A stretch of DNA of 64,000 nucleotides from Staphylococcus debuckii (GTDB lineage Bacteria > Bacillota > Bacilli > Staphylococcales > Staphylococcaceae). Of the stretch, positions 1 through 64,000 are shown piece by piece. Position numbers and translations under genes: made by a program. Every line of letters begins with the position of its first letter. The stretch's first letter is position 1. The stretch lies in NCBI RefSeq assembly GCF_003718735.1, contig NZ_CP033460.1, positions 310,001 through 374,000 on the forward strand, given 5' to 3'. The notes under the pieces are model-generated. The model saw only the letters and a program-made list of their open reading frames with translations. It was not told the origin of the DNA and searched no databases.

Positions 1-706
1 CGTCTACAATAACTTCGACATTTGGATGACGATACAAGATAGAGGCCGGCAACTCCTCAGAAATTTCTCCGGCAGCCAAGCGGCGAATCGCATCGATTTT
101 TTTCTCGCCAAAAGCCAGTAAGATAATACGTTTTGCCCGCATAATTGAAGACAGTCCCATAGAAACTGCTTGTTTCGGCACATCATCGGCATGTTCGAAA
201 TGAATGCTGTTCGCATGCAGAGTAGAAGGCGTCAGGTCTACGATGCTCGTGGTACTTTCAAAGGAAGTGCCCGGCTCATTAAAGCCGATGTGGCCATTTT
301 CTCCGATACCTAGAATTTGAATATCCGGGCGCCCCATTTCATGCAGCAACTGCTCATAACGTGCTCCTTCATCAATTGCCTCATCAGACTTCCCATTAGG
401 AATATGAATATTGGATTCCTGCCAACCTTCATACTGATTGAATAAGCGCTCATGCATGTAAGTATAATAACTTTGCGGATGTGTAGCATCTAATCCTACA
501 TATTCATCTAGGTTAAATGTACGTACACCACTGACATCCACTTGATTCGCTTTTAATAAATCGGTAAATTGCGGGTAAAGTTCAACCATTGTAGAACCGG
601 TCGCTAATCCTAAAATCGCTTGAGGATTATTTTTAATCGTCTTTAATAACGCAATTGCGGTATACTTACTCGCTGTACTTTTATCTTTCAAGTTATAAAT
701 GTTCAT
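1..706 (-). CDS. nagB: Glucosamine-6-phosphate deaminase, C-terminus cut by window edge
   Basis: This enzyme converts glucosamine 6-phosphate to fructose 6-phosphate and ammonia, the last step of amino sugar and sialic acid catabolism. The 235 residues present begin MNIYNLKDKSTASKYTAIAL and contain the NagB sugar isomerase signature: LGLATGSTM near residue 33, FNLDEYVGL near 64, and ILGIGENGHIGFNEPG near 130. A full-length protein would be roughly 245 residues, so only a short C-terminal piece lies outside the window. The start is supported by a GGGAGAG ribosome binding site. It follows nanE by 28 bases on the same strand, so the two are probably one operon linking epimerisation of ManNAc-6-P to glycolysis. 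The intermediate deacetylase NagA is not seen in the window. Confidence 0.95.
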   Translation of the reverse strand, partial: MNIYNLKDKSTASKYTAIALLKTIKNNPQAILGLATGSTMVELYPQFTDLLKANQVDVSGVRTFNLDEYVGLDATHPQSYYTYMHERLFNQYEGWQESNIHIPNGKSDEAIDEGARYEQLLHEMGRPDIQILGIGENGHIGFNEPGTSFESTTSIVDLTPSTLHANSIHFEHADDVPKQAVSMGLSSIMRAKRIILLAFGEKKIDAIRRLAAGEISEELPASILYRHPNVEVIVD

Positions 707-734
707 TACTTTGACTCTCCCAACTTGCTTATGT

Positions 735-1403
735 CTATTCTTTTGCTGCTTGTACAAAACGTTCGGTAATCTGTTTCGGACGAGTTATCGCGCCGCCTAC
801 TACTGTACAATGAATGCCCAGGTTGTTGACAGTTCGATACATTTCCGGGGTAATCACATTGCCCTCCGCAATCACTTTGGCCTCCACCTTTTCCAAGATT
901 TCTTTTAAAAAAGCAAAGTCATTCTCGTACAAGATGTGCCCTTTAGTATAGTGGGTGTAGCCACGAAGTGTCGTTCCAATGTAATCGAAGCCTAGTTGCT
1001 CCGCATTGATGGCTTCGTCTACGGTAGAAATGTCCGCCATAATTTCTGTGTGAGGCGAATGTTCGCGAATATAAGCGACTAATTCAGCTAAGGTTTCTTG
1101 AGGGCGCTCTTGCTTTGTGGCATCTAGTGCGATGACATCACAACCGCTTGCAATTAATTCATCGACTTCCTTAGACGTAGCTGTGATAAACACCTCAGAA
1201 CCTTCGTAATCTCGCTTTACAATACCAATGACAGGCAGGGGCACCTCTGCTTTGATCGCTTCAATATCTTCCTTAGTATTGGCGCGAATTCCGACTGCTC
1301 CGCCTTCATAAGCTGCGAGGGCTAATTTCGACATAATAAATGATGAATGTAACGGTTCATCAGGTAATGCTTGGCATGAAACAATTAATCCTTGTGGTAA
1401 CAT
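735..1403 (-). CDS. nanE: N-acetylmannosamine-6-phosphate 2-epimerase
   Basis: It converts ManNAc-6-P to GlcNAc-6-P in cytoplasmic sialic acid degradation. The 222-residue protein is a TIM barrel with typical NanE segments: [20 protein letters not shown] at the N-terminus, GIVKRDY near 61, [11 protein letters not shown] near 90, FDYIGTTL near 139 and VVGGAITRP near the end. An ATG 15 bases upstream (1418) is in frame, but it forms part of the ATGGAGTG ribosome binding site. The internal ATG at 1403 has the right spacing and matches the conserved family N-terminus. It is transcribed away from the RpiR-type regulator, and the candidate NanR operator at 1510-1524 lies between them. Confidence 0.96.
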
Positions 1404-1509
1404 TCCGACACACTCCATCTCTTTTTGTATTTGTAAATTAAGTAGGCAGTTCCCTTTATCACTTTTATCATAGCACCAAGAAATTTTTAATCAATCGATA
1501 ATCATAAAT

Positions 1510-1524
1510 TGAAAAAGATTTTCA
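1510..1524. promoter_or_regulatory. Candidate NanR operator between nanE and nanR
   Basis: TGAAAA-AGA-TTTTCA is a 6+6 inverted repeat in the divergent nanE/rpiR-type regulator region. The same arms with spacer TAA recur at 3413-3427 upstream of nanK and nanA. Recurrence at the two divergent promoters of the cluster suggests the operator of the RpiR-type regulator. Binding by that protein is inferred. Confidence 0.6.
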
Positions 1525-1566
1525 TTTATATTACAGTTAACCTAAGAAGAAGAGGGGGACGAGGCA

Positions 1567-2373
1567 GTGAAGTTTGAAAATCGCGTTCAGCAAAGCCGTC
1601 ATTTACTGACGAAAATGGATAAGAAGATTGTAGCGTTTATACAAGAAAATGAATTGGATGATAGTTTCTCAACTATTAATTCGTTGGCACACGCAATCGG
1701 CACATCACCAGCCACCATTACACGTTTCAGCAATAAATTAAATTATGCGAACTTCCAAGATATGAAATTCAATCTGCAACATGAGAAGTCTGAAAGAGTA
1801 GTGGAAAATGCGCCATTAGTCCAGCAAATCCATCGTTACCATCAAAATATTATTCAACAAACAGGAGAATTTATTTCCGAGGAAAAAATCAAGCGCTTCG
1901 CACACTATTTGAAAACCAGTCGCCAAGTCAACTACGCAGGACTAGGTAGTTCAGGATTGACTGCAAGCGAATTTTACTATCGCACCTTACGCATGGGAGT
2001 AAAAGGGATGGTTTCAACCGATGCGCATCAAATGAAAATTTCCGCCTCCTTGTTGTCTTCAAAAGATATGTTCGTCGCCATTTCCAATAGCGGAGAAACC
2101 ACAGAGCTGGCAGACGCTGCGCAGATCGCACATGAACAAGGTGCTTATGTCGTCGTTATCACAAATTACGAAGGCAGTACCATTACTCAACATGCCAATC
2201 TCGTCCTCATTACCAGCGACCAATCACGCGTACACGATACACGCTTTATCAACACACAAATCGCGACCACCTTTCTAATGGACATCGTATGTTATCTGCT
2301 GCTGAAAGATGATTACATGCATAAACTTTATCAACATACACGCCACACCATTTTGGAAAAGAAAGATTTGTAA
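1567..2373 (+). CDS. nanR: RpiR family regulator of sialic acid genes (NanR-like)
   Basis: A transcription factor with an N-terminal RpiR helix-turn-helix (residues about 1-77; FSTINSLAHAIGTSPATITR is the recognition region) and a C-terminal SIS sugar-phosphate isomerase-like domain (about 105-240, with GLGSSGLTASEF and VAISNSGETTELADAA). SIS domains in this family bind phosphosugars, here presumably ManNAc-6-P or a related intermediate. The start is GTG with an AGAGGGGG ribosome binding site. Position between nanE and nanK, and the repeated TGAAAA-N3-TTTTCA palindrome at both divergent promoters, support local control of the nan genes. The staphylococcal nan regulator is of this family. The symbol rests on context. 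Confidence 0.88.
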   Translation: MKFENRVQQSRHLLTKMDKKIVAFIQENELDDSFSTINSLAHAIGTSPATITRFSNKLNYANFQDMKFNLQHEKSERVVENAPLVQQIHRYHQNIIQQTGEFISEEKIKRFAHYLKTSRQVNYAGLGSSGLTASEFYYRTLRMGVKGMVSTDAHQMKISASLLSSKDMFVAISNSGETTELADAAQIAHEQGAYVVVITNYEGSTITQHANLVLITSDQSRVHDTRFINTQIATTFLMDIVCYLLLKDDYMHKLYQHTRHTILEKKDL

Positions 2374-2424
2374 AGGGAGTCTCCCGTTTGTCTGCGGTAA
2401 GACTGAAGTAAGTATGAAAAAAAC

Positions 2425-2468
2425 GCTCCACATCAATGTTTTGGTTGCACCTTACATAGATGTGGAGC
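2425..2468. terminator. Bidirectional terminator between nanR and nanK
   Basis: GCTCCACATC (2425-2434) pairs perfectly with GATGTGGAGC (2459-2468). T-rich sequence follows on the plus side, and an A-run (a T-run on the minus strand) flanks the other side. The convergent genes nanR and nanK both end nearby. Confidence 0.75.
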
Positions 2469-2475
2469 ATTTATT

Positions 2476-3342
2476 TTATCTTTGAGAGACCGCACCGAAT
2501 AGGGCAGCATGATTCTCAGTTTGAGTTGTTTGCAAACGTGCCACTCCATAATCAGGAGGTAAGAAATCATGTACTTTAGGTTCGATATATTTTAATAAGG
2601 CAGCCCCTTGAGCAGAAATACCGCCACCGATTAAAATCAATCCCGGATCATACATAATTTGAATTTGCGCAATGCCCTCTGCAACATGTGTAGACCATTT
2701 ATTCAAAATATCTTGTGCAAGTGTATCACCAGTCTCTGCTAATTCAAATAAGCGAGGAACATCTGATTCAAACTCAAATTCCCACTTATGCATCAATTCT
2801 TTTAAAGCAGCAGTCGAAGCGCGTTTTTCGAAAGTTTTATCATCCTCAGCACGATACAGCAGATAGCCAATTTCATTCGCACGATGACGTTCCCCTGGAT
2901 ACAAACCCAATTTACGATTATAAAATGCACCGCCAATTCCAGTGCCCAAAGTTAAGCAGAAAATATTTTCTTCCTCATAATGATGAAAAGCTAGTTCTCC
3001 CAAAAGTGCAGCGTCTACATCGTTATAAATCTTTATCTGGTCAGATAAGTCGCTTAAAGCTTGATAGAAATTAGTACCATCAAAGTTTTGAATAGTAGGG
3101 CCGGTATAAACAACCTCTCCTAGCTCTGAATCAATTACTCCGGCACTAGAGATACCGATAAAGGGTGAAGTCAGTGCATATTGTTGAATATAATCGGCAA
3201 TTAAGCGATGCACTTCCTCCACAATTAGTAATTCCTTATTATCGGGTGTCGGTATCTTCACATATTCTACGAAATCCAACTCATCATTTAAGACGGCAGC
3301 TTTGATGTTCGTTCCGCCAATATCTACTGCAATACTATACAT
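2476..3342 (-). CDS. nanK: ROK family N-acetylmannosamine kinase
   Basis: Predicted to phosphorylate ManNAc to ManNAc-6-P with ATP in the cytoplasm. The 288-residue protein starts MYSIAVDIGGTNIKAAV (phosphate-binding loop of the actin-like ATPase fold). It has DVDAALLGE near 107-115 with the catalytic aspartate, and LTLGTGIGGAF near 131-141. The Cys-rich zinc motif of many ROK kinases is absent; HRANEIGYLL occupies that position. A good ribosome binding site (AGGAGGAATG) precedes the ATG. It lies between the regulator and nanA, divergent from nanA, with the second candidate NanR operator in its promoter. ROK family membership is certain; the substrate comes from context. Confidence 0.9.
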   Translation of the reverse strand: MYSIAVDIGGTNIKAAVLNDELDFVEYVKIPTPDNKELLIVEEVHRLIADYIQQYALTSPFIGISSAGVIDSELGEVVYTGPTIQNFDGTNFYQALSDLSDQIKIYNDVDAALLGELAFHHYEEENIFCLTLGTGIGGAFYNRKLGLYPGERHRANEIGYLLYRAEDDKTFEKRASTAALKELMHKWEFEFESDVPRLFELAETGDTLAQDILNKWSTHVAEGIAQIQIMYDPGLILIGGGISAQGAALLKYIEPKVHDFLPPDYGVARLQTTQTENHAALFGAVSQR

Positions 3343-3412
3343 GCGACATTCCTCCTATATTTATAATCATTATAGTCGTAAAGATAGGTTTCAGAAAGGC
3401 TCAGCTATTTTT

Positions 3413-3427
3413 TGAAAATAATTTTCA
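3413..3427. promoter_or_regulatory. Candidate NanR operator between nanK and nanA
   Basis: TGAAAAT-A-ATTTTCA is a perfect 15-base palindrome sharing its TGAAAA/TTTTCA arms with 1510-1524. It sits in the divergent nanK/nanA promoter region and is the likely binding site of the RpiR-type regulator. Confidence 0.6.
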
Positions 3428-3479
3428 TTAAAATCAGACAATTATATTAAAATTTTTCAAATCTTATTGTTCAGCAAAA

Positions 3480-3493
3480 TGATAGCGTTTACA
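3480..3493 (+). promoter_or_regulatory. cre-like site upstream of nanA
   Basis: TGATAGCGTTTACA matches the catabolite-responsive element consensus TGWAANCGNTNWCA at all but one position. Its place before nanAT suggests CcpA-mediated glucose repression of sialic acid uptake and cleavage. Confidence 0.5.
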
Positions 3494-3589
3494 ATTAGGT
3501 TTGTAAATCAGCAATTCAAGTAGGACCAGTCAAATTTATCAATGAGTAAAGCTTTATATAGAGATTATTTATGTTTGGAGGAAAGCAAA

Positions 3590-4471
3590 ATGGAAGAAAA
3601 TTTGAAAGGGTTATATGCCGCATTACTCGTACCATTCGACGAAAATGGCCAAGTCAAAGAAGAAGGATTAAAGGCCATTGCCAAGAATGCCATTGAAAAC
3701 GAAGAATTAGATGGATTATATGTAAATGGAAGTTCAGGAGAGAACTTCTTAATTAATACAGCACAGAAGAAACAAATCTTTAAAATTGCGAAAGAAGCTG
3801 TCGGAGACGACGTAAAAATGATTGCGCAAATCGGCGCGCTCGATTTAAACGAGGCAATTGAACTCGGCAAATATGCGACTGAACTTGGCTATGATGCACT
3901 TTCAGCAGTCACGCCGTTTTATTATCCGCTCTCTTTTGAAGAAATTAAACAATATTACTTTGATTTGATTGAAGCGACGCAAAACAAGATGATTATTTAT
4001 TCCATTCCTGATCTGACAGGAGTGAATATCAACGTCGAGCAATTCGGAGAACTCTTTAATCATGAAAAGGTTATTGGGGTGAAATACACAGCGCCTAATT
4101 TCTTCTTATTAGAACGTTTACGCAAAGCTTATCCAGATAAACTCATTTTCTCAGGCTTTGATGAAATGTTGATCCAAGCAGTCGCTTCAGGTGTGGATGG
4201 TGCCATTGGTTCTACATTTAACGTCAACGGCAAACGTACACGTCAAATCTTCGAATTAGCGCAACAAGGCAAAGTCGACGAAGCTTATCAAGTTCAACAT
4301 GAAACAAATGATATCATCACTAAAGTTTTAGAATTAGGACTTTATCCGACATTAAAAGAAATCTTGAAATATCGCGGCATCGATAGCGGTTTACCAAAAC
4401 GCCCATTCGCGCCATTCAACGAAGAGAATAGAGCAGCATTAGATGAATTAGTAAAACAATACAATTTGTAA
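3590..4471 (+). CDS. nanA: N-acetylneuraminate lyase
   Basis: A class I aldolase that splits sialic acid into pyruvate and N-acetylmannosamine, the entry step of the pathway. The 293-residue protein shows the DapA/NanA TIM-barrel motifs: NGSSGENF near 44-51 (pyruvate carboxylate binding), [11 protein letters not shown] with the catalytic tyrosine near 137, and [10 protein letters not shown] with the Schiff-base lysine near 165. The start at 3590 follows TTGGAGGAAAGC, a near-ideal ribosome binding site; an in-frame ATG at 3542 lacks one. nanT follows 27 bases later on the same strand, so the two are presumably co-transcribed. Confidence 0.97.
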
Positions 4472-4498
4472 AATAGAATAGGATTAGGGGTGTTGTTT

Positions 4499-6034
4499 AT
4501 GCAACAGGTTGGTTTTGGCGCATGGAACTGGTTTGCCGTTATTTTGTATCTCGTAGTGATGCTGATAGTGGGAGCCTACTTTACCAAACGTGCGAGTCAA
4601 AGCACAGATAGTTTCTTTACAGCAAGCGGACGCCTTCCTTCATGGGCAATCGGTTTCTCAATTTATGCTACGACATTGAGCGCAATTACGTTTATGTCTA
4701 CACCAGAAAAGGCCTTTCTGACAGATTGGTCCTATATTGCCGGTAACATTGCAATTGTCGCAATTATTCCGTTATTAATTGCATTTTACGTACCATTCTT
4801 TAAAAAATTAAATGTCACATCAGCCTACGAATACTTAGAAGCACGCTTCGGTCCGAGTGTACGTGTCATCGGTTCATTATTATTCGTGATTTTCCACTTA
4901 GGTCGTATCGCCATTGTTATCTATTTACCGACACTAGCAATTACAGCAGTGTCAGACATCAATCCTTATTTAGTAGCGAGTTTAGTACGTATCTTATGTA
5001 TTCTGTACACGTTCTTAGGCGGATTTGAAGGCGTAGTATGGAGCGACTTTATCCAAGGTGTCATTTTACTAGGTGGGGCATTAATGATAATCATCATTGG
5101 TGCCATGGAAATCAAAGGCGGCTTTGGTACTATCGCTCACGATGCCATCGCAAATAAGAAATTGCTCAGCGCAGATAACTGGAAATTAAATTCAGCAGCC
5201 GCAGCGTTGCCGATTATTTTCCTGGGAAATATTTTTAACAACTTACATCAATACACAGCCAGTCAAGACGTGGTACAACGTTACCAAGCTTCTGACTCAA
5301 TTGATGAAACGAAGAAATCACTGTGGATCAACGGTTTGTTAGCTTTAATCTCAGCACCGATTTTCTACGGTATGGGAACAATGATGTATTCATTCTATAA
5401 ACATTCTGATACATTGCCTGAAGGTTTCAACACATCTTCAGTTGTACCTTACTTTATCTTGACAGAAATGCCTCCATTTGTCGGCGGTTTACTGATTGCA
5501 GCCATCTTCGCAGCCGCGCAATCTACCATTTCTTCAAGCTTGAACTCAATTTCAGCATGTATTTCTGAAGACATTAAAGACCGCTTCTTCGGAAAAGGAA
5601 AAGACGAGAAGAGTGAAGTACTCTTTGCGAGAATCACGATTGTAGTGGCTGGTTTGCTCAGCTACTGTATCGCAATTTATCTAATTGCAGCAGATTCTAA
5701 CAACTTGTGGGACTTATTCTTATTAGTAACTGGATTATTCGGTGTACCTTTAGCAGGTATTTTTGCAGTCGGTATCTTCACGAAACGTGCTAATACCTTA
5801 GGCGTTATCGTCGGATTACTTGCAGGTGTGGTTATTGCGTACTTGATGAAAGGTGTAGGCGGAGCGAACTCTCCATTCTATGTATCTATCATTTCATTCT
5901 TTATCGCCTTCATCTTTGGTTATTTAATCAGTTTATTCGTACCTGCGAAAAATGCTAAAGATATCACAGGACTGACAATTTATGATAAAGATAAACCATC
6001 TACTTATGTTTCTAAAGTAGCGACAAGAAAATAA
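4499..6034 (+). CDS. nanT: Sodium:solute symporter, sialic acid transporter
   Basis: A membrane symporter of the SSS family, predicted to import sialic acid with sodium. The 511 residues form about 13 hydrophobic segments. Family features include TDSFFTASGRLPSWAIGFS near 36-54, where the unwound first helix of SSS transporters lies, GGFEGVVWSDFIQG near 177-190, and AAAQSTISSSLNSISACISED near 340-360. The ATG at 4499 follows AGGGG by eight bases and is preferred over GTG at 4490, which overlaps that site. It is the second gene of the nanA operon and is followed by a strong terminator. The sialic acid substrate is inferred from context and from related staphylococcal NanT proteins. Confidence 0.92.
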   Translation: MQQVGFGAWNWFAVILYLVVMLIVGAYFTKRASQSTDSFFTASGRLPSWAIGFSIYATTLSAITFMSTPEKAFLTDWSYIAGNIAIVAIIPLLIAFYVPFFKKLNVTSAYEYLEARFGPSVRVIGSLLFVIFHLGRIAIVIYLPTLAITAVSDINPYLVASLVRILCILYTFLGGFEGVVWSDFIQGVILLGGALMIIIIGAMEIKGGFGTIAHDAIANKKLLSADNWKLNSAAAALPIIFLGNIFNNLHQYTASQDVVQRYQASDSIDETKKSLWINGLLALISAPIFYGMGTMMYSFYKHSDTLPEGFNTSSVVPYFILTEMPPFVGGLLIAAIFAAAQSTISSSLNSISACISEDIKDRFFGKGKDEKSEVLFARITIVVAGLLSYCIAIYLIAADSNNLWDLFLLVTGLFGVPLAGIFAVGIFTKRANTLGVIVGLLAGVVIAYLMKGVGGANSPFYVSIISFFIAFIFGYLISLFVPAKNAKDITGLTIYDKDKPSTYVSKVATRK

Positions 6035-6046
6035 TGCATATAACAA

Positions 6047-6090
6047 GCTCAGAGTTGAGACAAAATTGACTGTCTCAGCCCTGAGCTTTT
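6047..6090 (+). terminator. Terminator after nanT
   Basis: GCTCAGAGTTGAGACA pairs with TGTCTCAGCCCTGAGC around an eight-base loop and is followed by TTTT. It ends the nanA-nanT operon. Confidence 0.8.
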
Positions 6091-6184
6091 ACATTTATAT
6101 ATCCGCCTTATAATTACAATTTTAGGGTATTAAATACACAATACGATATCTTTTTTGCTGATTTGAGAAGGAGGCGGTGTTAAG

Positions 6185-7564
6185 GTGAATAAACTAGGAT
6201 TTTGGTCCATCGTGCTGTTAACTATCAACTTAATAGTAGGTTCCGGCATTTTCTTATCACCTGGAACGGTTGTAGGTATGGCAGGCAAGTATACACCGCT
6301 TGTTTATTTAATTGCAGCTTCCTTTGCGGGCGTTCTAGCTATTTCCTTTGCCTCCGCAGCCAAATATGTCAATAAAGGTGGCGCAGCTTATGCTTATTCG
6401 ACAGCTGCCTTTGGAGAACATATCGGCTTCTATGTCGGTATTGCTCAATTTATTGCAGGCAGTATTGCTTGGGGTGTCATGGCGACTGCAGTAGTGAAGA
6501 CCATTTTAGTCATTACAGGCGGACCGAGTAATAATGTATTATGGATTACCGTTGGCATTTTAATATTAATGGTAATTATCTTTTGCATTAATATCTTCGG
6601 CACCAAATTATTTGAGTTAGTCAATAACCTTTCAACAGCAGGTAAATTAATCTCACTTGGAACAGTGATTATAGCAGGTTTAATTGTCATTATTTCTACT
6701 GGTAAATCACATTACTATGAGATAGACCATCTCGTGAATACGTCACATTTAGACAGTTCAGGATTTGTGATGGCTATTATTGCTGCCTTTTATGCTTTTA
6801 CAGGATTTGAAAATGTAGCAAACGGTTCTCAAGATATGCAATCTCCTGAAAAAAATCTGCCGAAAGCCATTCCAGTGGCTATTCTCATCATCGGAACAGC
6901 TTTTATAGGACTCATCACGATTATTATGATGCTTAATCCAGAGGCTTTGCTCAGAACTAAACAAGTGGTTTCACTTGTGGCGATCTTCAAATCACCAATT
7001 CTCTACAACATTATTTTATATGGGGCTTTAATTTCAATGTTCGGAATCAATATCGCAACATCATTCTCCATCCCACGTATGTTGGAGTCTGTTGCAGAAA
7101 AAGGACAGTTGCCGGCGTGGTTTAAATATCGTAATCAATACGGCTTTCCGCTTCACGCATTTCTAGTCACTGCCTTTGTCGCAGTGTTGCTGCCGATGTC
7201 ATTCCGCTTCGAAATGGACAGCATCATCGTACTCAGCGCAATTTCGCGATTCGTACAATTCTTAATCGTGCCTGCCGCTTTGATTACATTCTATATGGGC
7301 AAAGCGCATGAGGATGTACTCGATTCCGCGAAAAAGAACATCTTTACAGATATGTTCATGCCAAGCATTGCTTTATTCCTAACCGTCTTTATGCTCTTAA
7401 GATTTGATTGGAAAAGCGAGTTTTCCGTGAAACATCATGACGTCTTAGTGCCGAATTATTCAGCAATCATTGCCATGGTAATAGGTTATATCATACTGCC
7501 GATTATTATATTTTGGATCAATCATCGCAGAGAAGCAAAAAGAAAAGCGGTAGAAGAGTATTAA
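6185..7564 (+). CDS. APC family amino acid permease (copy 1)
   Basis: A 459-residue integral membrane permease with about 12 hydrophobic segments. The first helix carries VGSGIFLSPG near 18-27, the amine-binding bend of APC superfamily transporters, and AAFYAFTGFENVANGSQDM near 197-215 matches helix 6. The start is GTG with an AAGGAGG ribosome binding site ten bases upstream. It is closely similar along its whole length to the permease at 8412-9770, and the two flank a peptidase C26 gene. That arrangement suggests uptake of an amino acid, amine or gamma-glutamyl compound that the peptidase then hydrolyses. The substrate cannot be told from sequence. Confidence 0.9.
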   Translation: MNKLGFWSIVLLTINLIVGSGIFLSPGTVVGMAGKYTPLVYLIAASFAGVLAISFASAAKYVNKGGAAYAYSTAAFGEHIGFYVGIAQFIAGSIAWGVMATAVVKTILVITGGPSNNVLWITVGILILMVIIFCINIFGTKLFELVNNLSTAGKLISLGTVIIAGLIVIISTGKSHYYEIDHLVNTSHLDSSGFVMAIIAAFYAFTGFENVANGSQDMQSPEKNLPKAIPVAILIIGTAFIGLITIIMMLNPEALLRTKQVVSLVAIFKSPILYNIILYGALISMFGINIATSFSIPRMLESVAEKGQLPAWFKYRNQYGFPLHAFLVTAFVAVLLPMSFRFEMDSIIVLSAISRFVQFLIVPAALITFYMGKAHEDVLDSAKKNIFTDMFMPSIALFLTVFMLLRFDWKSEFSVKHHDVLVPNYSAIIAMVIGYIILPIIIFWINHRREAKRKAVEEY

Positions 7565-7681
7565 AAATATAAGGGAGAAAGGAGTTTTTAGATAACAATT
7601 TCTGAATATTCTTATAATAACATTGACTTGCCCTCAAATACGCATATAATAAGTTCTATCACAAAGTACAGGAGGGGTATC

Positions 7682-8407
7682 ATGTCAGCAAACATAGGAA
7701 TTTCAGCAAGTATCTTAACAGATCAAGACGGCATGTTTCCTGGATATAAACGTTGTTATGTAAATCAAGATTATATTGAGGCGGTAGTTAAACAAGGAGG
7801 CATTCCTTTCGTCTTACCTATAACGGATGATTCGGATATTATTGAAAAACAAATCGATATGTTAGATGGTTTGATATTGAGTGGAGGCCATGATGTAAGT
7901 CCTGCTCTTTATCATGAAGACCCTTTAGAAAAGTTAGGAGAAACTTTAATAGAAAGAGATCAATTTGATTTTCAGTTAATTAAAGCAGCTATAAAGAAAA
8001 ACATCCCAATCTTAGGAATTTGCAGAGGTGCACAAATTTTAAATGTCTATTTTGGAGGAACTTTGTATCAAGATACTTCTTATAGAGAATTAAATACCAT
8101 TAGACATTGGCAATCGTACAATCCGACTGAAAAAACACATCAAATTACCATCCAGTCAGATACACGCTTGGAAAAAATTTTTAATGAAACTTCTTTGTAT
8201 GTTAATTCCTTTCATCATCAACTTATTCATGAATTAGCTTCTAATTTTAAAGTAAATGCTTATACCAATGACCGTTCAATCGAAGGATTTGAGTCAAAAG
8301 GTCATCAATATATTGTAGGTATTCAATGGCACCCTGAAATGTTGTGGCGAGAGTCAAGTATGGACGTACTATTCAAAGACTTTATTAATCAAGCTGAAAG
8401 TATGTGA
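7682..8407 (+). CDS. Peptidase C26 / gamma-glutamyl hydrolase (PuuD-like)
   Basis: A class I glutamine amidotransferase-like hydrolase of 241 residues. It has the nucleophile elbow GICRGAQILN (Cys near 106), the catalytic histidine in GIQWHPE near 219-225, and the SGGHDVSPALY loop near 63-73 typical of gamma-glutamyl-GABA hydrolases such as PuuD. Such enzymes cleave gamma-glutamyl amides to glutamate and a free acid or amine. The start at 7682 follows AGGAGGGG. The second permease begins four bases after its stop, so the two are coupled. A role in processing gamma-glutamyl compounds, perhaps from the ethanolamine-type pathway at 22-30 kb, is possible but inferred. Confidence 0.88.
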   Translation: MSANIGISASILTDQDGMFPGYKRCYVNQDYIEAVVKQGGIPFVLPITDDSDIIEKQIDMLDGLILSGGHDVSPALYHEDPLEKLGETLIERDQFDFQLIKAAIKKNIPILGICRGAQILNVYFGGTLYQDTSYRELNTIRHWQSYNPTEKTHQITIQSDTRLEKIFNETSLYVNSFHHQLIHELASNFKVNAYTNDRSIEGFESKGHQYIVGIQWHPEMLWRESSMDVLFKDFINQAESM

Positions 8408-8411
8408 TGAT

Positions 8412-9770
8412 ATGAAAAAATTAGGATTTTGGTCAATCGTTTTATTCGCAATCAACTCAATTATAGGATCAGGAATATTTTTATCTCCAGCAGCCGTTAT
8501 TAAAATTGCAGGGAAATATACACCTATCGTTTATCTTTTCGCTGCGTTGTTAGCTGCTATTTTAGCCATTACTTTTGCGGCAGCAGCTAAATACGTAACT
8601 AAAAGTGGGGCAGCATATGCCTATGCAACTGCGGCTTTTGGTGAGAATATTGGTTTTTATGTAGGGATTACTAGATTTATCGCTGGTAGCATCGCTTGGG
8701 GTGTAATGGCAACTGCAGTAGTTAAAACGGTCATAACTATTTTCGGTGGAGACAATACAAGTTTCTGGATGATTACTGTAGGATTAGTTTTATTGATGGT
8801 GATATTATTAATTATCAATATGTCCGGCAATAAAATTTTCGAGATTATCAATAATCTGTCTACTATCGGAAAATTACTTGCACTGTTGACTACTATTGTA
8901 GCAGGCGTAGTCATTGTAATAATAACTCGGGAGAATCACTTCAATGAAATTAACCATATTGTAGACACTTCAAGTATTAACGGTTCTACTTTGGTAATGG
9001 CAGTTATCGCTGCTTTCTATGCCTTTACAGGTTTTGAAAGTGTAGCGAATGCATCAGAAGATATGAAACAACCTGAAAAGAACTTGCCGAAAGCTATTCC
9101 TTTAGCTATTTTAGTCATTGGCGTAGTGTACATCGGCATTATTTTAGCAACCATGATGGTTAATCCTGGCGCTTTGATTAAGACGAAAGAAGTCGTATCA
9201 CTCGTCGCAGTCTTTAACTCACCTATTATTTACAACATTATTTTATATGGCGCGCTGATCTCAATGTTTGGTATCAACGTCGCCGCTTCCTTTGGGACAC
9301 CAAGAATTCTCGAAGCTATCGCAAATGAAAATCAAGTGCCTCATTGGTTCAAGAAGCGTACGAAACAAGGCTTCCCATTTATTGCCTTTATGACAACCTT
9401 CTTAGTGGCGGCAGTCTTACCAATGGCGTTCCAATACGATATGACAAGTATCATTATTTTAAGTTCAATTTCACGTTTTATTCAATTCCTAGTCGTGCCG
9501 GTAGGGGTGTTGATGTTCTACTTTGGAAAAGAGCGAGGCTATACCTTAGAAAATGTGCACAAGAACATAGTGACAGATGTAGTATTACCTGCCATTTCAT
9601 TACTTCTTACAGTACTTTTATTAGTCATGTTTGATTGGAAAGGACAATTCTCTATTAAAACTGATAGCGGTACAATGCTGAACTACTACGCAATAACAGC
9701 TATGGTCATCGGGTATGTCATACTTCCCGCAGTCTTATTTTGGGTCAATAAAAAAAGAATAGCAAAATAA
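8412..9770 (+). CDS. APC family amino acid permease (copy 2)
   Basis: A 452-residue, roughly 12-helix permease, highly similar to the copy at 6185-7564. They share the opening KLGFWSIVL, VKTxxxI segments and the FYAFTGFExVANxSxDM stretch. The start codon lies four bases after the stop of the peptidase C26 gene, with only a weak ribosome binding site, so translational coupling is likely. Retention of two such permeases around one hydrolase suggests related but distinct substrates. The substrate is unknown. Confidence 0.9.
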   Translation: MKKLGFWSIVLFAINSIIGSGIFLSPAAVIKIAGKYTPIVYLFAALLAAILAITFAAAAKYVTKSGAAYAYATAAFGENIGFYVGITRFIAGSIAWGVMATAVVKTVITIFGGDNTSFWMITVGLVLLMVILLIINMSGNKIFEIINNLSTIGKLLALLTTIVAGVVIVIITRENHFNEINHIVDTSSINGSTLVMAVIAAFYAFTGFESVANASEDMKQPEKNLPKAIPLAILVIGVVYIGIILATMMVNPGALIKTKEVVSLVAVFNSPIIYNIILYGALISMFGINVAASFGTPRILEAIANENQVPHWFKKRTKQGFPFIAFMTTFLVAAVLPMAFQYDMTSIIILSSISRFIQFLVVPVGVLMFYFGKERGYTLENVHKNIVTDVVLPAISLLLTVLLLVMFDWKGQFSIKTDSGTMLNYYAITAMVIGYVILPAVLFWVNKKRIAK

Positions 9771-9843
9771 TGCGTATCATTTGATATAAACAAGCGGAAT
9801 GGTTTTTCATAAAAGAAAGTCACAATTCAAAAGGAGTTCTATT

Positions 9844-10581
9844 ATGGCAGACCAACGTAATGCGTTTACGCTCAGATTATTAGAAGATGCAAACATTCAT
9901 CCAGAAATGCGCGTGTTAGATGTAGGATGCGGACCTGGAGAAGTGACAGGACTGCTGGCAGCGCTAGTAGGTGATTCTGGGAGAGTCATCGGTATCGATA
10001 ACAACACGCAATTACTGAATCTCGCAAAGCAAAATCATAGTGGTGAGAATATTGAATATAGAGAAGCGGATTTGTACAACTTACCAAATGATTTAGGACA
10101 ATTCGATGCAATAGTAGGGCGCCGCGTCCTCATGTATCTGCCAGATCCCATGCAAGCTTTAGAAAATTTAAAACCGCTGTTGAAACCAGATGGTCTATTT
10201 ATTTTCCAAGAAAGTGATGCGATTAATGGCGGTACAGGAGAAGATCCGCTACCTCGACACCAGCAAGCCATCCAGTGGGTTTGGCAAACAGTCGAGTTGG
10301 AAGGCGGAGACATTCATATCGGTGAGAAATTGTACGATATGTACGTTCAGCTCGGCATTGAAGCGCCGCATATTATGGCAGAAGTCGTGATGCAGACATC
10401 GAAAGAGAACGATCTTGCTTGGCTCGTAGAAATGATGTTACCAAGAATGCAGGAACATCAAGTACTGAGCAGAGATTTCTCTATAGATACCTTTAAAAAA
10501 GAATTGCAGGCAGAAGCGGAAGGCATAAACACTGCCTTTATCCGAGATACCGCTTTCGGCATTTGGGGAAAGCTTAAATAA
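9844..10581 (+). CDS. Class I SAM-dependent methyltransferase
   Basis: A 245-residue cytoplasmic protein with the Rossmann methyltransferase motif I VLDVGCGPGEVTG (about 27-39), an acidic motif II residue in GIDNNT, and the later motif FDAIVGRRVLMYLPDP (about 90-105). It resembles the UbiE/Methyltransf_25 group, but the substrate cannot be assigned. The start at 9844 follows AAAAGGAG; upstream in-frame codons lack a site. A strong terminator closes the gene. It may be co-transcribed with the permease 73 bases upstream. Confidence 0.82.
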   Translation: MADQRNAFTLRLLEDANIHPEMRVLDVGCGPGEVTGLLAALVGDSGRVIGIDNNTQLLNLAKQNHSGENIEYREADLYNLPNDLGQFDAIVGRRVLMYLPDPMQALENLKPLLKPDGLFIFQESDAINGGTGEDPLPRHQQAIQWVWQTVELEGGDIHIGEKLYDMYVQLGIEAPHIMAEVVMQTSKENDLAWLVEMMLPRMQEHQVLSRDFSIDTFKKELQAEAEGINTAFIRDTAFGIWGKLK

Positions 10582-10626
10582 AAGAAACACTTTGAGAGTT
10601 GAGCGTACTTTCAAAGTGTTTCTTTT
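10581..10626 (+). terminator. Terminator after the methyltransferase
   Basis: AAAGAAACACTTTGAGAG pairs with CTTTCAAAGTGTTTCTTT with a single mismatch, followed by TT. The hairpin begins at the stop codon of the methyltransferase. Confidence 0.8.
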
Positions 10627-10651
10627 AGGAATTAGAAAAAATTTGTTTATT

Positions 10652-10665
10652 TATATTGCAATATA
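10652..10665. promoter_or_regulatory. Palindrome upstream of the WYL regulator
   Basis: TATATTGCAATATA is a perfect 14-base palindrome. A second inverted repeat, AGATTG-TATAG-CAATCT, lies at 10714-10730, closer to the WYL-domain regulator at 10779. Either could be an autoregulatory operator. Confidence 0.35.
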
Positions 10666-10778
10666 GGTAATAATTTATAATAATATAGGGGATTATTTGA
10701 TAATTGCAATAGAAGATTGTATAGCAATCTTTAATTGTCTGCATTTCAATGTATATTGTCTTTTAGGAGTGGGTTAAG

Positions 10779-11639
10779 ATGGATAAGTCAACAAGAGTCC
10801 TGAATATCTTCACACGTTTATTGAATGGAGAAACAATCAGAAAGTCAGAGCTCTCTGAGTTTGGGAATGTGAGCACGAAGTCTATTCAAAGAGACGTTAG
10901 GATAATCAATGATTTTTTCTATGAAAGTGAGTATTGGAATAACAGAAACACTGAAATTGTTTATAAAAAGAATGGTTATGAACTAATTACACATTTTAAT
11001 AGTTTAAACAGCTTAGCCTTACTGGGACTGATGATTAAGATTAAAAGTTTAACACCTATCTTGCATGTAGATGTATACAACTTATTTAAAAGAGAAATAC
11101 AAAATATGCGCATGGAAGATAGAAAGGTTTTAAATGAAATGTTAGATCATTTTAAAAAACGAAATGATATCTTTCCTGGACAAACATTAATGCTGATAGA
11201 AAAAGCGATTAGTCAGAAAAACTTAGTTTGGATGAAATTTAACGGCCGTATTATAGAAGTAAAACCTTTATCAACGATGTACATGCACTACGATTATTGG
11301 TTTACCTATGAATACGATAAGACGATTTATACTGAACGTGTACGCTTTATTGAAAATTTTAAAGTCTCTGATCATACTTTCGATGAAGTGAAAAGTAAAG
11401 AACTCGTGACCGTTGAAATTGATCAAACAAAATGGGATTTATTTCGACAACAATACAGTATAGTTGAAGAATTAGAACGTACTAAGGAAGGAAAAATCAT
11501 AGTGAGGATTGCGTGTACAGAGCTAGATGCTTACTACATTGCATATCAGATGGCACCATTGGCACGTATTTTAGAACCCCAGAAGTATATAGACAGCTTT
11601 ATTGATCGTCTTAATCAAATCAAAAGTTGCTACGAGTAA
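10779..11639 (+). CDS. HTH and WYL domain transcriptional regulator
   Basis: A 286-residue DeoR/YafY-type regulator. The N-terminal winged helix-turn-helix (about 1-70) includes IRKSELSEFGNVSTKSIQRD as the DNA-reading helix. The WYL-like ligand-binding domain follows from about 140 (LVWMKFNGRIIEVKPLSTM, HYDYWFTYEY) and leads to a C-terminal extension. WYL domains sense nucleotides, nucleic acids or other effectors in phage defence and stress control. The start has an AGGAG site. The gene stands alone between two terminators, so its target is not evident; the palindromes upstream suggest autoregulation. Confidence 0.8.
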   Translation: MDKSTRVLNIFTRLLNGETIRKSELSEFGNVSTKSIQRDVRIINDFFYESEYWNNRNTEIVYKKNGYELITHFNSLNSLALLGLMIKIKSLTPILHVDVYNLFKREIQNMRMEDRKVLNEMLDHFKKRNDIFPGQTLMLIEKAISQKNLVWMKFNGRIIEVKPLSTMYMHYDYWFTYEYDKTIYTERVRFIENFKVSDHTFDEVKSKELVTVEIDQTKWDLFRQQYSIVEELERTKEGKIIVRIACTELDAYYIAYQMAPLARILEPQKYIDSFIDRLNQIKSCYE

Positions 11640-11670
11640 ACAAAAATATTCATTTACAAAGCAGATACAT

Positions 11671-11710
11671 AACAAATCCCCTCACTAGTGGTGTAGTAAG
11701 GGGATTTGTT
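11671..11710. terminator. Bidirectional terminator between the WYL and MerR genes
   Basis: AACAAATCCCCT (11671-11682) pairs perfectly with AGGGGATTTGTT (11699-11710). It separates convergent genes. Confidence 0.75.
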
Positions 11711-11712
11711 AT

Positions 11713-12054
11713 TCACTTAGTTCGAGAAAGTTTTTCTTCAATCTTAGAAATACGCAAATTTACAATTTCTCTTTCCGCTTTCAATACATTCAGGTGCGCT
11801 TCTAAAATATCCGCAATTTGCGCTTCATCCCTAGAAAGCTTCTCTACATTTTGTTTGATTTGTTTCAAAGGCATACTGAGTAAACTGAAACATTGGATCA
11901 AGCTGACCATCTCTATGTCTTTTTGAGAATAGACACGTTGATTTAGCGCATCACGCTCAATATTCATCAACAATCCGTGCTTCTCGTAATAACGCAATTT
12001 ACTTTTGGAGATGTCTTTCATATCAGACACCTCTTGAATTGAATATTTTTCCAA
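11713..12054 (-). CDS. MerR family transcriptional regulator
   Basis: A small regulator of about 113 residues. The N-terminal MerR helix-turn-helix and wing are clear (YSIQEVSDMKDISKSKLRYY, then YEKHGLL and NQRVYSQKDIEM), and a C-terminal dimerisation coiled coil spans about 75-110. No cysteine metal-binding pattern is seen, so it probably senses an organic compound or redox stress rather than metal. Two starts are possible: GTG at 12063 overlaps the AAGGGAA ribosome binding site, while TTG at 12054 is well spaced and is preferred. It is divergent from a nitroreductase, with the palindrome at 12069-12084 between them, and probably controls that gene. Confidence 0.87.
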   Translation of the reverse strand: MEKYSIQEVSDMKDISKSKLRYYEKHGLLMNIERDALNQRVYSQKDIEMVSLIQCFSLLSMPLKQIKQNVEKLSRDEAQIADILEAHLNVLKAEREIVNLRISKIEEKLSRTK

Positions 12055-12068
12055 ACAAATCACTTCCC

Positions 12069-12084
12069 TTAAACCATGGTTTAA
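12069..12084. promoter_or_regulatory. Perfect palindrome, likely MerR operator
   Basis: TTAAACCATGGTTTAA is a perfect 16-base palindrome in the 72-base gap between the MerR gene and the nitroreductase. MerR proteins bind such dyads within promoters with long spacers. Assignment to this regulator is inferred. Confidence 0.6.
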
Positions 12085-12126
12085 CCTATATTCTATTATA
12101 TAGAAAAATGCTTACGAGGTGAAAGA

Positions 12127-12747
12127 ATGGAAAACTTTACTGAGATTCTGAACGGTAGAAAATCTGTAAAAGGGTTCGACCCGGAATACAAAATTCCAAA
12201 AGAAGAAATGGATGAAATCTTAGCACAAGCAGCAAAAGCGCCTTCTTCAGTGAACATGCAGCCATGGAGAGTTGCAGTTGTGCAAAGTGATGAAGCTAAA
12301 GATAAACTGAGACCTTACATCCAATTTAATACGAACCAAAATGACACATCTTCAGCAATGCTGGTTATCTTCGGCGACTTGCAATGTTATGAATATGCAG
12401 GCTTCATTTACGAAAGTGCTGTGGAAAATGGCATGATGCCAGAAGAAGTGAAAGACCAAATGTTGCCATTAGTAAAAGACGGCTATCAAAATTTAGCACG
12501 TGAACAAATGAATGACATCGTGAAAATCGACAGCAGCTTGATGGCCATGCAGTTAATGTTAGTTGCAAAACAACACGGCTACGATACTAATCCGATAGGT
12601 GGATTTGAAGCGAATCAAATCGGTGAAGTCCTCGGTTATCCATTAGACCGCTATGTACCAGTCATGATTGTCGCAATCGGCAAGAAAGCCAAAGAACCAC
12701 GCGACTCCTTCAGAATGCCAACTGAAAAATTTGTAGAATATCAATAA
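12127..12747 (+). CDS. Nitroreductase family NAD(P)H oxidoreductase
   Basis: A 206-residue flavoprotein of the nitroreductase fold. RKSVKGFDPEYKIP near 11-24 and AAKAPSSVNMQPWRVAVV near 35-52 form the FMN-binding segments, and DTNPIGGFEANQIGEVLGYP near 158-177 completes the pocket. These enzymes reduce quinones, nitro compounds or enones with FMN. A GAGGTG ribosome binding site precedes the ATG. It is divergent from a MerR-type regulator and shares a palindromic operator with it, which suggests induction by an electrophile. The physiological substrate is unknown. Confidence 0.88.
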   Translation: MENFTEILNGRKSVKGFDPEYKIPKEEMDEILAQAAKAPSSVNMQPWRVAVVQSDEAKDKLRPYIQFNTNQNDTSSAMLVIFGDLQCYEYAGFIYESAVENGMMPEEVKDQMLPLVKDGYQNLAREQMNDIVKIDSSLMAMQLMLVAKQHGYDTNPIGGFEANQIGEVLGYPLDRYVPVMIVAIGKKAKEPRDSFRMPTEKFVEYQ

Positions 12748-12813
12748 ACCAGGATGAAATGCGCGATTTAACACCATCAGCAAAATTTGTTATTCTATTA
12801 TAGCAATAAAAAA

Positions 12814-12852
12814 GACACCCCAATTGTTCCGAATAAGAACTGTTGGGGTGTT
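12814..12852 (-). terminator. Terminator between the nitroreductase and the small gene
   Basis: ACACCCCAATTGTTC and GAACTGTTGGGGTGTT form a hairpin with two mismatches. The T-run lies on the minus-strand side, so it most likely ends the 89-residue gene. It could also stop readthrough from the nitroreductase. Confidence 0.6.
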
Positions 12853-12925
12853 CCTGCGTTTGAAATATAATATGTGTAAAATATTCACAACCGCGCAGGC
12901 ATGGAAAGCCGCGTACAGAATCAAA

Positions 12926-13195
12926 TCAGTCCGTGGTCTCCATATCATGCTCAGCTTCAGACTGAAGTTTGAGCTGCACCGCGGTAGCTTTAAATACATC
13001 TTGTGTATAGAAATGCTTAATACCGCCGTTATTCGGAGAAAATGACGCAATCATGCCATTCTCAATCCAATGATTAATCAAAGATTGAGGATAGCCTGCC
13101 TCCACCAATTCGTCTTCGTCAGTTATTAACTGATCCCAAGACATATTAATATCTCGTAAATCAATCATAAATTCAGAAGCTTCATTTTGGTCCAA
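12926..13195 (-). CDS. Small acidic protein of unknown function
   Basis: About 89 residues, rich in Asp and Glu, without a signal peptide or membrane segment. The sequence SLINHWIENGMI near 49-60 resembles a small helical domain. I do not recognise the family. A GTG at 13204 touches the AAGGAAGG ribosome binding site, while TTG at 13195 is well spaced and is the better start. It is a single gene with its own terminator. Coding status is supported by the ribosome binding site and the downstream minus-strand terminator. Confidence 0.6.
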   Translation of the reverse strand: MDQNEASEFMIDLRDINMSWDQLITDEDELVEAGYPQSLINHWIENGMIASFSPNNGGIKHFYTQDVFKATAVQLKLQSEAEHDMETTD

Positions 13196-13430
13196 AAAAA
13201 TCACCCTTCCTTATGTTGAATGGGAGCTTTTTCTGGGAGAGACCTGTCTGCAGATTTTTTCTCCACTCTTAAGTCTACCCGCCATGTATAATTTTAATTA
13301 CAGTTTCCTAAGTTTCTAATATTCACATTTTTGTGTAGATTGACACATTACATTCAGCAATCCATTATACTTGTGCTCAATTGCCAATAAGCTAAAATAT
13401 AAAATAAATACCTAGAAAGGAGGGCGAACC

Positions 13431-14237
13431 ATGAAAATAGGAACCATCTCAGATCTGCATATTGACCGTCCTTCCGATTACACAGAAACCGAATACGCAG
13501 AAACACTCGCACAATTGACTCAAGACTACCAGCTCGACGTCCTTCTTATAGCCGGCGATATTTCCAACGACTATCGCAAATCCTACCAATTCGTGAAAGC
13601 AATGCAGCGCCTGACTCATAAAGAAATACTTTTCATTCCAGGCAACCACGATTACTGGCAAGTAGACGATAAGAACACCCGCCAAATACACGAATTTTTC
13701 ATGCAACAGCCCGAGTGCCTGATGGGCCATCCCTATATCATTAACGACGAGTGGGCCATTGTCGGCAACAGCGGTTGGTACGACTACACCTTCGCAAGTC
13801 CAGAATATACCATTGAACGACTAGAACGCCGCCGCTTCAAAGGCGCAACCTGGCAAGATAAAGTACACGTCGACTGGGAAATGAGCGATATCGAAGTGTC
13901 ACATAAAGCTGCTGCCTTGGCGGAAAGAGACCTTCAGAAAGCAGGAGGCCGAAAGATTATTCTCGCGACACATGTGGTCACGACCCCAAGTTTCAGAGTG
14001 CCTATGCCACATCGAATCTTTAATTATTTCAACGCATTTATAGGTACCTCAGATTTTGAGCCGCTTTATCAACAATATAATATTCGATATAGTCTGATGG
14101 GACATGTACATTTCAGAGGAGAAACAGAAAGAGATGGCATCGAATTTGCCTGTGTATCTTTAGGTTACTTTAGAGAATGGCGCTCTAAAGATATTGAACG
14201 TGAAATGTCACATGCTTTGAAAGTAATTGAAATCTAA
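13431..14237 (+). CDS. Calcineurin-like metallophosphoesterase
   Basis: A 268-residue phosphoesterase with the complete metal-binding motif set: ISDLHID near 6-12, LLIAGDISND near 37-46, FIPGNHDYW near 67-75, THVVTTPS near 184-191 and MGHVHFRGE near 223-231. The dimetal centre hydrolyses phosphate esters; the physiological substrate is not evident. An excellent AGAAAGGAGGG ribosome binding site precedes the ATG. Codons are richer in C than in most neighbours (for example gac, ctc, atc), a trait shared with the M20 gene at 50451. It appears monocistronic. Confidence 0.88.
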   Translation: MKIGTISDLHIDRPSDYTETEYAETLAQLTQDYQLDVLLIAGDISNDYRKSYQFVKAMQRLTHKEILFIPGNHDYWQVDDKNTRQIHEFFMQQPECLMGHPYIINDEWAIVGNSGWYDYTFASPEYTIERLERRRFKGATWQDKVHVDWEMSDIEVSHKAAALAERDLQKAGGRKIILATHVVTTPSFRVPMPHRIFNYFNAFIGTSDFEPLYQQYNIRYSLMGHVHFRGETERDGIEFACVSLGYFREWRSKDIEREMSHALKVIEI

Positions 14238-14345
14238 TAAGCGGTAAACCACGACAATTGTAATATAGATTGAAATATATGATATATATGTGCAAAAACT
14301 TTATGTTCTCAACGCTGATTTAACAATACTCGTGGAAAATTCAAA

Positions 14346-14368
14346 TGTATGTAACCATATTACATACA
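14346..14368. promoter_or_regulatory. Inverted repeat upstream of lytM
   Basis: TGTATGTAA-CCATA-TTACATACA has perfect 9-base arms with a 5-base spacer, about 110 bases before the lytM start. It does not match the direct-repeat WalR box known for staphylococcal autolysin genes. The binding factor is unknown. Confidence 0.4.
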
Positions 14369-14475
14369 AAATACAATTTCTTACAAAACAGTTGGGTGCC
14401 TTTATTTTATTCACCGGCCATGATAGTTTATAACTTGTAAATTTGATTAAACGAAAAGGACGGGGAAAAAATAAT

Positions 14476-15597
14476 ATGAATAAATTATTGACGGCAACAA
14501 TTGTAGGCTTAGGAGTGTCATCAGTAGGATTCATCAGTCATAGTGCAGATGCAGCGGAACAAACACAAGGAACACCGCAAGTTGAACAACAGCAACAACA
14601 AACTAAAGGTTATTCTTACGGTTCTTATTTCACTAAAGACGCACAAGGCAACTACCATCACACATTAGACGGCAATTGGAATCAATCAATGTTTGATAAA
14701 CATGAATATCAATTCACATTAACTGATTCAGAAGGCGCAACACATTATTTCTACTTCCCTCAAAGTGCGCTCAGTCAAAATTACCAACAAGACGATAATA
14801 ACTACGCTCACAACGCTTCAAATGCAGAAGTACATAATGAAGGTTACGATGTAAACGAAACACCTTCAGCACAAGATAAAGCTCAGAATCCAAATGACGC
14901 AGAAGCAACAACAGAGAATACAACTTCAAATAATAATACTGATCCACAAAACAATACAGCAACGACTCAAAATACAACAAATACACAAGTTAATAATCAA
15001 GCACAAGCTGCTTCAACATATAACCAATCAAATGAGCAAATTTCAAATACACAATCACAAAATGCTACTTCAAATACGCAAACACCACAAGTCGCACAAG
15101 CACCGCAAACAAATAATGTACAAGACAATGCAGGCGGTTCAAGTGAAGGCAACACAACACAAACACCTGATACAAGTGATAATGGAGACGGCGCTAAAGC
15201 ACAAGATGCAAGCTGGTTAACAAAACATCCTAAATTACAAGAATACGGACAATATCATGGCGGCGGCGCACACTACGGCGTTGACTACGGTATGCCAGAA
15301 AATACACCCGTTTATTCATTAACAGATGGTACAGTTACACAAGCTGGCTGGAGTAACTATGGCGGCGGCAACCAAGTTACCATCCAAGAGAAAAACAGTG
15401 ACAACTATCAATGGTATATGCACATGAACAAATTAAACGTGCAACAAGGCCAAAATGTAAATGCAGGTGACCAAATCGGTCAATCAGGCAGCACAGGGAA
15501 CTCAACTGCACCGCACCTACATTTCCAACGCATGCAAGGTGGAGTAGGCAACCAATACAGCGTTAACCCTGATAGTTACATCAATAGTAAACAATAA
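14476..15597 (+). CDS. lytM: LytM-type glycyl-glycine endopeptidase (M23)
   Basis: A secreted cell wall hydrolase of 373 residues that would cleave pentaglycine cross-bridges. A signal peptide covers about 1-27 ([20 protein letters not shown], ending ADAAEQ). An N-terminal occluding domain has [20 protein letters not shown] and ATHYFYFP. A long Gln/Asn/Thr-rich linker spans about 110-245. The M23 catalytic domain follows, with [16 protein letters not shown] (first His and Asp zinc ligands) and TAPHLHFQR (HxH ligand). The linker is longer and more repetitive than in S. aureus LytM, and the YNCYPKN stretch of that protein's inhibitory region is not conserved (YFPQSAL here). The start at 14476 is chosen because it opens the signal peptide. 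Confidence 0.93.
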
Positions 15598-15612
15598 TAG
15601 ATAGTACTAAAT

Positions 15613-15661
15613 AAAAGAACGCTACGACAAACAGAAAATGTTGTCGTAACGTTCTTTTTTT
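15613..15661. terminator. Terminator between lytM and the methyltransferase
   Basis: AAAAGAACGCTACGACAA and TTGTCGTAACGTTCTTTTTT pair with one mismatch. It serves convergent lytM and the minus-strand methyltransferase. Confidence 0.8.
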
Positions 15662-16274
15662 AATCTTCCACTTTTTCAATATGACCTTGAATGACACTGC
15701 CGACACCATTATGCTTGCTGCCCTCATAACGTTCAACTTCCACCTTTTCCAAACGATGAACCTTCACCGGCAAATCAGATAAATAATCCTTAATTTCATC
15801 CACATCGTACAACATGTTCACATCTTTAGGACCACCCGTGCCGAAATTCACCTGATCTTTAGCATAGAATTCAAAATAACTATGACCATGATTAACCAGC
15901 GGACGAACTAAATTATTAAACATGCCAGGTTTATCTTCAGTCAACACGTGGCCAAACACATTAATAGTATAATCAAACGAATTGTCAGCCACTAAATTTG
16001 CCTCAGTCACATCACCATAGCACGCATCAATTTCCACACCCGCTTCACTTGCCAACTTCAATTGCTTCTCAATCCCGACCTTCGACAAATCAAACGTAGT
16101 CACCTTATAACCAAGGCCCGCCAAATAAACCGCATTCCGGCCTTCACCCTCTGCTAGAATCAGTATCTTTTCAGCATCAGCCGTCTCGCGATTAAATACC
16201 TCCTTAACATACGCATTAGGGGATTTCCCATAAATATAATCCTTCTCATCAAACTTTTTATCCCAAATATACAT
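15660..16274 (-). CDS. Class I SAM-dependent methyltransferase (TehB-like)
   Basis: A 204-residue methyltransferase. KILILAEGEGRNAVYLAGLG near 36-55 is the SAM-binding motif I, VTTFDLSKVG near 58-67 the acidic motif II, and SFDYTINVFGHV near 99-110 the motif IV region. The opening WDKKFDEKDYIYGKSPN is typical of the TehB/tellurite-resistance-like group of detoxifying methyltransferases. The substrate is not known. The start has an AAGGAGGAATT ribosome binding site. It is apparently a single-gene unit. Confidence 0.82.
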   Translation of the reverse strand: MYIWDKKFDEKDYIYGKSPNAYVKEVFNRETADAEKILILAEGEGRNAVYLAGLGYKVTTFDLSKVGIEKQLKLASEAGVEIDACYGDVTEANLVADNSFDYTINVFGHVLTEDKPGMFNNLVRPLVNHGHSYFEFYAKDQVNFGTGGPKDVNMLYDVDEIKDYLSDLPVKVHRLEKVEVERYEGSKHNGVGSVIQGHIEKVED

Positions 16275-16303
16275 TTGAATTCCTCCTTTGAAAAAGAAAC
16301 CAT

Positions 16304-16337
16304 TAAAAAGCGGAGCACCAGAAAAGTGCCTCCGCTG
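16304..16337 (-). terminator. Distal terminator of the gab operon
   Basis: On the minus strand AGCGGAGGCAC and GTGCTCCGCT form a hairpin followed by TTTTTA. Together with the hairpin at 16383-16424 it ends transcription of gabD. Confidence 0.6.
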
Positions 16338-16382
16338 TATAAAAGCATATTAAGCATAAGAAAGTTTTAAATGTAGCGCAAA

Positions 16383-16424
16383 CAAAAGGGACTTGAACAA
16401 AATAATGTCCCCGTCCCTTCAAGT
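16383..16424 (-). terminator. Proximal terminator of the gab operon
   Basis: Minus-strand TTGAAGGGAC and GTCCCTT form a hairpin followed by TTG and T-rich sequence, directly after the gabD stop. Confidence 0.55.
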
Positions 16425-16426
16425 AT

Positions 16427-17809
16427 TTACATATTGCCGATAGATAAATATTTAGTTTCTAAATAAGGTTGAATACCTTCAATACCGCCTTCACGGCCAT
16501 AACCGCTTTCTTTCATACCGCCGAATGGAGCATGAGCAGCAGAAGGACCTCCGTCGTTCCAGCCGATGACACCATAATCCAAATGATTATAGAGATGGAA
16601 TCCAGTTTTATAATCATTTGTGAAGAAGTAAGCTGCTAAACCAAATTCTGTATCATTGGCATATTGAATCGCATCATCTAATTCAGAATAACTCATCACG
16701 GGCGCAACCGGGCCGAACGTTTCTTTATGCATGATTACCATATCTTGATTTACATTAGAAATTACTACAGGCTTCAAGAAATTACCGCCTAATGACTCAA
16801 TATCTTCTAATGAACGGGAAAGTTTGCCGCCTTTAGATTCAGCATCTTTAATTTGATCAACAACTTTGTCTACTGCTTGTTGATTGATTAAAGGTCCTAC
16901 ATCAACGTCTTTATCCAGACCATTACCGACTTTCAAAGCATTCACTTTTTGAGTTAACTTTTCAACATAAGTCGACACAATATCTTCATGAACGTAAATA
17001 CGGTTAGCACAAATACAAGTTTGACCTGCATTTCTGAACTTCGTAGCAATTGTCTGGTCCACTGCAAAGTCAATATCAGCATCTTTATGAACAATAACAG
17101 GTGCCAATCCACCTAATTCCATTGTTACATTTTTAACTGAATCTGCAGCACCTTCGATTAATTTTTTGCCGACAGGAGTAGAACCTGTAAAAGTAATCTT
17201 TTGAATAATTGGGCTTTCTGTGAAAATACGACCGGCGTCTTTACCAGAAGCAATGACGTATTGAATCGCATCTTCAGGGATGCCCGCTTCATGCGCCAGT
17301 TCCACCAAACGAATCGTTGTCAAAGGCGTTTGTACAGCGGGTTTACATACAATAGTACAACCTGCAGCTAACGCAGGGGCCATTTTACGCGTAATCATTG
17401 CAGCTGGGAAGTTCCAAGGCGTAATCGCACCCACCACACCAACTGGAAATGACTGAACGATAATTTTCTTAGAAGTCGTATTTGCTGGAATTGTACGGCC
17501 ATATAGACGTTTCGCTTCTTCTGCATACCAGTCTACATATGAACGTGCATAATCCACTTCGCCTAAAGCTTCTTTCAAAGGTTTGCCGCCTTCTTTGGTA
17601 ATCAATTCAGCTAATTCTTCTTTGTGTTCATCGATTAATTGAGACCAAGCCCATAACTTTTGCGAGCGTGTATGTGCATCTACTTCTCGCCAAGACTCAA
17701 AGGCTTTCTGTGCATTTTCGATTTGTTGATGAATCGTTGCTTCATCTGTGTACTCTAAAGTTTCAATGACATCATTCGTTGCCGGGTTCAAAACTTCTAA
17801 TTTTGCCAT
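16427..17809 (-). CDS. gabD: Succinate-semialdehyde dehydrogenase
   Basis: An NAD(P)-dependent aldehyde dehydrogenase of 460 residues that oxidises succinate semialdehyde to succinate, completing GABA breakdown. Motifs seen: ITPWNFPAAMITRKMAPALA near 133-152, FTGSTPVGKKL near 211-221, the general base glutamate in MELGGLAPV near 235-243, and the catalytic cysteine in GQTCICANRIYV near 267-278. Its start overlaps the end of the permease gene by 38 bases, with GAGGTGG as ribosome binding site inside the permease coding region. It is the third gene of a gabT-permease-gabD operon. Assignment rests on the ALDH family plus that context. Confidence 0.92.
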   Translation of the reverse strand: MAKLEVLNPATNDVIETLEYTDEATIHQQIENAQKAFESWREVDAHTRSQKLWAWSQLIDEHKEELAELITKEGGKPLKEALGEVDYARSYVDWYAEEAKRLYGRTIPANTTSKKIIVQSFPVGVVGAITPWNFPAAMITRKMAPALAAGCTIVCKPAVQTPLTTIRLVELAHEAGIPEDAIQYVIASGKDAGRIFTESPIIQKITFTGSTPVGKKLIEGAADSVKNVTMELGGLAPVIVHKDADIDFAVDQTIATKFRNAGQTCICANRIYVHEDIVSTYVEKLTQKVNALKVGNGLDKDVDVGPLINQQAVDKVVDQIKDAESKGGKLSRSLEDIESLGGNFLKPVVISNVNQDMVIMHKETFGPVAPVMSYSELDDAIQYANDTEFGLAAYFFTNDYKTGFHLYNHLDYGVIGWNDGGPSAAHAPFGGMKESGYGREGGIEGIQPYLETKYLSIGNM

Positions 17810-19169
17810 TCTTTACCACCTCATTTTTCCTCTTTTGAACATAGTATAATACTGCTGCGATGCCATACCATACAAATACGATCAGCCATTCAGACGGCCA
17901 TAACAATGATGAAGGCATGCCGGGCAAGTAAATTGCTATGAACGATAAACTTAAAATAATTGCGATAATTCCTACAACTTTGCCGTTTTTAATTTTATAC
18001 GGACGCTCTAAATCTGGTGCCGTTTTTCTTAGTTTTAAGAATGATAATGCTACGAGGAAATATCCAATTACTACACCTATACCCCCTGCGTCTACAATCC
18101 ATACTAAAGCAGGGCGTCCTAATAATGGTGCTACGAAAGCTAAGATTCCTAAGAAAATAATACCATGAGTAGGCGTTTTATATTTTGGATGAATATAAGC
18201 GAACCATTTAGGAATCATACCGTTCTTAGCCATAGCATATAAAATTCTGCTTCCGCCTATAATAAAAGCGTTCCAACTTGTAATAATACCAGCTACTCCT
18301 CCGAGCACGAGTAATACACCAAAACCGCCGCTTCCAAATAAGTTTACCATCGCATCAGCAGTCGCTAAGTTGCTTGTTTTTAATTCTTTAGGTGTTAAGC
18401 CTGTAGCTACACCGAAGACAATTAATAAATAGAAAAAGACAGATGCAATGATAGAAATAATTAATATTTTTCCGATTTTCTTAGAAGGGGCTTTTACCTC
18501 TTCAGCAATTTGCGGAATAACATCGAAACCAACAAACAAGAACGGAATCATAATGAGAATGGACATTGTACCGCCGAAACCATCAACAAATAATGGTTTT
18601 AAATTATGAAAGTTTCCATTCACACCAGCGCCGCCAACTAGTAAGAGTCCGACTGCTACAATAAAAACTGTAAAGACTGTCTGCATAATCGCTGCAGGTT
18701 TAATACCGAAATAGTTAAGTGATGTTAAAATGACACTGCCGATGGATCCAATCAGTACCCAAGTTAAATAAACATCCCATCCCTGGATATTCCATAGAAA
18801 TCCTGAGTGTTTGAAAGGCAGCACGTAATCAATTACTGTAGGCAGAGCCACAGCTTCAAATGTGATAACTGAGACATAACCGAATAAAACAGACCAGCCA
18901 GAAATAAAGGCAAGCCCTGGTTTAAAGGCTTTTTTAACAAAGACAAAGCCGCCGCCAGTTTCTGGAAATGCTGAAGCTAATTCAGCATATGTCAAACCGA
19001 TAAAGATAACGAATAATCCACCAATTAGAAATGCAATAATACTCCCTAAAAATCCTGCTGTTGAAACCCATTCTCCTGATAATACAACCCATCCCCAACC
19101 GAGCATGGCTCCGATGGCAAGAAACAAAACATCCATAATGCTCATGGATTTATTGAAATGTGATTTCAT
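17772..19169 (-). CDS. APC family permease, probable GABA transporter
   Basis: A 465-residue, roughly 12-helix permease with the APC signature in helix 1 (FLAIGAMLGWGWVVLSGEW, near 16-34), TYAELASAFPETGGGFVF near 60-77, and MIPFLFVGFDVIPQIAEEV near 207-225. It lies between gabT and gabD, and overlaps gabD by 38 bases. By context it imports GABA or a GABA precursor. Other family members take up different amino acids, so the substrate is inferred. A GGGGT ribosome binding site precedes the ATG. Confidence 0.9.
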   Translation of the reverse strand: MKSHFNKSMSIMDVLFLAIGAMLGWGWVVLSGEWVSTAGFLGSIIAFLIGGLFVIFIGLTYAELASAFPETGGGFVFVKKAFKPGLAFISGWSVLFGYVSVITFEAVALPTVIDYVLPFKHSGFLWNIQGWDVYLTWVLIGSIGSVILTSLNYFGIKPAAIMQTVFTVFIVAVGLLLVGGAGVNGNFHNLKPLFVDGFGGTMSILIMIPFLFVGFDVIPQIAEEVKAPSKKIGKILIISIIASVFFYLLIVFGVATGLTPKELKTSNLATADAMVNLFGSGGFGVLLVLGGVAGIITSWNAFIIGGSRILYAMAKNGMIPKWFAYIHPKYKTPTHGIIFLGILAFVAPLLGRPALVWIVDAGGIGVVIGYFLVALSFLKLRKTAPDLERPYKIKNGKVVGIIAIILSLSFIAIYLPGMPSSLLWPSEWLIVFVWYGIAAVLYYVQKRKNEVVKNGKIRSFEPGNE

Positions 19170-19198
19170 AACGCATACCCCATTTGTTTATCTATTTT

Positions 19199-20521
19199 TT
19201 AAACGTTTGTGCTTACATTTTCTAAAATCTCCAATCCTTTATTCAGTTCTTCATCTGTAATAACAAGTGGTGTTAAGAAACGAATAACATTACCTTTAAG
19301 ACCTGCTGAGAGCAGCAAAAGTCCATTAGCATTTGCTTGTTTTACAATTTCTGCAGTTTTCGCTTTATCAGGCGCTCCTGTTTCAGGATTTACGATTTCC
19401 ATAGCAACCATTGCACCAAGACGTCTAATATCTCCTATAAAGTCGACTTTCTGTGATAATGTTTCTAGTCTATCTTGAATAACTGCACCAATATGTTCTG
19501 CTTTTTCATTAAGATTTTCTTCTTCAATAATTTCAATTACTTTTAAGGCTGCTTCACAAGCGATAGGATTACCGCAATAAGTACCGCCTAATTCTCCCGG
19601 ATTCGAACTATCCATAATTTCTGCACGACCTACAACTCCGCTAAGAGGGAAGCCGGCTGCAAGTGATTTAGAAACGGTCATTAAGTCAGGCGCTACATCA
19701 AAATGTTCCATCGCAAATGTTTTGCCAGTACGAGCAAATCCTGATTGGATTTCATCTGCTACAAATACAATATTGTGTTCATCACAAATTTCTCTGACAG
19801 CTTCTACAAATTTCTGATCCGGAATAATAAATCCACCTTCGCCTTGAACAGGTTCCATCACGATACAAGCTACTGTTTCAGGATCTACAGCTGAAATAAA
19901 GAAATCTCGTAGTTGTTGAATTGTATAATCTACATATTCTTCATCGCTTAATTTGTCGGGCTTTTCTGAAAAATTAGGATAAGGAGCTTGATAAACATCA
20001 GGCGCAAAAGGTCCAAAACCTAATTTATAAGGACGAACTTTACTTGTCATAGACATTGTTAAGTTAGTACGACCATGGAAACCGCGTACAAAGGATACAA
20101 CACCTGTTCTGCCTGTATACTTTCTGGCAATTTTAACCGCATTCTCAACGGCTTCAGCACCAGAGTTGAGTAAAATCACTTTTTTATCAAAATCACCTGG
20201 TGTCAGATGTGCTAATTTTTCAGCTAACTGCAAGTAACTTTCATACATAATGACATTAAATCCTGGATGAATAAAATCTTCAACTTTCTCTTTAATGTGC
20301 TTCACAATTTTAGGATGACTGTGACCTACATTCAAAGTACCGATTGCAGCAGCGAAATCAATATATTCATTGCCTTCAATATCAGTAACCGTAGCACCTT
20401 CAGCATGTTTAGCTACATTTAAATTGCCGTTACCGACTCCTCGTGCTACATAACGATTTCTTAATTCCCCATAAGCTTGGTTACTCATTTCTTTATTTGT
20501 TTGATTACCTTGCAATGTCAT
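19199..20521 (-). CDS. gabT: 4-aminobutyrate aminotransferase
   Basis: A PLP-dependent class III aminotransferase of 440 residues converting GABA and 2-oxoglutarate to succinate semialdehyde and glutamate. Features: the phosphate-binding segment LNSGAEAVENAVKIARKYTG near 122-141, GFHGRT near 149-154, the PLP ring aspartate in FVADEIQSGFARTGK near 251-265, and the Schiff-base lysine in MTVSKSLAAGFPLSG near 280-294. The start has a GGAGGGG site. It is the first gene of the gab operon and is divergent from gabR, 101 bases away, as in Bacillus subtilis gabTD/gabR. Confidence 0.95.
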   Translation of the reverse strand: MTLQGNQTNKEMSNQAYGELRNRYVARGVGNGNLNVAKHAEGATVTDIEGNEYIDFAAAIGTLNVGHSHPKIVKHIKEKVEDFIHPGFNVIMYESYLQLAEKLAHLTPGDFDKKVILLNSGAEAVENAVKIARKYTGRTGVVSFVRGFHGRTNLTMSMTSKVRPYKLGFGPFAPDVYQAPYPNFSEKPDKLSDEEYVDYTIQQLRDFFISAVDPETVACIVMEPVQGEGGFIIPDQKFVEAVREICDEHNIVFVADEIQSGFARTGKTFAMEHFDVAPDLMTVSKSLAAGFPLSGVVGRAEIMDSSNPGELGGTYCGNPIACEAALKVIEIIEEENLNEKAEHIGAVIQDRLETLSQKVDFIGDIRRLGAMVAMEIVNPETGAPDKAKTAEIVKQANANGLLLLSAGLKGNVIRFLTPLVITDEELNKGLEILENVSTNV

Positions 20522-20565
20522 AGAATCCCCTCCATTTGTTTATTAGGAGTATCATACGTTATAAA

Positions 20566-20608
20566 TTGGTACAATGAAAAGAACCAGAACTAGAAAAACA
20601 ATGGTACC
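20566..20608. promoter_or_regulatory. Direct repeats, likely GabR operator
   Basis: TGGTAC occurs at 20567-20572 and again at 20602-20607, 35 bases apart, in the gabT/gabR divergent promoter. Read on the minus strand the units are GTACCA, close to the ATACCA direct repeats bound by B. subtilis GabR. The helically phased spacing fits a dimer touching two sites. Confidence 0.55.
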
Positions 20609-20622
20609 AGAGGTGGTAAAAG

Positions 20623-22011
20623 ATGACAGATGAGCAAAATTATATATATAGAAAAATTTACAATCAGTTGAAAAAAGATATTTTAGACCACAAATATAAA
20701 AGTCATGAAAAACTATTGTCTAAAAGAGCGTTGGCAAAAGAAATGAATGTCAGTATTAACAGCGTAAAAACAGCTTATGAACAGTTGATTGCGGAAGGTT
20801 ATATATATACTAAAGAAAGACAAGGTTATTTTATTGAATCTTTAAATGAATTGATTGTAGAACCCAATCATCAGTCTGATGGAAATCGATTTAAAGAAAA
20901 AGTAGAAGAGAAGCCTCATTTCAAATATACTTTGTCACATATGTCCACAAATTTATCAGAATTTCCTATTGAGACATGGATCAAATTACAAAAGCAAGTA
21001 TTCAAAGAGTCTCAAGCACTCTTGTCAGAAGTGCCTTACTTTAAAGGACCTCTGCAATTGAGACAGTCCATAGCTAAATTAGTTTCATTTAAACGCGGTA
21101 TATCTTGTGATACAGAACAAATTATTGTCGGATCAGGAACGAATGCACTGATTTTATACTTATTGAAATTATTCGATCAAGCCTCGTTAATAGGTATTGA
21201 AAATCCTGGTTATACGCGTATGCGACATCTTATTCAGCAGCAGAACTTTGAAATATCCCATATTCCTTTGGACAATAAGGGAGCTTCAATACAAACCATT
21301 AAAAAGAATAATCCTCATCTCATGTTAACAACACCCTCTCATCAGTTTCCTATTGGAACTATCATGTCAATTTCTAGAAGAATTGAATTACTCAACTGGG
21401 CAACCAGTTTAGAGCATTTTATCATTGAGGATGACTATGATAGCGAATATAAATATGGGACAGATAATATACCTTCTTTGTTTAGTTTAGATAAGAATAA
21501 TAGGGTCATCTATTTAGGTACCTTTTCCAAAACACTTTTACCAGGATTAAGAATTAGTTATATGATTTTACCAGAGCAATTAGTAGCAGATTTCGAGACT
21601 GTATTTAAAGATTCAGTATCAGAAATCAGTACGTTAAATGCATTAACATTATCTAAGTTTATTGATAATGGACATTATGAGAGATATATACGGAAAATGA
21701 GCCATTTATATGAACATAAAAGAAAAAAGCTTGTGCGCATACTGAAAACGAGATTAAGTAAGAATGTCACTATTAAAAACGTAAAAGCAGGCTTACATTT
21801 TGTGATATACGTAGATTCACCTTACACATATGAACAAGTCGAGGCAAGAGCCAAAGATTATGAACTAGAATTGTACACGCTCAATCGGTTTATGCAAGAG
21901 GATATCTCCCAACAATTCGCTCAAACTATTATTATAGGTTTTGCGAATGTGGAAGATGGAAAAATGCATGAAACGGTGGAGGTATTAGATAAAGTATTGT
22001 TTGGAAGTTGA
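20623..22011 (+). CDS. gabR: MocR/GabR family regulator with aminotransferase domain
   Basis: A 462-residue fusion. The N-terminal GntR winged helix (about 8-75, KRALAKEMNVSINSVKTAYE) binds DNA, and the C-terminal fold type I aminotransferase-like domain (about 110-460) binds PLP, with FIIEDDYDSEYKYG near 267-280 and the lysine in GTFSKTLLPGLRISYM near 301-316. In B. subtilis, GABA reacting with bound PLP makes GabR activate gabTD while repressing its own gene. Divergence from gabT and the repeated TGGTAC sites support the same circuit here. Confidence 0.92.
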   Translation: MTDEQNYIYRKIYNQLKKDILDHKYKSHEKLLSKRALAKEMNVSINSVKTAYEQLIAEGYIYTKERQGYFIESLNELIVEPNHQSDGNRFKEKVEEKPHFKYTLSHMSTNLSEFPIETWIKLQKQVFKESQALLSEVPYFKGPLQLRQSIAKLVSFKRGISCDTEQIIVGSGTNALILYLLKLFDQASLIGIENPGYTRMRHLIQQQNFEISHIPLDNKGASIQTIKKNNPHLMLTTPSHQFPIGTIMSISRRIELLNWATSLEHFIIEDDYDSEYKYGTDNIPSLFSLDKNNRVIYLGTFSKTLLPGLRISYMILPEQLVADFETVFKDSVSEISTLNALTLSKFIDNGHYERYIRKMSHLYEHKRKKLVRILKTRLSKNVTIKNVKAGLHFVIYVDSPYTYEQVEARAKDYELELYTLNRFMQEDISQQFAQTIIIGFANVEDGKMHETVEVLDKVLFGS

Positions 22012-22107
22012 AATAGGAAGGATAATAGTCAAAACTTTTTCTTTTTATAACAAAAAGCAGAGTTAAATCAATATTATATATTTGCACAAATGCACTCTTT
22101 CACAAAT

Positions 22108-22136
22108 TTGACAATTTCTAAAGTGGAATAGATAAT
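22108..22136 (+). promoter_or_regulatory. Sigma-A promoter of eutW
   Basis: TTGACA (22108-22113), a 17-base spacer and GATAAT (22131-22136) form a good housekeeping promoter. Transcription would start near 22143, about 50 bases before the conserved eutW reading frame begins. Confidence 0.6.
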
Positions 22137-22288
22137 AGTATATAATTATGAATAATCAAAATATTCTAATCTCCGTACTTTGGGAATGATGCGATATAGA
22201 AAATATTCGAGAAATATGTCAACAACATACAAATTTAACTGAAGATGAAATTGAAGAAATTGAAGAATTATCCAAACACTTACAAACG

Positions 22289-23614
22289 ATGGCAAAGCTT
22301 AATGAAGCTAGTATTTTTATTGATTGTCCTACTGAAAATAACAAGCACATCATTGTAGTAGCAGAAGCCTCGCCGGACCAAAATAATATGTTATATCATA
22401 ATTCTGTTATTAAACAAAATGCTTATGAAAGATTTGAACCAGCTGTATTCGAAGTTTTTAAAACTAAGAAAAGCGTATATCATCATAGAGGAATGTCTCA
22501 AGAAGGCAAAGTGATTGAACAAAATGTTACACCTATTATTTATAATAATCGTGTGATTGCTGCATTGATTATGGAAAAAGATATCAGTAATCAATTGCTT
22601 GAAGAAAATAAAATGAAAGCACTGACTGAAGCAACTTATACGTTGAGTCAAATTGTATCGCATCCGAGTGAAAAACAATTGTTTTTTTCAGATATGATTG
22701 ATGAAAGTTTGTTCGATATCGATCAAGACTTGATTATCCGTTATTTTAATTTAACAGCAGAAAAGTTAGTAAAAGATATCGTCGGCATTGATTGTAAAAT
22801 GGGTCTTTCCTTTGTCGACTTGTTTCCTAACATAGAAGAAATGTTGACAGATGGTAAAGTAATTACCATTAAAGAGCGAAAGCTGCAAGGTCATTACTTC
22901 CAAGTAAAGTGTATTCGATTATTTGATGATTTAGGGAATGTATCAGGGCATATCATTATGCTGCATGACATCACTGATTTAAAGGAAAAAGAGAAAGAAC
23001 TTATTTCTAAATCTGTTGCGCTTCGTGAAGTGCATCACCGTGTGAAAAATAATCTTCAAACAGTTGCAAGCTTATTAAGACTGCAAATGAGAAGAGGAAT
23101 ACCTGAGGAAAGCAAACATTACTTTGAAGAGAGCTTAAACAGAATACTTAGTATTGCTTCAGTATATGAAGTAATATTAGATGGTGCGTATGCTGATCAG
23201 GTTGATATTGGGAAATTAATAATTAAAATCGGGAATATGCTTGTAAGTACAGGGAATGCACCACATTTACATATTCATTTTGACATCCAAGAATCATTTT
23301 ATCTATCATCTAATATTGCAGTTTCAGTCGCCTTGATTGCTAATGAATTGATTACAAATTGTGTCACTCATGCTTTTAATCACCAAGAAGAAGGTCATAT
23401 TGATGTTATTTTTGAAAAAAATAATAAAACGGGGAAATTAGTATTAATGGTGCAAGATGATGGACAAGAAGAACAAGGGAATTATGAGCAATCGTTTGGA
23501 CTAAATATCATAAATACAATTACTGAGAATGATTTAGAAGGACAATTTACGATTGGCCGCAATCGTCTCGGCACTTTGGGAAAGGTGGTATTTGATGATT
23601 GGGGGAGTCGCTAA
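22289..23614 (+). CDS. eutW: EutW-type sensor histidine kinase, start uncertain
   Basis: A soluble sensor kinase of 441 residues from the first in-frame ATG. The order is an N-terminal GAF-like sensing domain (about 1-115, with ASIFIDCP), a PAS domain (about 135-235), a HisKA_2 domain with the phospho-accepting histidine in REVHHRVKNNLQTVASLLRL near 246-265, and an ATPase domain (NELITNCVTHAF near 351, QSFGLNII near 409). The same frame stays open upstream to 22190 and encodes a further 33 residues typical of EutW N-termini, but it has no ATG, GTG or TTG after the TGA at 22187-22189. The true start may be non-canonical, or the gene may be damaged. In EutVW systems the kinase responds to ethanolamine and phosphorylates EutV. 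eutV follows one base after the stop. Confidence 0.88.
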   Translation: MAKLNEASIFIDCPTENNKHIIVVAEASPDQNNMLYHNSVIKQNAYERFEPAVFEVFKTKKSVYHHRGMSQEGKVIEQNVTPIIYNNRVIAALIMEKDISNQLLEENKMKALTEATYTLSQIVSHPSEKQLFFSDMIDESLFDIDQDLIIRYFNLTAEKLVKDIVGIDCKMGLSFVDLFPNIEEMLTDGKVITIKERKLQGHYFQVKCIRLFDDLGNVSGHIIMLHDITDLKEKEKELISKSVALREVHHRVKNNLQTVASLLRLQMRRGIPEESKHYFEESLNRILSIASVYEVILDGAYADQVDIGKLIIKIGNMLVSTGNAPHLHIHFDIQESFYLSSNIAVSVALIANELITNCVTHAFNHQEEGHIDVIFEKNNKTGKLVLMVQDDGQEEQGNYEQSFGLNIINTITENDLEGQFTIGRNRLGTLGKVVFDDWGSR

Positions 23615-23615
23615 A

Positions 23616-24185
23616 TTGAAAAAAATTATTGTTGCTGAAGATGATTCAATTGTACGTTTAGATATCGTTGAAATGTTGAAAGAAGCAGGTTATGACGTTG
23701 CCTCTGCTGTGGGAAATGGAGAAAAAGCAATTGAACTGAATGAAACAGAAAAACCAGATTTAATTATTATGGATATTAAGATGCCGAAGTTAAATGGCTT
23801 GAAAGCAAGTAAGATTATCAGTCAACGACATAATGTACCCATCTTAATCGTTTCTGCATTCAGTCAAAGTGAATATATTGAACAAGCTAAGGATGCAAAT
23901 ATTGTGGGATATATCATCAAACCTATTTCAGAATCTCAGTTGCTAACTGCGGTGGAAATAGCATTGGCACAATCTGTAAAGATGTCTGCACTTAGACAAG
24001 AGTCGCATGAGGCAAAAGAAGAAGTTGAGAATCGCAAACTCATAGAAAAAGCAAAAGGTTTATTAATGACTGAAATGAAATTAGATGAAGAAGCGGCTTA
24101 CCAAAAATTACGCAAACTAAGTATGAATCATCATATTTCAATGGAGAAAGTAGCCGCAAAAGTCATTAAACAGTTGACCAAATGA
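23616..24185 (+). CDS. eutV: EutV-type response regulator with ANTAR RNA-binding domain
   Basis: A 189-residue response regulator. The receiver domain (about 1-120) has the acidic pair in VAEDDS, the phosphorylated aspartate in IIMDIKMP near 53, and the conserved lysine in IIKPIS near 104. A helical linker leads to a C-terminal ANTAR domain (about 130-189), with IEKAKGLLMTEMKLDEEAAY. ANTAR proteins bind paired hexaloop hairpins in mRNA leaders and prevent termination. TTG at 23616 is the chosen start because GGGGGAG precedes it by eight bases; upstream in-frame codons overlap eutW. Likely RNA targets are the leaders at 24193-24259 and 29541-29613. Confidence 0.93.
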   Translation: MKKIIVAEDDSIVRLDIVEMLKEAGYDVASAVGNGEKAIELNETEKPDLIIMDIKMPKLNGLKASKIISQRHNVPILIVSAFSQSEYIEQAKDANIVGYIIKPISESQLLTAVEIALAQSVKMSALRQESHEAKEEVENRKLIEKAKGLLMTEMKLDEEAAYQKLRKLSMNHHISMEKVAAKVIKQLTK

Positions 24186-24192
24186 TATAAAT

Positions 24193-24259
24193 TATAAAAG
24201 TGAATAGTATACGAAGCAAAGATGCTTACATTGACCAAGAGGTCTGTAAGCATCTTTTT
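24193..24259 (+). promoter_or_regulatory. Candidate ANTAR antitermination leader of eutH
   Basis: A terminator hairpin (AGATGCTTACA at 24220-24230 with TGTAAGCATCT at 24245-24255, then TTTT) lies between eutV and eutH. Its 5' arm overlaps a smaller hairpin, AAGC-AAAGAT-GCTT (24214-24227), whose hexaloop has A at position 1 and G at position 4, the ANTAR recognition rule. TATAAAAGTGAAT (24193-24205) precedes it. The same arrangement occurs before the aldehyde dehydrogenase operon. Phosphorylated EutV would stabilise the small hairpin and allow readthrough into eutH. Confidence 0.65.
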
Positions 24260-24349
24260 GCATTTTAGGAGGTGGTTTAAAAAAGTATAGCAGAGAATTA
24301 AAACAATATTATTTCTAATAAACTCAACGATTTAATGGGGGAATGCTTT

Positions 24350-25633
24350 ATGGAACACATTGGTACAGTAATCATATATATCATCATGATTTGTGCAGTA
24401 TTGGGAGCTTTCGGAGCAATCAGGAATCCTGAAGTTGGAATAGGTAAAGAATTTATGGAAGGGATATTTACAATTGGTCCTATCTTTGCTAATTCAGCAG
24501 GAATTATGGCTTCTATTCCATTTATTTCACGTTTTATTGAGCAGGTGTTCGGGCCGTTATTTCATAAAATAGGGGCTGATCCAGCCATTGCTGCAACTTC
24601 AATCTTAGCCACAGACATGGGTGGCTACCAATTGGCAAATGTTTTGAAAGAGAGTTATGAAGGATGGATTATGGCAATGATTGTAGGTTTTATGGCAGGT
24701 GCTACAATTGTATTCTCTATTCCTTTGGGATTGCCGATGTTAGAAAAAAGAGATCATAAATATATGGCATTAGGGATATTATCTGGATTGCTAGCGATTC
24801 CTTTCGGTGTATTTATTTCTACATTTATTATGATTATGAGTCATGTAAAAATAAGAACAACAATAGAAACAGTAGGCGCAGCTACACATGTATTTTCAAT
24901 TAGTTTTTCAACAGTGTTGTTGAATTTATTGCCGTTACTCATTTTTGTTGTCATCACAGCAGCAGGTTTATACTTCTTCTCAGATATTATGATTAAAGGA
25001 TTTATCATATTTGGTAAAATATTAGATGTTTGTATCAAACTCGTCTTTGTATTTTCAGTAGTACAGATTTTTACTGGTTTTTTCACTAATGTATTTGGCG
25101 TTTGGGGATTTGACCCTATTATGGCAGATGACAAAGACAAATTCAGGGCGTTAGAAAATGCTGGGAATATCGCAATTATGCTTTCTGGAGCGTTCCCGAT
25201 GGTTTACTTAATTAGAAAATACTTTTCAAATGCATTAACCCGATTTGGACAAAAAGTAGGATTGAGTGAAGTGGGAAGTGCAGGTATTATTGCTACCATG
25301 GCTAATATTTTAGCAATGTTTAAATTGGTTAAAGATATGCCGCCTAAAGATAAAGTCATAAATATTTCGTTTGGTGTATGTTCAGCTTTCTTGCTTGGAG
25401 ACCATCTCTCTTACACTGCTAATTTCCAACCAAATTTAATCCCGGCAGTCATGATTGGTAAATTCAGTGCGGGACTCATTGCTATTGGGTTTGCTTATCT
25501 CTTATGTTTGCCTAAAGCAAGAAAATTGGAAGAAATTGATCGACGTGCAGGTATTATTAAACCTGATGAATATATCGAAGAAGAAGCAACTGAACGCGGA
25601 GAAGAGGCTCCCGAAACGAAATCTAAAATATAA
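24350..25633 (+). CDS. eutH: EutH family ethanolamine transporter
   Basis: A 427-residue integral membrane protein with about 10 hydrophobic segments. The EutH signature is present: FANSAGIMASIPFISRFIEQ near 48-67 and GADPAIAATSILATDMGGYQ near 78-97. These transporters take up ethanolamine. The ATG at 24350 follows GGGGGA with good spacing; the ATG at 24335 contains part of that site. It sits directly behind eutVW and behind a terminator that can act as an EutV-controlled attenuator. No eutBC or shell protein genes accompany it, unlike classical eut operons. Confidence 0.92.
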   Translation: MEHIGTVIIYIIMICAVLGAFGAIRNPEVGIGKEFMEGIFTIGPIFANSAGIMASIPFISRFIEQVFGPLFHKIGADPAIAATSILATDMGGYQLANVLKESYEGWIMAMIVGFMAGATIVFSIPLGLPMLEKRDHKYMALGILSGLLAIPFGVFISTFIMIMSHVKIRTTIETVGAATHVFSISFSTVLLNLLPLLIFVVITAAGLYFFSDIMIKGFIIFGKILDVCIKLVFVFSVVQIFTGFFTNVFGVWGFDPIMADDKDKFRALENAGNIAIMLSGAFPMVYLIRKYFSNALTRFGQKVGLSEVGSAGIIATMANILAMFKLVKDMPPKDKVINISFGVCSAFLLGDHLSYTANFQPNLIPAVMIGKFSAGLIAIGFAYLLCLPKARKLEEIDRRAGIIKPDEYIEEEATERGEEAPETKSKI

Positions 25634-25661
25634 ATAAAATCATACACAAATCAATCTATTA

Positions 25662-25708
25662 AAACTGCCTAAGCATCATTTATTTAATTTTGTTTAGGCA
25701 GTTTTGAT
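25662..25708 (+). terminator. Terminator after eutH
   Basis: AAAACTGCCTAAGCA and TGTTTAGGCAGTTTT form a hairpin with T-rich flank, about 30 bases after the eutH stop. Confidence 0.75.
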
Positions 25709-25734
25709 AGGGATAACAAAATTATAAAGCACAT

Positions 25735-25774
25735 TAAAACAGAGCTGAAGGGAGTTTTGATCAGCTCTGTTTTA
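25735..25774 (-). terminator. Terminator of the aldehyde dehydrogenase-ligase-SDR operon
   Basis: AAAACAGAGCTGA and TCAGCTCTGTTTT pair perfectly. On the minus strand the hairpin is followed by a T-run, downstream of the SDR gene. Confidence 0.75.
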
Positions 25775-25829
25775 ATTTAGGGTTGTTTATTTTATTTAGG
25801 AAGGTTTTAGGAGTGATTTCAGGTTATTC

Positions 25830-26597
25830 TTAGAAATAATTGGCAGTAATACCGCCATCTACATTAATATTTGCTCCATTTGTCCAATCGGATTCATCTG
25901 AAGCAAGATAGATGGCACAATTAACAATATCTTCTGGTTTGCCAAAACGTCCCGCAGGTTGACGACCAAGACGGACTGCTTTGGCTTCTTCATCAGATAC
26001 TAGCCATTCCATCAATAAAGGTGTTTCTATAGGACCAGGGCTGATAGCATTGGTTCTGATACCTTTCGGACGGAATTGAATAGCTAATGATTTTGTTAAT
26101 GCGACCACTGCACCTTTAGATGCAGTATAGGCATCTTGAGGAACCGAGCAACCCATTTGGGCTACAAAAGAAGCGATATTAATAATTGATCCAGAAGCTT
26201 GCTTTTCCATAACTGGAATAACATATTTTGTCATCAAGAAAATACCTTTGACATTGATATTCATTACTAAGTCCCAAACTGCTTGTTCAGTGTTGATAAC
26301 AGAATTATCAGCTTCAGGCATTACACCTGCATTATTGTATAACACATCAATGTGGCCATATTCTTCAACAACGCCTTCCACTGCATTTTTTACAGCTTCT
26401 TCATCAATAATATCGACTTCAAAGAAAGAAGCTTCGCCGCCATCTTGGTTGATTTGATCCACAACTTGTTTTCCTGCTTTTTGATCTCTTTCAAATACAG
26501 CGACTTTTGCACCTTCTTTAGAAAACATCTCTGCCGCGACTTTACCCATACCGCCACCGGCACCTGTTATAATGCACACCTTATCTTTTAATCTCAT
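25830..26597 (-). CDS. Short-chain dehydrogenase/reductase
   Basis: A 255-residue NAD(P)-dependent SDR. It has the nucleotide motif TGAGGGMG near 11-18, NNAG near 88-91, a catalytic serine in IINIASF near 137-143, and the YxxxK pair in YTASKGA near 157-163. The C-terminal GANINVDGG is also typical. It is the third gene after an aldehyde dehydrogenase and a glutamine synthetase-like ligase, all probably under EutV-dependent antitermination. In that setting it most plausibly oxidises the hydroxyl of gamma-glutamylethanolamide to the aldehyde; this substrate is inferred. A GAGGAGG site supports the start. Confidence 0.88.
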   Translation of the reverse strand: MRLKDKVCIITGAGGGMGKVAAEMFSKEGAKVAVFERDQKAGKQVVDQINQDGGEASFFEVDIIDEEAVKNAVEGVVEEYGHIDVLYNNAGVMPEADNSVINTEQAVWDLVMNINVKGIFLMTKYVIPVMEKQASGSIINIASFVAQMGCSVPQDAYTASKGAVVALTKSLAIQFRPKGIRTNAISPGPIETPLLMEWLVSDEEAKAVRLGRQPAGRFGKPEDIVNCAIYLASDESDWTNGANINVDGGITANYF

Positions 26598-26638
26598 TTT
26601 AAAAGCCTCCTCGTATAATAAGTTTATATTGAAAAAGA

Positions 26639-28060
26639 TTAACCTTGTTCAAAGTAACGCGCGCGTTCCCAAGTAGTTACAAATGAGTCGTATTCATCTT
26701 GTTCTGTTTGTGCTGCATGTAAATAGTGTTTTGCTACTTCTTCGCCAAGCACCTCTTTCACCACGTCACTGTTTTTCCATTCTAAAATAGCTTGATGAAG
26801 AGAAGATGGAATACGATCCACTTCATTTTGTTCATACGCATTACCTTTTAATTCATCTGCTAAAATTTCTTTATGTTCAATTCCATATAAACCTGCGCCG
26901 ATTAAAGCGGCATAAGCAAGATATGGATTCATGTCTGCTCCGCAAATACGAGATTCAAAGCGTAAAGCATTACCTTCACCCACAACACGATAACCAGCTG
27001 AACGGTTATCTTTGCTCCATGCAATACTTACTGGTGCCCAACTGTTTGGAGCAAAACGTTTATAAGAATTAATATTCGGAGCAAACATCAATGCAAAATC
27101 TTTCGTATATTTGATGACACCTGCTAAGAAATGCTGCATTGTTTCAGACATTGGATTTGAAGCATCATTACCTGCATAAAAAGCATTTTTGCCAGTATTG
27201 GTATCCATCATACTTAAATGGATATGGCCGCTTGAGCCTGTCCACTCTTCAAAAGGTTTAGCCATGAAAGTAACAGATTTCTCATTTTGAATACAAATTT
27301 CTTTCATCCCATGTTTGAACATTAAATGTTGATCTGCTGCATTGATTGCATCTGAATATTTTAAGTTGATTTCATGTTGTCCTTTGTAAGCCTCACCTTT
27401 AGAAGATTCAACGATAATATCCATCAGGCTCATTTGGCGACGTATTTCTTGATAAAGCGGTTCGTTTTTTGAACCTTGCAATAAATTATAGTCTTCGTTT
27501 AAATGACCTGCTGGTTCTAATTCATCATAACCTTGCGCATTTATGTCTTTGAATGAATCATTAAATAAGTAGAATTCTAATTCACTGGCCATATGAGGAG
27601 ATAGGCCGTAAGCTTCAGCTTTTTGGATTTGGTGCTGCAAAATATTACGCGGAGCCACGCTAATTGGTTCACTGCCATCTACTGTATATACATCTGCGAA
27701 AACCATAGCTGTACGTGACATCCAAGGAATTACTTTTAAGGTATTCCAATCTGGTAATGCTAAATAATCACCATATCCTTTATCCCAATTCATGAAATCA
27801 TAGCCATCATCTGTATCCATTTCAAAGTTTGTACCTAAAAGATAGTTGCAAAAATGTGTACCCTCTGAAATGTCATTTTCTAAAATGAAATCGCCTGTGA
27901 TACGTTTCCCCATCAAACGACCTTGCATATCGCAAAAACCAAGTACCAAAGTATCAATTTTACCTTTATCAATCATTTCCATCATTTCATCTTTTGTAAT
28001 GTTTCCTGTTTTCTTTTTGTTACGACGATGTTTGTTAAAATCATTAATCTCTCTAAACAT
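26639..28060 (-). CDS. Glutamine synthetase-like ligase (gamma-glutamylamine synthetase)
   Basis: A 473-residue member of the GlnA superfamily related to gamma-glutamylpolyamine and gamma-glutamylethanolamide synthetases rather than to GlnA. It has ASELEFYLF near 157-165 (metal-binding glutamates), KGQHEINLKYSDA near 225-237, GSSGHIHLSM near 271-280, and DNRSAGYRVV near 346-355, where the ATP-binding arginine region differs from classical NRSAAIRIP. Such enzymes join glutamate to an amine using ATP. Linkage to eutVW-eutH, an SDR and an ALDH suggests ethanolamine as the amine. Polyamines or amino alcohols remain possible. A perfect AAGGAGG ribosome binding site precedes the ATG. Confidence 0.9.
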   Translation of the reverse strand: MFREINDFNKHRRNKKKTGNITKDEMMEMIDKGKIDTLVLGFCDMQGRLMGKRITGDFILENDISEGTHFCNYLLGTNFEMDTDDGYDFMNWDKGYGDYLALPDWNTLKVIPWMSRTAMVFADVYTVDGSEPISVAPRNILQHQIQKAEAYGLSPHMASELEFYLFNDSFKDINAQGYDELEPAGHLNEDYNLLQGSKNEPLYQEIRRQMSLMDIIVESSKGEAYKGQHEINLKYSDAINAADQHLMFKHGMKEICIQNEKSVTFMAKPFEEWTGSSGHIHLSMMDTNTGKNAFYAGNDASNPMSETMQHFLAGVIKYTKDFALMFAPNINSYKRFAPNSWAPVSIAWSKDNRSAGYRVVGEGNALRFESRICGADMNPYLAYAALIGAGLYGIEHKEILADELKGNAYEQNEVDRIPSSLHQAILEWKNSDVVKEVLGEEVAKHYLHAAQTEQDEYDSFVTTWERARYFEQG

Positions 28061-28080
28061 TTGAACCGCCTCCTTAATAT

Positions 28081-29520
28081 TTATGCATCTAATGAAAGTG
28101 AGATATATTTTAATTCTAAGAAACCATCTAATCCATAATGTCCGCCTTCACGGCCCATTCCGCTTTCTTTGATACCGCCGAATGGTGCTTGAGGGACACT
28201 TAATTGAGTACCATTTACACCAATCATTCCGAAGTCTAATTGTTCACTGACTTGATAGACAGTATTTACATTGTTTGAGAAGAAATAGGCCGCTAAACCG
28301 TATGGAGAAGCATTTGCAATTTTAATAGCCTCAGCTATTGTGTCGAAAGAAATAATAGGTGCTACAGGTCCGAATATTTCTTCTTTAGCAATAGACATCT
28401 CAGGTTTAACATTTGTAACGACTGTAGGTTGATAAAATAAGTCAGAAGGTGAATCATCCACTCTTTTACCGCCTGCAGCGATATTTGCACCTTCTTTTTC
28501 AGCTTCACTTACAAGTTTTTCAACTTTTTCGATAGCTCCTGAATTAATTAATGGACCGACTTGAACATCCTTTTGATTACCAGGACCTACTCTTAACTGG
28601 TTCACACGCTCAATGATTTTAGTTGTAAGCTTATCTCTAATTTCACTTTGCGCAAGTACCGTATTAATGCCATTGCACATCTGGCCTGTATTTTCAAATT
28701 TGTTTTCTGCAATGGCATCTGCAGCTTGATCTAAGTCTGCATCATTTAGAACGATAGCTGGTGCGTTTCCGCCAAGTTCTAAAGAAATACGTTTCACTTG
28801 GTCCGCAGCTTTTTTCATTAACAACTTTCCAATTTCTGTAGATCCAGTGAAAGAAATTTTACTGACACGGCGATCATGTAATAGTGTTTCAGAAATGAGT
28901 GATGACTTGCCTGTTATCAAATTTGCTACACCATTATCGATACCGGTTGCCATTAATTCATCCATGATAGCAATCGCTATGCGCGGTGTTTCACTAGACG
29001 GTTTAACGATAACCGTACAGCCTGCTGCAAGTGCAGGTGAAACTTTTCTAGCTACCATAGCGCCTGGGAAATTCCAGGGTGTGATAAGTGCGCAAACACC
29101 TACAGGTTGTTTAATGACTGAGATGCGTTGGTTAGGGGAAGAAGGGGGTATAATCTCGCCGTATATCCGTTTTCCTTCTTCTGCATTCCATTTAATGAAT
29201 TGAACGCAACCTTCAATCTCTCCTAAAGACTCGCTATAAGGCTTACCTTGTTCTTCAGTCATGATAGAAGCGAGTTTTTCTTTTTTATGAAGCAAATTTT
29301 TAGCCCATGCATGTAAATAATCGGCACGTTCAGTAGCTGTTAATTTTGACCAAGAAGAGAACGCTTGGTATGAAGCATCGATTGCATCATTGATTAAAGC
29401 TTCAGTTACATTAGGCACCTCTCCAATCACTTCGTTTGTTGCTGGATTAGTAACTTTCAAGGCATTGTCAGTTTGAATTTTCTTGCCATTAGTCCAGTTA
29501 TGATTCAAATTATCTCCCAT
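28081..29520 (-). CDS. Aldehyde dehydrogenase family protein
   Basis: A 479-residue NAD(P)-dependent aldehyde dehydrogenase. It shows ITPWNFPGAMVARKVSPALA near 148-167, FTGSTEIGKLL near 226-236, the base glutamate in ELGGNAPAIV near 252-261, and the nucleophilic cysteine in TGQMCNGINTV near 281-291. It is similar to, but clearly distinct from, the gabD product at 16427. It leads an operon with the ligase and SDR genes. It would oxidise gamma-glutamyl-aminoacetaldehyde to gamma-glutamylglycine in the proposed ethanolamine route. Its leader carries a sigma-A promoter and an ANTAR-like attenuator. Confidence 0.92.
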   Translation of the reverse strand: MGDNLNHNWTNGKKIQTDNALKVTNPATNEVIGEVPNVTEALINDAIDASYQAFSSWSKLTATERADYLHAWAKNLLHKKEKLASIMTEEQGKPYSESLGEIEGCVQFIKWNAEEGKRIYGEIIPPSSPNQRISVIKQPVGVCALITPWNFPGAMVARKVSPALAAGCTVIVKPSSETPRIAIAIMDELMATGIDNGVANLITGKSSLISETLLHDRRVSKISFTGSTEIGKLLMKKAADQVKRISLELGGNAPAIVLNDADLDQAADAIAENKFENTGQMCNGINTVLAQSEIRDKLTTKIIERVNQLRVGPGNQKDVQVGPLINSGAIEKVEKLVSEAEKEGANIAAGGKRVDDSPSDLFYQPTVVTNVKPEMSIAKEEIFGPVAPIISFDTIAEAIKIANASPYGLAAYFFSNNVNTVYQVSEQLDFGMIGVNGTQLSVPQAPFGGIKESGMGREGGHYGLDGFLELKYISLSLDA

Positions 29521-29540
29521 ATAAATCTCCTCCTTAACAC

Positions 29541-29613
29541 AAAAAGAGGCCTACACAATTATCCTTTGCGGATATTGTATAAGCCTCTTTGCTCAATTAA
29601 ATTCACTTGTATA
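29541..29613 (-). promoter_or_regulatory. Candidate ANTAR antitermination leader of the ALDH operon
   Basis: On the minus strand a long terminator hairpin (29590 down to 29541, ending in TTTTT) precedes the ALDH gene. Its 5' arm overlaps a small hairpin GAGC-AAAGAG-GCTT (29594-29581) with an A1/G4 hexaloop nearly identical to that before eutH. TATACAAGTGAAT (29613-29601) precedes it, matching the eutH leader box with similar spacing (6 versus 8 bases). Confidence 0.65.
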
Positions 29614-29641
29614 CTTCAGAAAGTCTAGTGACTTATCAACA

Positions 29642-29670
29642 ATACTACTAAATATTCAGAACCTTGTCAA
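29642..29670 (-). promoter_or_regulatory. Sigma-A promoter of the ALDH operon
   Basis: On the minus strand TTGACA (29670-29665), a 17-base spacer and TAGTAT (29647-29642) form a strong housekeeping promoter. It starts a leader of about 115 bases that contains the candidate ANTAR element. Confidence 0.65.
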
Positions 29671-29724
29671 TATTCAATCTCTGGATTATACTGTGACCTA
29701 ACTTAAAAGAGAGAAGGTATTTCT

Positions 29725-30804
29725 ATGACAAAGACATTAGACTTATTGAAATCATTAATTGAATTTGATAGTTCAACCAAAGATGCAGCGAATAAAACAC
29801 TTCAATTTTGCAAAGCATGGTTGGAAAAAGAAGGGTTAGAACCAGTACGATTAACCAACGATGGATTCGATTCTCTTATTTGTAATATAGGGTCAGGAGA
29901 ACAACGATTAATTTTGAATGGTCATGTAGATGTTGTGAGTGGTAAACCTGATCAATTTGAACCCAAAGTTGAAGGAAATAAGATTTATGGGCGTGGTTCT
30001 GCCGATATGAAAGCGGGTGTAAGTGCCATGATGAGTGCTTTGAGCGAATTACAACATAAAGATTTAGGTAATACATCTGTTCAGTTGCAACTTGTAACGG
30101 ATGAGGAAATTGGTGGGAAACATGGTGCTAATTTCTTAACAGAACAAGGTTATTTAGGGGATTTTGTAATCTGCGGAGAGCCAACCCAACTTGGTATTGG
30201 ATATCAAGCTAAAGGGATTTTGCAAATTGATATTCACTTAAAAGGTAAATCAGCCCATGGCAGTCGTCCATGGGAAGGTGATAATGCTATTGAAAAAGCA
30301 TTAGAAACTTATCAAAAAATATTAGAATTACCTTTTGCTAAAGAATCTACAGCGTTATTTGATAGACCATCTATTAATTTGGCCAAAATCAGAGGGGGAA
30401 CAGTTTATAACAAAGTACCAGATGAAGCGGTCATTTCATATGATATACGATTTTTACCCGGCCAAAATGAAGAAGAAATTTTAAAACAGATTCAAACAAT
30501 AACGGATGGAGAAATTTCGGTTCATTTATCAGGTGCTTCTGTAATAAATGAAACAGACAATCCATTGATTCAAAAGCTGGTCAAAGAAATTTCTCAGGAA
30601 ACTCAACAACCTGCTGAAGCTGTCAAATTATTTGGGCAACATGGATTTGCCGATACAAGATATTTTGCTCGTTTCGGCACACCGGCTGTTGAGTTCGGAC
30701 CTTCTGGTGCGGCATGGCATGGAGATAATGAATATGCTGAAATTAACTCTATAGAAACTTATAAAAATATATTGGTGAAATTCGCTGAGTCTTACTCAAA
30801 ATAA
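29725..30804 (+). CDS. M20 family metallopeptidase (ArgE/DapE-like), copy 1
   Basis: A 359-residue zinc hydrolase. Metal ligands are visible in LNGHVDVV near 72-79 (His) and RGSADMKAG near 91-99 (Asp), the catalytic glutamate pair in TDEEIGG near 125-131, CGEP near 151-154, and the C-terminal histidine in AAWHGDNEYA near 331-340. M20 enzymes cleave peptides, N-acyl groups or gamma-glutamyl amides. It is divergent from the ALDH operon and could release glutamate and glycine from gamma-glutamylglycine; that role is inferred. A close paralogue lies at 50451-51554. Confidence 0.9.
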   Translation: MTKTLDLLKSLIEFDSSTKDAANKTLQFCKAWLEKEGLEPVRLTNDGFDSLICNIGSGEQRLILNGHVDVVSGKPDQFEPKVEGNKIYGRGSADMKAGVSAMMSALSELQHKDLGNTSVQLQLVTDEEIGGKHGANFLTEQGYLGDFVICGEPTQLGIGYQAKGILQIDIHLKGKSAHGSRPWEGDNAIEKALETYQKILELPFAKESTALFDRPSINLAKIRGGTVYNKVPDEAVISYDIRFLPGQNEEEILKQIQTITDGEISVHLSGASVINETDNPLIQKLVKEISQETQQPAEAVKLFGQHGFADTRYFARFGTPAVEFGPSGAAWHGDNEYAEINSIETYKNILVKFAESYSK

Positions 30805-30813
30805 ACAGTTCGT

Positions 30814-30857
30814 AAAGTATGAATCTCTAGGAATAAGAGTATTCATACTTTTAATTT
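30814..30857 (+). terminator. Terminator after the M20 peptidase
   Basis: AAGTATGAATCTCT and AGAGTATTCATACTT form a hairpin followed by TTAATTTTT. Confidence 0.75.
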
Positions 30858-30983
30858 TTATATTTTCGACGCTTCAACAGAATAAGTAGGTTTATATATT
30901 GAATATTCACAATATTAAAACGATATGGTATTCTATATCTACTTGAAAGGGGTTACAACAGAATATAGACAAGGGGAGATTTT

Positions 30984-32291
30984 ATGAATTTAGCAATTTT
31001 AGGCTTTATCATGATTGTTGTCTTTATGATTTTAATCATGAGTAGAAAAATGTCTGCGTTAGTTGCACTCATCGTAGTTCCAGTAGTCTTCGGCTTGATT
31101 GGGGGATTTTATTCAAGCTTAGGTAAAGACATATTGGAAGGTTTGACTACCGTAGCGCCGACCGGAATTATGTTAATCTTTGCAATACTTTATTTTGGGG
31201 TCATGATTGATGCAGGATTATTCAATCCTATCATCAGCATAATTATGAAAGGTGTTAAGGGTGATCCGGTTAAAATCACTATCGGTACAGTTGCTTTAGC
31301 ATCAATTGTAGCGCTGGATGGAGACGGTACAACAACTTTTATTATTACAGTAACAGCAATGATGCCGCTTTATAAGAAAATGGGGATGAACCTATACATA
31401 TTATCTACTTTAGCGTTGCTCTCAATCGGAGTCATGAATATGACACCATGGGGAGGACCGACAGCTCGTGCGATTTCTTCACTGCAATTAACGACTGAAG
31501 AAGTTTTCACACCTCTTATTCCAGTTATGGTTGCAGGTATCCTTTTTGCCTTCTTCGCTGCATATGTTTTAGGTCTCAGAGAAAGAAAAAGAATTGGCAT
31601 TCAGAATCATCTTTCACTCACGTTAGATGAAATGAATAATGCGAATGGGACAAATGAAGAAGATAAAGAATTACTGAGACCGAAATTAACGATAATCAAT
31701 GCGATTTTAACGATTGCATTATTAAGTGCTTTGATTACAAGTTTCTTACCTATTCCGGTACTCTTCATGCTTGGTTTTGCAGTAGCATTGATTATCAACT
31801 ATCCGCATTTGAATGTACAATCTGAGATTATTAAACGCCATGCAGGCAATGTATTAGCGGTGGTAAGTTTAGTATTCGCTTCAGGCGTATTCACAGGTGT
31901 CATGAGTGGTACCAAAATGGTGGACGCAATGGCAAGTTCATTAGTAAATATTGTACCAGATGCCATGGGAAATCATTTTGCTTTAATCACGGCCATTTTA
32001 AGTATGCCATTTACCTACTTCATGGCAAATGATCCTTTCTATTATGGCATTCTACCGATACTCGCAGAATCTGCACATCAATTCGGGATTTCTAAAGCCA
32101 TGATGGCAAGAGCATCTATTTTAGGACAGCCTCTGCATGTACTAAGTCCATTATACGCAGCCGGTTATTTATTGGTAGGTATGCTTGGTATCGATTATGG
32201 TACTAACCAGAAGATTGTAATGAAGTGGGCGATCGGATCTTCATTATTTATGATTTTAGTGGCTGGTTTAATTGGAATTATTGCATTTTAA
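30984..32291 (+). CDS. CitMHS family citrate/divalent metal transporter
   Basis: A 435-residue membrane transporter with about 12 hydrophobic segments. IVALDGDGTTTFIITVTAMM near 109-128 and MTPWGGPTARA near 153-163 are characteristic of CitMHS (CitM/CitH) proteins, which import citrate complexed with Mg or Ca in symport with protons. A GAATATAGACAAGGGGAG ribosome binding region precedes the ATG. It stands alone, with a terminator after it. Whether its substrate is citrate or another carboxylate from the neighbouring pathway is open. Confidence 0.88.
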   Translation: MNLAILGFIMIVVFMILIMSRKMSALVALIVVPVVFGLIGGFYSSLGKDILEGLTTVAPTGIMLIFAILYFGVMIDAGLFNPIISIIMKGVKGDPVKITIGTVALASIVALDGDGTTTFIITVTAMMPLYKKMGMNLYILSTLALLSIGVMNMTPWGGPTARAISSLQLTTEEVFTPLIPVMVAGILFAFFAAYVLGLRERKRIGIQNHLSLTLDEMNNANGTNEEDKELLRPKLTIINAILTIALLSALITSFLPIPVLFMLGFAVALIINYPHLNVQSEIIKRHAGNVLAVVSLVFASGVFTGVMSGTKMVDAMASSLVNIVPDAMGNHFALITAILSMPFTYFMANDPFYYGILPILAESAHQFGISKAMMARASILGQPLHVLSPLYAAGYLLVGMLGIDYGTNQKIVMKWAIGSSLFMILVAGLIGIIAF

Positions 32292-32309
32292 ATTAAAAAG
32301 AAACACACA

Positions 32310-32348
32310 AGGTGGTAATGGCAATTTAGAGAATTACCATCTTTTTAG
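32310..32348 (+). terminator. Terminator after the CitMHS transporter
   Basis: AGGTGGTAATGGCAA and GAATTACCATCTTTTT form a G-U tolerant hairpin with a terminal T-run. Confidence 0.65.
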
Positions 32349-32413
32349 TTGTCAAATAATTCCGAAAAATGACACCGTATTGCTAATTAAACAAAAATGA
32401 GGGAGGTTATAGA

Positions 32414-33328
32414 ATGCAACAACAATCAAAATGGAGACCCTATATTTTAACAATAATAGGTGCAGCCTGTTGGGGAGTAATCGGATTATTTATTCAACCA
32501 CTGTATGACAGAGGGTTTACAGCTTGGGATGCGGTAACTATTCGAGGTGTATTGACATTTATTTTTTTAATTACTTTTATGTTGGTATCAAACCCGAAAT
32601 CTTTGAAAACAAGATGGCAAGATCACATTTATTTTGCGGGTGCAGGAATTTTAAGCATGGTATTTTTTAACTATTTATATTTTGAAACATTTTCACAGTC
32701 GTCTTTATCGCTTGCGGTAACTTTGCTATATACAGGTCCTATCTTTGTAACTTTACTCAGCCGAATTTTCTTCAAAGAGCCTTTGAATTCTAATAAAATT
32801 ATTGCGTTAATCTTAGCTATAACAGGTTGTGGTTTTGTTGTTGGATTATTACCTTCATTCAAAGTCGAAGTGAGCACTAAAGTAATTGTAACAGGGATTC
32901 TTTCAGGGGTATGCTATTCGCTTTATACAATTTTCACAAAGCCTGTGACTAAGCGTTATTCTGCTTTAACGATTACGACTTATAACTTTCTATATACCAG
33001 TTTATTTATGTTGATTTTCAGTAAAACACCTTCAAAAATTGAAAAATTTGCACATCCAGATGTTATTGGTGCATCCATTGGCTTAGCATTTGTTTCAACA
33101 GTAATGGCTTATGTACTTTATATAGCAGGTCTTAAACATTTAGAAGCGAGCAAAGCTTCGATTCTCGCAACACTCGAACCAATTGTAGCGATTTTAACCG
33201 GGGTTATTTTCTTAGGTGATGTATTGAATACGTGGCAAACTTCAGGAATTGTCACTGTAATGTGTGCGGCTGTGATTGTCGGTAGAAATCCTCGAATGAA
33301 AGGACAGGAAGCTTTAAGTAGATATTGA
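32414..33328 (+). CDS. EamA/DMT family transporter
   Basis: A 304-residue membrane protein with ten predicted helices in two EamA repeats (about 12-145 and 158-295). Each repeat starts with a helix of the AACWGVIGLFIQPLY and SGVCYSLYTIFTKP type. The motif HLEASKASILATLEPIVAIL near 235-254 is typical of the second repeat. Drug/metabolite transporters of this family export or import amino acids and metabolites; the substrate is not evident. A GGGAGGTTATAG ribosome binding site precedes the ATG. A TetR-type regulator follows. Confidence 0.88.
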   Translation: MQQQSKWRPYILTIIGAACWGVIGLFIQPLYDRGFTAWDAVTIRGVLTFIFLITFMLVSNPKSLKTRWQDHIYFAGAGILSMVFFNYLYFETFSQSSLSLAVTLLYTGPIFVTLLSRIFFKEPLNSNKIIALILAITGCGFVVGLLPSFKVEVSTKVIVTGILSGVCYSLYTIFTKPVTKRYSALTITTYNFLYTSLFMLIFSKTPSKIEKFAHPDVIGASIGLAFVSTVMAYVLYIAGLKHLEASKASILATLEPIVAILTGVIFLGDVLNTWQTSGIVTVMCAAVIVGRNPRMKGQEALSRY

Positions 33329-33346
33329 TCTTTGATGTACAAAAAA

Positions 33347-33362
33347 TGTTTCGCGTGAAACT
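33347..33362. promoter_or_regulatory. parS-like 16-mer
   Basis: TGTTTCGCGTGAAACT matches the Firmicutes ParB/Spo0J parS consensus TGTTTCACGTGAAACA at 14 of 16 positions, with an inner GTTTC/GAAAC dyad. It lies in an intergenic region after the EamA gene. T-rich sequence follows, so it could alternatively be part of a weak terminator. Confidence 0.4.
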
Positions 33363-33492
33363 TCTTTTTATATACACTGTATATTTAACTGTACAATGTA
33401 GAATAAATATGATTAAATAGCAGTATAATCAAATGTAAAAAGATAGTGGGATTTTTACTAAAGTAAGTATATTAGAAAGAGTGAGTAAGATA

Positions 33493-34044
33493 ATGAACAA
33501 ATTAGATTTGCGCGTCGTACGTACAAGAAAGTTATTGTTGAAGGGGTTATATGAACTTTTAGAAGAGAAAGAGTTTTCTAAACTTACCATCGACCAAATA
33601 TGTGACCGTTCTATGGTGCACCGTACAACATTTTACAAACATTTTCATGATAAATATGCGTTATTAGAATTAATGTTGAATAATCTAAGTGAAAAATATT
33701 TTTCATACGAATTTAAAGAACGCATTAATCATCCGTTCAGAGTGACAGAAAAAGGATTTGAAGGGACTAAAGATTTTCATCGTATTTTAGAAAAGCAGAA
33801 AGAAGATAAAGAGTTCAATGATTTAATGTTTTCACAATTCATCAAGTTGTTACAAAAAGATATCCAAGAAAATATTGATCAAATAGATAAAGATTCTGAT
33901 ATACCAGAGGATTTGGTGTTCTATCTTTATGGTGGAGCAATCAAAGGATTTTCTAATTGGATAGAAAATAGTAGTGTTAAAATATCAGCAGATGAAGCTG
34001 ACACTTTATTCCATAAAATGGTCAATATCAAAGTAAAAGCATAA
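33493..34044 (+). CDS. TetR/AcrR family regulator
   Basis: A 183-residue regulator with an N-terminal TetR helix-turn-helix (about 5-55; FSKLTIDQICDRSMVHRTTF, then YKHFHDKYALL). The C-terminal domain is of the TetR_C_8 type often seen with this HTH in Firmicutes. The start may be ATG at 33493 or GTG at 33481. It could control the EamA transporter upstream, but the effector is unknown. Confidence 0.87.
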   Translation: MNKLDLRVVRTRKLLLKGLYELLEEKEFSKLTIDQICDRSMVHRTTFYKHFHDKYALLELMLNNLSEKYFSYEFKERINHPFRVTEKGFEGTKDFHRILEKQKEDKEFNDLMFSQFIKLLQKDIQENIDQIDKDSDIPEDLVFYLYGGAIKGFSNWIENSSVKISADEADTLFHKMVNIKVKA

Positions 34045-34057
34045 ATACTTTATAGTA

Positions 34058-34095
34058 GGGCGTAATTGCAGGATATGCAATTGCGTCTTTTTTAT
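34058..34095 (+). terminator. Terminator after the TetR gene
   Basis: GGCGTAATTGCA and TGCAATTGCGTC pair around GGATA, followed by a run of T. Confidence 0.75.
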
Positions 34096-34277
34096 ATAGG
34101 TAAGGCTACGGGTTGTCTGATGTTAGACTGTCGGAAGTCTAAAAATCCCACCAAGACAACAATACAAGATAATGAAACTATTAAGTGCTTTTTAAATTAT
34201 TGTTTACATAAATATAGCGTGCCTACACCAATTTAATTATAATAAATATAAAACTATCTTTAAGGGGAAAACAACTT

Positions 34278-34844
34278 ATGAATAAACGTACACGATCTCC
34301 GCGAACTACGATTCTCTGGATTATTTTAGGGATAATTGGACTCGCAATAATAATAGGCATAGTATATTTTGTATTTATGAATTCAAGTGATAAAAATAAT
34401 AACTATAATGCAGAAAAACGTGAAACAAAGCAACAGAGACCTAGCCATAAGAAAGTCACTATTAATGTTAATTCACCAGAATTCATTCAAGAGTTTATGC
34501 AAACACCGCAAACAGAAGGATACAAAGGGTTTAAAATCGGGACTTCAAAAAAAGAGATAGAAAAGAAGTTTGGTAAATCAGATGGAACGAGAGAAATTAA
34601 CGGTAACGATGCCCGGCAGTATGGTGATATGGCCGTAACGTATAACCATGATGATAAAGTGGATCATGTCTATGTGACACCGAATCAAATGACTAAAAAA
34701 GCCTTTACTGATGTTCATAATGAACCAGGCGCAATCAGGGGAGATATTTGGTTCTATGAAACAAACATTTACGATGGTTTCAGTATTAAAGTATTTACAA
34801 GTCGTCAATACATTAAAGCGATAGAAAATGTACCTCAGACGTAA
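34278..34844 (+). CDS. Membrane-anchored protein with conserved extracellular domain
   Basis: A 188-residue protein with a short basic cytoplasmic start, one membrane helix (about 11-35, ILWIILGIIGLAIIIGIVYF) and an extracellular domain (about 60-185). That domain is clearly related to residues 118-245 of the zinc-ribbon protein at 56316-57056; shared stretches include EGYKGFKIG/NGYEGFYIG, DMAVTYN/NMAVSYD, VDHVYV/VDHVFV and VKAIENI-like ends. I do not recognise a named family. An AAGGGG site precedes the ATG. It is followed by a large helicase gene on the same strand, about 100 bases on. Confidence 0.7.
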   Translation: MNKRTRSPRTTILWIILGIIGLAIIIGIVYFVFMNSSDKNNNYNAEKRETKQQRPSHKKVTINVNSPEFIQEFMQTPQTEGYKGFKIGTSKKEIEKKFGKSDGTREINGNDARQYGDMAVTYNHDDKVDHVYVTPNQMTKKAFTDVHNEPGAIRGDIWFYETNIYDGFSIKVFTSRQYIKAIENVPQT

Positions 34845-34946
34845 GTGAATAGTCGGACGTTTAGGAAAGGCATACAAATGAAGCGAAATGATTGTTAATA
34901 TATAAGATAACGAATCAAATTTTCACTTGAACTAGGGGGCAGGTTG

Positions 34947-37900
34947 ATGAACAACTTAGTACAAAATACTTTATCGGCTTGGGCATTAATAGAAACTTTA
35001 CAACCGGGTGAAGTTGAAGGTATTGATGATTACTTAGATAGTAAGATATTTGAACAGAAAGAAAAACACAAAATAATTCATAACTTCGAAGAATTTAAAC
35101 CTTTATGGGAAAATGAAAAATATCAACTCAATGAATTTGCTTTAAAAAAGGGACAATTACAATTTCAAATTTATCGGTATTGCTTTAAATTCGGAGAAAT
35201 TGAAAAAGCCTTGCGTAAGATGTTCGAAGACGAAGAAATTTATAACGAGAGCCAAACAATTTGTTATGGTTATACTTTCAAAGTAGATGAGCAAGGAAAG
35301 GTATTAACGGATACGATTTATGTTCCTATGCTGATGAGCGCTATGAAAAGTATTAAGAAAGATCAAAACTCGAATATTGAACAAGAATATCTTCATAATA
35401 TAGAGCGTTTTAAAATGGAATGTGAAGAAATCCTAGGAGATAATGTTTTAAACCAACTCAGACTTGCGAAAATGGATGAGCGATACCTTAAATACTTTGC
35501 TAAATACGAAACTGCATTTTCACAATTCTTCAAACATGTCATTGCTATCAGATACGTGAAACCTGAAGAACAAACAGATGAACTTAACAGCTTTTACCTT
35601 ACGGATATTGAAGAAGCTAAATCGTCTCCTAATGCTGCGCTTACACAATATATCGAAGGCTTACCTGATAAAGAGAAGCAAGAAATCGATGAAAATCGAC
35701 CATTGATTGAAGAGATACTGCAACCAGAAAATTATCCAGACGGCAGATGGCCTTCATTGGTAGAACATCGTCTTTCTCTTATGCAGCAAGTAGCTGTCAA
35801 TCAAATTACAGGCGGTCAGAATAAAATTAATTCGGTAAATGGCCCGCCAGGAACGGGTAAAACAACGTTGTTAAAAGATATTTTTGCGCACAATATTGTT
35901 GAAAGAGCCAAAGAACTCGTCAAACTGTCTCGCCCTAGCAAAGCTTTTAAATATGAGCAAATTCATGAAACAGATAAATTTAAAACGGCTTTCTTAAATG
36001 AAAATCTTACTACTTTCAAAATGGTAGTAGCTTCAAGTAACAATGGGGCTGTAGAAAATATCTCTAAAGACTTGCCTAAAATAGAAGAAGTGTTGCGAAG
36101 AGACAAATCATCACAATTTCCTGAGTATGAAGAAGCCTATCAACAAGCCGCTGAAAAATTAGAAGATTTCAGTGTGCTAGCTGAAAAAATTATAGAGGAA
36201 CCTGCCTGGAGTCTATTCTCTGGAACTTTTGGTAAAAAGAAAAATATTGATGCAGCAATGAAATATATCTTAACTGATAAAGAAGATACTTTAGTAAAAA
36301 CGTTGCTTCAATTAAATAATGAATTAGATGTTAATCAAGAGTGGAAAGATGCTAAGAAAGAATTTAATCAAACCCTACAAAAAATTTCAGCGTTGAAACA
36401 AGAAATAAAAGAAGGTATGAAATTCAATGCTGAATACCAATCAATTAAGACTAACATTCATAATTTATTAAAAGAAAAAGAATATAACAATCAATTAAAA
36501 ACGCAACTGGAAACTGAACTCACACAATTAAATGAGCAGAAAGCAACTGCAGAGAATCAGTTACAGGAGAAACAAGATAGAGTAGCAAATCTAGAAAAAC
36601 AGATGGAATTACAAAACAAACAAGTATCCTTTGCTGATAAACTGAAAAACCTATTTAAAGGGCATCCTGAAACTGAAGCACATAATAATCATCATGATAA
36701 ACTTGTGCAGCTTTTAGAGGAAAAGGAAAAACTATACGATACAAAAGAGAAGATTGCTTCTAAAATTCAAGAGCAAGAAGTAAAACAACAAGATAATGAA
36801 ACACATTTAAACAAAATCGACCAAGAATTAACAACGTTAGAAAGTAAAAATAGAAATTTCACAGACTTTAGGGAACAAAATGGCAACATTCAATTTTCTG
36901 ACGATGCATTCTGGCAAAAAGACAACTATAAAGTTCGCCAAGAAAAAGTATTAAATACTTCAGATGAGTTGCAATTTTATAGAGGATTATTATTTATTCA
37001 AGCTATGTGTCTACATCGATTGTTACTCATCGGAAATGCGAAAGCGATTCAATCAGCACTCTATGATTTCATTCGACGCAATGAATATATAAAATCTGCG
37101 CCGATCAAGGTAGAAAATGCCTGGAATGTACTTCATCTCGTCTATCCAGTGATTAGCACAACTTTCGCCAGCTTCAGAAACATGTACCGCACTATGCCGC
37201 AAGACTTTATAGATTACATATATATTGATGAAGCGGGTCAAGCTATTCCTCAGGCAGCAGTAGGGGCGATTCAGCGATCGCGTAATGTAGTAGCAGTTGG
37301 AGATCCAATCCAAATTGAACCTGTAGTAACTTTGGATCATAATCTTATTAACTCTGTACGCAAAGCCTTTAATGTACCTGAAAGATTAGTCAGCGCCGAA
37401 GCCTCTGTACAAAGTCTCGCAGATAACGCAAACACTTATGGATATTGGAAGGGGAATGCATCTGGCGATAAGGAATGGATAGGTATACCGCTGTGGGTAC
37501 ATAGAAGATGCTTGAATCCTATGTTTACTATTAGTAATAAAATTGCATATGAAGAGAAGATGGTATTACCGGCTTATATTGAAAAGAATCCAGGCCAATC
37601 TTCTTGGGTGGATGTAAAGGGTAAAGCCGAACCTAAACAATTTGTTAAAGTGCAAGGAGAGCAAGTAGTGAAGGACTTAGCTGAAGATTGGAAAGCAGCT
37701 TTAGAAAAAGGAGAAGCATCGCCGAGTTCCTTTGTGATTTCTCCATTCACTAAGGTCAAAAGTGAAATTCAGAAACTCGCACGCAATCAGTTGCCTAGTG
37801 AAGTAGGAGTAGATAACCAAACAATTAACAAGTGGGTAGGACTTTCTATAGGAACAGTTCATACTTTTCAAGGAAAAGAAGCGGATAAAGTTTATTTTGT

Positions 37901-38069
37901 GACAGGTACTGATGAAGACCAGAATGGCGCTATCAAATGGTCATGCCAGAAACCAAACTTGATTAACGTCGCAGTCACGCGTGCTAAAAAAGAATTTATC
38001 ATTGTTGGCGATAAAGAAAGAATCAGTAAACTTGAATATTACGATGTTGTCGCAGAACAAGTAGAATAA
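34947..38069 (+). CDS. Large SF1 (Upf1-like) helicase with coiled-coil insertion
   Basis: A 1040-residue protein. The N-terminal region (about 1-280) is of unknown fold. Walker A GPPGTGKTTLL lies near 300, a long coiled coil rich in Glu, Lys and Gln spans about 470-640, Walker B is in YIDEAGQAIPQA near 757-768, and VGDPIQIEP near 785-793 is motif III. Motifs V and VI are VHTFQGKEADKVYF near 970 and NVAVTRAKKEF near 1007. This is the DNA2/NAM7/Upf1 branch of superfamily 1, acting on RNA or DNA. Large helicases of this kind occur both as core genes and in defence loci; the role is not evident. The ATG at 34947 after AGGGGG is preferred over TTG at 34944. Confidence 0.85.
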   Translation: MNNLVQNTLSAWALIETLQPGEVEGIDDYLDSKIFEQKEKHKIIHNFEEFKPLWENEKYQLNEFALKKGQLQFQIYRYCFKFGEIEKALRKMFEDEEIYNESQTICYGYTFKVDEQGKVLTDTIYVPMLMSAMKSIKKDQNSNIEQEYLHNIERFKMECEEILGDNVLNQLRLAKMDERYLKYFAKYETAFSQFFKHVIAIRYVKPEEQTDELNSFYLTDIEEAKSSPNAALTQYIEGLPDKEKQEIDENRPLIEEILQPENYPDGRWPSLVEHRLSLMQQVAVNQITGGQNKINSVNGPPGTGKTTLLKDIFAHNIVERAKELVKLSRPSKAFKYEQIHETDKFKTAFLNENLTTFKMVVASSNNGAVENISKDLPKIEEVLRRDKSSQFPEYEEAYQQAAEKLEDFSVLAEKIIEEPAWSLFSGTFGKKKNIDAAMKYILTDKEDTLVKTLLQLNNELDVNQEWKDAKKEFNQTLQKISALKQEIKEGMKFNAEYQSIKTNIHNLLKEKEYNNQLKTQLETELTQLNEQKATAENQLQEKQDRVANLEKQMELQNKQVSFADKLKNLFKGHPETEAHNNHHDKLVQLLEEKEKLYDTKEKIASKIQEQEVKQQDNETHLNKIDQELTTLESKNRNFTDFREQNGNIQFSDDAFWQKDNYKVRQEKVLNTSDELQFYRGLLFIQAMCLHRLLLIGNAKAIQSALYDFIRRNEYIKSAPIKVENAWNVLHLVYPVISTTFASFRNMYRTMPQDFIDYIYIDEAGQAIPQAAVGAIQRSRNVVAVGDPIQIEPVVTLDHNLINSVRKAFNVPERLVSAEASVQSLADNANTYGYWKGNASGDKEWIGIPLWVHRRCLNPMFTISNKIAYEEKMVLPAYIEKNPGQSSWVDVKGKAEPKQFVKVQGEQVVKDLAEDWKAALEKGEASPSSFVISPFTKVKSEIQKLARNQLPSEVGVDNQTINKWVGLSIGTVHTFQGKEADKVYFVTGTDEDQNGAIKWSCQKPNLINVAVTRAKKEFIIVGDKERISKLEYYDVVAEQVE

Positions 38070-38072
38070 AAT

Positions 38073-38115
38073 AAATCCTGAAAATCAGAGTGGTCATCTG
38101 ATTTTCAGGATTTTT
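38073..38115. terminator. Bidirectional terminator after the helicase
   Basis: AATCCTGAAAATCAGA pairs perfectly with TCTGATTTTCAGGATT around a seven-base loop, followed by TTT. It lies between the convergent helicase and TIM-barrel genes. Confidence 0.85.
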
Positions 38116-38119
38116 CACT

Positions 38120-38782
38120 TTAATTAATATAATCATAAACTTTATCAATTTGTTCTGAGAAAGTCCCCCTCAATTTATTATCAAAGAAGGCGCTGCCTAC
38201 CGTAATCGCCCATGGAGAAATAGCTTTAATTACATCCAATTTTTCATAGGTATCTAAACTGCCTGCGATACACACAGGTAATTCTAGTTTCGTCACGAAG
38301 GTATGAATGAGTTCAACAGGATCTCCAACATAGCGATAACCTAGCAAATCGAAACCAAAGACGCCGTGTGAGGAATGAAATTTAGCTTCATTAACGATGT
38401 CTTCAATATTTCCTTTTAAAATAGAAGGTCGGTCAGTAATTTCTCCTGCAAAAGGCATATATTTTAAATTGTGGTTGATACAAAATTCATTTACCGATGG
38501 GAAAAACTTGGTTCCCATTAAAATATCACAACCGCAATCAACTGCTAATTGAGCCCCTTCCAAACATTCTGGTTCTGTATATTCTACAATTTCTAAGAAG
38601 GTAGTCTTTCCGCATTGTTTCATATAAGCAAAAAGATTTTTCATCTCTTCAATAGATATCCCTTTATCTTTAAATCCCCAATACTTAGCCTTTGAATCTT
38701 TACAAGCTTCGAAAATATCATGTGCATTTTCAACGGTGTAATCATTATGCGTCAACATTACTATTAGTTCACTCTTACTCAT
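38120..38782 (-). CDS. TIM-barrel protein of unknown function
   Basis: A 220-residue soluble protein with a TIM-barrel pattern. VEYTEPECLEGAQLAVDCGCD near 66-86, ILMGTKFFPS near 86-95, and the C-terminal phosphate-binding type loops CIAGSLDTYEKLDVI near 171-185 and AITVGSAFF near 192-200 resemble phosphosugar epimerases and aldolases. No catalytic motif that fixes a reaction is recognised. A GAGAGGG site precedes the ATG. It is transcribed alone, back to back with the YqeG-VanW pair. Confidence 0.65.
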   Translation of the reverse strand: MSKSELIVMLTHNDYTVENAHDIFEACKDSKAKYWGFKDKGISIEEMKNLFAYMKQCGKTTFLEIVEYTEPECLEGAQLAVDCGCDILMGTKFFPSVNEFCINHNLKYMPFAGEITDRPSILKGNIEDIVNEAKFHSSHGVFGFDLLGYRYVGDPVELIHTFVTKLELPVCIAGSLDTYEKLDVIKAISPWAITVGSAFFDNKLRGTFSEQIDKVYDYIN

Positions 38783-39000
38783 TTCATCCCAAACCCTCTC
38801 TTTATAAAATAATGTTATGACCTATGATAATTATTTGTGATTTTAATTATTTTTTGATATACGAATGTATAAATTAGATAAATAATAATTAATTGAAAAC
38901 TGATTGACAGTTGTGTAAAGAAAGTTTACACTTATACATATTATTTTGCAACGCATATTAATAAAAAAATAACTTGGAGTAAAATTAGGGAGGGCGCCAA

Positions 39001-39522
39001 TTGTTTAGACTGATTTATCCTTATGCCTATTTAGACAGTGTTTTTGATATTGATTATGAGAAATTGAGCGACTTGGGCTATAAAGCAATCATTTTTGATA
39101 TCGACAGCACACTCGTGCCACATGGCGCTGATACAACAGATGAGATTGATGAATTATTTAGTTATATTCATAACTTAGGCTTCAAGACATTATTTCTTTC
39201 AAATAATAGTGCAGAACGTATTCAAGATTTCAACAGAAATATCAACAGTTTATTTATTCCAATGGCAAATAAGCCGCATAAACCCAATTATTTGAAAGCA
39301 ATTGAAATGTTAGACGTGAATAAAGATGAAGTTGTGCTGGTTGGAGATCAATTATTTACAGATGTCCTTGGCGCAAATTTGTGCGGGATAAAGAGTATTT
39401 TAGTGAAATACCTCTTGCATGAGCATGAACAACATCTAGCAATCGGCAAGAAACGGCAAGTAGAAAAGGTGCTACTCAAATTCTACAAACAAAGATTTCC
39501 TAATATTAAAAAAATGAGGTGA
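39001..39522 (+). CDS. YqeG family HAD-IIIA phosphatase
   Basis: A 173-residue HAD superfamily hydrolase. Motif I IFDIDSTLVPHG near 31-42 has the nucleophile aspartate, TLFLSNNSAER near 61-71 is motif II, KPHKPNYLKA near 91-100 motif III, and VLVGDQLFTDVLGAN near 113-127 motif IV. The closest family is YqeG/PGP phosphatases, which dephosphorylate phosphatidylglycerophosphate or related substrates. TTG is the start, after AGGGAGGGCG. It overlaps the ribosome binding site of the following VanW gene. Confidence 0.85.
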   Translation: MFRLIYPYAYLDSVFDIDYEKLSDLGYKAIIFDIDSTLVPHGADTTDEIDELFSYIHNLGFKTLFLSNNSAERIQDFNRNINSLFIPMANKPHKPNYLKAIEMLDVNKDEVVLVGDQLFTDVLGANLCGIKSILVKYLLHEHEQHLAIGKKRQVEKVLLKFYKQRFPNIKKMR

Positions 39523-39527
39523 ACAAG

Positions 39528-40355
39528 TTGGCTAAAAAAAGAAAGTTATTAAGTGAAGTACATCCTGTATTTTATACGCTTGCTACTAAGAAGGGTATTA
39601 TCAAAAGAAATCTTGATGATTTATTCCAACGTAAAAAATTCTCGCAAGTCAGATCAAACGATTTGCTGCCTAATATTGTGTCTCAAAATTCCTCTAATTT
39701 AATCAAAACAGGTAAAGGCATCGATCCAGTTCTACAAGAAAACAAAGCTTACAATATTGAACTGGCGTCCTCAAAAATTGATAAACTGATTATTCGACCA
39801 GGAGAAGAATTTTCATTTTGGAATCTAGTAGGAAAAATCAATCGTAAAAATGGTTACAGAGATGGCCGCGTGATTATAAACAATAAAATTCAAGCTGGCA
39901 CTGGCGGAGGGTTATGCAACTTGGCTAATACCATCCATTTATTAGTTTTACATAGTCCGCTTACTATTACCGAATTCCATAATCATTCTGATGCCTTGGC
40001 GCCGGATCCTGGAGAGCGTAAACCTTTTGCTACAGGAACGTCGATTTCATACAACTATGTGGATTACCGTTTTAAAAATGAAACTGATCAAAATATCCAA
40101 CTTAGAGTATGGTGTGAAGACAAGAAACTTTTAGGCGAATTACGTAGTGAAAGAGTATTTCCATGGACTTACCAACTTGTTGAAGAAAATCATCATTTCG
40201 CAAAAGAAGGCGAAAAGTACTATCGTATTTCGACAATCTATAAAGAAACTCAAAATCGTGATAACTCAGAAGTATTGAAAAAGGAATTGATTTTAAATAA
40301 TCACTCTGAAGTCTTATTCGACTACGATTTGATTCCGAAAGAATTAATCAGATAA
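39528..40355 (+). CDS. VanW family protein
   Basis: A 275-residue protein whose central region (about 85-190) carries the VanW domain: IRPGEEFSFWNLVGKINRKNGY, GGGLCNLANTIHLLVLHSPL and ERHNHSD-like EFHNHSDALAPDPGERKPFA. VanW occurs in some glycopeptide-resistance clusters and in many envelope contexts; its function is unknown. No signal peptide is visible. GTG at 39519 overlaps the preceding stop and the GAGGTG ribosome binding site; TTG at 39528 is well spaced and is preferred. It is coupled to the phosphatase gene. Confidence 0.83.
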   Translation: MAKKRKLLSEVHPVFYTLATKKGIIKRNLDDLFQRKKFSQVRSNDLLPNIVSQNSSNLIKTGKGIDPVLQENKAYNIELASSKIDKLIIRPGEEFSFWNLVGKINRKNGYRDGRVIINNKIQAGTGGGLCNLANTIHLLVLHSPLTITEFHNHSDALAPDPGERKPFATGTSISYNYVDYRFKNETDQNIQLRVWCEDKKLLGELRSERVFPWTYQLVEENHHFAKEGEKYYRISTIYKETQNRDNSEVLKKELILNNHSEVLFDYDLIPKELIR

Positions 40356-40364
40356 CCCAAAATT

Positions 40365-40412
40365 AAACCACCTTGAACTTTAGACCGCTATCCAAGGTTC
40401 AGGGTGGTTTTC
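40365..40412 (+). terminator. Terminator after the VanW gene
   Basis: AAACCACCTTGAAC and GTTCAGGGTGGTTT form a hairpin with one mismatch and TTTTC after it. It overlaps the 3' end of the convergent TetR gene. Confidence 0.65.
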
Positions 40413-40970
40413 TTCAGCTAATAAATGTAAGACTTTCAAAATGTCTTTTTTGTTGATATGACCTACTTGCTTCTTCAATATTTCAATAAACTGTTCTGCT
40501 GGAATATGATTTTCTGGATGCAGCCAATTTAAGAACATATTGATAATGCCTGCTAAATGATATGTGGTAATTAATCTGTCATCCGGACTATTGATATAAA
40601 TACCGTCCATGTTCAGTATGCGAAATTGCATTTGGGTCAGATATTTCAGTACTACATTATACAAGCCGAGTTCCATCACTTCTAATACGTAAGTGCAATT
40701 GGTAAAGATATAGTGATAGACTTCTGTCTCACTGCTGCCGTTTTCAATCAACGTAGTAATATGCCTTAAATCTGTTTCTAATTGTTGGATTACGATGTCT
40801 TCTTTGTTTTCATAGTTGCGGTAAAAGGTGGAACGGTTGATTCCGGCTTTGGTGCAAATCTTCGTGATGGTAATCTTTTCAAAGGTTTCTTTTTCCAATA
40901 AGAGCATGAGGGCTTGGAATACCCATTCTTGGGTGCCGCTCTTCTCTAAATTGACTCTCTGGTTGTGCAA
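40380..40970 (-). CDS. TetR/AcrR family regulator
   Basis: About 196 residues, with a TetR helix-turn-helix (EKITITKICTKAGINRSTFY, then RNYENKEDI) in the N-terminal quarter and a helical ligand domain after it. The open frame extends upstream to TTG at 41051 without a ribosome binding site. TTG at 40970 follows GGGGTG at good spacing and places the HTH at the usual distance from the N-terminus, so it is chosen here. It is divergent from the GH3 beta-glucosidase and is its likely regulator. Confidence 0.82.
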   Translation of the reverse strand: MHNQRVNLEKSGTQEWVFQALMLLLEKETFEKITITKICTKAGINRSTFYRNYENKEDIVIQQLETDLRHITTLIENGSSETEVYHYIFTNCTYVLEVMELGLYNVVLKYLTQMQFRILNMDGIYINSPDDRLITTYHLAGIINMFLNWLHPENHIPAEQFIEILKKQVGHINKKDILKVLHLLAEENHPEPWIAV

Positions 40971-41106
40971 CAAATCACCCCGTTTTGTGGATTTTGGCTG
41001 GATAGCGCCGTCTTTGAATTGAATCTCTGCATGTTTGTCTCTATACTTCAAAGTGTAAAGATAGATAGTGCCTTATGACTTAATTATAAACAAGGTGGAG
41101 ATGACA

Positions 41107-43350
41107 ATGAAACAAGTAGCAGATTACAGAGCACAATTGGAGCAATTATCGTTAGAGGATAAAGCGACATTATTAACAGGTGAGAACTTTTGGAATACTG
41201 CGAAAGTATCAGATGTAAATGAAATTTTACTGTCAGACGGCCCATCAGGCATTCGTAAACAGACAGAAGGCGGAGATGCGCTAGGATTAACAGGCAGTGT
41301 GGAGACGATTGCGTTCCCATGCTTAGCGTTGATCGCGAGTACTTTTGATAAAGATTTGTTACGCAAATATGGGGAATATTTAGGACAAATTGCCAAGGCG
41401 GAGAAGGTCAATGTATTGCTTGGACCAGGTATGAATATCAAACGCAGTCCGCTTGCTGGACGTAACTTTGAGTATCTTTCTGAAGATCCGTTCTTAACTG
41501 CAGAGTTGGCGATTCAATATATTAATGGTGTGGAATCTCAAGGTATTGGCACAAGTCCAAAACACTTTGCAGCGAATAATAGAGAGAACGAACGATTTAC
41601 TTCTTCTTCTAATATCCAACCGCGTGCCTTGCATGAAATCTATTTGAGTGCGTTTAAGCGTGTGGTAGAAGAGGCACAACCTGCTACAATTATGAATTCT
41701 TATAATAAAGTGAATCATGTTTTAGTTGCTGAAAATCAATACTTATTGACGGATTTATTGAGAAGTCAATGGAATTATGACGGTCTAGTCGTATCTGATT
41801 GGGGTGCCGTGAAAGATCGCGTGAAATCATTGCGTGCTGGCCTGGATTTAGAAATGCCGGGTCAACCAGATTATTCTATTCCACAAGTCGTGGAAGCAGT
41901 GAGAAGCGGCAAATTGGACGAGGCCCTCGTTGATCGTTCTGTCTTACGTTTATTGAAATTAATTGATAAATATACATTAGAAGGCAAAGCGCCAAATTAT
42001 AATAAAGACAATTATCATGAATTTGCACGTACTATCGCAGCGCAAAGTATTGTGTTGTTACAAAATGAAGATCACATTTTACCGTTGAAAAGTGAAAGCA
42101 GCAAAGCGGTAATTGGTGCATTTGCGAAACATCCTAGATACCAAGCGGGCGGTTCAAGTAAGGTAAATGCTTATAAAGTAGTGACACCATTCGATGACTT
42201 GAAAGAAGTGTATGGTGATTTCGCTTACGCTGATGGTTACGAATTTGAAAATCTAGACGCTAACCAACAGTTGATTGATGAAGCAGTAGAAGCGGCGAAA
42301 GGCAAAGATGAAGTCATCTTATTTGCAGGCTTCCCAGAAAATGTAGAGTCTGAAGGCTTTGACAAGACTTCTATCGCCTTGCCAGATAACCAAGTTGCAT
42401 TGATTGATGCTGTAGCGAAAGTGAATCCGAATATCGTAGTCGTACTACAAAACGGTAGCGTAGTCGCAACACCTTGGAGACACCAAGTGAAAGGATTAGT
42501 TGAAACTTACTTAGCAGGTGAAGCGGTCGGAGAAGCTACTGCAGATGTACTTTCCGGTAAAGTGAACCCATCTGGTAAATTGGCAGAAACTTTCCCAGAA
42601 CGCATTCAAGACACACCATCTTACTTGACGTTCAACCGCAGCACTGAAGAAGAGAACTACATGGAAGGTATCTTTGTCGGCTACCGTTACTATGCGACGA
42701 AAGATCTGCCGGTCGCATTCCCATTCGGCCACGGCTTGAGCTATACCGACTTCGAATATACAGACAGTAAAGTGAACGTCGATAACGATAAAGACCAAAT
42801 TCAAATCGACGTAACCGTCAAAAATGTTGGTTCAGTGCAAGGTGCTGAAGTGGTGCAAGTCTACTTGCAAAACCGTGCGAGCAACATTGAGATGGCCGCG
42901 AGAGAGTTGAAAGCCTTCGAGAGAGTGGAACTAGAAGCGGGCGAAAGCAAAACAGTTAGTCTTGTTATTCCATTCGAACGCTTGAAATGGTATAATCCGC
43001 AAACAGACTTATGGCAAATTGATAACGGTGACTATACCGTGCATATCGGCAGCTCTGTTAATGACATTCATACACATCATGACTTTGAAATCACAAGTAT
43101 TGATGAGCCGCCAATCCAATTGTCATTAGACTCATCATTGAAAGATATCATCGACCTTCAAGACACATTATCTAAAGAAATTGATGAGTTCGGTTTCGAC
43201 GAAATGATTCATAAAATGACAAGCGAACCGAATTTGCGCGTGCTCGCAGAACCAGCACCAATTCGTATGCTCGTAATGTTCGGCTTGAAATTGAGCGACC
43301 TTGTGAAATTCGTTGAAAAATGTAACGTACGCTTGAAAACAGGCGAATAA
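41107..43350 (+). CDS. GH3 family beta-glucosidase
   Basis: A 747-residue glycoside hydrolase. The N-terminal TIM barrel includes ILLSDGPSGIRKQ near 40-52, SPKHFAANNRENER near 158-171, and the nucleophile aspartate in DGLVVSDWGAVKDR near 223-236. The second alpha/beta sandwich domain starts near 320, and a fibronectin type III-like C-terminal domain lies near 540-660. No signal peptide is seen, so it acts inside the cell on imported beta-glucosides or similar sugars. GGTGGAG is six bases before the ATG at 41107; an ATG at 41101 is too close. A hairpin repeat array follows. Confidence 0.92.
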   Translation: MKQVADYRAQLEQLSLEDKATLLTGENFWNTAKVSDVNEILLSDGPSGIRKQTEGGDALGLTGSVETIAFPCLALIASTFDKDLLRKYGEYLGQIAKAEKVNVLLGPGMNIKRSPLAGRNFEYLSEDPFLTAELAIQYINGVESQGIGTSPKHFAANNRENERFTSSSNIQPRALHEIYLSAFKRVVEEAQPATIMNSYNKVNHVLVAENQYLLTDLLRSQWNYDGLVVSDWGAVKDRVKSLRAGLDLEMPGQPDYSIPQVVEAVRSGKLDEALVDRSVLRLLKLIDKYTLEGKAPNYNKDNYHEFARTIAAQSIVLLQNEDHILPLKSESSKAVIGAFAKHPRYQAGGSSKVNAYKVVTPFDDLKEVYGDFAYADGYEFENLDANQQLIDEAVEAAKGKDEVILFAGFPENVESEGFDKTSIALPDNQVALIDAVAKVNPNIVVVLQNGSVVATPWRHQVKGLVETYLAGEAVGEATADVLSGKVNPSGKLAETFPERIQDTPSYLTFNRSTEEENYMEGIFVGYRYYATKDLPVAFPFGHGLSYTDFEYTDSKVNVDNDKDQIQIDVTVKNVGSVQGAEVVQVYLQNRASNIEMAARELKAFERVELEAGESKTVSLVIPFERLKWYNPQTDLWQIDNGDYTVHIGSSVNDIHTHHDFEITSIDEPPIQLSLDSSLKDIIDLQDTLSKEIDEFGFDEMIHKMTSEPNLRVLAEPAPIRMLVMFGLKLSDLVKFVEKCNVRLKTGE

Positions 43351-43379
43351 AGAGCGATTTGATAGAGATTGGTGGTTTT

Positions 43380-43584
43380 TCTAGACACTAGCGGAGAAGA
43401 AGTGTCTAGAAAAGGGCATAATCTGGACACTAGCGGAAAAGAAGTGTCTAGAAAACGGTGTAATCTGGACACTAGCGGAAAAGAAGTGTCTAGAAAACGG
43501 TGTACTGTAATCTAGACATTAGCAGAAAAGAAGTGTCTAGAAAGCGGTGTAATCTAGACACTTCTCAAAAATTAGTGTCTAAAA
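43380..43584. repeat. 42-bp hairpin repeat array (five units)
   Basis: Five units start at 43380, 43422, 43464, 43511 and 43553. Each has a dyad such as TCTAGACACT...AGTGTCTAGA (or TCTGGACACT) with a purine-rich loop, followed by an AAACGGTGTAAT-like linker. The period is 42 bases except for a 5-base insertion before unit 4. The same unit occurs twice at 50217-50289. The arrangement suggests a dispersed, locally expanded intergenic repeat. Confidence 0.85.
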
Positions 43585-43591
43585 TAATGAG

Positions 43592-43630
43592 AATCTGGAC
43601 ATTTCCATAGGGGAAATGCCCAGATTTTTT
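43592..43630 (+). terminator. Terminator after the repeat array
   Basis: AATCTGGACATTTCC and GGGAAATGCCCAGATT form a hairpin followed by seven T. The first arm resembles the start of the adjacent repeat unit, so the repeats may derive from it or the reverse. Confidence 0.75.
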
Positions 43631-43661
43631 TACATATTAGAAAGCTCCATGTTCTCCAATT

Positions 43662-43675
43662 ATCACCCGGGAAAT
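43662..43675. other. Noc-site-like 14-mer
   Basis: ATCACCCGGGAAAT matches the Bacillus Noc binding consensus ATTTCCCGGGAAAT at 12 of 14 positions. A chance match is quite possible. Confidence 0.2.
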
Positions 43676-43706
43676 ACCCGCACCTCCGCAACTCACCCCA
43701 TACAAA

Positions 43707-43738
43707 AAGCTGCAGCTTCCACAGCTCCAGCTTTTCAA
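43707..43738 (-). terminator. Terminator after the MscS gene
   Basis: On the minus strand AAAGCTGGAGCTGTGG and the downstream CTGCAGCTTTTT can fold into a hairpin ending in T. Confidence 0.5.
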
Positions 43739-43748
43739 CAATTTCTAT

Positions 43749-44651
43749 TTAGTTTTCCATTTCCACATGGATGCGTTCGCCCACAAGCTCAATACTGTCT
43801 TCAGCATTCAACAATGGCAAGATACGTTTATTCAAATTTGATTTCACATCGCTTGCTTTCGGATAATCAGAAGGGAAATAACAGCTTAACACTGCCATAT
43901 CTTTATCAATCAGCAAGTGTACTTTATAATCCAGTTTTCCATCGAACAATGAAATCTTCGCTTTGATACGGCGCAATTGTTCATCAGAATAGCGGGAGAG
44001 GAATTCTTTCATGTAATCCTCTAAGGCTTTTTCACAAATAGCGACAGCAGTTTGCCAATCACTATCAATGGCTAAATTGTAATCGACCTCATACCAGTTG
44101 ATATGAGAAGCGGCACTGTAATTAACAATCGGTTCTTCCAACAACACGTGATTCGGAATCGTAATAATTTTACCGGTTGCGCCTTCAGTAGAAAGGTAAT
44201 TCCCACGTTCTGCGATTTTAAAATGCAGTAGCGAAATCTTGACAACATCGCCGAGATGTCCGCTGATTTCAATCCGATCGTACATTTTAAACAGGCGACG
44301 ATTCATCAATAAGAAATAACCGACGACTTCCATGGCTAAATTCTTCAATGAAAAGGCAACCAGCGCCACAATGATTAAAGCTACCACAATCACGGAGTTA
44401 GCTGCATTAATCCAAATACCTAGAATGCAGACCACTGCGATGAACCAAATCAATTGGCGGATACTTTTCATTACTAACGTAAAGCGTTTAGCATTTGTGG
44501 CATGTTGCACCAAATACTTCGTCACAATGTAATGCAACCAAAAGGCTACAATTAAAATAACAATAGTAAAGACAACTTTATGTGATAAGTTTTGGCCGTC
44601 AAATGCGCCTTTAAATAAATTTTCAATATAGGAGGTAATTTGTTCAATCAC
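43749..44651 (-). CDS. MscS family mechanosensitive ion channel
   Basis: A 300-residue membrane protein with three predicted helices in the first 120 residues, the last being the pore helix (IVVALIIVALVAFSLKNLAM). The beta domain follows (YDRIEISGHLGDVVKISLLH and IITIPNHVLLEEPIVNYS), then the C-terminal alpha/beta domain. It would open under membrane tension to release solutes on osmotic downshock. GTG at 44651 follows AGAGGTGGG; the frame extends upstream to 44684 without a better start. Confidence 0.87.
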   Translation of the reverse strand: MIEQITSYIENLFKGAFDGQNLSHKVVFTIVILIVAFWLHYIVTKYLVQHATNAKRFTLVMKSIRQLIWFIAVVCILGIWINAANSVIVVALIIVALVAFSLKNLAMEVVGYFLLMNRRLFKMYDRIEISGHLGDVVKISLLHFKIAERGNYLSTEGATGKIITIPNHVLLEEPIVNYSAASHINWYEVDYNLAIDSDWQTAVAICEKALEDYMKEFLSRYSDEQLRRIKAKISLFDGKLDYKVHLLIDKDMAVLSCYFPSDYPKASDVKSNLNKRILPLLNAEDSIELVGERIHVEMEN

Positions 44652-44741
44652 TCTTCCCACCTCTTTTCCTTTCCATTTACACAATATAATTTTATTTTAC
44701 CAAAATAAAAAGACAACCACCCGTTAAAAAGTGATTGTGAC

Positions 44742-45500
44742 TTAAAAAATTAATTCGGTGATTGCAACTACAATCAGAATACTGATAATCGCCTTCTGAA
44801 TGATACTTGGTAAGAGGCGACCAACTTTCAAACCAATCGGCGCAAAAATCACACTGCCGACAATGAGGAAAATTGCATTGCCAAGCGGTACATAACCTTG
44901 CAGCAACTTGATTACAAAGGCACCAATAGAAGACATACAAGCAATGACAATACTGTTGGCAACGACTGTGTTCATCGGTAATTTAAAGATAGCCAGCAAG
45001 ACTGGAATAATGATGAAAGCACCGCCTGCGCCAATTACACCGGCAACGAGACCGATTATGGCGCCTACAGCAATTAACAGCCAATGATTATAAGAATGCC
45101 CAGCATCTTCATGAGGTTTCACTTTAATAAACATCAACACCAAAGCCAGCACTGCAATACCGATATAGACTGCATTAATCACTGGAGTCGTCAGCAAATT
45201 GGCCACCATAGCACCGACAACACTGCCGCCCAGCATACCGCCGCCCATATAAAGTACGAGCGGAGGATTGAAATCAGGCTCCTTAATCGCCCTGATTGAA
45301 CCGCTTAAAGTACTAAAGAAAACTTGGCTGGAAGTCAGACCAGACGCAATGTACGCACTATATTCCGGCGTGCCGAACAACGGAGGCAACAGTAAAATCG
45401 CCGGATAAATAATAATAGAACCGCCGATCCCGACGAGTCCCGCAATAAAGCCGCCACCCACGCCAATCGATAGCATTAACAGAATATGAACTATAGACAT
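44742..45500 (-). CDS. TauE/SafE family sulfite/organosulfonate exporter
   Basis: A 252-residue membrane protein with about 8 helices. The duplicated glycine-rich motifs GGGFIAGLVGIGGSIIIYP near 15-33 and GLVAGVIGAGGAFIIIP near 150-166 define the TauE/SafE (DUF81) family, whose members move sulfite, sulfoacetate or related anions. The substrate here is unknown. The ribosome binding site is weak. It is followed on the same strand by mscS with a 90-base gap. Confidence 0.87.
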   Translation of the reverse strand: MSIVHILLMLSIGVGGGFIAGLVGIGGSIIIYPAILLLPPLFGTPEYSAYIASGLTSSQVFFSTLSGSIRAIKEPDFNPPLVLYMGGGMLGGSVVGAMVANLLTTPVINAVYIGIAVLALVLMFIKVKPHEDAGHSYNHWLLIAVGAIIGLVAGVIGAGGAFIIIPVLLAIFKLPMNTVVANSIVIACMSSIGAFVIKLLQGYVPLGNAIFLIVGSVIFAPIGLKVGRLLPSIIQKAIISILIVVAITELIF

Positions 45501-45762
45501 CAGTATGACGTCTCACTTTCTATAATAATCTTCATTATGAACGCTCCTGTTTTTTTCTTAGTAATTTCATCATACGCATACTCTTATAGAGCGTCAAATG
45601 CGTATCCAGCTGAATTAATATTTTTACAGTATCTTTAGATTACCAATCGAATTGGTTAACTGTTTCCCCATTACATCATCTCCCTTTTGTGATATGCTCA
45701 TATTGAATTATTAGTTTTTTTAATAAAAAATAAATCACATAATATCCGAAAGGAGAATGACT

Positions 45763-46683
45763 TTGCAGTTCCATTTAAACGAAAGCATGAAACGCACACA
45801 AGAAGATACATACCGCAAACGCCCCTCATTATGGGGAGTAACCTTTATTTGCATTGGGCTCTTTATCTTAGCGCCCCTTGTAGTAGCTGCAATCAGTGCA
45901 CTTTTTATACTACCATTCGCACTCGGCAAACCGAGCCATACCTTCATTAGTATATTATTCTCAGAAAATATGACCTATCTTATTTCTATACTGACATTTC
46001 CAGTGTTATTGCTGTTTGTCTTGCTAGTGAATCACAAACATTACCATAAATCGTTCGCTTCACTTGGATTTTACAGCATAAACTGGAAAAAGAAATACGC
46101 GATAGGCGCAGGATTAGGATTTGCGACGCTCCTCATCGTTTATGTATTGAATCTTATCTTCCAAAGCCTATCCATTCATATCAATCCTAAATTTAATTTC
46201 TTTCTATTTATCGCAGTATTAGTCGGATATTTAATTCAAGGCATGACCGAAGAAGTCCTGTTCCGCGGCTTTATCATGAATATTTTCAGCAGTCGAAAAG
46301 GTGTCCTCTTCGGCATCATCGCGAGCTCTATTTTCTTTGCGATTATGCATATGGGTAATCCAGGGTCCCAATTTCTTGCTATTATTAATATCTTTATTTT
46401 CGGACTCGTATTCGCACTGCTCTTCTATTGGAGTAACAATATCTGGCTTACAGGCGCCGCACACAGCTTGTGGAACTTTACCATGGGGCCAATTTTAGGA
46501 ATTCCGGTCAGCGGTCAAAGAGACATGACCTCACTCTTCCTGACACATGTAAATACGCACCGTTCCTTTATCAACGGCGGCAGTTTCGGTCTCGAAGGCG
46601 GCATCATCGTGACTATCATCGGTATTATCCTTTGCATCATACTCTGGCAGCTTTGCCGTAAAAAAGGGCTTATTACTAACTAA
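45763..46683 (+). CDS. CPBP family intramembrane metalloprotease
   Basis: About 306 residues with eight or so membrane helices. The CAAX protease/bacteriocin-processing (Abi) motifs are present: TEEVLFRGFIMNIF near 164-177 (paired glutamates and arginine), FFAIMHMGN near 192-200, and AAHSLWNFTMGP near 233-244. Family members cleave within membranes and serve in protein processing or bacteriocin immunity. AAGGAG is two bases from ATG at 45757 but seven from TTG at 45763, so the latter is preferred. Confidence 0.85.
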   Translation: MQFHLNESMKRTQEDTYRKRPSLWGVTFICIGLFILAPLVVAAISALFILPFALGKPSHTFISILFSENMTYLISILTFPVLLLFVLLVNHKHYHKSFASLGFYSINWKKKYAIGAGLGFATLLIVYVLNLIFQSLSIHINPKFNFFLFIAVLVGYLIQGMTEEVLFRGFIMNIFSSRKGVLFGIIASSIFFAIMHMGNPGSQFLAIINIFIFGLVFALLFYWSNNIWLTGAAHSLWNFTMGPILGIPVSGQRDMTSLFLTHVNTHRSFINGGSFGLEGGIIVTIIGIILCIILWQLCRKKGLITN

Positions 46684-46701
46684 TAAGCGCACACAAATAA
46701 C

Positions 46702-46736
46702 AAGCTGGACACGCTCATCAGAAGTGCCCAGCTTTT
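46702..46736. terminator. Terminator between the CPBP and PH-domain genes
   Basis: AAGCTGGaCAC and GTGcCCAGCTTTT form a hairpin with one mismatch. It is shared by convergent genes. Confidence 0.65.
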
Positions 46737-46740
46737 CTAA

Positions 46741-47061
46741 TTATTTATTTTGAACATAATCCACGAATTGTTCAGCCTCTTCAAAATTAAAATCTTTCAG
46801 AGTAAACGTTCCGATTTCAAATGTAATATCTAAAGTCTCTGCAGTTAACTTGACGTTTTGAATTTCATTGTAACCGATATTGCGGTAATAAAACTCGCCA
46901 GCCATATCAACGTTTAAAATTAAGCGTTCATTTGTAGCAATATATGCAGCTTCAAATACTTTGACTTCACCGTTCATCGGATAGGCCATCTTTCCGAGCA
47001 CTGAACGTTCTACTTGTTCTGTCGGGAATAAATCATTTGGATTAATCTTATCTAGAATCAT
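46741..47061 (-). CDS. Small PH-domain-like protein
   Basis: A 106-residue soluble protein with alternating beta strands. AYIATNERLILNVDMAGEFY near 39-58 and IQNVKLTAETLDITFEIGTF near 67-86 are typical of bacterial PH domains of the YvbH/YokE type. Its function is unknown. It starts 23 bases after the katA stop on the same strand, so it may be co-transcribed with catalase. ATG at 47061 is preferred over the adjacent TTG at 47064 because of its spacing from AAGGTG. Confidence 0.7.
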   Translation of the reverse strand: MILDKINPNDLFPTEQVERSVLGKMAYPMNGEVKVFEAAYIATNERLILNVDMAGEFYYRNIGYNEIQNVKLTAETLDITFEIGTFTLKDFNFEEAEQFVDYVQNK

Positions 47062-47083
47062 CAACGATCACACCTTATTCAAA

Positions 47084-48580
47084 TTAATCTGCTGCTTCTA
47101 AATCCACATTATTAATATCAATGCCTAAAGCTTTTGCTACACCTTTGCCATAATCTGGATCGGCTTTATAGCAATGACGGATATGACGATATTTCACTTC
47201 GTCCGTTGTGCCGTCCATTTCGTTGGCAGTATTAGTGAACATACGCTCTTGTTGTTCTGGAGATTGCAGACGGAATAACTTTCCAGGTTGTTCGAAGTAA
47301 TTATCATCATCTTCACGGAAGTTATATTCATAGGCCTGACCATCTACAACATCCATTGGTGCACGTTTATATTCAGGTTGGCTTTCCATCGCGCCAGTAC
47401 TATTAGGATAGTAGTGTGTTGCGCCGCCTTGGTTACCGTCTAAGAAGCGGCCTTGACCGTCGCGGCTGAATGGACAGATATTTTCCACGCCCACACCTTG
47501 AGGTTGGTTGACTGGAATTTGCCAGTGATTCACACCTAAACGGTAACGTTGCGCATCGCCATAAGAGAACAAACGACCTTGCAACATTTTATCAGGTGAG
47601 AAATCAATGCCCGGTACAATATTTGTCGGTGCGAATGCAGCTTGTTCCACATCCATAAAGTAGTTATCAGGATTACGATTCAACTCGAATTCTCCAACTT
47701 CAATGAGTGGATATTCATCCTTAAACCATACTTTAGTTAAATCAAATGGATTATCTTTGTGATTGCGAGCTTGTTCTTCAGTCATCACTTGAATATACAT
47801 TTTCCATTTCGGGAAATCGCCTTCTTCAATCGCATTAAATAAATCACGTTGAGAGGATTCACGATCTTTCGCAATCACTTGTTCAGCTTCTTCAGCACTA
47901 TAATTTTCAATACCCTGTTGCGTACGGAAATGGAATTTCACCCATACACGTTCATTTTTATCATTCACTAAAGAATAAGTATGAGAACCGAAACCATGCA
48001 TATGTCGGAAACCTCTAGGGATACCACGGTCCGTCATTAAGATTGTAACTTGATGCAACGCTTCAGGTAAGGAAGTCCAGAAATCCCAGTTATTCTGTGC
48101 ACTGCGCATATTCGTACGTGGGTCACGTTTAACAGCATGGTTTAAACTTGCGAATAATTTAGGATCACGGAAGAAGAAGACAGGCGTATTATTGCCGACT
48201 AAATCCCAGTTACCTTGATCCGTATAGAACTTTAATGCGAAACCACGAATATCACGTTCAGCATCCGCAGCGCCACGTTCACCTGCAACTGTAGAGAAAC
48301 GCGCAAACATCGGCGTTTCTTTACCCACTTCAGAGAAAATACTTGCCACAGAATACTCAGTAATATCATTTGTGACCGTGAAAGTACCGAACGCACCAGA
48401 ACCTTTCGCATGCATACGACGTTCCGGAATCACTTCACGATCAAAATGCGCTAATTGCTCCATCAAATAGACATCTTGCATTAAAACAGGTCCACGAGGT
48501 CCAGCAGTCATAGAATTCTCACGATCACCCACCGGACGGCCAAATAACCCTGTTAACTTTGAATCATCTTGTTTACTCAT
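47084..48580 (-). CDS. katA: Monofunctional heme catalase
   Basis: A 498-residue clade 3 catalase that breaks hydrogen peroxide into water and oxygen in the cytoplasm. The active-site histidine is in [16 protein letters not shown] near 51, the distal asparagine in [13 protein letters not shown] near 124, and the proximal heme tyrosine in [14 protein letters not shown] near 334. The start at 48580 follows GGGGTGTGAGGGGT. A PerR-box-like sequence overlaps the likely transcription start (48599-48613), which fits peroxide induction. Confidence 0.97.
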
Positions 48581-48598
48581 ACCCCTCACACCCCTTAT

Positions 48599-48613
48599 TT
48601 AGAATAATTATAA
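48599..48613 (-). promoter_or_regulatory. PerR box of katA
   Basis: TTAGAATAATTATAA matches the PerR consensus TTATAATNATTATAA at all but one defined position. On the minus strand TTGTGT and TAGTAT, 18 bases apart just upstream, form a promoter whose start point would fall inside the box. Confidence 0.7.
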
Positions 48614-48786
48614 TTAAATACTACCATATCTGTTTGACGGAACACAATTAAATGTACTTAATATTTTGAAAATTATTAATTGATGATTTATAAGAAGATA
48701 GGGGGGACCGTCTGGAAAAGAAAGCTTTGGAGAGAGGAAGGGTGGAGAGAGTGCGTTTGGAGAAGGTGTTCGTAAAAATTGTATAA

Positions 48787-48818
48787 AGAAAAGACGGAAA
48801 GCTTATACTTTCCGCCTC
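48787..48818 (-). terminator. Terminator after the butanediol dehydrogenase
   Basis: On the minus strand GGCGGAAAG and CTTTCCGTC flank TATAAG and are followed by TTTTCTTT. Confidence 0.6.
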
Positions 48819-48840
48819 AACTTAAAATCCCACTACAAAA

Positions 48841-49893
48841 TTAAGCTTGGTCGCCATTCAGTTTAACTAAAATTTTAGCTTGAGATTTATCGCTGACTAA
48901 TTTTTCAAAACCAGCTTCTACAATATCTTCTAATTCGATTTCATCTGTCACAACTGGTTTAACATTTAAGTTGCCTTCACTGATTAAATCAATAGTTTGT
49001 TGGAATGTAGTTGGTGTGTAAGCAATTGTAGATGTCAATTTCACACCTGAGTTTGTTAATTGCATTGGATCAAATTGAACAGGGTGACTGAAAATAGAAA
49101 CAATAACAACAGTACCACGAGGACGTGTGATACTAATAGATTGTGCTAAAGTTGCAGCTACACCAGCTACTTCGAATGTAACATCAACGCCATTTTCAGT
49201 ATGTTCATTGATGAATTCAACAGGGTCAACTTCACCAGAATTAACTGCATAAGTTGCACCGACTTCTTTAGCTTTTTCTAAACGTTCATCTGATAAATCA
49301 AATACGAAAATTTTACTAGCACCTGCTGCTTTAGCTGCAATAACATTTAATAAACCGATTGGGCCTGCACCGATTACAGCTACAGTATCACCGAATAATA
49401 ATTCGCCTTCTTTGACAGCTTGTACTGCTACTGCAGTTGGTTCAACCAACGCGCCTTCTTTAGCAGATACATTGTCTGGTAAACGATAAACGTTGGCTTC
49501 AGGAGCATTAGTAAAGTAAGCAAATCCGCCATCAGCACCTAAACCAATAAATGAATAACCATCATAAAGATCAATATTCTCTTCTTTCTCTTGTTTAGAA
49601 ACAGTAGGGTTCACAACCACACGGTCACCTTTTTTATACTCAGTAACAGCGCTTCCCACTTCCTCCACTACTCCAGAAAATTCATGTCCTAAAGTTACAG
49701 GAGCCTTTTGTCCTAATAACGGATCGGGCTCATCTACTGCGATGAATACAGGTCCTTCTAAGTATTCATGCAAGTCAGTTCCGCAAATACCTGTCCAAGA
49801 TACTTTTACGCGAACCTCATCATCTTTTAAAGGTTTAACGTCACGTTCCTCAACACGTACATCCTTTTGACCATACCATACAGCTGCTTTCAT
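48841..49893 (-). CDS. bdhA: 2,3-butanediol dehydrogenase, zinc-dependent
   Basis: A 350-residue medium-chain dehydrogenase. It has the catalytic zinc ligands in GICGTDLHEY near 35-44 (Cys) and LGHEFSGVVEE near 68-78 (His, Glu), and the nucleotide-binding motif VAVIGAGPIGLLNV near 170-183. Length and the insert after GHEF match (R,R)-butanediol dehydrogenase/acetoin reductase, which interconverts acetoin and butanediol with NADH. The structural four-cysteine zinc site is absent, as in that subgroup. AAAAGGAGAGG precedes the ATG. Confidence 0.87.
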   Translation of the reverse strand: MKAAVWYGQKDVRVEERDVKPLKDDEVRVKVSWTGICGTDLHEYLEGPVFIAVDEPDPLLGQKAPVTLGHEFSGVVEEVGSAVTEYKKGDRVVVNPTVSKQEKEENIDLYDGYSFIGLGADGGFAYFTNAPEANVYRLPDNVSAKEGALVEPTAVAVQAVKEGELLFGDTVAVIGAGPIGLLNVIAAKAAGASKIFVFDLSDERLEKAKEVGATYAVNSGEVDPVEFINEHTENGVDVTFEVAGVAATLAQSISITRPRGTVVIVSIFSHPVQFDPMQLTNSGVKLTSTIAYTPTTFQQTIDLISEGNLNVKPVVTDEIELEDIVEAGFEKLVSDKSQAKILVKLNGDQA

Positions 49894-50210
49894 AAAATAA
49901 CCTCTCCTTTTCCTTTACTCTTGATTCGAAAAGAAAACCCTCTATTTTCTCGCGACCCAAGAAAGTTGTCTGACTCATAATGCTATAGAAATTTTGTAAA
50001 ACAATATTTGGATAGAATCCTTTTCTATACTTTAATTATATTGAAAATTCAGATATTAAACAATGTTTTAACTGCACAATAATAAATAATAATTTGTACG
50101 TTTAGCTCAATATTATTAACTTTAGAAAGTTAAGAGGAGTTTTTTACTTTATAGCAGAGACACAACAAGAGAGAAGTTGAACACTCTAGAGGCAAAATCG
50201 TGAGCATGAG

Positions 50211-50296
50211 GAGGAATCTAGACACAACTCAGAAAATAGTGTCTAGAAAAGCATGTAATCTAGACACAACTCAAAAACTAGTGTCTAGATTCCTCT
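50211..50296. repeat. Two 42-bp hairpin units inside a larger palindrome
   Basis: Units at 50217 and 50259 (TCTAGACACAACTC...AGTGTCTAGA) match the array at 43380-43584 and have the same 42-base period. The pair is enclosed by GAGGAATCTAGACAC (50211-50225) and its exact inverse (50282-50296). The rest of the gap 49894-50450 is AT-rich promoter-type DNA without a recognisable gene. Confidence 0.8.
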
Positions 50297-50450
50297 ACTC
50301 GCCAACAATATCACAATACCTAACCCACATTTCTCTTGATATTTTCCCAATATTCGCATTACTCATAGTCTAAATGAGGTAGTATAGAAATATAAGATAA
50401 ACAAACTAACCAGCGACTGCCAATCCAATACTCACAAAGGGGATGACTCC

Positions 50451-51554
50451 ATGTCAGATACAATCGACCTACTCGAACAACTCATTCAATTCGAAAGCTC
50501 CAACCTAGAAAACGCCAACGACACTATCGATTTCTGCAAAGAATGGCTCGAAAGCAACGGCTTGCATCCAGAAATACTTACCAACGAAGGTTACAAAATG
50601 CTTGTTTGCACAATCGGCGACGGCAAGAACCGCCTTATCTACAACGGCCACGTCGATGTAGTCAGCGGGCAACCTAACCAATTCCAACCAGAAACCAAAG
50701 ACGGCAAACTCTACGGTCGCGGCTCCATCGACATGAAAGCAGGCGTTAGCGCCATGATGAACGCTGTAGTAGAACTGCAGAACAAAGACCTTGGCAATAC
50801 ATCCGTCCTACTTCAACTCGTAACAGACGAAGAAATCGGAGGCATTCACTGTGCCTCCTATCTGACAGACAACGGCTACCTTGGTGACTTTGTCATCTGC
50901 GGCGAGCCCACACAACTCGGTATCGGCTACAAAGCGAAAGGCATCTTGCAAGCTGATCTGCATTTTACCGGCAAATCCGCACACGGCAGTCGTCCTTGGG
51001 AAGGCGATAATGCCATTGTGAAAGCCTACAAATCATTCGAGGCCATTACACAACTTCCATTCGCCAAAGAATCAGACGATCTTTACGACGGGCCGTCTAT
51101 CAATTTGGCACAAATCAAAGGTGGAGAGGCTTATAACGTCGTGTCCGATGCGTGCGAGATGTCCATCGATATCCGCTACCTTCCTAAACAATCTAAAGAA
51201 GCTATTTTAAAAGAAATTCAAGGTGTAACAGATGCCGATATAGAGATACACCACGCCGCAATTCCCGTGGACAATGATGTAAATAATCCGCATATCCAAC
51301 TGTTGCTCAGCAGTATCGAGCAAACTACCGGACAACCGTCACCAAAAGTATTTGGCCAACATGGGTATGCCGATACTGGATATTTCATGCAACACGGTGT
51401 GCCAGCTATAGAATTCGGGCCATCAGGTGACAATTGGCACGGCGATAATGAATATGCCGATATCAAATCTGTAGAAACTTATAAAGATATTCTTATCGAC
51501 TTTGCGCAACGTTTTTCAGATAATGATACAGATTTTGCGAGAGAAATGGAGTAG
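50451..51554 (+). CDS. M20 family metallopeptidase (ArgE/DapE-like), copy 2
   Basis: A 367-residue paralogue of the enzyme at 29725-30804. The same metal and catalytic motifs are seen: YNGHVDVV near 72, RGSIDMKAG near 91, TDEEIGG near 125, CGEP near 151 and NWHGDNEYA near 333. Its codons favour C in third position, whereas the other copy is AT-rich, so the two have separate histories or expression levels. The substrate is unknown; N-acyl or gamma-glutamyl compounds are possible. AAAGGGG precedes the ATG. A strong terminator follows. Confidence 0.88.
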   Translation: MSDTIDLLEQLIQFESSNLENANDTIDFCKEWLESNGLHPEILTNEGYKMLVCTIGDGKNRLIYNGHVDVVSGQPNQFQPETKDGKLYGRGSIDMKAGVSAMMNAVVELQNKDLGNTSVLLQLVTDEEIGGIHCASYLTDNGYLGDFVICGEPTQLGIGYKAKGILQADLHFTGKSAHGSRPWEGDNAIVKAYKSFEAITQLPFAKESDDLYDGPSINLAQIKGGEAYNVVSDACEMSIDIRYLPKQSKEAILKEIQGVTDADIEIHHAAIPVDNDVNNPHIQLLLSSIEQTTGQPSPKVFGQHGYADTGYFMQHGVPAIEFGPSGDNWHGDNEYADIKSVETYKDILIDFAQRFSDNDTDFAREME

Positions 51555-51581
51555 GGGAGTACAACTCAATCTCATATAAAA

Positions 51582-51626
51582 TAAAAAGCATGCATGTCCT
51601 AAAAACCAGGCCACGCATGCTTTTTA
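51582..51626 (+). terminator. Terminator after M20 copy 2
   Basis: AAAAGCATGC and GCATGCTTTTT with inner TCCT/AGG pairs form a hairpin ending in T. Confidence 0.75.
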
Positions 51627-51687
51627 ACACGTCCGTCACTCTAACTTCAGACAAACGTCACTCTTACCTCTAGTTAAATTTCAGCAA

Positions 51688-52919
51688 TTAAGCACGTCTT
51701 TGCATAAAGGCTGATGCTCCATTTTTCTTAACACTATTCCATAAACCTTTCCAAGCACTCAACTGCATCTTAGGTTGTTTACCATTCGCCATTAACTCGA
51801 ATTGTTTTTCGTACCAGCTTAATACAAGTATAGAAGATAATTTCTCATCTAGAGTTTTAACTCCAGTAGTGATATGAGGTGATTCAAGTTTTTCATAAGT
51901 GCCGTTCAGAATTTGATTTGGCAGATCAGGATACACTGCGAACGGTTTCGCAATTCCGACCATATCTACCGAGCCACTCTTAAGAGCGTCTTCCATCCCT
52001 TTAGCAGTACGGAAACCACCAGTAACGACAATCGGAGCTTTCACTATTTGGCGTGCTTTATCAGCATAATCTAAAAAATATGCTTCACGTTTTTTAGAAC
52101 TTTCGCGTACATCGCCGCCTTTAAATATAACGGGTTTTCATAATTTCCACCTGAAATTTCAATCAAATCAATGCCGGCTTCATCAATTGTTTTCAACACT
52201 TGCATAGATTCTTCTTCAGTAAAACCGCCGCGTTGGAAGTCTGCAGAATTTAGTTTAATACCAATAGGGAAGTCATCGCCGACTTGACGACGCATTTCGC
52301 GATACACTTCCATCAAGAAGCGCATACGATTTTCCGCATTGCCGCCCCATTGGTCCTCACGCTGGTTATGATGCGGAGACAAGAATTGATTGACTAAATA
52401 ACCATGGGCGCTATGAATTTGTACACCTGTAAATCCGGCTTTCTTCGCAATACGCGCAGTGTTGCCAAAACGTTTAATTAAATCCAGAATTTCTTCCTCA
52501 GTTAACGCACGTGGCGGATTAAACGCAACAGCAACTCCGCCAGATAAAGGAATCGTACTTGGGGCCACTGGTTCTTTAGATAAAGACTTCGGAGATTGCT
52601 TGCCAGGATGATTAATCTGCATCCAAAACTCCGTATTCATTTGCGTTCCAGCTTGCGCCCAACGTTTCAGCATAGGTAGATCACGCTCATCTTCTATCGC
52701 CACGTTGCCAGGTTCGCCAATCGCATTGTGATCCACCATCACATTGCCTGACATTAAAATACCAGCACCGCCACGAGACCAACGGCGATATAAATTCACC
52801 AAACCTACCGTTGGACTATTATTACGATCCGCCAACGTCTCACTCATCGCTGATTTGAAAAAACGATTCTTCGCTGTGAAATTGGGTTGTTCTAACTTTG
52901 TTCCTAATAAATTTGCCAT
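51688..52919 (-). pseudogene. NADH:flavin oxidoreductase (Old Yellow Enzyme family), frameshifted
   Basis: The gene encodes an OYE-type FMN reductase in two frames. The N-terminal part (52919 down to 52071) has FTAKNRFFKSAMSE, QINHPGKQ, the substrate-binding HSAHGYLVNQFLSPHHNQRED and IGIKLNSADF, and reads to NYENP. The next frame (to 51688) continues with KAPIVVTGGFRTAKGMEDAL and GIAKPFAVYPDLP. Joining the frames restores a normal FKGGDVRESSKKREAYFLDY segment, so one base is missing near 52131 (CCGTTATA, probably once CCGGTTATA). An AAAGGAGG site supports the start at 52919. This is either a recent loss or a sequencing error. Confidence 0.85.
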
Positions 52920-53091
52920 ATTAAAATCCTCCTTTTTCGCGTAACTCATAATATTCATCCCATCAACTGAACTATAACACGACTAGACACGCTTTACCTA
53001 TTGAGAGAGACAAGGCAGAAACTTAAAATTTAAACATTGAGAATTGATGCTGAAAATGAGATATAGGGGAAAGCGTAAAAAATAATTTGAG

Positions 53092-53598
53092 GTGAGAAAA
53101 ATTAAACAACAAATAGCTGCTTCGCTTAATTTGACAGAGTCTGCAATTGGAACTTTAAAAGAACCGGTGATATTGATTGATAAGTGGAACAAAGAATATG
53201 AAGCTTTTGATTTTAGAGTTAGTAATGAGTGGTTTAAATGTCGATTGGCTAAAAAGACACCTAAGAAAAAAGGATATTTTTTAGCGTTATGGAAAAAGAA
53301 TGATCTTAATAAAAATATGCCCCTTCAATTAGAAGATATCAAAGGAAAAGTAATCATTAATATAGTAGATGAAAATCAAAAGGGACAATTTATTTTCACC
53401 AAAGATATTTTAGAGGAAAAGGGCATTTTAGCAACAGAAAAGCATAAAGGAAAAATGGCATTTCGTGTATACCCGACCTGGGAAACTGAGTTAAATAATA
53501 CGGCATTAAAAACACAGAAATGGCAACAGGATTATTTTGTCGATTTATCTAAAAAAGTAGATAAGCAAGCAATTGAACGATTATATTTCGATAAATGA
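53092..53598 (+). CDS. mepB: MepB family protein
   Basis: A basic cytoplasmic protein of about 165 residues resembling staphylococcal MepB (DYxAFDFRV-like YEAFDFRV near 36-43, FKCRLAKKTPKKKGYF near 48-63, FRVYPTWE near 124-131). MepB is the third gene of the S. aureus mepRAB multidrug locus, and its function is unknown. Here it is solitary, without MepR or the MepA efflux pump. The start is unclear: GTG at 53092 lies inside the GAGGTG ribosome binding site, and the next well-spaced codon is ATT at 53101. No ATG occurs before residue 80. Confidence 0.8.
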   Translation: MRKIKQQIAASLNLTESAIGTLKEPVILIDKWNKEYEAFDFRVSNEWFKCRLAKKTPKKKGYFLALWKKNDLNKNMPLQLEDIKGKVIINIVDENQKGQFIFTKDILEEKGILATEKHKGKMAFRVYPTWETELNNTALKTQKWQQDYFVDLSKKVDKQAIERLYFDK

Positions 53599-53770
53599 AA
53601 TGCTAATTATAGTTAATATCTTACTGTATGTTTCACGGAGTTAATTTCGCAAACAGTTATATAGGCGTAAATACAAATGTTGGTAAATGATAATAGAGAC
53701 TGACTATCCAAAAATTAGCTGTTAATTGATTTCATCTACATAATTTTATGAAATAATATTTTGTAAAAAA

Positions 53771-53807
53771 CAAAACTGCCCAGACTTCCGAGTCTGAGCA
53801 GTTTTTC
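53771..53807. terminator. Terminator after the TcaA-like gene
   Basis: AAAACTGCCCAGACT and AGTCTGAGCAGTTTTT form a hairpin with one mismatch and a TCCG loop. Confidence 0.75.
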
Positions 53808-55115
53808 TTAATTCCCATAACCTGAATCGATTTCATCTCCGTGTTCGTCATATTTTCTGACGTAACCATCGCTGTCGATTTTATATGAACCGGCTAAATC
53901 GCCGTCTTTATCAGTGTATGAGAAGCCCCATCCACCGCCTGTTTTTTCAGGTTCTTTAAAGGTATATTCATCTGTATCTAATAAATGACCTTCGAATGAT
54001 TCAACTTTATCGATAACATTGTCGCGTGTCACTTCGTCATCGCTAGAGCTGCTGTCATCATCGTCGTCATCTTTAGAGCTTTCTTTTTCCTTAGCTTCAA
54101 TGTGTTTGGAAATGGCATTATCATCGAATGACAGATCGACGTTTTCGGTTGAATCACCATCTCCTGAAATTTTCACGATTTCTTTATCTGAAGTGAAGTT
54201 CTTGCCTTCGACGTCTGCTACGGCGTAGACTTCAACTTTCTCATCTGGAGGATATGGGCCGTATTCTTCACTGGAATCCATTTCGTGTTTCTCGTTATTG
54301 ATGTATAACGTGGTATCGGAATCGTAAATGTCTGAGTTGTCGATGTTCACGTAGAATTTAATTTGTTTGAAGTTCGGATTGGCTTGTTTCATGTGTTGTG
54401 AAGAGAAGACTTGGAGTTGGCCTTTATAGTCTTTGCCGTTCTCGGTTTTAGTTGCTTTCAACTCGTAATAACCAAGAGGGAAATCGCCCACTTTACCGTT
54501 GTCTCCCAACTTATGAGTTTTGCCGTCGCGAGTAAATTTCAACTCGTCGATATTGGATGTATCATCCACATAGATTTCGTAACGTGGAAGATCGAATTTG
54601 TAATCTTTGAAGAACAGCCATTTGCGGCCTTCTTGCTTGATATCCATCACTTTCTCGCCGTTGTACTCGACTAGACCACTGTCACGGTGCTGATCATGCA
54701 TTCCTTTAGCTTTGTCTTTCACTTGGTCAGCCATTTTATTGTTTAATTTGGATTCGTTAATCAGTTCCAAAAAGGCGTGTGCTTCTTCTTTCGTTAAAGG
54801 TTTGCCATCAGAAGTAACATTCTTCTTCAGTTGATCTGCATTATTATTCTTGATTGCTGAAGCGACTGAATCAGCTTTCTTCGTAACGCTCATTTGAGTC
54901 TTACCGACAAAGAATAGGATGAGCGCAATTACTGCCACTGCGATGATAAGTGCGATAATTACCCATGCGGCAGTCGACATAGGCTTCTTTGGTGGTCTTT
55001 GTTGAGACTGTGATGAACGACGTGGTGGCTGATTCTGATCAACTGGCGTACCGCATTGCGTACAGACCTTCTGGCCATCTTTAATCTCATGCCCGCAATT
55101 CTTACAGTAGCGCAT
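53808..55115 (-). CDS. TcaA-like zinc-ribbon membrane protein
   Basis: A 435-residue protein. The N-terminal zinc ribbon has paired CxxC motifs (CKNCGHE and CTQCGTP, residues 4-22), then a proline/glutamine-rich linker, a membrane helix (about 48-71, AAWVIIALIIAVAVIALILF), and a large extracellular region. The order and local motifs (SAIKNNNADQLKK, EEYGPYPPDEKVEVYA) match staphylococcal TcaA, which affects glycopeptide susceptibility and cell envelope properties. An Asp/Ser-rich stretch (about 345-360) precedes a C-terminal domain that differs from TcaA. Its ATG overlaps the stop of the upstream gene (TAATG), so translation is coupled. Confidence 0.8.
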   Translation of the reverse strand: MRYCKNCGHEIKDGQKVCTQCGTPVDQNQPPRRSSQSQQRPPKKPMSTAAWVIIALIIAVAVIALILFFVGKTQMSVTKKADSVASAIKNNNADQLKKNVTSDGKPLTKEEAHAFLELINESKLNNKMADQVKDKAKGMHDQHRDSGLVEYNGEKVMDIKQEGRKWLFFKDYKFDLPRYEIYVDDTSNIDELKFTRDGKTHKLGDNGKVGDFPLGYYELKATKTENGKDYKGQLQVFSSQHMKQANPNFKQIKFYVNIDNSDIYDSDTTLYINNEKHEMDSSEEYGPYPPDEKVEVYAVADVEGKNFTSDKEIVKISGDGDSTENVDLSFDDNAISKHIEAKEKESSKDDDDDDSSSSDDEVTRDNVIDKVESFEGHLLDTDEYTFKEPEKTGGGWGFSYTDKDGDLAGSYKIDSDGYVRKYDEHGDEIDSGYGN

Positions 55116-56020
55116 TAATATCCACCTCCGAATGGTGAGAAGTCATCCATAATATTCTTGAAAGTTTCCATTAAGGAGTTGCGGACCATTTCGCCGTAAA
55201 CCATCAAGACAATTAGTTGTAATGCGATGTAAAGCAGGATTCCGAAAAAGACTGGAATACGGATAGCATGGAAACTGGAATACTTTGTAATGATGTAAAT
55301 CGCTGCGGAATAGAAACTGATAATTCCTAGTAAAGTTAAAAAGGAACCGATGGAAATAATTTCTAATCTCAATAGTAAAATCCCGACAATAAATAGGATA
55401 AATGAGAATGTATTTACAAAAACAAAGTCAGAAAGTAACTTTACAAAGCTGATAGAGTCTTTAATTGTCAAACGTGCTGTCAGTGCTAAAATCCCGTAAC
55501 CCAGTGCGATAAAGAGTATAAGACTGAAGAATAAGTTAGAAACAGCGCTGGCTTTAGAGACACCGAAGATTGATACTTCTTGTGGCACTAAAATCACAAT
55601 AACTAATAATGAAATAATTAAGAAAACAGCCGCTAAAATACCGATGAATTTAAGACTGAATGGTTGGTCTTCAGCTACAACACTATCGTGTGACTTTAAG
55701 AGTTTGCTGAAGAAAGTAGAGCCTTCATGTTTAATTTCATTTGCTTGTTGATTGAATTTGTCTGTGTCAAACGCTGGTTGCTGGTTAGAATTAGAAGGTT
55801 GAGTGTGTGGTTCTTGATGTGCGTGTTCATTCTTGGAGTGATGTTCAGGTTGTGTTTCAGCGTGTGTTACTGCAGATGAGTTAGTGCGGGAAGTGTCAGG
55901 TTGGTCTTCAGTTTTTTGAGCAGTGGCTGCGACTGGTTTGGATTTTGTCAGGTCAGTACCACATTCGCCACAGAAGCGGTCATCTGGTCCTACAGGTGCA
56001 CCGCAATTCGGACAATACAT
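55115..56020 (-). CDS. Zinc-ribbon membrane protein of unknown function
   Basis: A 301-residue protein. A zinc ribbon (CPNCGAP and CGECGTD, residues 3-23) is followed by a polar His/Gln/Thr-rich linker (about 30-110) and six hydrophobic segments (about 125-285), similar to Yip1-like or DUF-type integral membrane domains. It forms an operon with the TcaA-like gene through a TAATG overlap, so the proteins may work together at the membrane. I cannot name a function. A GGGGGAAC ribosome binding site precedes the ATG. Confidence 0.75.
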   Translation of the reverse strand: MYCPNCGAPVGPDDRFCGECGTDLTKSKPVAATAQKTEDQPDTSRTNSSAVTHAETQPEHHSKNEHAHQEPHTQPSNSNQQPAFDTDKFNQQANEIKHEGSTFFSKLLKSHDSVVAEDQPFSLKFIGILAAVFLIISLLVIVILVPQEVSIFGVSKASAVSNLFFSLILFIALGYGILALTARLTIKDSISFVKLLSDFVFVNTFSFILFIVGILLLRLEIISIGSFLTLLGIISFYSAAIYIITKYSSFHAIRIPVFFGILLYIALQLIVLMVYGEMVRNSLMETFKNIMDDFSPFGGGY

Positions 56021-56221
56021 GTTAAGTTCCCCCTTGTTTACTTTTAAAAATTAATTTATTTTGCATACAATTTTGTATGTCAATCAATAACATAGTAGCA
56101 CACTCATATTTGAATATCTATATTACAATAAAATTTAATTTTTAAATTTTAGTAGTAGATTTTTTGATTACTCATTCAGAATTAAGTTGGTATCAAACTT
56201 TCAATTGAATTTAATTTTGTA

Positions 56222-56260
56222 AAGAAGATTAAAAGAATCTATTTAATCTAGAATCTTCTT
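56222..56260. promoter_or_regulatory. Inverted repeat between zinc-ribbon genes
   Basis: AAGAAGATT (56222-56230) and AATCTTCTT (56252-56260) form a perfect 9-base dyad, with AGATT/AATCT repeats between and T-rich sequence after. It lies in the divergent promoter region and may be an operator or an attenuating hairpin. Confidence 0.35.
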
Positions 56261-56315
56261 AAATTTTTACTTATAATGACGGTAATGCAACCATTTTCAG
56301 AAAGGGGATTTAGAC

Positions 56316-57056
56316 TTGAAATACTGTACGCATTGCGGGAAGCCATTAGAGCCGGACGAGAAATTCTGTTCCAAATGTGGAGCAAAGGTGCCAGAAGAAG
56401 ATCGAGTACAACACTCATCGTCCAACAATAATAGAAGAAGAGAACCTAACAGGTCACAACGACCAGCGCCACAGAAGCAGAAACCAGCTTGGTTATTTGT
56501 ACTGATAGGCTTCGTAATCGCTTTATTAATTGCAAGCATTGGTTACGCAGCATACAATGCATATCAAAATAAAAACGCCGAACACCATCATAACGATCAA
56601 CCTGCTTCTTCAGAAAAAAATCAAAGCAACACCAACAAAGAAAGCGAATTACCTGAAACACAACCTGTAAGTGTAGATGTAAACTCAGACAGTTTCAGCG
56701 AAAATTATATGAATTCAGATAACAGTAACGGCTATGAAGGCTTCTATATCGGAGACAGTAAAGACAGCATCGAAAACAGCCACGGCAAGCCAGAAGGTAC
56801 GATGGATATCAACGGCAACGAAGCACATCTCTATGGCAATATGGCCGTAAGCTACGATAATAACGAACAAGTCGATCACGTATTTGTAGTGCCGAGCGAC
56901 ATGACTACAGACGCTTTTACAGATTTCCATAACACACCAAACGAAACACGTGGCGACACTTGGTATTACGATAAAAATAAAGATAACAGTTACACAATTA
57001 AAGTCTATACAGACGGCAGTGACGTGAAGGCGATAGAGAATATAGAGCAGATATAA
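56316..57056 (+). CDS. Zinc-ribbon membrane-anchored protein with conserved extracellular domain
   Basis: A 246-residue protein. A zinc ribbon (CTHCGKP and CSKCGAK, 4-23) is followed by a basic, Asn/Pro-rich linker, a membrane helix (about 59-80, WLFVLIGFVIALLIASIGYA) and a polar spacer. The extracellular domain (about 118-245) is related to that of the protein at 34278-34844. TTG is the start, after AAAGGGGATTTAGAC. It is divergent from the other two zinc-ribbon genes, making a three-gene cluster of this architecture. Function is unknown; an envelope role is plausible by analogy with TcaA. Confidence 0.75.
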   Translation: MKYCTHCGKPLEPDEKFCSKCGAKVPEEDRVQHSSSNNNRRREPNRSQRPAPQKQKPAWLFVLIGFVIALLIASIGYAAYNAYQNKNAEHHHNDQPASSEKNQSNTNKESELPETQPVSVDVNSDSFSENYMNSDNSNGYEGFYIGDSKDSIENSHGKPEGTMDINGNEAHLYGNMAVSYDNNEQVDHVFVVPSDMTTDAFTDFHNTPNETRGDTWYYDKNKDNSYTIKVYTDGSDVKAIENIEQI

Positions 57057-57066
57057 GGGATAAGAA

Positions 57067-57107
57067 AAAGAGAACCTGTACATATAAATATGTTATAGGT
57101 TCTCTTT
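57067..57107 (+). terminator. Terminator after the third zinc-ribbon gene
   Basis: AAAGAGAACCT and AGGTTCTCTTT pair perfectly around a 19-base loop, followed by ATTTT. Confidence 0.7.
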
Positions 57108-57110
57108 ATT

Positions 57111-57225
57111 TTCTGAATTATTTTCCAGTGACTGGTATGAAGATAAAGAACTGGGGTTATTAAAGAAAGAACATAGAACTGCAGCGCAAAATGAAATCGA
57201 AGTGTTTTATCTAAATACTTATTAG
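57111..57225 (+). pseudogene. Possible gene remnant upstream of hsdR
   Basis: A frame through this stretch reads SELFSSDWYEDKELGLLKKE followed by EHRTAAQNEIEVFYLNTY-like residues to a TAG near 57223. It has no start codon or ribosome binding site. The composition looks protein-like, so it may be the tail of a deleted gene, but the evidence is slim. The remaining gap to hsdR (57226-57395) holds AT-rich promoter-type sequence. Confidence 0.25.
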
Positions 57226-57395
57226 AGTTATTACTAAATAAATATAGCTTTTAAACAGGGTTTATTTATATAATTAAATTGATTAAGCCTTCAAAGCGAT
57301 AAAATATAATAATAGAGTGAGTTTCCTCTTAGGATAAAAAGTATAGAAGGCGGTTATGAGGAAAGATAAAAGAACAATTAGAAAGGAGCCACCCT

Positions 57396-60197
57396 ATGGC
57401 ACACCAAAGTGAATATGCATTAGAAAATGATGTCATACAACAACTAGAGAATTTGGGATATGAGCGTGTAAAGATTCGCAATACAGCACAGCTCACCGAC
57501 AACTTCCGGAACATCATTAATGAACGCAATGCTGACAAGTTAAAGGGCAAACCGCTGTCAGATTCAGAGTTCAAACGCATGATGATCGACATTTCGGATA
57601 AATCGGTTTTCGACAGTGCAATGATTCTACGTGATAAATATGTCTTAACACGAGACGACGATACAAAGGCATACATTGAGCTTCTGGACCAGGATAAATG
57701 GTGCAAGAACACCTTCCAAGTGACCAACCAAGTCACAGTAGAAGATAAATATAAAGGACGTTACGATGTTACCATCCTCATTAATGGTTTGCCACTAGTA
57801 CAAATTGAATTGAAACGTAGCGGCGTCGCTATATCCGAAGCCTTCAACCAAGTACAACGTTACCAACGTCATAACTTCACGGGACTATTTAAATTCATTC
57901 AAATGCTGATCATCAGCAATAAAATGGAAACACGTTATTTAGCAAACAGTGACAAACAGTTGATGAAGGGCTACATGTTTTATTGGACAGATGAGCAGAA
58001 TAACCGTATCAATAACCTGCATGACTTTATTCAAGACTTCCTTGAGCCTTGTCATATCGCGAAGATGATTAGCCGTTACATGATTACCAATGAAACCGAT
58101 AAACTTCTAATGGCATTGCGTCCTTACCAAGTCTACGCCGTGGAGAATCTCTTAAACCAAGCAACTGAAACCAACAATAACGGTTATGTTTGGCATACCA
58201 CAGGAAGGGGTAAAACTCTGACTTCCTTCAAAGCCAGCCAATTACTTGCTAAACAACAAGACGTTCAAAAGGTTATCTTCCTAGTAGATAGAAAGGACTT
58301 AGACAGCCAGACCTTTGCTGAATTTAATAAATTCCAAGCAGGCTCAGTAGATGATACCGAAAATACGCGCACCTTACTTAAGCAACTTGGCGATGATTCA
58401 CAATCACTTATTGTAACGACGATTCAGAAGATGGCTAAAGCGATAAAATCCGGCAATCCTGTCATGGACCGTTACCAAGAAGATAAAGTCATCTTCATTA
58501 TCGACGAATGTCACCGCACACAATTCGGTAACATGCATAAACTCATTAGAGAGCACTTCCAGAACGCACAATATTTTGGATTTACAGGAACACCGCGTTT
58601 CTTTGAAAATAAGAACCAAGATGGCCGTGCCACTGCAGATATCTTTGGACGCTGCCTGCACACTTATCTGATTAAAGACGCTATACGCGATGGCAATGTG
58701 CTGGGGTTCTCAGTAGACTACATGCGCACAGCTTCCATGCATGATATGACTGAAGAAGAGTACGTACAAGCAATTGACGAAGCAGAATTTTGGGATAATC
58801 CAGATCGCCTGAAAGAAATCGCACAGCACATTATCAAGAATTACGATAAAAAGACTTCTAACGGCAAATACACATCTATTTTGACGGTGAGAAGCATTCC
58901 AATTGCAATGGAGTATTATCGCATCTTCCAACAGTTGAAAGACGAAGGCCAACATAACCTGAAAATAGCGACCGTCTTTACCACACAACCGAACCAAGAC
59001 ACTAAAGAGAAAGTAGATTTCAAGTATGCGCGCGAAGAACTAGATTCAGTGATGAAAGACTACAACGCCATGTACGATACCAACTTCGATACCAATAACT
59101 ATCCAGGTTACTTCACAGACATTTCAAACCGTATGAAAAAGGTAGTGCCTGGAGAGAAGATTGACCTTTTAATCGTTGTCGACCTCTTTTTAACTGGGTT
59201 CGACAGTAAGAAGCTCAATACCTTATATGTCGATCGTAATTTACAGTATCACGGATTAATTCAAGCGTTCTCTAGAACGAATCGTATTGAGACCGAAACG
59301 AAACCTTACGGCAATATCGTTTGTTTCCGACCATTGAAAGCTAAAACAGATAGAGCGATTGAGCTATTTTCACAAACTGATAATACAGACACCGTACTGG
59401 CACCAGCTTACAGCACTTTGATTCAGGAATTCAGAGATGCCATTGCGAAAGTATTTGGGATTGCGCCTGTACCAGAAAGTGTAGATGCTCTAGAAAGAGA
59501 GTCTGATCAAGAAGCATTTGTGTTAGCATTTAGAGATGCTTCTGTATTACTCGTTAAGTTGAAGCCGTTTGATGAATTTGAATTTACGGTGGAAGAAGCG
59601 GGCATTAGTGAGCAAATGTTCGAAGATTATCAAAGTAAATACAAGCATCTCTATGAAAAAGTTCAATTACGTAAAAAGAATAAAGAAAAAGAAGACATCG
59701 AAAAGGTTTCAATCTTAGACGACATTGACTTTAAAATTGAAATCATGCGTAATGATTTAATCAATGTGGAATATATATTAGATTTAATCAGCCAAATCAA
59801 CCTAGAAGATAAAACGGCACAACGCAAAGACCGTAATGAAATTCATAAGTTATTAGATAAAGCAGATGATGAGAAATTACGTCTGAAATCTGATTTAATA
59901 CGTGAATTCCTCGATGAAGTGGTGCCATCATTGCAGAAAGATGCTGACATTAATGAAATGTATTATCGCTTTGAGGAAGAAAAGAAAGACGAAGAAATTG
60001 AAGAATTTGCTTCTGCAAAAGAGTTTGACATAGAAGAACTAAAACGTTTATTGAGCGAGTACGAATATAGTGGTCAAATCAATAAAGAAGCCATAGACAA
60101 ACGTACTAAAGGCGGTTTGCTAGTGCGAGGTAAAAAGGTCAATCAAATTGCAGATTTCATTAAACATACCGTTTATAAATTTACGAATGTAAGTTAA
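57396..60197 (+). CDS. hsdR: Type I restriction endonuclease subunit R
   Basis: A 933-residue motor and nuclease subunit. The N-terminal PD-(D/E)xK nuclease is visible as [20 protein letters not shown] near 121-140. The SF2 translocase has Walker A in [13 protein letters not shown] near 268-280, the DECH box in [14 protein letters not shown] near 364-377, motif III in FGFTGTPRF, and motif VI in [11 protein letters not shown] near 624-634. A helical C-terminal domain binds HsdM/HsdS. It cuts unmodified DNA after ATP-driven translocation. The start has an AGAAAGGAGCC site. A terminator at 60211-60247 separates it from the other hsd genes. Confidence 0.95.
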
Positions 60198-60210
60198 AAA
60201 AGTATTCACA

Positions 60211-60247
60211 AATAAGGTGCAGTTAAAGTTTACTGCACCTTATTTTT
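60211..60247 (+). terminator. Terminator after hsdR
   Basis: AATAAGGTGCAG and CTGCACCTTATT pair perfectly, followed by TTT. It implies separate transcription of the modification genes. Confidence 0.8.
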
Positions 60248-60288
60248 AAGCTATATTTAATGTAGTAATAAAAAAATACGAAAGCGAG

Positions 60289-60870
60289 GTGTCTGTAATT
60301 AAATTTATCAAAAGTTATCAAAGCGGCTCTTTATTAAATAGACTAGAAACCGTAGATAAAGTACAAGGTAAGGCTTATCAAGTATATGACCAAACCATGA
60401 TGAATGAAGATTTAGGTTACTATCAATCACAACAACATCAACCGACGACGCTATTTTTAAAGGACGATAACAAAGCGAGTTATGTTTATCAAAATCAAGT
60501 CGTCGTGAATATGATGAATGGAGAATGTTCTCTCATTGGCTCCACTCATTCAGGTGCGCTTTTACCTTATAACTATACGAGAATTGATATTGATACAAAT
60601 AAGATTGATCCAGAATACTTTGTGTATTGGTTTAATGAGGCGCCGGAAGCTTTAGCTCAGCTACATCAATTTAAGCAAGGCGGCAGTCTGGTTAAGAAGA
60701 TTACCACGAAACAACTACAACAGATGCAAATGACTTTGCCGTCGATAGAGAGACAAAGGATTATCGGTAAGATTGCAAAGAAACGCCGACAATTAAAGTA
60801 TTTAAAACAAAAACGTGAAGCGTTAATGGATTTATATTTAAAGGAAACATTACTTAGGGAGGAACATTAA
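60289..60870 (+). CDS. Half-size HsdS-like protein (single target recognition domain)
   Basis: A 193-residue protein with features of one HsdS half: a target recognition region (about 20-140; HSGALLPYNYTRIDIDTNKIDPEYFVYW) followed by a conserved helix, LPSIERQRIIGKIAKKRRQL then KYLKQKREALMDL, which in HsdS forms the spacer arm. Full HsdS proteins have two such units. It ends at the hsdM start (ATG shares its last A), so the two are translationally coupled. It could dimerise to give a palindromic specificity, or modulate HsdM. The start is unclear: GTG at 60289 lies inside GAGGTG, and the well-spaced codon is ATT at 60298. Confidence 0.8.
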   Translation: MSVIKFIKSYQSGSLLNRLETVDKVQGKAYQVYDQTMMNEDLGYYQSQQHQPTTLFLKDDNKASYVYQNQVVVNMMNGECSLIGSTHSGALLPYNYTRIDIDTNKIDPEYFVYWFNEAPEALAQLHQFKQGGSLVKKITTKQLQQMQMTLPSIERQRIIGKIAKKRRQLKYLKQKREALMDLYLKETLLREEH

Positions 60871-62426
60871 TGTCAACAACTGAAAAGCAACGTAAGCAAC
60901 AAGCTGAGTTACAAAAGAAATTATGGGATATTGCGAATGATTTACGCGGAAATATGGATGCAAGTGAATTTAGAAACTACATTTTAGGATTAATTTTCTA
61001 CCGTTTCTTATCTGAGAAAACAGAGGAACAAGTAGAATTCTTACTACGCGAAGATAACCTTACATATGAAGAAGCCTGGGCAGACGCTGATTATAGAGCA
61101 GCGATTGAAAAGGAATTAATTGATCGTATTGGATTTGTAGTAGAACCGAAATATCTATTCAGTACCTTCGTCGAAAAGATTAGCAATCAAACATTTGAAA
61201 TTGAAGAGTTGTATGAAGCGATTAATAAAATTGAAGCTTCTACACGTGGCGAAGATAGTGAAGATGACTTTATCAACTTGTTTGATGACATGGACTTGAA
61301 TTCATCACGTTTAGGTAATACGAATGCAGCACGTACAAAATTAATTTCGAAAGTCATGAATAATATTGCGGCATTGCCATTTGTTCAAGACGATATCGAA
61401 ATTGATATGTTAGGTGATGCGTATGAATATTTAATCGGTCAATTTGCGGCTACTGCTGGTAAGAAAGCAGGGGAGTTCTATACACCGCAACAGGTGTCTA
61501 AGATTTTGGCTAAGATTGTAACGGCAGGTAAGACTGACCTGCGTAGTGTATATGACCCGACTTGTGGTTCAGGTTCCTTGTTGCTACGTGTAGGTCGTGA
61601 AGCGAAAGTACGTAATTATTATGGACAAGAGTATAACAGTACGACATATAACTTGGCACGTATGAATATGTTATTGCATGATGTGAATTATTCACGCTTT
61701 CAAATCGAAAATGGAGATACGTTGGAAGATCCGGCTGCGGGAGAAGAGAAGTTTGAAGCGGTAGTTGCGAACCCTCCTTACAGTGCAAAATGGAGTGCGG
61801 ATAAACGCTTTATGGATGATGAGCGTTTCAGCAGTTACGGTAAATTAGCGCCTAAATCTAAAGCCGACTTTGCATTTATTCAACATATGATATATCACTT
61901 AGATGATAACGGAACAATGGCAGTCGTCTTACCGCATGGTGTGTTATTCCGCGGTGCAGCTGAAGGCATCATTCGTCGTTATTTAATTGAAGAGAAGAAT
62001 TATTTAGATGCGATTATCGGATTGCCAGCAAACTTATTCTTTGGAACAAGTATCCCAACTTCTATCTTGGTGTTTAAAAAATGCCGTAAAGCAGACGATG
62101 ATGTACTATTTATTGATGCTTCTCAATCATTTGAAAAAGGTAAAAACCAAAACCATTTAACAGATGAAGACGTCGATAAAATTGTTGAAACTTACCGAAA
62201 TAGAGAAGAAATAGAGAAGTTCAGTCACAAAGCATCACTAGAAGAAATCGAAGAAAATGACTATAACCTAAACATTCCACGATACGTCGATACTTTCGAA
62301 GAAGAAGAACCAGTTGATTTAGATCAAGTTCAAAAAGATATTGCCAACATCGATAAAGAAATTGCCCAACTTGAAGAAGAAATCAACGGTTATCTTAAAG
62401 AATTGGGAGTGTATAAGAATGAGTGA
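60870..62426 (+). CDS. hsdM: Type I modification methyltransferase subunit M
   Basis: A 518-residue N6-adenine methyltransferase. The N-terminal helical domain (about 10-160) has LWDIANDLRGNMDASEFRNY, the SAM motif is in VYDPTCGSGSLLLRVG near 227-242 after GEFYTPQQV, and the catalytic NPPY is in VVANPPYSAKW near 297-307. A C-terminal coiled coil contacts HsdS. It forms the modification enzyme with HsdS and the full restriction complex with HsdR. Its stop overlaps the hsdS start by eight bases. Confidence 0.96.
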   Translation: MSTTEKQRKQQAELQKKLWDIANDLRGNMDASEFRNYILGLIFYRFLSEKTEEQVEFLLREDNLTYEEAWADADYRAAIEKELIDRIGFVVEPKYLFSTFVEKISNQTFEIEELYEAINKIEASTRGEDSEDDFINLFDDMDLNSSRLGNTNAARTKLISKVMNNIAALPFVQDDIEIDMLGDAYEYLIGQFAATAGKKAGEFYTPQQVSKILAKIVTAGKTDLRSVYDPTCGSGSLLLRVGREAKVRNYYGQEYNSTTYNLARMNMLLHDVNYSRFQIENGDTLEDPAAGEEKFEAVVANPPYSAKWSADKRFMDDERFSSYGKLAPKSKADFAFIQHMIYHLDDNGTMAVVLPHGVLFRGAAEGIIRRYLIEEKNYLDAIIGLPANLFFGTSIPTSILVFKKCRKADDDVLFIDASQSFEKGKNQNHLTDEDVDKIVETYRNREEIEKFSHKASLEEIEENDYNLNIPRYVDTFEEEEPVDLDQVQKDIANIDKEIAQLEEEINGYLKELGVYKNE

Positions 62427-63636
62427 GGATAAACAACAAAAGAGAAACGTTCCTGAATTACGCTTTCCAGAGTTTAGTGGAGAGTGGGAGGAGAAAAGAA
62501 CTGATGAATTATTTTCAACAATTTCCGATAAAAATCATGATGGAAATCTAGCACCTTTATCAGCAACTCAAGATAGAGGAATGGTATTACGTGAGGAGTT
62601 GGATAAAAATATACAATTTAAAACTGAGAGCTTGAAAAATTATAAAAAAACTTTACCAGGTGACTTTATTATTAGTCTACGTTCATTTCAGGGTGGGTTT
62701 GAATACAACAGTTTATTAGGTTTAGTAAGTCCGGCGTATACTGTATTAAGAAAAAAATAATGTGAATATAAACGAAGAATTTTTTAAATATTTTTTAAAA
62801 GAGAAAAATTCATAAAAAAATTAGATTCTATGATTTATGGTATTAGAGATGGTAAATCAATAAGTTTTAAAGACTTTTCTTCATTTAAAATTAATTTCCC
62901 ATTGTTAAGTGAACAACAAAAAATTGGAACTTTTTTCAGTAAGTTAGATCGACAAATTGAACTGGAAGAGAAGAAATTAGCATTATTAGAAGAACAGAAG
63001 AAGGGCTATATGCAAAAGATATTCTCTCAAGAATTGCGATTTAAAGATGAGAATGGAAATGATTATCCAGAGTGGGAAGAGAAGAAGTTGGGAGAAGTTG
63101 TAAAATTATTAAAAGGGAATAATCAAGATACTGATTTACCTGTTATGACTATCTCAGCTAAAAGAGGATGGCTTAACCAAGAAGAGCGTTTTTCACAAGT
63201 GATTGCTGGAAATAGCTTAAAAAAATATACAGAGTTAAGACGGGGAGACTTATCATACAATAAAGGAAATTCTAAAGTTGCCAAATATGGAATAGTTTAT
63301 AAATTGCCTATTGAGAAAGCGTTAGTTCCAAATGTGTATAAAAGTTTTCGTGCTTTAGACAATGTTGATGAAAATTATCTAGAAAAATATTTTCATAGTA
63401 AAATTTTAGACAAACAATTAAGAACTAAAATTACTTCTACTGCACGTATGGATGGATTACTTAACATTAGTGATAATGAATTTTTCAATATCATATTAAA
63501 ATTACCTTTCCTAAATGAACAAAGAAAAATCGGAACTTTTTTCGAAAAGTTAGATCAACAAATTGAACTTGAAGAGAAAAAATTAGAATTGTTAGAAGAC
63601 CAGAAGAAGAGCTTTTTACAGAAGATGTATATATAA
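62419..63636 (+). pseudogene. hsdS: Type I specificity subunit S, interrupted by homopolymer frameshifts
   Basis: The gene reads as HsdS with two recognition domains. It has the N-terminal VPELRFPEFSGEWEEKRTDE, central spacer EQQKIGTFFSKLDRQIELEE with LRFKDENGNDYPEWEEKKLG, a second recognition domain, and a final NEQRKIGTFFEKLDQQIELE with LQKMYI. The frame stops at TAA 62758-62760 after a run of seven A (62751-62757) and resumes in the same frame from about 62802. Between them the other frame encodes HsdS-like NNVNINEEFFKYFLKEK. Removing one A there and adding one A in the run at 62804-62808 restores one continuous 405-residue protein. Phase variation, decay or homopolymer sequencing error are all possible. 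Confidence 0.88.
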
Positions 63637-63787
63637 CTTTTGGTAACGGTCTATTATATAAATAAAATATAAGGATATCACATCTAAAAACATTTTTTAT
63701 ATAATTAGAATTTGGCTATAATTTGCTGGTAATATACAGACTAAAAAAGAGTGTTAATATAAATGTCTAGGTATTTAATATTAATAA

Positions 63788-63828
63788 AAAAATGACTCAT
63801 TTAGTTCTTTAAATGAGTCATTTTTTGG
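63788..63828. terminator. Terminator downstream of hsdS and the edge gene
   Basis: AAAAAATGACTCATTTA and TAAATGAGTCATTTTTT pair perfectly. It ends the minus-strand gene at the window edge and may also stop hsdS transcripts. Confidence 0.8.
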
Positions 63829-63829
63829 A

Positions 63830-64000
63830 TTATTTTATTGTTATTTTGCTTCCGACATCTATATTAGGAATTTCTGTATCTTCTAAATATAATGTTCCTG
63901 ATTGTTCCGCTTCTGTACTACCATCAAATTTCAATGTAATATGACCTAAGTTATTTAAATTTTTATTTACTGCATTACCAACTTTAGTAATCTCAAAAGT
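63830..64000 (-). CDS. C-terminus of an unknown protein, cut by window edge
   Basis: The last 56 residues of a minus-strand gene enter from the right edge. They read TFEITKVGNAVNKNLNNLGH and end in DVGSKITIK, with an acidic, beta-rich composition typical of a surface or lipoprotein domain. A terminator follows the stop directly. The family is not recognised. Confidence 0.6.
   Translation of the reverse strand, partial: TFEITKVGNAVNKNLNNLGHITLKFDGSTEAEQSGTLYLEDTEIPNIDVGSKITIK

Follow-up and report, generated by a model that had tools for sequence, protein, structure and literature searches.

A probable B12-independent gamma-glutamyl route of ethanolamine utilization under EutVW-type control in Staphylococcus debuckii

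What do EutV, EutW and EutH serve in a bacterium in which their genes lie beside those for a glutamine synthetase (GS)-like ligase and two dehydrogenases? Reviews place the EutVW and EutH of Firmicutes with the B12/EutBC route (excerpts of PMC5821096 and PMC9397018). Here, we examined a 64-kb stretch of the Staphylococcus debuckii genome (64,000 nt, hereafter the window). Domain and model matches confirmed every member of the gene set named in the original prediction: EutW-type kinase, EutV, EutH, aldehyde dehydrogenase (ALDH), ligase, alcohol dehydrogenase (SDR) and M20 peptidase (Table 1). The eutW, eutV and eutH genes follow one another in this order on the plus strand, and the ALDH, ligase and SDR genes form an operon on the minus strand. 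This operon had been described as divergent, which holds with respect to the M20 gene, but toward eutH it is convergent. We consider it likely that the locus is a B12-independent ethanolamine utilization module, in which EutVW controls a gamma-glutamyl route; a group of Staphylococcus species probably exploits ethanolamine in this way, by coupling it to glutamate, and does not require vitamin B12 to do so.

Table 1. Features of the S. debuckii locus (positions in the window)
Feature	Position	Strand	Basis or remark
eutW-type sensor histidine kinase	22190..23614	+	GAF_PdtaS, HisKA_2; ATG at 22289
eutV-type response regulator, ANTAR output, TTG start	23616..24185	+	Response_reg + ANTAR
AAGTGAAT box, eutH leader	24198..24205	+	leader reading, pattern search
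ANTAR-type hairpin AAGC-AAAGAT-GCTT, hexaloop A1, G4, eutH leader	24214..24227	+	
Predicted intrinsic terminator, eutH leader	24218..24257	+	MFE -22.1 kcal/mol, folded segment
eutH, ethanolamine transporter	24350..25633	+	NF011668, 688.5 bits, cut-off 575
SDR, proposed gamma-glutamylethanolamide dehydrogenase	25830..26597	-	adh_short_C2; motifs TGAGGGMG, NNAG, YTASK
GS-like ligase, proposed gamma-glutamylethanolamide synthetase	26639..28060	-	Gln-synt_C
Aldehyde dehydrogenase, proposed gamma-glutamyl-aminoacetaldehyde dehydrogenase	28081..29520	-	Aldedh; motifs ELGGN, GQMCN
Predicted intrinsic terminator, ALDH-operon leader	29543..29590	-	MFE -28.8 kcal/mol, folded segment
ANTAR-type hairpin TGAGC-AAAGAG-GCTTA, hexaloop A1, G4, ALDH-operon leader	29580..29595	-	
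AAGTGAAT box, ALDH-operon leader	29601..29608	-	leader reading, pattern search
Promoter-like TTGACA-N17-TANNNT, ALDH operon	29642..29670	-	in 19/19 Staphylococcus loci read
M20 peptidase, proposed gamma-glutamylglycine hydrolase	29725..30804	+	Peptidase_M20 + M20_dimer; usual M20 motifs

The S. debuckii genome, a single contig of 2.69 Mb (99.99% complete), contained no match to EutB or EutC, in agreement with the claim that the eutBC lyase is lacking. Across 84 Staphylococcus genomes, EutB was found in none and BMC shell proteins likewise in none, which extends the predicted lack of shell protein genes beyond this locus; E. coli, included as the positive control in the EutB and BMC searches, was matched. 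Genes for EutBC or a microcompartment elsewhere in the genome had been named beforehand as the finding that would count against the prediction, and the search for them returned none. By the presence of EutB, EutC and BMC shell proteins, the locus thus falls outside the EutBC/Eut microcompartment pathway.

The PdtaS/EutW-type kinase adjoins a receiver-ANTAR regulator, as an EutVW antitermination system requires, and this EutV is the only ANTAR protein encoded in the genome. It aligns to 6wsh and 1s8n, scoring higher against 1s8n than against the EutV of Enterococcus faecalis, and retains the RNA-contact residues named in an excerpt of PMC8934654, as mapped onto 6wsh with a deduced numbering offset. 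A scan of the window at gathering thresholds gave no Rfam match and hence no cobalamin riboswitch, and the ANTAR element was therefore found by reading the leaders. Control by EutVW had been a guess in the original prediction; ANTAR-type hexaloop and terminator leaders were found in front of both eutH and the ALDH-ligase-SDR operon. In the eutH leader, the terminator shares the hexaloop and the 3' arm with the ANTAR-type hairpin. Hexaloop, box and terminator recurred in 38 of 38 leaders (eutH and ALDH operon at 19 Staphylococcus loci), and the hairpin arm lay inside the terminator at 36 of the 39 unique sites folded. Outside Staphylococcus, all 13 loci with both EutVW and the ligase carried the leader motif, and it was missing from all 12 loci that have the ligase but no EutVW. 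A loose form of the leader pattern matched the genome three times, twice at the eutH and ALDH-operon leaders; the third match was rejected as an EutV target and taken as chance because no terminator follows it. The reversed pattern, used as the control, gave one genome match. The box was also considered as the canonical first hexaloop (P1), which was rejected since its flanks paired no better than shuffled sequences in two registers at 40 sites. The leaders accordingly depart from the dual-hexaloop target of EutVW, carrying one hexaloop and an unpaired box. Judged from these sequences, EutVW-type antitermination seems to switch on eutH and the enzyme operon.

The ligase has the catalytic motifs of its family and resembles gamma-glutamyl-amine ligases in sequence, in that Trp341 replaces the flap Glu of GlnA to which it aligns; the Trp is invariant in 26 of 26 relatives. 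Its best PDB relatives are 11zs and 5dm3, with true GS at no more than 192 bits and PauA7 at 48 bits. The 5dm3 entry is, we assume, a Chromohalobacter salexigens protein encoded next to an ethanolamine-binding protein. Against the NCBIfam GS and gamma-glutamylputrescine synthetase models, the ligase reached 245, 241 and 206 bits (cut-offs 469.6, 429.15 and 650, respectively, the last pair being that of gamma-glutamylputrescine synthetase), and it was rejected as a true GS or putrescine ligase on these cut-offs; the genome also has a separate glnA. The ligase is 43% identical to a Paracoccus protein whose operon layout equals that published for ethanolamine use in Phaeobacter (excerpt of PMC10132767), and a Thermomicrobium relative adjoins an annotated ethanolamine permease. 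Taken at the level of sequence, the enzyme may make gamma-glutamylethanolamide from ethanolamine.

The ligase, the ANTAR protein and EutH share one distribution: each was found in 21 of 84 Staphylococcus genomes, and the 21 are identical for all three. One of these genomes (G035) has a stop within its ligase gene. Bacilli of the Fictibacillus type possess the same enzymes and EutVW, with an unrelated transporter instead of EutH, and this transporter scored above the NCBI ethanolamine permease cut-off in 8 of 8 cases tested. The identical distribution, together with a second lineage having a predicted ethanolamine permease, points to ethanolamine as the substrate. It is unlikely, in our estimation, that the gamma-glutamyl route mainly serves a different small amine or amino alcohol, such as putrescine, isopropylamine/alaninol or 1-amino-2-propanol, which EutH and EutVW would then carry or sense. 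The amine substrate does vary among GS-like ligases; the setting of a Rhizobium relative looks like another pathway, and the APC permeases at loci with other layouts (L103, L094, L097 and L105) fall outside the ethanolamine permease model. Against this, however, stand the strict co-distribution of an EutH above its cut-off and the permease results in the second EutVW lineage. E. coli Puu and Pseudomonas PauA treat polyamines by a logic that S. debuckii shares, in which the amine is glutamylated, oxidized and hydrolyzed, but the S. debuckii ligase scores well short of the cut-off for gamma-glutamylputrescine synthetase, and in its operon the ligase is followed by an SDR, not an amine oxidase. 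EutVW was not nearby at 12 of the 20 non-Staphylococcus ligase loci, so the pathway itself does not depend on this regulator.

The SDR and the ALDH, both with catalytic motifs, share the operon with the ligase, and the ALDH-ligase-SDR set was kept at all 20 non-Staphylococcus loci fetched. We infer their steps by homology and from the published Streptomyces and Phaeobacter schemes. That the ALDH instead belongs to the neighboring GABA cluster, with two unrelated modules side by side, is highly improbable: SSADH is its best model (565 bits, under the cut-off of 646) and GabT, a permease and GabR are next door, but the cluster has its own SSADH-like gene (16427-17809), only 42% identical to the ALDH, for which reason the ALDH was rejected as the SSADH of the cluster. 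The conservation of the three-gene set also speaks against this reading, as do the flanks of 10 named Staphylococcus loci, in which no GABA genes were found.

Judged from position only, the M20 peptidase is probably the final gamma-glutamylglycine hydrolase, the weakest step of the scheme. Its family differs from the amidotransferase and amidohydrolase that act last in published routes. It is possible, and we give the idea appreciable weight, that the first three steps are as proposed and that another gamma-glutamyl hydrolase or transferase performs the cleavage, with M20 serving other peptides. M20 is on its own transcript, with no ANTAR leader seen in front of it, and elsewhere the slot is filled by a Peptidase C26 (L088), an M20D amidohydrolase (L012) or distant M20 relatives with 25-28% identity (L097-L102), while other Bacilli have different hydrolases or none identified. 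On the other side, M20 adjoins the operon at 10/10 and 18/18 Staphylococcus loci (sets that overlap in species), and the M20D gene of L012 (4708) has an ANTAR-type leader directly upstream.

The gene set, the absence of EutB and EutC, the conserved leader structures and the co-distribution are read directly from sequence; the substrate, each reaction, the inducer and the binding of EutV to the leaders we infer. In the proposed scheme, EutH would import ethanolamine, and EutW, by analogy with E. faecalis, would sense it and phosphorylate EutV. As the leaders of eutH and of the ALDH-ligase-SDR operon are transcribed, EutV would bind their hexaloop hairpin and block the terminator, so that the transporter and enzymes would be made. 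Using ATP, the ligase would couple the gamma-carboxyl of glutamate to ethanolamine; oxidation of the alcohol by the SDR would give the aldehyde, from which the ALDH would form gamma-glutamylglycine, and a hydrolase, probably the neighboring M20, would release glutamate and glycine. The absent eutBC, the leaders and the co-distribution support the predicted B12-free gamma-glutamyl route, with its reactions deduced. Detoxification of ethanolamine by glutamylation with no real catabolism would suit the ATP spent on each molecule and the cytotoxicity discussed as a reason for control (excerpt of PMC9397018), but it is quite improbable, given a dedicated importer and enzymes with the same leader type and a ligase followed by two dehydrogenases.

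The gamma-glutamyl ethanolamine route itself is already published for Streptomyces (PMC6529630) and marine bacteria (PMC10132767), both cited in excerpt, as are the systems compared below. The GlnA4 cluster of Streptomyces coelicolor (PMC6529630) likewise has a GS-like ligase with the flap Glu replaced, an SDR and an ALDH, and needs no EutBC. As described in that excerpt, it has a DNA-binding repressor, no EutH and an amidotransferase as the last enzyme, whereas S. debuckii has EutVW, antitermination leaders, EutH and M20. The operon of Phaeobacter sp. MED193 (EtoVWX, ETAGA, GAADDH, GETADH and GGAH; PMC10132767) similarly unites the ligase family, an ALDH, a hydrolase and an ethanolamine transporter in one cluster, but with a TRAP transporter, RpiR and an iron-containing alcohol dehydrogenase in place of EutH, EutVW and the SDR. 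EutVW of E. faecalis (PMC3369931, PMC8934654; review PMC5821096) shares with S. debuckii the histidine kinase, the ANTAR regulator, EutH and an A1/G4 hexaloop overlapping the terminator (PMC3369931, PMC8934654). There, however, the targets are EutBC/microcompartment genes, with dual hexaloops, of which the first is needed for antitermination (PMC3369931, PMC8934654), and an AdoCbl riboswitch RNA (PMC3369931, PMC8934654, PMC5821096); in S. debuckii, they are gamma-glutamyl enzymes with one hexaloop and an unpaired box, with no riboswitch match in the window. Three things look new: the occurrence of the gamma-glutamyl route among Bacilli, the link between this route and EutVW/EutH, and a target RNA with an unpaired AAGUGAAU box at the site expected for the first hexaloop. 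If this is true, one in four of the Staphylococcus species sampled (21/84) can use a product of membrane-lipid breakdown without B12 or a microcompartment, by genes that carry only a glutamine synthetase annotation.

In a phylogenetic tree, EutV proteins from ligase loci were placed among those from eutB loci, with four label changes on the best tree and three to five in bootstraps. This suggests repeated swapping of EutV between the two kinds of loci but does not prove it, since the starred, well-supported branches force only one change and not the interleaving. The EutH tree, in which Staphylococcus EutH formed one clade, is silent on swapping. We regard as evenly balanced the broader proposal that EutVW is a portable ethanolamine sensor, which Bacilli attach to two unrelated routes, the B12-dependent lyase and the B12-free gamma-glutamyl route, and that EutV here recognizes a new type of target, one hexaloop with the unpaired AAGUGAAU box upstream where the first hexaloop would stand, without a cobalamin checkpoint. 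If the main reading is right, the locus provides a natural test of ANTAR recognition, with EutV targets that lack the canonical first hairpin and no cobalamin riboswitch found next to the EutVW genes.

The start of the kinase gene is odd. Position 22108, at which the stretch named in the original prediction begins, is not a gene start, because no ATG, GTG or TTG was found in the kinase frame upstream of 22289, the first usual start codon. An in-frame TGA occupies 22187-22189, and conserved residues are encoded from 22190 onward.

ORF and family searches confirmed the gene set named in the original prediction: eutW, eutV, and eutH, encoding the sensor kinase, the ANTAR antitermination regulator, and the ethanolamine transporter, lie on the + strand and converge with the − strand genes for the SDR, the glutamine synthetase (GS)-like ligase, and the aldehyde dehydrogenase (ALDH), and the M20 gene is divergent from the ALDH gene. 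The predicted lack of eutBC, for which a full-genome search had been proposed, held as well: neither EutB nor EutC was found in the host genome (a single contig of 2.69 Mb), where a single ANTAR protein is encoded and the GS family is represented by glnA plus the ligase gene described here.

Coordinates of features in the window and in two loci from relatives (L numbers)
Sequence	Feature	Positions	Strand	Remarks
Window	GABA cluster	16427-22011		Self-contained, adjoining; SSADH-like ALDH, APC permease, GabT, divergent GabR
Window	eutW, 5' region	22187-22289		Conserved N-terminal codons preceded by an in-frame stop, with no ATG/GTG/TTG in between
Window	GS-like ligase	26639-28060	−	
Window	Citrate:proton symporter family gene	30984-32291		Downstream of M20; TIGR00784, 568 bits (cut-off 260)
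L089	Gene resembling the L088 C26 hydrolase	~6300-6560		Behind an ANTAR-type leader; apparently reduced to both ends
L014	Leader box plus hairpin before eutW	6315		

Among 84 Staphylococcus genomes, the ligase (E ≤ 1e−100), the ANTAR domain, and EutH were each found in 21, and these were the identical 21 genomes; EutB and BMC shell proteins were found in 0 of the 84. The computed chance of two such sets coinciding is approximately 3e−20, a figure that serves only as a guide because the species are related. In one species (genome G035; L064 / L115), the ligase gene has an internal TAA, and EutH and the ANTAR protein are kept. Of 398 sampled Bacilli genomes, 35 had the ligase and 64 had EutB; both occurred in six, all of one family (G104, G166, G325, G399, G439, and G447), and therefore 29 ligase genomes are without EutB. 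These six and G290, a partial match without EutB, make up the seven genomes with the lowest ligase scores.

A contig scan for relatives yielded 15 loci, 10 from Staphylococcus and five from Fictibacillus/Scopulibacillus. The M20/ALDH-ligase-SDR order was kept in all 10 Staphylococcus loci, with convergent eutH, eutV, and eutW in nine, the contig of L008 ending before them, and the other five had the single-strand order eutW-eutV-ALDH-ligase-SDR-permease. Further loci from 20 of the 28 non-Staphylococcus ligase genomes in the Bacilli sample all contained ALDH-ligase-SDR; EutV and EutW were nearby in eight and were not found nearby in 12. Where the layout was eutW-eutV-(hydrolase)-ALDH-ligase-SDR-permease, the permease exceeded the TIGR00908 (ethanolamine permease) cut-off of 381.75 in 8/8 loci tested (L011–L015, L087, L088, and L091, the set not extending to L089; 473–495 bits); the permeases of four loci with other layouts (L103, L094, L097, and L105) missed it. 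Thus, one set of enzymes and one regulator are found with either of two predicted ethanolamine transporters that are unrelated to each other, EutH in one lineage and a TIGR00908 permease in the other.

The best solved relatives of the ligase, a proposed gamma-glutamylethanolamide synthetase, were 11zs (388 bits) and 5dm3 (367 bits), compared with ≤192 bits for other entries named glutamine synthetase, 129 for glutamate-methylamine ligase, and 48 for PauA7 (4hpp). The catalytic motifs are retained, and Trp341, invariant in 26/26 aligned sequences, replaces the GS flap Glu; for this position, PMC6529630 reports Phe in GlnA4 and, as here, Trp in PauA7. Gene contexts were inspected for five of 677 records of plasmid relatives. 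Downstream of the Thermomicrobium roseum relative (51% identical) lie a gene of SDR type and one annotated as ethanolamine permease, and the Paracoccus denitrificans relative (43%) lies in an RpiR/amidohydrolase/TRAP/ligase/ALDH/iron-ADH operon, the layout given for Phaeobacter in PMC10132767. ALDH also follows the Ruegeria, Rhizobium, and Aminobacter relatives, with differing transporters, and the Rhizobium context looks like another pathway.

The M20 protein, the proposed gamma-glutamylglycine hydrolase, has the usual motifs, and its gene adjoins in 10/10 contig-scan and 18/18 further Staphylococcus loci, some species being in both sets. In other loci the hydrolase slot is filled differently, by a C26 protein in L088 and by an M20D amidohydrolase in L012, each preceded by an ANTAR-type leader; this variety of candidate hydrolases in one slot fits a hydrolytic final step.

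The leaders before eutH and ALDH comprise an unpaired box, AAGTGAAT, 7–11 bases, a hairpin of the form (A/G)GC-A..G..-GC(T/C), which resembles the 13-base eut motif, and a terminator in which the hairpin loop and 3' arm pair with a downstream arm. Box (≤1 mismatch), hairpin, and terminator occurred once in each of the 38 leaders of 19 Staphylococcus loci (the window and 18 further loci), and a promoter-like TTGACA-N17-TANNNT lay upstream of the ALDH leader in 19/19. A loose leader pattern matched three times in the whole genome: the two leaders and one site without a terminator. Outside Staphylococcus, the hairpin was present in 13/13 loci with EutVW and ligase (box ≤2 mismatches; L104 leader without a T-run), the stretches examined in L088, L089, L091, L103, and L104 having been positioned with the aid of other leader-motif results. 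None of the 12 ligase loci that lack EutVW showed the motif. Box plus hairpin occurred in 3/18 eutB loci (L150, L151, and L153), where EutV and EutH are neighbours. The first two stem pairs were set by the search pattern itself. Over 40 unique sites, the third was paired in all (A-T 31, G-C 9) versus at most 37 in 500 shuffles, and the fourth in 31 (shuffle maximum, 32). Minimum free energy folding placed the hairpin arm inside the terminator in 36/39 sites, the fortieth being without a T-run. As in the EutV target described in PMC3369931 and PMC8934654, a hexaloop with A1 and G4 overlaps a terminator, but the upstream hexaloop of that target is not matched here. A first hexaloop at the box was tried in two registers and rejected, the flanks of the box pairing at shuffle level only. 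By reading, two successive hexaloops were seen in L137, L139, and L140, which are eutB loci from a different family in which eutV precedes eutW.

EutV scored 128 bits against E. faecalis EutV (6wsh) and better, 161 bits, against 1s8n, presumably PdtaR. By our own mapping onto 6wsh, it keeps the RNA-contact residues named in PMC8934654. When 36 EutV sequences were placed in a tree, the 22 belonging to ligase loci and the 14 belonging to eutB loci were intermixed, with four changes (3–5 in bootstraps, at least one forced). This mixing suggests that EutVW pairs are common to both routes of ethanolamine use and speaks for ethanolamine being the signal. EutVW is tied to AdoCbl through riboswitch RNA in the review PMC5821096; no AdoCbl riboswitch above threshold was found within the window. 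The gamma-glutamyl ethanolamine route has been published for Streptomyces (PMC6529630) and Phaeobacter (PMC10132767, where Chromohalobacter and Agrobacterium are cited). Among the open-licence literature matches listed, no title or abstract opening paired EutV/EutW with this route or placed it in Staphylococcus or Bacilli.

Outside Staphylococcus, box plus hairpin also precedes eutW in L011–L013, L015, and L087 (~200 bases upstream) and in L014, suggesting autoregulation there. An apparently missing eutW start was seen in 7/19 Staphylococcus loci (the window and L107–L112); translation might begin at AUA/AUU/AUC, at a codon position shared in the alignment, or at an overlapping ATG followed by a frameshift.
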